Assembly (NCBI GenBank): GCA_915070235.1
Contig: CAJZFM010000001.1
Span: 1 to 25,125, forward strand
Direction of reading: 5' to 3'
From: an uncultured Capnocytophaga sp.
Lineage (GTDB): Bacteria; Bacteroidota; Bacteroidia; Flavobacteriales; Flavobacteriaceae
DNA: 25,125 bases
Translations under genes and position numbers: made by a program
Notes under the pieces: model-generated
Databases searched by the model: none
The model's input: only the letters and a program-made list of their open reading frames with translations
What the model was told of the DNA's origin: nothing
In this document: positions 1 to 25,125 of the stretch, piece after piece
Layout of the letters: each line of letters begins with the position of its first letter
How positions within the stretch are numbered: position 1 is the stretch's first letter

Positions 1-64
1 TTACCTTATCTAAGAAATAGAAAGGAAAAACTGACAATATTACATGTTTTAGCAAAAATATCTC

Positions 65-2548
65 ATGAGAATAGGAAATTTTGACAGTCTTTTAGAAGAC
101 CATCTTGAAGATGCGAAAATCATAGCCATCCCTCATCAGCGAGATGAAGAGGAGATGGAGGAAGATCATACCGATGCTTCACTACCTGAAGTGCTCCCTA
201 TACTCCCTTTGAAGAATACGGTACTCTTCCCTGGGGTGATTATGCCGATTTCTATCAAGCGAGAGGCCTCTTTGGAACTTATCAATGATGCCAAAAAGGA
301 GCGCCTAATAGGAGTGGTCAGCCAGCGCAACGACAATGATGCTCCTAACAAAGAAGACTTCTATAGTATAGGAGTGGTGGCACGTATCATCAAGATTCTC
401 AAAATTCCCGATGGAAGTATCAGTGTCTTGGTACAAGGGACACGCCGCTTCCAAATCACCGAATTTGTAGAGGAACAGCCCTACTTCAAGGCCAAGATAC
501 AGGAAAGCCCCGAACTACTCCCTGAAGAGGAAGATGAAGAGTTTACCGCTACTATGGAAGTAGTCAGGGATATTTCCTTGAGATTGGCCAAAGAAACAGC
601 CTCTGGCGGACTTGAGGTGCCTTTCGTATTGCAAAACATAGACAATGATTTCTTCTTGATTAACTATGTAGCCTCCACCTCGCCCCTATCGGTAAGTGAA
701 AAACAGGATATATTGGAGCAAAACAGCTTGGTTACCCGTGCTTGGTCTATTATCAAGTACTTCGGGGTAGAACTCCAGAAAGCAACTCTAAGGCGGGAAA
801 TACAGAACAAAGTACATATGGACTTTGACAAGCAACAGCGTGATTATTTCCTACACCAACAGATACAGACCATTCAGAAAGAATTGGGCAATGAGTCCTT
901 TGAGGCGGATATAGAAAAATTCAAAGAGCAAGCTAAAACCAAGCTATGGAATGAGAAAATTCAAAAGCACTTTGATAAGGAACTGGCCAAGCTCCAGCGC
1001 CTTAACCCCCAGATGCCTGACTATGCTATACAGCGCAACTATATAGACTTACTCTTAGACCTGCCTTGGGGTGTCTATTCCAAAGACAAGTTTGACCTCA
1101 AGCGCGCACAGAAAATATTGGACAAAGACCATTATGGTTTGGAAGATGTCAAGCGGCGTATCATAGAATACTTAGCCGTACTAAAGCTACGCAATGATAT
1201 GAAATCGCCTATCCTCTGTCTCTATGGTCCTCCAGGGGTAGGAAAAACCTCCTTAGGTCGTTCCATAGCCAAGGCCTTAGGTCGCGAATATGTACGTATG
1301 GCACTGGGTGGCCTGCGCGATGAGGCAGAGATTCGCGGGCACCGCAAGACCTACATAGGGGCTATGCCTGGGCGTATCTTACAACTGATTAAGAAAGCGG
1401 GTACTTCCAATCCTGTTTTTGTCTTAGACGAGCTGGACAAGCTCAGTCAGGGCTACGGAGGGGATCCTTCTTCTGCTATGTTGGAGGTGCTTGACCCTGA
1501 GCAGAACAACGAGTTCTATGATAACTTCCTTGAGATAGGTTATGACCTCTCCAAGGTGATGTTCATCGCTACAGCCAATGACCTAAGCACCATACAGCCT
1601 GCTCTGAAGGACAGAATGGAAATCATCAACATCTCTGGCTACACTATTGAAGAAAAGGTAGAGATTGCCCGCCATTTCCTTTTGCCCAAAGTACTCAAGG
1701 AGCATGGTATGGAACAAAAGCAAATCCAGCTGGGTAAGAAAGAGATAGAACGTATCATAGAGGGTTATACACGTGAGTCAGGCGTAAGAAACTTAGAAAA
1801 ACAAATCGCCAAAATCGTACGCTATATAGCCCGTGCTATTGCCATGGATGAGGAGTACAACCCGAAAATCTCCTTGGAGGATATCCGAAAAATATTGGGT
1901 ATTCCTACCGAGCGAGATAAGTATGAGAACAATGAAGTGGCAGGTGTGGTAACAGGATTGGCGTGGACAAGTGTCGGGGGGGATATCCTCTTTATAGAAT
2001 CCGCTTTCTCCAAGGGCAGCGGCGGCCTTTCTATCACAGGAAATATAGGTATAGTGATGAAGGAGTCGGCCACCATCGCCTTAGAATATATCAAGGCTCA
2101 TGCCGAGCAGTTTGGCCTTGACACGCGTATTTTTGACCAATACAAAATTCATATCCATATCCCTGAAGGTGCCACCCCTAAGGATGGGCCTAGTGCAGGG
2201 ATTGCACTACTGACCTCACTCTTCTCGGTACTGACCCAGCGAAGGGTGAAGAAGAACTTAGCCATGACAGGAGAGATTACCCTCCGTGGTAAAGTACTCC
2301 CTGTGGGAGGTATCAAAGAGAAAATACTTGCCGCCAAGCGAGCAGGTATCAAGGAAATTATCCTATGCAAGGACAATGAAAAAGACATAGACGAGATAAA
2401 ACAAGAATATCTCCAAGGTCTTACCTTCCACTATGTTACTGAAATGGAAGAGGTACTTAAAAAAGCTGTAACACAAGAAGCCGTAAAGAACCCTAAGACC
2501 TTCACCTTTGATGATAAAGTAGGGGTAAATGGCAATTCACTTACATAA
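65..2548 (+). CDS. lon: ATP-dependent protease Lon
   Basis: Cytosolic homohexameric AAA+ serine protease that unfolds and degrades damaged and regulatory proteins. The 827 residues are normal for Bacteroidota Lon. An N-terminal LON substrate-binding domain starts near residue 42 (LPILPLKNTVLFPG), followed by a coiled-coil stretch around 240-330. The AAA+ module has Walker A GPPGVGKT at 388-395 and Walker B VFVLDE ending at 456. The protease domain has catalytic Ser710 in PKDGPSAG and Lys753, the second lysine of GGIKEK, spaced as in E. coli Ser679/Lys722. An in-frame TAG at 50-52 makes the ATG at 65 the first possible ATG. The leader is A-rich with no Shine-Dalgarno site. Only 64 bases lie upstream in the window, so its promoter is not seen with confidence. 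It is intact. Confidence 0.97.
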   Translation: MRIGNFDSLLEDHLEDAKIIAIPHQRDEEEMEEDHTDASLPEVLPILPLKNTVLFPGVIMPISIKREASLELINDAKKERLIGVVSQRNDNDAPNKEDFYSIGVVARIIKILKIPDGSISVLVQGTRRFQITEFVEEQPYFKAKIQESPELLPEEEDEEFTATMEVVRDISLRLAKETASGGLEVPFVLQNIDNDFFLINYVASTSPLSVSEKQDILEQNSLVTRAWSIIKYFGVELQKATLRREIQNKVHMDFDKQQRDYFLHQQIQTIQKELGNESFEADIEKFKEQAKTKLWNEKIQKHFDKELAKLQRLNPQMPDYAIQRNYIDLLLDLPWGVYSKDKFDLKRAQKILDKDHYGLEDVKRRIIEYLAVLKLRNDMKSPILCLYGPPGVGKTSLGRSIAKALGREYVRMALGGLRDEAEIRGHRKTYIGAMPGRILQLIKKAGTSNPVFVLDELDKLSQGYGGDPSSAMLEVLDPEQNNEFYDNFLEIGYDLSKVMFIATANDLSTIQPALKDRMEIINISGYTIEEKVEIARHFLLPKVLKEHGMEQKQIQLGKKEIERIIEGYTRESGVRNLEKQIAKIVRYIARAIAMDEEYNPKISLEDIRKILGIPTERDKYENNEVAGVVTGLAWTSVGGDILFIESAFSKGSGGLSITGNIGIVMKESATIALEYIKAHAEQFGLDTRIFDQYKIHIHIPEGATPKDGPSAGIALLTSLFSVLTQRRVKKNLAMTGEITLRGKVLPVGGIKEKILAAKRAGIKEIILCKDNEKDIDEIKQEYLQGLTFHYVTEMEEVLKKAVTQEAVKNPKTFTFDDKVGVNGNSLT

Positions 2549-2554
2549 AAGTAC

Positions 2555-2610
2555 AATTAACAATTAACCATTGATAATTAACCATTAATCATTAATCATT
2601 AACAATTAAA
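2555..2610. repeat. Intergenic ATTAATC-type repeat array
   Basis: The spacer after lon is built of short overlapping units such as ATTAACC and ATTAATC. The 20 bases at 2583-2602 are CATTAATCATTAATCATTAA, of which the first 19 recur near 12113-12131, and the same motif recurs near 20597-20616. Non-coding, very low GC; function unknown. Confidence 0.7.
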
Positions 2611-2614
2611 TTTG

Positions 2615-2622
2615 TATTTTTG
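2615..2622 (+). promoter_or_regulatory. Putative Bacteroidota -7 promoter element
   Basis: TATTTTTG matches the Bacteroidota primary sigma consensus TAnnTTTG and lies 31 bases before the start of the coiled-coil gene. The flanks TTGTATTTTTGCA recur before the MBL-fold gene on the other strand. No clear TTTG lies 19-21 bases upstream, so only the -7 half is supported. Confidence 0.5.
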
Positions 2623-2653
2623 CAGCACCAACAATTTTTAAATATTTAGATTT

Positions 2654-2950
2654 ATGGACAGAGAACAGTTCCTTAAAGAAGCACAAGACAAGATCAGTGC
2701 TTTAACTGAGAAAATCAACTCTTTAACAGCCTCTTTAGGTATCCAAACAGGAGATCTTAAAGAAAAAGCTCAAGAAGAAATCAACAAACTCTTAGCTGAC
2801 AAATCCTCTCTTACTGAAAAATTTGAAGCCTTAAAGAATGTCTCTGATGACAAGTGGGAAGAAGCCAAAAAAGCTTTCAATGATATTGCCTCTGGTAACT
2901 TCTCTGAAGGTATCCAAAAGGGAATTGATACACTAAAGAATTTATTCTAA
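2654..2950 (+). CDS. Small coiled-coil protein of unknown function
   Basis: A soluble, highly charged protein of 98 residues with no signal peptide or membrane segment. Residues 5-70 are a nearly unbroken amphipathic helix rich in K, E, L and Q with heptad-like spacing, followed by DDKWEEAKKAFNDIASG and a second short amphipathic helix at the C-terminus. The layout recalls the short coiled-coil stress-response proteins of the sll1863 type, which have a similar D-x-W-E-x-x-K segment, but this is resemblance only. Start chosen because it is the first ATG, 31 bases after a TATTTTTG promoter core. It stands alone between lon and ffh with its own promoter, and codon use matches its neighbours. No function is assigned. 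Confidence 0.85.
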   Translation: MDREQFLKEAQDKISALTEKINSLTASLGIQTGDLKEKAQEEINKLLADKSSLTEKFEALKNVSDDKWEEAKKAFNDIASGNFSEGIQKGIDTLKNLF

Positions 2951-2958
2951 TTCAGTAG

Positions 2959-3004
2959 TTAGTGGTTAGTGATTAGTTGTCAGAAACTAACCACTAACCA
3001 CTAA
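2959..3004. repeat. Near-perfect 20-base inverted repeat (hairpin)
   Basis: Left arm 2959-2978 (TTAGTGGTTAGTGATTAGTT) and right arm 2985-3004 (AACTAACCACTAACCACTAA) are reverse complements except at one position, with a 6-base loop GTCAGA. It starts 8 bases after the coiled-coil gene and ends 23 bases before ffh. No T-run follows, so it is not a standard intrinsic terminator. It could act as an mRNA 3'-end stabiliser. The arms are made of repeated TTAGTGG units. Confidence 0.8.
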
Positions 3005-3027
3005 TAACTAACAACTAATAGAATAAC

Positions 3028-4362
3028 ATGTTTGATAACTTAAGTGATAAATTAGAGAAGGCCTTACATGTACTCAAGGGGCATGGCCAAATTACTGAAA
3101 TTAATGTAGCGGAAACGCTCAAGGAAGTACGTCGTGCGCTCTTGGATGCCGACGTGAACTATGCCATTGCTAAGGACTTTACCGCTAAGGTAAAAGCTAA
3201 AGCCTTGGGTGCCAATGTACTTACCACCTTACAGCCTGGCCAGCTCATGGTCAAGATTGTCCGTGATGAGCTTACCGAACTTATGGGGGGCGATGCCACT
3301 GGGGTCAATCTCAGCGGTAATCCATCGGTGATCCTTATGTCGGGGCTACAAGGGTCTGGTAAAACTACCTTCTCTGGAAAATTGGCCAACTTCCTCAAAA
3401 CCAAGAAGAACAAAAAGCCGCTCTTGGTTGCCTGTGACGTCTATCGTCCTGCAGCGATTGACCAGCTACATATTGTAGGGGATCAGATAGGAGTGCCTGT
3501 ATTTTCCGAAAAAGAAAACAACAATCCTGTAGATATAGCTCAAAAAGGAATCGCTTATGCCAAAAGTAATGGGCTAAATGTAGTCATTATAGATACTGCG
3601 GGGCGCTTGGCCGTAGATGAGCTGATGATGAAGGAAATCGCCGATATTCACAAGGCGGTTACCCCTCAGGAGACCCTTTTTGTGGTAGATGCCATGACTG
3701 GGCAAGACGCGGTAAATACCGCCAAAGCCTTCAACGATGTCCTAAACTTTGATGGGGTAATCCTTACCAAATTGGACGGGGATACCCGTGGTGGGGCTGC
3801 CATCTCTATCAAATCGGTAGTAAATAAGCCTATCAAGTTTGTCGGTACAGGCGAGAAAATGGACGCGATCGATGTGTTCTATCCCGCTCGTATGGCCGAC
3901 CGTATCTTAGGCATGGGGGACGTAGTATCCCTCGTGGAGCGTGCCCAAGAGCAGTTTGACGAAGAACAAGCCCGTAAGTTACAGAAAAAAATAGCCAAGA
4001 ACCAATTCGGTTTTGACGACTTCCTCTCCCAGATACAACAAATCAAGAAAATGGGTAGCATGAAAGATCTCTTAGGTATGCTCCCTGGGGTAGGTAAGGC
4101 CGTAAAAGACTTAGATATCAGTGATGACGCTTTCAAGTATATTGAGGCTATCATATACTCTATGACCCCCGCCGAACGTAGTAACCCTTCTATCATCAAT
4201 ACCTCACGCAAGAATCGCATTGCTAAAGGAAGCGGTCGCAACATCGCCGAAGTCAATCAGCTCCTTAAGCAGTTTGAGCAAATGAGCAAAATGATGAAGA
4301 TGATGCAAAGTGGCGGTGCCAAACAAATGATGCGCATGATGCAATCCATGCCAAGAATGTAA
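3028..4362 (+). CDS. ffh: Signal recognition particle protein Ffh
   Basis: GTPase subunit of the bacterial signal recognition particle. It binds 4.5S RNA and the signal sequences of nascent inner-membrane and some secreted proteins, and docks with FtsY. The 444 residues are the usual length. The helical N domain covers roughly 1-90. The G domain has GLQGSGKTT at 106-114 (G1), DTAGR at 189-193 (G3) and TKLDG at 247-251 (G4). The C-terminal M domain, from about 300, ends in a methionine-rich tail (MSKMMKMMQ...MMRMMQSMPRM) that forms the signal-binding groove and contacts RNA. The ATG at 3028 gives the expected MFDNLSDKLEKAL beginning. The DUF2750 gene starts 10 bases after the stop and is probably co-transcribed. 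Intact, composition typical of the region. Confidence 0.97.
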   Translation: MFDNLSDKLEKALHVLKGHGQITEINVAETLKEVRRALLDADVNYAIAKDFTAKVKAKALGANVLTTLQPGQLMVKIVRDELTELMGGDATGVNLSGNPSVILMSGLQGSGKTTFSGKLANFLKTKKNKKPLLVACDVYRPAAIDQLHIVGDQIGVPVFSEKENNNPVDIAQKGIAYAKSNGLNVVIIDTAGRLAVDELMMKEIADIHKAVTPQETLFVVDAMTGQDAVNTAKAFNDVLNFDGVILTKLDGDTRGGAAISIKSVVNKPIKFVGTGEKMDAIDVFYPARMADRILGMGDVVSLVERAQEQFDEEQARKLQKKIAKNQFGFDDFLSQIQQIKKMGSMKDLLGMLPGVGKAVKDLDISDDAFKYIEAIIYSMTPAERSNPSIINTSRKNRIAKGSGRNIAEVNQLLKQFEQMSKMMKMMQSGGAKQMMRMMQSMPRM

Positions 4363-4372
4363 ATATTTAAAT

Positions 4373-4831
4373 ATGGAACAAGAATTATTAGATAGCTACT
4401 TTCATTTTATAAGAGAAGTTGTAGCCACAGGAATCATTTATTGTCTTAGAGATACACAAAGCGAATATGTGGCCGCTTGCACCTCCAACCAGTTTGTAAC
4501 TCAGGACGATGAGGAACAAGTAGGGGTATTTGCCTTTTGGTCTGATAAAGAGGGAGCCCAAGCCTGCCAGAAAGAGGAGTGGGAGGAATACACTGTCAGT
4601 GAAATTCCCTTAGCCGAATTCATGGAAAGCTGGTGCTTGAATATGTATCAGGACGACATTGTAGCAGGAATCAATTTTTCTAAAGACCTATATGGTCATG
4701 AGGAATCCCCTATGGAACTACTTAAGGCTCTTATCGCTGAGGTAGAGGCCAATAAGGTGACACCCTCTTTCAATGGATTTACCTCTTTGGATGATCTAAA
4801 AGAATACGTTAAAGAAATAGAGGCTGAATAA
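4373..4831 (+). CDS. DUF2750 family protein
   Basis: A soluble acidic protein of 152 residues, with no signal peptide or membrane segment. The pattern around residues 8-105 fits DUF2750 as I know it: an F-x-x-x-V-x-x-x-G-x-x-Y-x-L-R-D segment, then FAFWSDKEGAQAC, then EWEEYTVSEIPLAEFMESW, and a later G-I-N-F-x-x-D-L-Y-G. The molecular function of the family is not established. The last 40 residues are a less typical acidic tail. Its start lies 10 bases after ffh, so it probably rides on the ffh transcript. A GC-containing hairpin follows the stop. Confidence 0.85.
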   Translation: MEQELLDSYFHFIREVVATGIIYCLRDTQSEYVAACTSNQFVTQDDEEQVGVFAFWSDKEGAQACQKEEWEEYTVSEIPLAEFMESWCLNMYQDDIVAGINFSKDLYGHEESPMELLKALIAEVEANKVTPSFNGFTSLDDLKEYVKEIEAE

Positions 4832-4857
4832 ACATTTTTTTTATTCTTTTTCACAAC

Positions 4858-4897
4858 AACTGTCCGTTATGTACCCAAAAGTACCTTGCGGACAGTT
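4858..4897 (+). terminator. Stem-loop after the ffh-DUF2750 pair
   Basis: AACTGTCCG at 4858-4866 pairs perfectly with CGGACAGTT at 4889-4897. Inside the 22-base loop, GTAC at 4871-4874 can pair with GTAC at 4881-4884 around CCCAAAA. It lies 27 bases after the DUF2750 stop. Only a weak T-rich stretch follows (TTTACTATCTT), so it may be a terminator of poor consensus or an mRNA 3'-end structure. Confidence 0.5.
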
Positions 4898-4965
4898 TAC
4901 TATCTTATCAGGTACTTAAAAAACAATCTGTTGTTTATAATTATTAGTTAAAAAACAGTTTTTGA

Positions 4966-4996
4966 TTTGTTTTTTACAAAAAAATCATTAATTTAG
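4966..4996 (+). promoter_or_regulatory. Bacteroidota-type promoter for the secreted-protein gene
   Basis: TTTG at 4966-4969, a 19-base spacer, then TAATTTAG at 4989-4996, which differs from TAnnTTTG at one position. Spacing is the expected one, and the ATG lies 28 bases after the -7 element, giving a short leader. Confidence 0.6.
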
Positions 4997-5024
4997 CGCA
5001 CTAATAATTACAATCCTATATCCT

Positions 5025-5495
5025 ATGAAGTTGTTTTTTACCATAGTGAGTATGTGCCTATGTATAGGAACGCTCCACGCTCAAAAAGCTCAAAAAGCGA
5101 CTGTTGAAAGATTCATTGAAGCTATCAGAAATACTCCTGAAGAGGACTTCCCTGTTCTATACCCTATGCTGAAAATCACTCAAGTAATCCCAGCAGAACA
5201 AGGGGGTATGGAGAAATTGCGACAAGTTTTTGCCATTATAAAAAGTCAGATACAAGAGCAAGGACCTATCCTATATACCTCTCAGGATGCTATAGATCTG
5301 ATCAACTCAGGACAGACCAAGCAGCGTGTTTCTGATATCCTTACCTCCGACAGAGGGGTGGTGTTCTATATCTATCTGCCTTACAATGACAAACTCTTAG
5401 TACGGTTTCCTATAGTGGTTAATGACAAAAATGAAATTATAGCTATCAATATAGACTATTGCAAGGATAATTCCATCTGCCTGCAATATTTGTAA
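5025..5495 (+). CDS. Secreted protein of unknown function
   Basis: A 156-residue protein with a clear Sec signal peptide: MKLFF, a hydrophobic core to about residue 17, and a likely cleavage after HAQ at about 20. This directs it to the periplasm or beyond. The mature part begins with helical sequence (ATVERFIEAIRNTPEEDFP), and its C-terminal half has beta-like strands (GVVFYIYLPYNDKLLVRFPIVV, EIIAINIDYC). Two cysteines near the end (CKDNSIC) could form a disulfide. I recognise no family. It has its own promoter, 23 bases separate it from rpoN, and read-through into rpoN is possible. Confidence 0.8.
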   Translation: MKLFFTIVSMCLCIGTLHAQKAQKATVERFIEAIRNTPEEDFPVLYPMLKITQVIPAEQGGMEKLRQVFAIIKSQIQEQGPILYTSQDAIDLINSGQTKQRVSDILTSDRGVVFYIYLPYNDKLLVRFPIVVNDKNEIIAINIDYCKDNSICLQYL

Positions 5496-5518
5496 TTCTA
5501 TAGTTTTTAAAACAAATT

Positions 5519-6988
5519 ATGTTAAAACAACAATTACAGCTTAAGCTCACTCAAAAGCTATCTCCTCAGCAAATCCAACTGATGAAGTTGGTACAACTTC
5601 CTACCCTTGCCTTTGAACAACGTGTAAAGGAGGAGTTGGAAGAGAACCCCGCCTTGGAAGCTACCGAACACCAAGATTGGGAGCAGGAAGAGGCCAATGA
5701 GGACGAATATGATACCCCCGACGAATACGAAGATAACCAAATCATACAAGCCGATGCTATCAATGTAGATGAATATCTCAGTGATGATGAGATTCCTGAT
5801 TATCGCCTCTATGCTAACAATTATCAAGAGGAAGATGCTTTTGGACTGCCTTATCGCGAGGAAGTTTCTTTTCACCAATATCTAATAGAGCAACTCAATA
5901 CCTTTCGCTTGGGAGAGAAAGAGCGAGAGATTGCTGAGTTTCTCGTAGGTAGTATCAATGACAATGGCTATATCCGCCGCTCCATGAGCGACATAGCCGA
6001 TGATTTAGCTTTCACTCAAAACATCTATACCGATGAGAAAGAGGTAGAACATATACTCAAGACTGTCATTTTCCAGTTAGACCCTGCTGGAATCGGAGCC
6101 AGAGACCTTCAGGAGAGTCTTATTGTACAACTCAAGCGCAAGCCACAAACAGCTATTACTGAATTGGCTATCACGATTCTGACAGAAAACTTTGATATCT
6201 TCAGTAAAAAGCACTATGACAAGCTCATTCAGAAGTATAATATCTCGGAAGAAACCCTCAAAGAAGTAATCCAAGAGGTGGAAAAACTCAATCCCAAGCC
6301 TGGGAGTTCCTATGCGGAAGGAAGCAAATTTACCGAACAGGTAGTACCTGACTTTACTGTTACTATCAACGATGGAGAATTGGAACTTTCCCTCAATGGG
6401 CGTAATGCCCCCGAACTACATGTTTCCCAAGAATATACGGAAATGTTCAAAACCTATAGGGATTCCACCGATAAGGACAAGCAAAAACAGAAAGAAGCAG
6501 TAGAGTTCATCAAGCAGAAATTAGACGCCGCCAAGTGGTTTATTGATGCCATCAAGCAGCGCCAAAACACTCTTTTGGTTACCATGAACGCAATTATGCT
6601 CCACCAAAAGGATTATTTCCTTACAGGAGATGAAACCAAGATTAAGCCCCTTATCCTCAAGGATATAGCCGAAAGTATTGGTATGGATATCTCCACCATC
6701 TCGCGTGTGGCCAATAGCAAGTTTGTCAGTACTCCCTATGGTACCAAGCCTGTAAAAGCCTTTTTCTCTGAAGCTATTAAGAATGAAGAGGGGGAAGATA
6801 TCTCCACCTATGAAGTCAAGAAGATTCTCCAGACAATTATAGAAGGGGAAAACAAGCGCAAACCCTATACCGATGACAAGCTCATGGAACTACTCAAGGA
6901 AAAGGGTTATCCTATTGCACGCCGTACCATTGCCAAGTATAGGGAACAGTTGGATATTCCCGTGGCGCGCCTAAGAAAAGAATTATAG
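5519..6988 (+). CDS. rpoN: RNA polymerase sigma-54 factor RpoN
   Basis: Alternative sigma factor that directs RNA polymerase to GG-N10-GC (-24/-12) promoters, where open-complex formation needs an AAA+ activator. All parts are present in 489 residues. Region I is glutamine/leucine-rich at 1-45 (LKQQLQLKLTQKLSPQQIQLMKLVQLPTLAFEQRV). Region II is a very acidic linker at about 46-105. The core-binding domain follows. A helix-turn-helix lies near 380-400 (LKDIAESIGMDISTISRVANSKFV). The RpoN box ARRTIAKYRE is at 467-476, close to the C-terminus as it should be. It probably shares a transcript with the ABC exporter, whose ATG comes 4 bases after its stop. No sigma-54 activator gene lies in the window. 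A sigma-54-like site precedes grpE. Confidence 0.97.
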   Translation: MLKQQLQLKLTQKLSPQQIQLMKLVQLPTLAFEQRVKEELEENPALEATEHQDWEQEEANEDEYDTPDEYEDNQIIQADAINVDEYLSDDEIPDYRLYANNYQEEDAFGLPYREEVSFHQYLIEQLNTFRLGEKEREIAEFLVGSINDNGYIRRSMSDIADDLAFTQNIYTDEKEVEHILKTVIFQLDPAGIGARDLQESLIVQLKRKPQTAITELAITILTENFDIFSKKHYDKLIQKYNISEETLKEVIQEVEKLNPKPGSSYAEGSKFTEQVVPDFTVTINDGELELSLNGRNAPELHVSQEYTEMFKTYRDSTDKDKQKQKEAVEFIKQKLDAAKWFIDAIKQRQNTLLVTMNAIMLHQKDYFLTGDETKIKPLILKDIAESIGMDISTISRVANSKFVSTPYGTKPVKAFFSEAIKNEEGEDISTYEVKKILQTIIEGENKRKPYTDDKLMELLKEKGYPIARRTIAKYREQLDIPVARLRKEL

Positions 6989-6992
6989 TAGA

Positions 6993-8738
6993 ATGAAACA
7001 CTTAGCTCACGTAAACAAATATTTTTACAAATACCGCAAACAGCTCTTCTGGGGGGTACTCATCACAATCATTGCACGTCTTTTCTCCCTTGTCATGCCC
7101 AAGGGAGTACAGTATGCATTCAAGACGATTGAGAACTATATCAACCACCCCAACCCTGACCAACCTTTGGCAAGGTCTCTGCTTTTTTGCGCGTTAATCA
7201 TCATAGGTTCGGCCTTGCTTTCGGGCTTTTTTACTTTTTGGATGCGACAGCTCATTATCAATGTCTCTCGCTATATAGAGTATGACATGAAGAATGAGAT
7301 CTACCAGAAGTACCAAATCCTATCCCAGCGTTTCTATAAGCAAAATCGCACAGGCGACCTTATGAACCGTATCAGTGAGGATGTGGGCAAGGTGCGTATG
7401 TACACAGGTCCTGCCCTGATGTATAGCGTACAGACAGCTACGCTCTTTCTCTGTAGTATCCCTCTGATGTTTTACACCTCCCCCACCTTGGCTACCTATG
7501 CGCTTTTGCCACTACCCATATTGGCCATGCTTATTTACCTTATCTCTCGTAAGATCAATAAGAAAACTCTTGAGGTACAACAGTTTCTATCGGAAATTTC
7601 CTCTTTCTCTCAGGAGGTTTTCTCTGGGATTCATACCATCAAGGCCTATGCCTTAGAGAAGGAAGCACAGAAGAATGTAGAAGCTCTTAGCGAAGAAGGC
7701 CGTAAGAAAAACCTTTCCCTACTGCGTATTCAGGCTTGTTTCTTTCCTATTATGCTGTTACTTATTGGGATTAGTATTATCTTTGTCATCTTCATCGGGG
7801 GGCGATTATATATCAATGGCCAGATAGACTCCATTGGGGTTATCACCGAATTTAGTATCTATGTGATGATGCTCACTTGGCCTGTGGCTACTGTGGGCTG
7901 GGTCAGCAATATTGTCCAACAAGCGGAGGCCTCCCAAGGGCGTATCAACGAGTTTTTACACGAGACACCTGATATAGAAAATACCAACCCTTCCCCTACT
8001 CCTATTGTTGGAGATATTCGTTTTGAGCATGTTACCTTTACCTATCCTGATACTCAGGTTACTGCCCTAAAGGACATCTCTTTCCATATCCCTAAGGGAA
8101 AAAGTATCGCTATCATAGGGCGTACAGGCTCAGGGAAATCTACCATTCTTGACCTCATTACCCGTATGTATGATGTGCAGCAAGGAGAGGTACTCATTGA
8201 CGGTAGAGATATAAAGACACTCAACCTCAACGACTTGCGCAAGTCTATCTCTGTTATTCCGCAGGATTCTTTCCTCTTCTCTGATACTATAGAGAACAAT
8301 ATCAAGTTCGGCAAGTCCGAAGCCTCCGATTTGGAAGTAATCCAAGTGGCCAAGCTCGCACAAGTACATGACAACATCATGGATTTCAAGGATAAGTATA
8401 ACACCATGCTGGGAGAGCGAGGCATATCCCTCAGTGGAGGACAGCGCCAGCGTGTATCTATTGCCAGAGCACTGCTCAAGCAGGCACAGATCTACCTCTT
8501 TGATGATTGTCTCTCAGCGGTAGATACCGATACAGAAGAGAAGATCCTCCATAACCTTTCCCAAACGGCACAGAATACCACTCGCATCATCGTCAGCCAC
8601 CGTGTATCAGTGGCTCGCAATGCCGATTATATCCTTTTCTTAGACCAAGGCTACCTCGTAGGGGAGGGTTCCCATACCGAGCTATATACTCAAAACGAAG
8701 CCTATCGCAATTATTATGATACTCAAATCATTAAGTGA
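6993..8738 (+). CDS. ABC exporter half-transporter (MdlA/MdlB/MsbA type)
   Basis: Inner-membrane export pump with one transmembrane domain fused to one ATPase domain (581 residues), working as a dimer. Six membrane helices lie in about 15-320. The ATPase domain has Walker A GRTGSGKST at 376-384, signature LSGGQ at 480-484, Walker B ending LFDD at 502-505 and the switch histidine H536. The residue after the Walker B aspartate is Asp505, not the usual Glu. This is known from the degenerate site of heterodimeric exporters such as the MdlA/YheI and BmrC side. No partner half-transporter is adjacent, so it may pair with a protein encoded elsewhere or act as a homodimer. Substrate unknown. Only 4 bases separate it from rpoN, so the two are probably one operon. 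Confidence 0.93.
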   Translation: MKHLAHVNKYFYKYRKQLFWGVLITIIARLFSLVMPKGVQYAFKTIENYINHPNPDQPLARSLLFCALIIIGSALLSGFFTFWMRQLIINVSRYIEYDMKNEIYQKYQILSQRFYKQNRTGDLMNRISEDVGKVRMYTGPALMYSVQTATLFLCSIPLMFYTSPTLATYALLPLPILAMLIYLISRKINKKTLEVQQFLSEISSFSQEVFSGIHTIKAYALEKEAQKNVEALSEEGRKKNLSLLRIQACFFPIMLLLIGISIIFVIFIGGRLYINGQIDSIGVITEFSIYVMMLTWPVATVGWVSNIVQQAEASQGRINEFLHETPDIENTNPSPTPIVGDIRFEHVTFTYPDTQVTALKDISFHIPKGKSIAIIGRTGSGKSTILDLITRMYDVQQGEVLIDGRDIKTLNLNDLRKSISVIPQDSFLFSDTIENNIKFGKSEASDLEVIQVAKLAQVHDNIMDFKDKYNTMLGERGISLSGGQRQRVSIARALLKQAQIYLFDDCLSAVDTDTEEKILHNLSQTAQNTTRIIVSHRVSVARNADYILFLDQGYLVGEGSHTELYTQNEAYRNYYDTQIIK

Positions 8739-8774
8739 TTAATGAATAGTTAGTGAAACTTAAAACTCAAAATT

Positions 8775-9320
8775 ATGAGACATACTCTTATACTCTTAGC
8801 AGCTCTTTTGAGCCTTGTAGCTTGCTCCGACGGCAAGCTCTCCCCCTCACAAGCCCACGATTTAGTAGAGGCGGCCTTGCAGGATTCCCCTATGTACGAA
8901 ACTGCTCATCTAACGCTGGGTGAGGTAAAGTACCGCACCAAAAAAGACGGGGACAAAATAAAGCAAATCAAGCAATTGGAAAGCGATGATTACCTCTCCA
9001 TAGAGGAACTCAAGGTAAAGAAAAAATGGCTCTCCAACGATAGTATTTGGGTAGTGAATATCAAGTGTACCGACAAGGCACTTCCTTATGTTACCGAACT
9101 AAAAGAGACCCGTGCCAAGGTAAAAACCCTCGAATATGTACTCTCCAATGAGGTTACTGTAGAACAAAAAAACGAGAAAAGCGCCACTATCACCGCTACT
9201 TTCCAGAAAAAAGAAACTCCTTTTAGCTTCCTAAACAAAAAGGCTGGCGGTCAGGATTTTATCCAAAAGAAATACAAAGCCAAATATCGAGAAAAAGAGG
9301 GCTGGACACTCTCTAAATAA
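8775..9320 (+). CDS. Putative lipoprotein of unknown function
   Basis: A 181-residue protein with a lipoprotein signal: MRHTLILLAALLSLVAC, with Cys17 as the lipidation site in an L-V-A-C lipobox. The mature part is lysine-rich and mostly helical or strand-forming, with no domain I recognise. Residues after the cysteine (SDGKLS) do not match the K/D-D-E surface-export signal described for Capnocytophaga lipoproteins, so a periplasm-facing position is more likely; this is inference. It lies 36 bases after the ABC exporter and 46 before a membrane-protein gene on the same strand, so co-transcription is possible. Confidence 0.8.
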   Translation: MRHTLILLAALLSLVACSDGKLSPSQAHDLVEAALQDSPMYETAHLTLGEVKYRTKKDGDKIKQIKQLESDDYLSIEELKVKKKWLSNDSIWVVNIKCTDKALPYVTELKETRAKVKTLEYVLSNEVTVEQKNEKSATITATFQKKETPFSFLNKKAGGQDFIQKKYKAKYREKEGWTLSK

Positions 9321-9366
9321 TAAGATTAGCCTCCCAACACCTAAACCCTATTACCTAATTTTACCT

Positions 9367-9816
9367 ATGAAAAAAAGCACCTCCCTTTTACTATTTCAAG
9401 CCCTACTCTCTGTAGTTTCGGGCATACTCATCACCCAGATGTCTCTCTTGGGGCGTATCGGTATTCATACCATGTATAGGCAATTCATGATCTTTCGCTC
9501 GTGGTGGAAAACAGCCTTATTGCTTTTTGTAGTACAGTGTCTCATTATTGGCCTTCTGTGGGGCATACGAAAAATGATACATCTTTCAGCGGCCAAAAAA
9601 GTCGCATGGCTACTGCTTATAGTAGGTATTGCTGGTTTTGCTGCTACCTACTGGGATTTCTCTACCACCATGCACAAGGTCATGAAAGCTAAGTTTCACT
9701 TCGGCTTCTACCTCTTTTGGATCGGCTGGTGGGTAAGTTGCTTGTACTTTATCACCATTAAGAATGAAGAACCTATAGTGAAAAATGAAGAATTAGAAGA
9801 AAAAAGCAATTACTAA
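9367..9816 (+). CDS. Small four-helix membrane protein of unknown function
   Basis: A 149-residue protein with hydrophobic segments at about 7-25, 47-67, 79-97 and 109-131, so probably four inner-membrane helices with a cytoplasmic, charged tail. The region around 36-50 (MYRQFMIFRSWWKT) and the motif FYLFWIGWWVSCLYF are rich in aromatic residues. The acidic tail after 132 is encoded by short A-rich direct repeats (AGAATGAAGAA at 9761-9771, AAAATGAAGAA at 9782-9792), which suggests that the end of the gene has been extended by repeat sequence. No family recognised. A good intrinsic terminator follows. Confidence 0.8.
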   Translation: MKKSTSLLLFQALLSVVSGILITQMSLLGRIGIHTMYRQFMIFRSWWKTALLLFVVQCLIIGLLWGIRKMIHLSAAKKVAWLLLIVGIAGFAATYWDFSTTMHKVMKAKFHFGFYLFWIGWWVSCLYFITIKNEEPIVKNEELEEKSNY

Positions 9817-9836
9817 CAAACTCAAAATTCAAAACT

Positions 9837-12040
<2,204 letters not shown>

Positions 12041-12043
12041 ATA

Positions 12044-12133
12044 ACTAATGTTCAATGATTAATGATTAATGTTCAATGACCATTGTTGTTATTGGCATTA
12101 ATCATTATTGGCATTAATCATTAATCATTATAG
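12044..12133. repeat. Intergenic GATTAAT/ATTGGC repeat array
   Basis: Between the convergent GH97 and MBL genes lie units of AATGATTAATG, TTCAATGA and ATTGGCATTAATC. Positions 12089-12123 are an exact 35-base reverse complement of 20515-20549. Part of the array overlaps the end of the MBL gene and supplies its last codons and stop. Confidence 0.85.
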
Positions 12134-12884
12134 TAAGATTATCATATGCCAAAAATACATGTGCAGGGAGTTCTTTCTGTACTTTAGCATGAAAGCCCAT
12201 GGTTTGGCTCATATGTGTGAAGAAGGTCTGGCGCGGGTGTACTTCCCTAACAATCGCCAAGGCCTCTTCTATGTTTAGGTGGGTAGGGTGAGGTGCCTTA
12301 CGTAGCGCATTGAGCACAAGAGTATCTACCTTATGGAGCTTGGAGAGTTCCGCCTCGGCTATATATTTGGCATCGGTAATATAGGCTAAGTTGCCTATAC
12401 GATAACCTAAAATAGGCAAGGTACCATGCTCCACTGCAATCGGGGTTACTTCCTTGCCAAAAAGCGTAAAAGGTATATCTGCCGTAATCTCTGTTGGAGC
12501 TACCGAAGGTGCCCCCGCATAGCGGTTCTCTGTGGCGAAGATATAGGCAAAACGTATGCGCAGTTGCTCTATCACTCTGGGTAGGCCATAGATAGGCATA
12601 TCCCCCTGCTTGAGTACAAAGGGGCGTATATCATCTAAGCCTGCGGTATGGTCGGCATGTTCATGGGTAAAAAGAATTGCTTCCAAGTGCTGCACCCTAT
12701 GGCGCAACATCTGCTGGCGAAAGTCTGGCGCACAGTCTATATTTACATTCACGCCCCCCCATGAGAGTAAAGCTGAAGTTCGCAAACGCTTATCCCGCTT
12801 GTCCCTACTACGTGCCACGGGCGTATCCATGCCTATCACAGGTACTCCTTGGGAGGTGCCTGTTCCTAAGAAGGTAAGTTTCAT
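12114..12884 (-). CDS. MBL-fold metallohydrolase (PhnP/RNase Z-like)
   Basis: Metallo-beta-lactamase-fold hydrolase of 256 residues, cytosolic, no signal peptide. The start MKLTFLGTGTSQGVPV is typical of this subgroup. The metal-binding motif THEHADH lies at 73-79 (H74, H76, D78, H79), followed by GLDDIRPF. Further likely ligands are H152 in VEHGTLP, D168 in AYITDAKY, and a late histidine in FFTHMSQTMG. The layout is nearest to the PhnP/RNase Z-like phosphodiesterases, but no phn genes are near, so the substrate is unknown. The last codons (IMIND and stop) are read from the intergenic repeat array. It is transcribed divergently from rpiB and probably from the TATTTTTG element at 12939-12946. 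Confidence 0.9.
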   Translation of the reverse strand: MKLTFLGTGTSQGVPVIGMDTPVARSRDKRDKRLRTSALLSWGGVNVNIDCAPDFRQQMLRHRVQHLEAILFTHEHADHTAGLDDIRPFVLKQGDMPIYGLPRVIEQLRIRFAYIFATENRYAGAPSVAPTEITADIPFTLFGKEVTPIAVEHGTLPILGYRIGNLAYITDAKYIAEAELSKLHKVDTLVLNALRKAPHPTHLNIEEALAIVREVHPRQTFFTHMSQTMGFHAKVQKELPAHVFLAYDNLTIMIND

Positions 12885-12908
12885 TAGGCTTATTTTTAAT
12901 TAATTAGC

Positions 12909-12924
12909 CTTCCCCTTAGGGAAG
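12909..12924. other. Short GC-rich hairpin in the MBL-gene leader
   Basis: CTTCCC (12909-12914) and GGGAAG (12919-12924) form a perfect 6-base stem with loop CTTA. It is the only GC-rich stretch in the divergent spacer and would lie in the predicted leader of the MBL gene. Function unknown. Confidence 0.4.
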
Positions 12925-12938
12925 AATTTATAGTCATG

Positions 12939-12946
12939 CAAAAATA
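12939..12946 (-). promoter_or_regulatory. Putative -7 element for the MBL-fold gene
   Basis: Read on the minus strand this is TATTTTTG, a match to TAnnTTTG, within TTGTATTTTTGCA as at 2612-2624. It lies 54 bases before the MBL start codon. No matching TTTG upstream. Confidence 0.5.
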
Positions 12947-12990
12947 CAATTTTTTCTTGATAATAGCTTTTAAAACTACTAAAAAAAATG

Positions 12991-12998
12991 TACCTTTG
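12991..12998 (+). promoter_or_regulatory. Putative -7 element for rpiB-pheS
   Basis: TACCTTTG is a full match to TAnnTTTG, followed by CA as in other cores of this window, and lies 20 bases before the rpiB ATG. The -33 TTTG is not evident. Confidence 0.6.
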
Positions 12999-13018
12999 CA
13001 CTTTAAAAACACTGACTG

Positions 13019-13441
13019 ATGAAAATTACCATTGGAAATGATCACGCAGGTACTGAATATAAGAAAGTGATTATGCAGTACTTGCTATCACAGCATTACG
13101 ATGTTACCAACGTGGGTACCGACTCCCCCGAAAGCGTGGATTATCCTGACTTTGCACACCCCGTAGGAGAGATGATTGATAAGGGAGAGGCCGACTGGGG
13201 TATTGTTATCTGTGGAAGTGGCAACGGAGTGGCCATGACCGTAAATAAGCACCCCAAAGTGCGCTGTGCCCTCTGCTGGAACAAGGAAATCGCCGCCTTG
13301 GCAAGAGAGCACAACAATGCCAATGTGATCGCTATTCCCGCCCGCTTTACAGCCGTAGAACAAGCCCTTGAGATGGTCAAGACTTTCCTTAACACTCCTT
13401 TTGAAGGTGGCCGACATGCCCGCCGCGTAGAAAAAATTTAA
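13019..13441 (+). CDS. rpiB: Ribose-5-phosphate isomerase B
   Basis: Interconverts ribose 5-phosphate and ribulose 5-phosphate in the non-oxidative pentose phosphate pathway; cytosolic RpiB/LacAB-fold enzyme. The 140 residues are the usual length. Visible active-site parts are the N-terminal IGNDHAG (D8, H9), Cys65 in ICGSGNG (equivalent to the catalytic Cys66 of E. coli RpiB), and His98 in REHNNANV. The C-terminal FEGGRHARRVEKI fits the phosphate-binding arginines. It starts 20 bases after a TACCTTTG core, so the leader is very short. pheS follows after 21 bases and is probably in the same operon. Confidence 0.94.
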   Translation: MKITIGNDHAGTEYKKVIMQYLLSQHYDVTNVGTDSPESVDYPDFAHPVGEMIDKGEADWGIVICGSGNGVAMTVNKHPKVRCALCWNKEIAALAREHNNANVIAIPARFTAVEQALEMVKTFLNTPFEGGRHARRVEKI

Positions 13442-13462
13442 CCACATAATATTGTTATTCCT

Positions 13463-14482
13463 ATGATAGATAAAATCAAAGCACATATTGCCAAGGTGGA
13501 AGCCTTTGCCACTGAAAAAAAAGAAGAATTAGAACAATTCCGCTTGGAATATCTCGGTAAAAAGGGATTGCTCAATGACCTCTTTGCCCAATTCAAAGAA
13601 GTTCCTAAAGAGGAAAAAAAGGAATTTGGACAGATTATTAACGAACTCAAGAGCAAGGCTGAAGCAAAAATCAACGAACTCAAAGAGAAACTTGGTGGAC
13701 AAGCTACAGCTACACCTGCTTATAACGACCTTACTCGCCCCGCTTTTCCTATGGAGATCGGAAGCCGTCACCCTGTGTCGCTAATCAAAAATAAGATTAT
13801 TGAGATCTTTGCCAACATTGGCTTTAGCATAGCCGAAGGGCCTGAAATAGAGGATGATTGGCACAACTTCACTGCCCTAAACCTCCCCGAATATCACCCC
13901 GCGAGGGATATGCAGGATACTTTCTTTATCCAGACTCGCCCCGATATTCTTCTACATACCCATACAAGCTCAGTAGAGGTGCGCTATATGGAGCAAAACC
14001 AACCACCTATACGTATTATCGCCCCGGGTCGTGTGTATCGCAATGAGGATATATCGGCTCGCTCTCACTGCCTTTTCCACCAAATAGAAGGCTTGTATAT
14101 TGACACCAATGTTTCCTTCGCTGACCTCAAACAAACGCTTCTTTACTTTACCAAGGAGATGTTCGGTAAGTCCAAAATACGTCTTAGACCCTCTTATTTC
14201 CCTTTCACTGAACCCAGTGCAGAAATGGATATCTATTGGGGGTTGAACAACGAAATTGACTACCGCATCACCAAGGGTACAGGCTGGCTTGAGATCATGG
14301 GCTGTGGTATGACCGACCCCAATGTACTAAAGAACTGCAATATAGACCCTGAAAAATACTCAGGTTTTGCTTTCGGTATTGGGCTGGAACGTGTAGCCAT
14401 GCTTCTGTATCAGATAGGAGACATACGCGCTTTTTATGAGAATGATGTGCGCTTCTTAGAGCAATTCAAAAGCTCTATATAA
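13463..14482 (+). CDS. pheS: Phenylalanine-tRNA ligase alpha subunit
   Basis: Catalytic subunit of the alpha2-beta2 phenylalanyl-tRNA synthetase; charges tRNA-Phe in the cytosol. The 339 residues are normal. Residues 1-90 form the N-terminal coiled coil that binds tRNA (charged, K/E-rich). The class II core follows, starting near [19 protein letters not shown]. Motif 2 is near 190-200 ([14 protein letters not shown]), with FHQIEGL after it. Motif 3 is [13 protein letters not shown], with GIGLER at 305-310. The beta-subunit gene pheT is not in the window, as is common outside operons of the E. coli type. It probably shares the rpiB promoter. Confidence 0.96.
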
Positions 14483-14513
14483 GCCTGCTTTACTACGTGA
14501 AAAACAAACAATT

Positions 14514-15260
14514 ATGTTCAGACATCAAGGAAAAAAGCGTTCTGCCAAGAATAACTTACAAATAGCGGTCGTACTCTCCTTCGTGGCGGGTATGGTCAAT
14601 GTGGTGGGCTTCCTTTTCTTAAGTAGGCTCACGACCAATGTTACTGGGCATTTCGCTTTTTTCATTCATGATATGTCTATAGCGGAGTTTTGGAAGGGTA
14701 CTATCTATCTGTGCTATATCCTTTCTTTCCTCTGCGGTTCTTTTACTTCGGGCTGGCTGATTGAGGACGCCAACTATCACAAAAGGCAAAATAAGTATTT
14801 CAGACCTACCATCTTAGAATGTTTAACTCTTGGTTCTGTTATCCTTTTCAATACTCTATGGGAGCATTTCCCTCATGAGCTAACCACCTTTATGCTGCTC
14901 TATGCCATGGGATTGCAGAACTCTTTTGTGACCAAAATCTCCAACGCCACCGTTCGCACCACTCACCTAACGGGCTTGTTTACCGATCTGGGTATTGAAC
15001 TTTCCCAATTATTCTATATCAGAAGAAACAATTATCTACAACAGGAGAATAATATAAAAAATAGCATCAGACTACGGCTATTTATCGTTGTTTTTTTCTT
15101 CTTAGGCGGCTTTTTTGCAGGATTCGCTTTCGTAAAACTTTCCTTGGGAATCAAGACACTTTTCTTTGCTATCGCTATCCTATTGACTGGCCTATATTAT
15201 GATGATGTACGTTTTAGATACCTCACCGAAAGACGAAAGCACCGAAAACCACACCATTAA
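14514..15260 (+). CDS. YoaK/DUF1275 family membrane protein
   Basis: Integral inner-membrane protein of 248 residues with about six hydrophobic helices. Family features are the first helix FVAGMVNVVGFLFL followed by TTNVTGHFAFF, and the second-half repeat YAMGLQNSFVTKISNATVRTTHLTGLFTDLGIEL. These N-V-T-G-H and R-T-T-H-L-T-G motifs mark DUF1275; its function is not established and transport is only suspected. The N-terminus is basic (MFRHQGKKRSAKN) and the C-terminus ends RKHRKPHH, both probably cytoplasmic. It starts 31 bases after pheS and may be the last gene of the rpiB-pheS operon. Confidence 0.9.
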   Translation: MFRHQGKKRSAKNNLQIAVVLSFVAGMVNVVGFLFLSRLTTNVTGHFAFFIHDMSIAEFWKGTIYLCYILSFLCGSFTSGWLIEDANYHKRQNKYFRPTILECLTLGSVILFNTLWEHFPHELTTFMLLYAMGLQNSFVTKISNATVRTTHLTGLFTDLGIELSQLFYIRRNNYLQQENNIKNSIRLRLFIVVFFFLGGFFAGFAFVKLSLGIKTLFFAIAILLTGLYYDDVRFRYLTERRKHRKPHH

Positions 15261-15270
15261 TGTATGCCAT

Positions 15271-15306
15271 TTTGTCACTTTTCAATCTTTGGCAGTACTT
15301 TTGCTA
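15271..15306 (+). promoter_or_regulatory. Overlapping sigma-54-like and Bacteroidota-type promoter before grpE
   Basis: Two readings share the same bases. TTTG at 15271-15274, a 21-base spacer and TACTTTTG at 15296-15303 fit the Bacteroidota primary promoter. TTGGCA at 15289-15294 and TTGCT at 15301-15305 give GG (15291-15292), 10 bases, then GC (15303-15304), as in the sigma-54 consensus TTGGCACG-N4-TTGCW with two mismatches at the CG. The grpE ATG lies 36 bases after the GC. Confidence 0.55.
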
Positions 15307-15340
15307 TGAATAAAAATTAGTAATACAAAATAATACACCC

Positions 15341-16063
15341 ATGAATACAGGACACAATCATAACGAAGGCGACCTATACGCTGATGACATTCATGACGCT
15401 GAATTTCAAGATGCTGAAATCATAGATGAGGAAATTCACGACAACCCTACCCCTGCCCAAGAGGCTTCCTATGTACAAGAAGAACCCCAAGTGGTAGAGG
15501 CTCAAGAACAAACAAACGAAGAGACTGAAAATCAAGATTATAACACCCAAGCTGAATTTGCTGAAAAACAAGCCGAAGCAGAAAGACAGGCCAGCGATGC
15601 AGCTCAGGCCGACGAGGCTATCTCTATCCTTGAGACCGAATTACATAAGGAAAAAGACAAGTTCATGCGCCTCTTCGCTGAGTTTGAAAACTATAAGCGA
15701 CGCACTGCCAAAGAACGACAAGATCTACTCAAGTCAGCAGGACAAGATGTCATACAAGCTATGCTCCCTGTCTTAGATGACTTTGACCGTGCCTTAGTGG
15801 AAATCTCCAAGAGTGAGGACGAAAACTTGCTCCGTGGTGTGGAGCTTATTCATAGCAAGCTCCTCAGTACCCTCCGTTCCAAAGGTTTGGAAGAAATCCC
15901 TGTGGCTGCCTCCGATACCTTTGATAGCGACATACACGAGGCGCTTACCCAAACTGTTGCTCCTACTCCTGAACTCAAAGGAAAAATCATTGACGTGGTA
16001 GAAAAAGGATACAAATTGGGAGAAAAAATTATCCGCTACCCCAAAGTGGTAGTAGGACAATAG
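15341..16063 (+). CDS. grpE: Nucleotide-exchange factor GrpE
   Basis: Dimeric co-chaperone that releases ADP from DnaK; cytosolic. The family core begins near residue 90 with the long dimerisation helix (ISILETELHKEKDKFMRLFAEFENYKRRTAKER). It continues with the four-helix bundle (AMLPVLDDFDRALV) and ends with the beta-wing carrying IDVVEKGYKLGEKIIRYPKVVVGQ. At 240 residues it is about 40 longer than E. coli GrpE because of an acidic, glutamine-rich, disordered-looking N-terminus (about 1-85). The ATG at 15341 follows a promoter directly and no better internal start is obvious. dnaJ starts 21 bases after the stop, so the two form an operon. dnaK is not in the window. Confidence 0.95.
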   Translation: MNTGHNHNEGDLYADDIHDAEFQDAEIIDEEIHDNPTPAQEASYVQEEPQVVEAQEQTNEETENQDYNTQAEFAEKQAEAERQASDAAQADEAISILETELHKEKDKFMRLFAEFENYKRRTAKERQDLLKSAGQDVIQAMLPVLDDFDRALVEISKSEDENLLRGVELIHSKLLSTLRSKGLEEIPVAASDTFDSDIHEALTQTVAPTPELKGKIIDVVEKGYKLGEKIIRYPKVVVGQ

Positions 16064-16084
16064 GCTTTCTTAGTGATTGAATAA

Positions 16085-17200
16085 ATGAAAAAAGATTATT
16101 ATGAAATTTTAGGCGTTAGCAAGACTGCTACTGCCGCTGAAATAAAAAAGGCCTACCGAAAAAAAGCATTGGAATACCACCCCGATAAAAACCCTGGGGA
16201 CAAAGAGGCCGAAGAAAAATTCAAAGAGGCTGCTCAGGCCTACGAAATACTGAGCGACGAACAGAAACGAGCACAATACGACCAATTCGGACACGCAGCC
16301 TTCGAAGGGGGCGGTGGCAGTTATAGCTCTATGGAGGATATCTTCCGTAACTTCGGAGATATCTTCGGCGGACACTTTAGCGGCTTCGGTGGCTTTGGTG
16401 GCTTCGGCGGAGGAAATTCTCGCTCTTATAGAATAAAAGGGGGAGATCTACGTATCCGCGTGAAACTTACCTTGGCAGACATCGTAACAGGTACTGAAAA
16501 GAAAGTAAAAGTACTTCGTAAGGTAAAGGCCGAAGGTGCCACTTATAAGACTTGTAACACCTGCCATGGCAACGGAAGTATCGTCCGAGAGGTCAATACT
16601 ATGCTCGGCCGTATGCAATCTTCCTCCCCCTGCCCTACCTGTGGCGGAAGCGGTGAGGTGATTGACAAAAAGCCTGATGGTGCCGATGCCCAGGGTCTCA
16701 AATCGGTAGAGGAAACTGTTACTATCAAGATTCCTGCAGGGGTAGTAGAAGGTATGCAGATGAAGGTGCCTAACAAAGGGAACGAAGCCCCTGGCAACAA
16801 TAGTATCCCTGGTGACCTATTAGTGCTTATTGAGGAAATAGAACACGAAACTCTCAAGCGCGAGGGGGAAAACCTCCACTTAGACCTATATATAAGCATG
16901 CCTGAAGCCGTCTTGGGTACTTCCAAGGATATAGAAACAGCTACAGGAAAGGTGCGTATTAAGCTCGAAGAGGGAATCCAATCAGGAAAAATCCTACGCC
17001 TCAAGGGCAAAGGAATACCTAACCTCAACGGATATGGGGCTGGAGACTTGCTTGTACATGTGAATGTATGGACTCCTAAAACCCTTACCAAAGAGCAGAA
17101 AAACTTCTTCCAAAAGATGATGGAAGATGACAACTTTACCCCACAACCCGACAAATCAGAAAAGAGCTTCTTTGAAAAAGTCAAAGATATGTTCTCCTGA
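16085..17200 (+). CDS. dnaJ: Chaperone DnaJ, reduced zinc-domain form
   Basis: Hsp40 co-chaperone that delivers unfolded clients to DnaK and stimulates its ATPase. The J domain covers 1-70 with HPD at 32-34. A Gly/Phe linker follows at about 72-115 ([10 protein letters not shown]). The cysteine-rich region has only two CxxCxGxG motifs, C157-G164 (CNTCHGNG) and C183-G190 (CPTCGGSG), where E. coli DnaJ has four. The two can form one zinc site. The C-terminal substrate-binding domains follow ([14 protein letters not shown]...). The reading frame is open throughout (371 residues, normal length), so this is not a frameshift. I recall the same two-motif form in other flavobacterial DnaJ proteins. 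Second gene of the grpE-dnaJ operon. Confidence 0.95.
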
Positions 17201-17256
17201 CTGACCCGTTGGCTATGGGCGAAGTTATCATAAGAAAAAATCTCTAATACTATCAT

Positions 17257-19164
17257 ATGATGAGAAAAATTTTACTAATCCTTGCTTTGATTATGACTTA
17301 TAATACGCAAGCACAACAACCTCTCACTCCTGAGAAATTATGGGAATTGCATCGGGTAAGTAGCATCGGGCTAACACCTGATAAAAAACAAGTCTTACTG
17401 AGTGTTACCACTCCCAATGTGGCTGAAAATTCCTTCAAAAAGGAGTTTTACAAATTGGACATCGGTGGAGGCAAGCTCATTCCTATTACCCAAGAACAGT
17501 TGGACAACCTCACCATTAAGTACAATGCGGACAAAACGCTTAAGCTCATACATAAGGAAGTAAAACTCCGCCCTGTCTTAGGTAAGGACTTCTATAAGGA
17601 ATTGGACAAATCCACAGGAAAAGTGTATGAGGGCTTAGACCATCGTCATTGGGACAAGTGGAACGAAGGGGCTTACAACCATGTGTTTATTGAAAAAATA
17701 TCCAATGGTACCCAAACCGATATTATGCAAGGCTTGCCTTATTACTGCCCTCAGATGCCCTCCGGCGGAGAGGAAGACTACATATGGAGCAACGATGGTA
17801 AAAAGGTTCTCTATGTAACCAAAGCCAAAGTAGGTACTGATTATGTGGTAAGTACCAATACCGACATCTATCAGTATGATATAGAAAGTAAGAAAACAAC
17901 CAACCTCACCGAGGGTATGATGGGCTATGATACCCACCCTTCTTTTAGCAAAGACGGTGTTTTGGCTTGGCTAAGCATGAAGGAGGACGGCAACGAAGCG
18001 GATAAGAATGACCTATATATCCTCCACGAGGGTAATAGGATCAACCTTACTGCCTCTTGGGACAATACCGTTTTTAGCTACATTTGGAGCAATGACGGAA
18101 AGAAAATCTACTTTACCGCGGCTACCCAAGGTACCCAGCAACTCTTTGAAATAGAGCCTTTTGCTAAGAACCCTACTCCTAAGCAACTCACCAAAGGGGT
18201 CTTTGATATAAGTGATATCTTAGGCCAATCAGGCGACCTCTTAGTGGTTTCTCGTAATGATATGAATAGAGCCACCGAGATATATACTGTCAATCTCAAA
18301 GGACGTAAAGCGCCCTTGGACGTAAAACAACTCTCTCATATCAACGATGACCTCTATAAGAACATAGCCAAGTGCCCTGTAAAAGAGCGTACTATAAAAA
18401 CCACCGATGGCAAGGATATGCTCGCTTGGGTTATCTATCCACCCGATTTCTCTCCTAAAAAGAAATACCCTACCCTACTCTATTGCGAGGGGGGACCTCA
18501 ATCGGCACTAACTCAGTTCTACAGTTTCCGCTGGAACCTCCAACTGATGGCCTCTCAGGGTTATATTGTCATCGCTCCTAACCGCCGTGGTATGCCAGGA
18601 CACGGAGTGGCTTGGAATGCCGAAATTAGTGGCGACTGGGGCGGACAGGTGATGAAAGATTATTTAGCTGCCATTGACGATATTGCCAAAGAGCCTTATG
18701 TGGATACTTCTCGCTTGGGTGCTGTTGGGGCTAGCTATGGAGGATATTCTGTATATTACTTGGCTGGTATCCACAACAAGCGTTTTAAGACCTTTATTGC
18801 CCACTGTGGGGTATTCAATACCAAGAGTATGTATGGTACCACTGAAGAGATCTTCTTCAACCGACATGAGTTCGGAGGAGATTATTGGGATAAAGGTAAT
18901 GCCACAGCTCAAAAGGCCGTTACCGAGTTTAACCCTATAGAGAAAGTTGAGGCATGGGATACACCTATTCTCATCATTCATGGCGGCAAGGACTATCGTG
19001 TCCCTGAAGAACAAGGCTTCCAAGCCTTCACCGCTGCCCAGCTCAGAGGAATCAAGAGCAAGCTCCTCTACTTCCCCGACGAAAACCACTGGGTACTACA
19101 ACCTCAGAATGCCCTTCTTTGGCAACGTACCTTCTTTGGCTGGCTCAAAGAAACCCTCAAATAA
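17257..19164 (+). CDS. S9 family prolyl-oligopeptidase-type serine peptidase
   Basis: Exported peptidase of the prolyl oligopeptidase/dipeptidyl peptidase IV clan, 635 residues. A signal peptide (MMRKILLILALIMTYNTQAQ, cut after about residue 20) sends it to the periplasm. An N-terminal beta-propeller covers about 25-380, with repeated WSNDGKK blades. The alpha/beta-hydrolase domain from about 400 has Ser493 in GASYGG, Asp579 in GGKDYRVP and His611 in DENHW, the full catalytic triad in the expected order. Two adjacent ATGs (17257 and 17260) are both possible starts. It may trim dipeptides or act as an acylaminoacyl peptidase; this cannot be told from sequence alone. It stands alone, 56 bases after dnaJ, with a strong terminator behind. 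Confidence 0.93.
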   Translation: MMRKILLILALIMTYNTQAQQPLTPEKLWELHRVSSIGLTPDKKQVLLSVTTPNVAENSFKKEFYKLDIGGGKLIPITQEQLDNLTIKYNADKTLKLIHKEVKLRPVLGKDFYKELDKSTGKVYEGLDHRHWDKWNEGAYNHVFIEKISNGTQTDIMQGLPYYCPQMPSGGEEDYIWSNDGKKVLYVTKAKVGTDYVVSTNTDIYQYDIESKKTTNLTEGMMGYDTHPSFSKDGVLAWLSMKEDGNEADKNDLYILHEGNRINLTASWDNTVFSYIWSNDGKKIYFTAATQGTQQLFEIEPFAKNPTPKQLTKGVFDISDILGQSGDLLVVSRNDMNRATEIYTVNLKGRKAPLDVKQLSHINDDLYKNIAKCPVKERTIKTTDGKDMLAWVIYPPDFSPKKKYPTLLYCEGGPQSALTQFYSFRWNLQLMASQGYIVIAPNRRGMPGHGVAWNAEISGDWGGQVMKDYLAAIDDIAKEPYVDTSRLGAVGASYGGYSVYYLAGIHNKRFKTFIAHCGVFNTKSMYGTTEEIFFNRHEFGGDYWDKGNATAQKAVTEFNPIEKVEAWDTPILIIHGGKDYRVPEEQGFQAFTAAQLRGIKSKLLYFPDENHWVLQPQNALLWQRTFFGWLKETLK

Positions 19165-19198
19165 GTATTCAATAGTTTGCATGGTATAATTGTAATGA

Positions 19199-19232
19199 AA
19201 GAAGCCAAAATCCGTGGATTTTGGCTTCTTCT
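19199..19232. terminator. Bidirectional intrinsic terminator
   Basis: AAGAAGCCAAAATC (19199-19212) and GATTTTGGCTTCTT (19217-19230) form a perfect 14-base stem with loop CGTG. T-rich sequence follows on both strands. It sits between the convergent S9 peptidase and CBS-domain genes and can serve both. Confidence 0.85.
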
Positions 19233-19255
19233 TGTCTCCTATGATAAGGCGATTC

Positions 19256-19672
19256 TTAGTACTGCTCTAACAGATACTTGATAAGATCGGTAGTGGTAAG
19301 CATACCTACCAAGTTTCCATTTTCAGTAACAGGCAAGGCGTGGAAAGTTTGCCCTGCAAGTATCTCTGCGGCTTCCTTGATAGTAGTATCAGGAGAGATA
19401 GAAAGCGGTACCTTGGCCATTACTTGTGGAATGGTGAACATATCATACACTACACTATCCACATGCTTTTCGTCATCAGAAAGGTCAGCAAAACTGATAC
19501 GCAATAAGTCAGTAAGGCTTAGTACCCCTACGAGCTTATGTCCTTCCACTACAGGAATATGACGAATGTGGTGCTTTTTGAACAATGCCTCTGCCTCATA
19601 CAAGGTCTTAGTAGGGTCTATTGTTACTATGTCCTTGGACATAATCTGGGAAACGGGAACTCTTTGTTTCAT
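19256..19672 (-). CDS. CBS-domain pair protein
   Basis: A small cytosolic protein (138 residues) made only of two CBS domains, about 5-60 (VSQIMSKDIVTIDPTKTLYEAEALFKKHHIRHIPVVEGHKLVGVLSLTDLL) and 78-138 (MAKVPLSISPDTTIKEAAEILAGQTFHALPVTENGNLVGMLTTTDLIKYL). CBS pairs bind adenosine nucleotides such as AMP, ATP or S-adenosylmethionine and sense energy state. No enzymatic or membrane domain is attached, so its partner is unknown. It has its own promoter (TAACTTTG, minus strand) and is followed by the bidirectional terminator. Confidence 0.92.
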   Translation of the reverse strand: MKQRVPVSQIMSKDIVTIDPTKTLYEAEALFKKHHIRHIPVVEGHKLVGVLSLTDLLRISFADLSDDEKHVDSVVYDMFTIPQVMAKVPLSISPDTTIKEAAEILAGQTFHALPVTENGNLVGMLTTTDLIKYLLEQY

Positions 19673-19709
19673 ATCTTTATAATATTTATTAATAGCTTCT
19701 TTTGCACTA

Positions 19710-19743
19710 CAAAGTTAATAAAAAATATTTGAATTATAGCAAA
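19710..19743 (-). promoter_or_regulatory. Promoter for the CBS-domain gene
   Basis: On the minus strand, TAACTTTG (19710-19717) is a full match to TAnnTTTG, 37 bases before the start codon. TTTG (19740-19743) lies 22 bases upstream of it, slightly longer than the usual spacing. Confidence 0.6.
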
Positions 19744-19790
19744 AAATCCATTTTTATTTTCCGTTTTTTCTTCGTATATTTGCATCTTGT

Positions 19791-19854
19791 AGGTAAAAAA
19801 TAAAGGATAAAAAGTAAAACCCATTACCTCTTTCTTACCCTCTACTTTTTACCT
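19791..19854 (-). terminator. Putative stem-loop terminator after pcm
   Basis: AGGTAAAAAATA (19791-19802) and TACTTTTTACCT (19843-19854) pair with one mismatch. AAAAAGTA (19809-19816) offers an alternative 8-base pairing with 19843-19850. The right arm overlaps the pcm stop codon. T-rich sequence lies inside and after the structure on the minus strand. GC content is low, so strength is doubtful. Confidence 0.4.
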
Positions 19855-20511
19855 AATTTTCGATTGTACATTCTCCAGCATAGGTACAAACCCAAAGGTT
19901 CCATATTCCTCTTTGTTAAACTCATTGGCCGAAAGGCGTGTAAAAACGGTCATAATCTGCTCGCCTTTCCCTATAGGGATTACTAGTCGCCCTCCGATCT
20001 TCAGTTGTACCAGCAATTCCATAGGTACCTCTGGCGCCCCCGCAGTTACCAAAATACGGTCATAAGGTGCTTGTTCTATATAACCCTTATAGCCGTCCCC
20101 AAAAATCATTTTTTTAGGCATATAACCCATTCGCTCCAATAGAAGTTTGGTCTTCTTGAAGAGCTCTTGTTGCCTTTCTATCGTATAGAGCTCTACCTTG
20201 AGTAGCACCAATACGGCCGACTGATAACCACTTCCTGTACCTATCTCAAGCACTTTCTGTCTTGGTTGTACTTGTAACAACTCCGTTTGGAATGCTACTG
20301 TATGAGGGCGAGAAATCGTCTGATCTGCTCCTATAGGAAAGGCTATATCCTGATAGGCTCTTTCTTCAAAAACACTATCTAAAAACAAATGTCGGGGAAT
20401 GGTTCTAATGGCTTGTAATACCTTTTCATCAGAGATCGGGTACTGCGGACGCTCTGAAAGCTGTCGCGCTAAAAGATTTCGCATCCCTTGATGTCTTGCT
20501 GTATCCTTCAT
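19849..20511 (-). CDS. pcm: Protein-L-isoaspartate O-methyltransferase
   Basis: Repair enzyme that methylates isoaspartyl residues in aged proteins using S-adenosylmethionine; class I methyltransferase fold, 220 residues. Visible family motifs are the pre-motif QTISRPH at 64-70, motif I VLEIGTGSGY at 87-96 that binds S-adenosylmethionine, FGDGYKGY as the post-II region, and YDRILVTAGAPEVPMELLVQLKIGGRLVIPIG. The ATG at 20511 lies directly at the edge of an intergenic repeat array; no promoter consensus is visible there, so it may be expressed by read-through from the AsmA-like gene 115 bases upstream. No signal peptide, so cytosolic. Confidence 0.94.
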   Translation of the reverse strand: MKDTARHQGMRNLLARQLSERPQYPISDEKVLQAIRTIPRHLFLDSVFEERAYQDIAFPIGADQTISRPHTVAFQTELLQVQPRQKVLEIGTGSGYQSAVLVLLKVELYTIERQQELFKKTKLLLERMGYMPKKMIFGDGYKGYIEQAPYDRILVTAGAPEVPMELLVQLKIGGRLVIPIGKGEQIMTVFTRLSANEFNKEEYGTFGFVPMLENVQSKIR

Positions 20512-20622
20512 TTCTAATGATTAATGCCAATAATGATTAATGCCAATAATGATCAATGATTAATAGCCATTAAATCACTGACTATTAATCATTGAACATT
20601 AATCATTAATCATTAATTATTG
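20512..20622. repeat. Intergenic GATTAATGCCAATAAT repeat array
   Basis: The whole spacer between the AsmA-like gene and pcm consists of GATTAATGCCAATAAT, GATCAATG, ATTGAACATT and ATTAATC units. Positions 20515-20549 are an exact 35-base reverse complement of 12089-12123, and a second block near 20590-20613 matches the other part of the 12.05 kb array in inverted orientation. Very low GC, non-coding. Confidence 0.85.
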
Positions 20623-20626
20623 ATTT

Positions 20627-23227
20627 TTATTCTTTCTTCTTAAACAGCCCGTCCAAGAGGTTGTTTACTGCTTTTTTAGCTTGGTCTTTAGGAGCTTGTT
20701 GTTGGGTTTTGGTGGTATCGGCAGGGTTAGCTTGTGTTTTACCACCTATGATCTTGCCCAAAGCATCTGTGGCTTTGTTCATAGCTTCTCCTCCTATCTT
20801 CTCGGTAATCTTGTTAGTTACCTCATTGGTTACCTTATCCATTACCTTGTCTGTTAGCTGATTGGCTTGTGCTTTGGCTACCTGTAGGGCAAGATTATTT
20901 ACCACCTGCTTCATATCGGTAGAGACTTGTGGTTTGGTAAAGTTACCTCCCATATTCACATTCACTGGAATATCCCCCAACTTCTGCTGCTCGGTAGCGG
21001 TGAGCTTAGCCAATAGAGCCGAAGCATCTGGCCCGAGCATCTTAGCAGGTACATTGAAAGTCAGCTTGTAGTCCATTGTTTGGTCAAAACCATGGGTTCC
21101 TGCTACATTGATAGTACTACCATTCCACTTGATAGCAAAAGGTTTTACTACCACACGACCATTTTCAAAGGTTACATTGGCCTTAAGATCTTTAAGATTG
21201 AGCTTAGAAAGGTTCAGTTGAGTGAACTGTGAATCCAAAGCTGAAACTAATGGAGATGTACCTTTCACATGGCTATCCAATAGGGAGGCAGAAAGGCTTC
21301 CTGAGAGCGAATTAATATCGGGAGTGAGCTCTGGAGTGAGCTTTCCTGTTACATTAATCTTAGAGCTAAAGAATCCTTCTACCACCTTGGCAATAGGCAT
21401 GATCTTCTTAAGCATTTCTATCTGAGAGAAAGACTCCGTAACATTGAGCTTGGTCATATCTAAATCTACAGCAAAAGTGGAGGTATCTCCCTTGGTGGAT
21501 ACGCTTCCTGTGACGGCTGTTTTTCCTCCAAATATATCAGTCTGCAAGTTCTGTAGGCTTACTTTTTCGTCCTTGATAATAAGCTTACCTGAGACATTAG
21601 AAAGATTGAGCTTGTCATAAAGTACAGTCTTTGCTTTGGCATCGAGGGTACAATCTAAGAAAGCAGGAATTTTGATAGAAGCTACTGTGGTAGAGGTATT
21701 TGTAGTGGCAGGCTTGGTCTCAGCGGGTTTTTCTTCCTCTTGCTTAGGGGTTTCCGCTGGCGTATCGGTTTGCATAAAGTCACCCACATCTATATGGTTG
21801 GAGGCCAAGGAGAAGTTCCCTTTGAGCACTTCATTGCGCAAAGTAAAGCCATAGAAGTTTTCCAAAGTTCCCTTGATATTAAAGTCGGTCTTACCTGTCT
21901 TAGCATCCAGCTCGGTAAGCTCTATCTTAGCGTTATTGAAGGAAAGCCCTGCTTTGTTGATATGGAAAGGCTGTAGGAAGCCTGCCCCAGAATAGACAAA
22001 CTTTTCCAAAGAGGCATGTCCAGAGTTACGAATACGTTCGTAGGCTTGTTTTTCTACCGACGCCATATCAAAGGAGGTTGTTACATCGGCCTTGAGGATT
22101 CCCTTTAGGTCTAAATCCATCTGTACAGGATAGGCTTTTTGGATATTCTCCAAGTTGATAGTCCCTTTGAGGTCTGCATCCACAAGCATATTGCCTGTAA
22201 GGTTCCTTAAAAGGGCTTTTGCAGAGAAAGCATCTTGGTCTATCGTAAAAGCAAAACGATTGATATTCACATAAGTATCTTCCAATTTCTCAGTATCGTT
22301 GCCTATCTTGACATCTATATCAATATTCTTAACCGACTTAGGCAGAGACGGATACTTGAAAGACGCATTATTGGAGAGCATACGAATATCCAACTTAGGA
22401 ATAGTCGTAGGGGTATATTTGCCCGCTACCTTTCCGTTGATCGTAAATTCGCCTGTTGTCTGTACCCCCTCTATACTCTTGGTATAAGCGGCAGGAATTA
22501 GGTCTAAACAGTTCTTAAAGGTGGTCTTAGGCGTCTTAAAACTCAGGTCATAGAGCTGGCCATCGTCTAAGAGTTGTACAAAGCCATCAAAATTAAGCTC
22601 TAAGTCATTTAGCTTTAGCGTATTGTCCTTTAGGGTATATTTTTGCTGATTAAGGTCTATACCCAAGATAGCATCAAGGGTCACCACATTGTTGCGCAAA
22701 AAGGCCGTACCATCAGAAGCAAAAGACAATTTAAGCGATGTAGTAGTCTCTAAATCAAGCACTTGATTTGCAAAGTTTCCTTTTCCTTTGTGATAAAGAC
22801 TATCTACTATTACACTTATTTTAGAGCCATCTTCCTTAAAAGTAAAGCGCAGATTATCAATACTATACTCTTTTAAGTCAAGAGAGAAATTATTAGGCTC
22901 CTCACTCTCTGGAGTATCCGAGGTGCTTTTAGCAATGTCAAAGTTACCTTTTCCTGCTTCATTTATACGCACATTCACCACTGCATCGGCTATGGAAAAA
23001 CCAAGGAGTTTGTAAGGTTCATCGTCTTTCTTAAAGAGAATGTCCTTAAGATTCACCTTTGCAGAGAAATTACCCACATAGGCCAAGGTATCTCCCTCAA
23101 AAGGGGCGTTGTTAATCACCTTCAGTCCGCCCACTTCCACGGTTGCATTGGGGAAGTTCTTGAACACACTGAGGGAGAAGTCCGTAAAGCTGATTTGTGC
23201 ATCCACACTTTCATTCACTTTTTCCAT
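20627..23227 (-). CDS. AsmA-like protein, N-terminus lost at an inter-species join
   Basis: Body of a Bacteroidota AsmA-family protein, one of the long beta-rich proteins held to the inner membrane by one N-terminal helix and linked in other bacteria to lipid or outer-membrane homeostasis. The readable 866 residues begin MEKVNESVDAQISFTDFSLSVFKNFPNATVEVGGLKV, which in complete homologues follows a membrane helix. That helix, roughly 30-40 residues, is missing. An acidic Pro/Thr linker lies at about 483-510 (AETPKQEEEKPAETKPATT). The AsmA C-terminal domain follows, ending with an amphipathic repeat (DKVMDKVTNEVTNKITEKIGG) and KKKE. The ATG, AGGAG site and TATAAT upstream have the character of the foreign flank, so this start is not the native one. 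Read as a 5'-truncated gene. Confidence 0.85.
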   Translation of the reverse strand: MEKVNESVDAQISFTDFSLSVFKNFPNATVEVGGLKVINNAPFEGDTLAYVGNFSAKVNLKDILFKKDDEPYKLLGFSIADAVVNVRINEAGKGNFDIAKSTSDTPESEEPNNFSLDLKEYSIDNLRFTFKEDGSKISVIVDSLYHKGKGNFANQVLDLETTTSLKLSFASDGTAFLRNNVVTLDAILGIDLNQQKYTLKDNTLKLNDLELNFDGFVQLLDDGQLYDLSFKTPKTTFKNCLDLIPAAYTKSIEGVQTTGEFTINGKVAGKYTPTTIPKLDIRMLSNNASFKYPSLPKSVKNIDIDVKIGNDTEKLEDTYVNINRFAFTIDQDAFSAKALLRNLTGNMLVDADLKGTINLENIQKAYPVQMDLDLKGILKADVTTSFDMASVEKQAYERIRNSGHASLEKFVYSGAGFLQPFHINKAGLSFNNAKIELTELDAKTGKTDFNIKGTLENFYGFTLRNEVLKGNFSLASNHIDVGDFMQTDTPAETPKQEEEKPAETKPATTNTSTTVASIKIPAFLDCTLDAKAKTVLYDKLNLSNVSGKLIIKDEKVSLQNLQTDIFGGKTAVTGSVSTKGDTSTFAVDLDMTKLNVTESFSQIEMLKKIMPIAKVVEGFFSSKINVTGKLTPELTPDINSLSGSLSASLLDSHVKGTSPLVSALDSQFTQLNLSKLNLKDLKANVTFENGRVVVKPFAIKWNGSTINVAGTHGFDQTMDYKLTFNVPAKMLGPDASALLAKLTATEQQKLGDIPVNVNMGGNFTKPQVSTDMKQVVNNLALQVAKAQANQLTDKVMDKVTNEVTNKITEKIGGEAMNKATDALGKIIGGKTQANPADTTKTQQQAPKDQAKKAVNNLLDGLFKKKE

Positions 23228-23233
23228 AATTTT
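23205..23233. other. Probable junction between two genomes
   Basis: Base composition, promoter type, ribosome-site type and codon choice all change here. To the left (the AsmA body) the sequence is flavobacterial. To the right are an AGGAG site, an extended -10, a U-tract terminator and an AT-rich typA. The exact base cannot be fixed because ATGGAAAAAGTG could fit both sides, which suggests a short shared stretch at the join. Confidence 0.8.
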
Positions 23234-23238
23234 CTCCT
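23234..23238 (-). promoter_or_regulatory. Strong Shine-Dalgarno site, foreign in type
   Basis: On the minus strand AAGAGGAGAAAATTATG places AGGAG 6 bases before the ATG at 23227. No other gene in the flavobacterial part has such a site; their leaders are A/T-rich. Confidence 0.8.
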
Positions 23239-23256
23239 CTTATAAATATTTTTACC

Positions 23257-23265
23257 ATTATACCA
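23257..23265 (-). promoter_or_regulatory. Extended -10 promoter (sigma-70 type)
   Basis: On the minus strand the sequence TGGTATAAT is a perfect extended -10. No good TTGACA lies 17 bases upstream. It follows the typA terminator and would drive whatever gene natively followed typA. Confidence 0.65.
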
Positions 23266-23266
23266 C

Positions 23267-23305
23267 AAAAAAAGAGTTATCACTTTAAATTTTGTAATAA
23301 CTCTT
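23267..23305 (-). terminator. Intrinsic terminator of typA
   Basis: On the minus strand AAGAGTTATTAC (complement of 23294-23305) pairs with GTGATAACTCTT (complement of 23272-23283), 12 bases with one G-U pair and a 10-base loop, followed by a run of T. It starts 11 bases after the typA stop. Confidence 0.85.
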
Positions 23306-23316
23306 CAATTAAATTT

Positions 23317-25125
23317 TTATTTATTAGTAGCAGACCAGTTTTTTCTTCTGTCTCCTTCTTTTAAAATTTTCTTTCTAAGTCTGATATTTGTAGGAGTAAC
23401 TTCTACAAGTTCATCTTCAGCAATGTAATCAAGTGCTTGTTCCAAAGTAAATTTTCTTGGAGTTGCGAGTTTAACTGCATCATCAGAACCAGCAGCTCTC
23501 ATATTTGTTAATTTTTTAGTTTTACAAACATTTACAACTAAATCATTTTCTCTATTATGTTCTCCAACTATCATTCCTTCATACACAGGAACGCCTGGGT
23601 CTAAGAATAAAGTTCCTCTATCTTGCAGGTTATTTAAAGCATAAGGAACAGTAACTCCTGGTTCAGTAGCTATTAAAACTCCCTTATTTCTTGTAGGAAT
23701 ATCTCCTTTATATTCTTCATAATCAAAGAATGAATGATTTAAAATTCCAGTTCCCTTAGTATCAGTTAAAAATTCATTTCTAAAACCAATAAGCCCTCTT
23801 GCAGGAACTTTAAATTCAAGTCTTGTATATCCATCTTGACCTGGAACCATAGAAACCATTTCTGCTTTTCTAACTCCCATCTTTTCAATTACAGTTCCTG
23901 TAAAACTATCATCAACATCAATTAAAGCAAGTTCAATAGGTTCTAATTTTTTTCCATCTTTTTCTTTAAATAAAACTCTTGGTTTAGAAACTTGCACTTC
24001 AAAACCTTCTCTTCTCATATTTTCAAGTAATATTGAAAGTTGAAGTTCTCCTCTTCCTTTTACAATAAATGAATCAGGTGAATCAGTTGCTTCTACTCTC
24101 ATACTAACATTTGTTTGAATTTCTTTTTGTAATCTATCCCAAATATGTCTTGAAGTTACAAATTTTCCTTCTTTTCCAACAAATGGAGAATCATTTACCA
24201 TAAATGTCATAGCAAGTGTTGGTTCATCAATATCAATTAGAGGTAATGCAACAGGCTCATTTATATCTGCCAATGTTTCTCCAATATCTATATCATCAAT
24301 ACCAGCAACACAAACTATATCTCCTGCTTCTGCTTCTTCTATTTCAACTCTTTTTAAACCTTCATAACCATATAGAACAGAAATTTTTCCTTTTACTTGT
24401 TTTCCATCTCTTTTTATTAACATTACATCTTGGTTTCTTTTTAAAGTTCCATTATGTATTCTTCCAACTGCTAATTTTCCGACATAGTTATCATAAGCAA
24501 TATTTGTTATTAAGAATTGAGCTGGTTTTGTAACATCTCCATCAGGGTCTTGAACATGCTCTAATATTGTTTCAAATAATGGTTGCATATCAGTATTTTC
24601 ATCTGTCAATTCTTTTCTAGCAAAACCTGCTTTTCCTGATGCATAAACTACAGGAAATTCAAGTTGATATTCATTGGCATTTAATTCTATAAATAAATCA
24701 TAAACCATATATAAAACATCTTCTGGTCTAGCATTAGGTTTATCAACTTTATTTACTACAACTATTGGTCTATGCCCTTGTTCTAATGCTTTTTTCAAAA
24801 CATATTTTGTTTGAGGCATAGGTCCTTCAAAAGCATCTACAAGTAAAAGAACAGAATCAACCATCTTCATAATTCTTTGTACTTCTCCACCAAAGTCAGC
24901 ATGTCCTGGTGTATCAACTATATTAATTTTATAGTCTTTATATCTAGCAGAAGCATTTTTAGAGAAAATAGTAATTCCTCTTTCTCTTTCAATATCATCT
25001 GAGTCCATAACTCTTTCTTCAACTTTTTCAAGTTCATGAGTTTTAAAAACTCCACCTTGTCTTAACAAGCAGTCTACAAGTGTAGTTTTTCCGTGGTCAA
25101 CGTGAGCAATAATTGCTATGTTTTT
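23317..25125 (-). CDS. typA: Ribosome-associated GTPase TypA/BipA, 5' end beyond the window
   Basis: Translational GTPase that binds the ribosome and helps 50S assembly under stress. The frame is open to the window edge: 602 codons are visible, beginning [25 protein letters not shown], and about 3-4 residues plus the start codon are missing. Full TypA is about 605 residues. GTPase motifs: G1 AHVDHGKT (25084-25107), G2 RERGITI, G3 [13 protein letters not shown]4 NKVDKP and G5 SGKAG. Domains II and III and the TypA-specific C-terminal domain ([19 protein letters not shown]...) follow and end [12 protein letters not shown] is near 30% and Arg is mostly AGA, unlike the rest of the window. It is not the expected flavobacterial typA, and looks Fusobacteriota-like. 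Confidence 0.95.

Follow-up and report, generated by a model that had tools for sequence, protein, structure and literature searches.

A Capnocytophaga contig joined to Fusobacterium DNA inside an asmA-like gene is very probably chimeric

Introduction

The window (the whole stretch of DNA analysed here, 25,125 nt) comes from an assembly of an uncultured Capnocytophaga sp. and ends in an AsmA-like gene (asmA) and a typA gene, the only two open reading frames of more than 110 aa listed from 20627 to the window end. As both the composition and the affiliation of the DNA change between these genes, the locus raises the question of whether foreign DNA has entered a Capnocytophaga chromosome, whether the lineage natively carries a gene of foreign appearance, or whether two genomes have been joined artificially. 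An earlier reading, made from the sequence alone (the sequence-only reading), had proposed an inter-species chimera of flavobacterial and Fusobacteriota-like DNA. Our analysis upholds this proposal. With a probability of roughly 0.93, we consider the contig to be a chimera of ~23.2 kb of Capnocytophaga and ~1.9 kb of Fusobacterium DNA, produced by a k-mer or microhomology artefact during assembly or library preparation. The features discussed below are listed in Table 1.

Table 1. Position of the features on either side of the join and the basis of their assignment.
Feature	Position	Strand	Basis
Presumed Capnocytophaga chromosome segment (lon, ffh, rpoN, GH97, pheS, dnaJ, others)	1..23217	.	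Composition
AsmA-like gene, Capnocytophaga, 5' truncated	20627..23227	-	87-95% identical homologues, Met35 count, hydropathy
Junction zone, 19 nt fitting both putative parents, GAGAAAATTATGGAAAAAG	23218..23236	-	Fusobacterium DNA and Capnocytophaga proteins
AGGAG ribosome-binding site, Fusobacterium type	23234..23238	-	Shine-Dalgarno-like word; equal leader before the F. vincentii PatB-type gene
Extended -10-like element TGGTATAAT	23257..23265	-	Offset -38; F. vincentii counterpart after typA is ATGGTATAAT
Terminator-like hairpin after typA	23266..23305	-	By eye; also in F. vincentii
typA (TypA/BipA translational GTPase), Fusobacterium, without its first 3 codons	23317..25125	-	TIGR01394, 93.7% to F. 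vincentii

Results

Composition and codon use change abruptly before typA

The drop in GC content and the shift of arginine codons to AGA that had been described from the sequence alone were both borne out. GC over 100 nt is 0.49-0.51 at steps 23050 and 23100 and has dropped to 0.23 by step 23200, and typA has a GC content of 0.31 and a GC3 of 0.10, compared with 0.35-0.49 and 0.32-0.52, respectively, in the 20 other genes tallied. AGA accounts for all 33 arginine codons of typA and for none of the 10 in asmA; the 20 other genes pooled use it for 37 of 262. Among these, a few small genes are richer in AGA, such as a DUF1275-like gene (7/15).

By tetranucleotide usage, the stretch from 23236 to 25125 was the most deviant tested, at a distance of 0.54 from the rest; 1.8-kb stretches starting before 21400 have a mean distance of 0.24 (sd 0.03), with a maximum of 0.32 at 10351. 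Composition within 1..23217 has no break comparable to that at 23218-23236, and this segment is presumed to be Capnocytophaga on the strength of asmA only, families having been checked for selected genes.

We also considered the contrast in promoter type that had been offered as evidence of two genomes, and rejected it as weak, since only 5 of the 20 starts have TAnnTTTG within 150 nt and TGnTATAAT also occurs before the CBS gene.

typA and the DNA that follows it resemble Fusobacterium

A megablast search of 22500-25125 against a plasmid collection matched a single record, NZ_CP084075.1, a 2.1-Mb replicon of F. vincentii labelled as a plasmid. In a local alignment, window positions 23236-25125 were 93.7% identical to this record, with 120 mismatches and no gaps over 1890 columns, and the match stops at the break (window 23236). 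Because it extends over the TATAAT element and the hairpin downstream of typA, it represents a slice of chromosome rather than a gene alone. The hairpin arms, read by eye, lie at 23297-23305 and 23272-23280 and are followed by a T run; neither the hairpin nor TGGTATAAT was listed by a consensus scan, which covers hairpin loops of 3-8 nt.

The typA product scored 941.1 bits against TIGR01394, above the cut-off of 757.3 bits. Its relatives begin MKIKNIAI and the window copy KNIAI, such that the first 3 codons are missing at the window edge and the gene does, as had been noted, leave the window within a few codons of its start. Named TypA matches near the top were Fusobacterium, and in a scan of genome contigs Capnocytophaga was absent from the titles of the 80 TypA loci listed out of 592. 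Under the chimera reading, which we hold to be very probable, ~1.9 kb of the window would derive from the chromosome of a Fusobacterium related closely to F. vincentii.

The AsmA-like gene is a truncated Capnocytophaga gene

The AsmA-like protein has Capnocytophaga homologues over its whole length at 87-95% identity, the named ones being from C. gingivalis and uncultured Capnocytophaga sp.; when searched separately, typA and the body of asmA therefore find their relatives in different phyla, as the sequence-only reading had expected. We counted start positions in the 67 closest listed homologues (P0001-P0067 of 120 listed; 3371 matches, with 8000 candidates scored), a set that omits two fragments of 508 and 481 aa (P0073 and P0078, 98 and 94% identical) and the other rows, which are at most 69% identical. 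In 58 of the 67, the first methionine of the window protein corresponds to position 35, after a strong hydrophobic helix. Eight of the remainder start at exactly Met35, and one starts further in. Five of these eight are found on contigs of 2.6-3.4 kb; P0061 is on one of 27.7 kb and P0066 on one of 18.1 kb. The context at Met35 is KEKIMEKVNES in 55 of the 58, and the closest listed homologue, P0001, reads KEKVMEAVNES.

The best 19-residue hydropathy near the N-terminus is 0.63 in the window protein versus 3.01-3.23 in the 58 homologues, consistent with the earlier observation that the protein lacks the N-terminal membrane helix characteristic of the AsmA family. No Pfam family matched the window protein at E <= 1e-3, and it fell short of the NCBIfam AsmA cut-off (26.7 versus 412 bits); P0001 matches PF05170 (54.5 versus 29.8 bits), and the AsmA kinship of the window protein is based on its 95% identity to P0001. 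Comparison with these homologues shows that the apparent asmA start codon corresponds to the internal Met35 of the full-length protein and that codons 1-34, with the membrane helix, are missing.

In plasmids, a tblastn search with AsmA gave one Bacteroides match (28.8%) and none from Capnocytophaga, and a single match of 44 bp was all that megablast returned for 1-23235. A scan of viral contigs for the Capnocytophaga side found no match. Megablast against phages returned one 72% match, which covers 6% of the query and lies in the GH97 region.

The two genomes probably overlap over a short stretch at the start codon

typA and asmA had been described as fused in frame. We found 89 nt between them on the minus strand, typA running from 25125 to 23317 and asmA from 23227 to 20627. 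Reading the asmA frame upstream of its ATG by eye, the nine preceding bases, GAG AAA ATT, encode E-K-I, which most relatives share; beyond them the frame has GAG and then TAA, at positions where P0002 and P0059, for example, have K and I. From the left, the sequence is thus Capnocytophaga-like as far as 23236; from the right, it is Fusobacterium-like as far as 23218. With the Capnocytophaga DNA deduced from proteins, we infer that the join lies somewhere within the 19 nt of 23218-23236, or within 21 nt if the preceding lysine codon is AAG, which makes up 215 of 393 lysine codons in seven Capnocytophaga-side genes. This corrects the position of 23205 given previously for the break.

A shared stretch at the join, as had been supposed, is probable. 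The sequence that fits both putative parents is GAGAAAATTATGGAAAAAG and not the proposed GAAAAAGT, the T of which occurs on the Capnocytophaga side only. In Capnocytophaga, GAGAAAATTATGGAAAAAG would encode E-K-I-M-E-K (AsmA codons 32-37), and in Fusobacterium it would comprise the tail of a ribosome site and a gene start; one of the 19 overlap bases is different in F. vincentii. By alignment to both putative parents, the ATG that had been placed at the break corresponds both to codon 35 of the Capnocytophaga gene and to a Fusobacterium start. Repeats in 22700-24000 are short only, with no long repeat at the join. One repeat of the junction zone lies inside typA (23949-23965, 17 nt, 88%) and looks like chance.

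The leader resembles that of a PatB-type gene

A second F. vincentii match, ~535 bp further on, covers window 23218-23247 (the leader and ATGGAAAAAG) with 28 of 30 bases identical. At that place F. vincentii has a PatB-type gene (TIGR04350, 408.7 bits; cut-off 340), and the match takes in its leader and opening codons. Since this match lies near typA, beyond the F. vincentii DUF1706 gene, the Fusobacterium parent of the window probably had patB directly after typA.

That arrangement was not found in the five nearest Fusobacterium genomes examined, which have other DNA downstream of typA. These include the nearest of the five (G018, 90% in typA), whose PatB-type gene has a different leader and is on a contig other than that of typA. 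Across 61 Fusobacteriaceae genomes, no alignment of the typA region extended past query position 1817 or reached the junction, and the patB-type leaders of seven other genomes (L122, L123/L126, L127-L131) did not match that of the window. Short leader matches away from typA (query 1880-1904) occur in 8 of the 61 genomes at 76-93% identity (E 5.6e-5 to 1e-3), which shows leaders of this kind to be widespread in these AT-rich genomes. The leader match is therefore of limited specificity and weakened as proof of patB, and the name is owed chiefly to the gene's proximity to typA in F. vincentii.

The AGGAG ribosome site noted earlier was confirmed at 23238-23234. Among the 20 non-typA starts, asmA is the only one with a Shine-Dalgarno-like word (AGGAG, GGAGG or AGGAA) within 20 nt upstream, and the Shine-Dalgarno site before asmA is a good marker of the foreign leader.

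Short words are expected to be shared by chance

To gauge how readily two such genomes share sequence, we used a first-order Markov model of both compositions with genome sizes of 2.8 Mb (assumed) and 2.1 Mb. By chance, ~210 19-mers, 16 21-mers and 3.5e-5 31-mers would be shared. With so many short words in common, an assembly graph of small k would contain many crossing places between the two genomes. In PMC7299287, shared k-mers are described as able to yield contigs that mix several genomes, mainly for related species.

Discussion

The best relatives of the two sides belong to different phyla (93.7% identity over 1890 bp of Fusobacterium DNA versus 87-95% to Capnocytophaga proteins), asmA is truncated at a stretch that fits both, and the leader is one that, in F. 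vincentii, precedes another gene near typA. Together these observations support the inference of a chimera. We propose that both genomes would have ~19, and up to 21, equal bases at the join point, the Capnocytophaga copy being AsmA codons 32-37 and the Fusobacterium copy the first codons of a gene together with its ribosome site, this gene probably being patB immediately downstream of typA. A small-k assembler may have crossed between the genomes there, or the template may have switched during amplification or library preparation; a template-switching chimera would have the same appearance here as an assembly chimera. The promoter, the ribosome site and the helix-less AsmA would then be by-products without biological function.

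A genuine transfer would require that Fusobacterium DNA recombined illegitimately in an oral Capnocytophaga, within asmA and at ~19 nt of microhomology. The event would have exchanged the promoter and first 34 codons of asmA for Fusobacterium sequence, so that a Fusobacterium promoter drives a cytosolic AsmA fragment next to a foreign typA. In favour of a transfer, the given sequence runs through the join unbroken, Capnocytophaga and Fusobacterium are both oral genera, and microhomology of ~19 nt would also suffice for illegitimate recombination. We nonetheless regard it as improbable. The foreign part is still 93.7% identical to a Fusobacterium record, with Fusobacterium-like codon use and no sign of adaptation, and it is a plain chromosomal slice running to the window edge. 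Among ORFs of more than 110 aa, the region of the join has only asmA and typA and no mobile gene, and a long repeat is missing; at the near edge, inside the window, the mobility genes, att sites and long terminal repeats of a horizontally acquired island were not found. No title on horizontal gene transfer between Capnocytophaga and Fusobacterium appeared among the literature matches listed. A second instance of the junction was not found in plasmid or phage records, which weighs little, and patterns from both sides had 0 matches in viral contigs, a collection unlikely to hold such sequence.

That the contig is instead one genome, in which typA is a long-standing native of this Capnocytophaga lineage despite its foreign look and asmA truly starts at Met35 as in the eight homologues noted above, is less probable still, given that five of those eight are on contigs barely longer than the gene, that 58 of the 67 have 34 extra residues with a strong helix, and that Fusobacterium-like DNA extends beyond typA into the intergenic DNA and leader.

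Under the chimera reading, the join most likely carries no biological function, and the value of the case is as an error flag. Taken at face value, the contig would point to a transfer between phyla, to a soluble form of AsmA and, in a flavobacterium, to a gene led by a Shine-Dalgarno site. Joins of this kind can be screened for simply, by asking whether the start codon that a gene seems to have lies inside the coding sequence of full-length relatives and whether its upstream leader belongs to another gene in a second parent.

Each part of the contig has a known counterpart from which it departs. The Capnocytophaga AsmA-like proteins P0001 (902 aa) and P0060 (C. gingivalis, 896 aa) are 95% and 90% identical to the whole window protein, which differs in lacking residues 1-34 and the membrane helix. 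The typA region of F. vincentii NZ_CP084075.1 shares typA, the terminator-like hairpin, TGGTATAAT and the leader; however, between typA and patB it also carries a DUF1706 gene, broken by an in-frame TGA, that the window's parent apparently lacked. As a whole, the contig resembles the chimeric metagenome contigs described in PMC7299287, in which two genomes are combined in one contig and joined at shared k-mers. Those concern related species mainly, whereas here a chance match of ~19-21 nt would join DNA from different phyla.

Close homologues of the AsmA-like protein

Eight close AsmA homologues (P0004, P0015, P0020, P0040, P0054, P0061, P0063 and P0066) start exactly at the internal Met35, the residue that matches the apparent start of the AsmA-like protein in the window. 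For five of these eight the contig barely exceeds the gene in length; the contigs of P0061 and P0066 are 27.7 kb and 18.1 kb, respectively. Such starts may come from the edge of a contig, from how the start codon was called, or from additional breaks at this very position.

Features of the Fusobacterium and Capnocytophaga sides

Given its 2.1-Mb size and the presence of typA, NZ_CP084075.1, which PLSDB titles plasmid pSB055A, is suggested to be the F. vincentii SB055 chromosome despite that title. Its DUF1706 gene is interrupted by an in-frame TGA; the fragments before and after this codon align to successive segments of PF08020. The Fusobacterium parent of the window seems to be without this gene.

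On the Capnocytophaga side, a Pfam search of the 98-aa ORF returned no matches. GC around this ORF is low (0.32 at 2501-3000), and two TAnnTTTG motifs lie upstream, 39 and 47 nt from its ATG.

Coordinates of the features discussed
Feature	Sequence	Position	Context
98-aa ORF	window	2654-2950	flanked by lon and ffh
L081, typA region	NZ_CP084075.1	1470551-1480440	F. vincentii SB055
DUF1706 gene	NZ_CP084075.1 (L081)	1476448-1476975	typA-patB interval of F. vincentii
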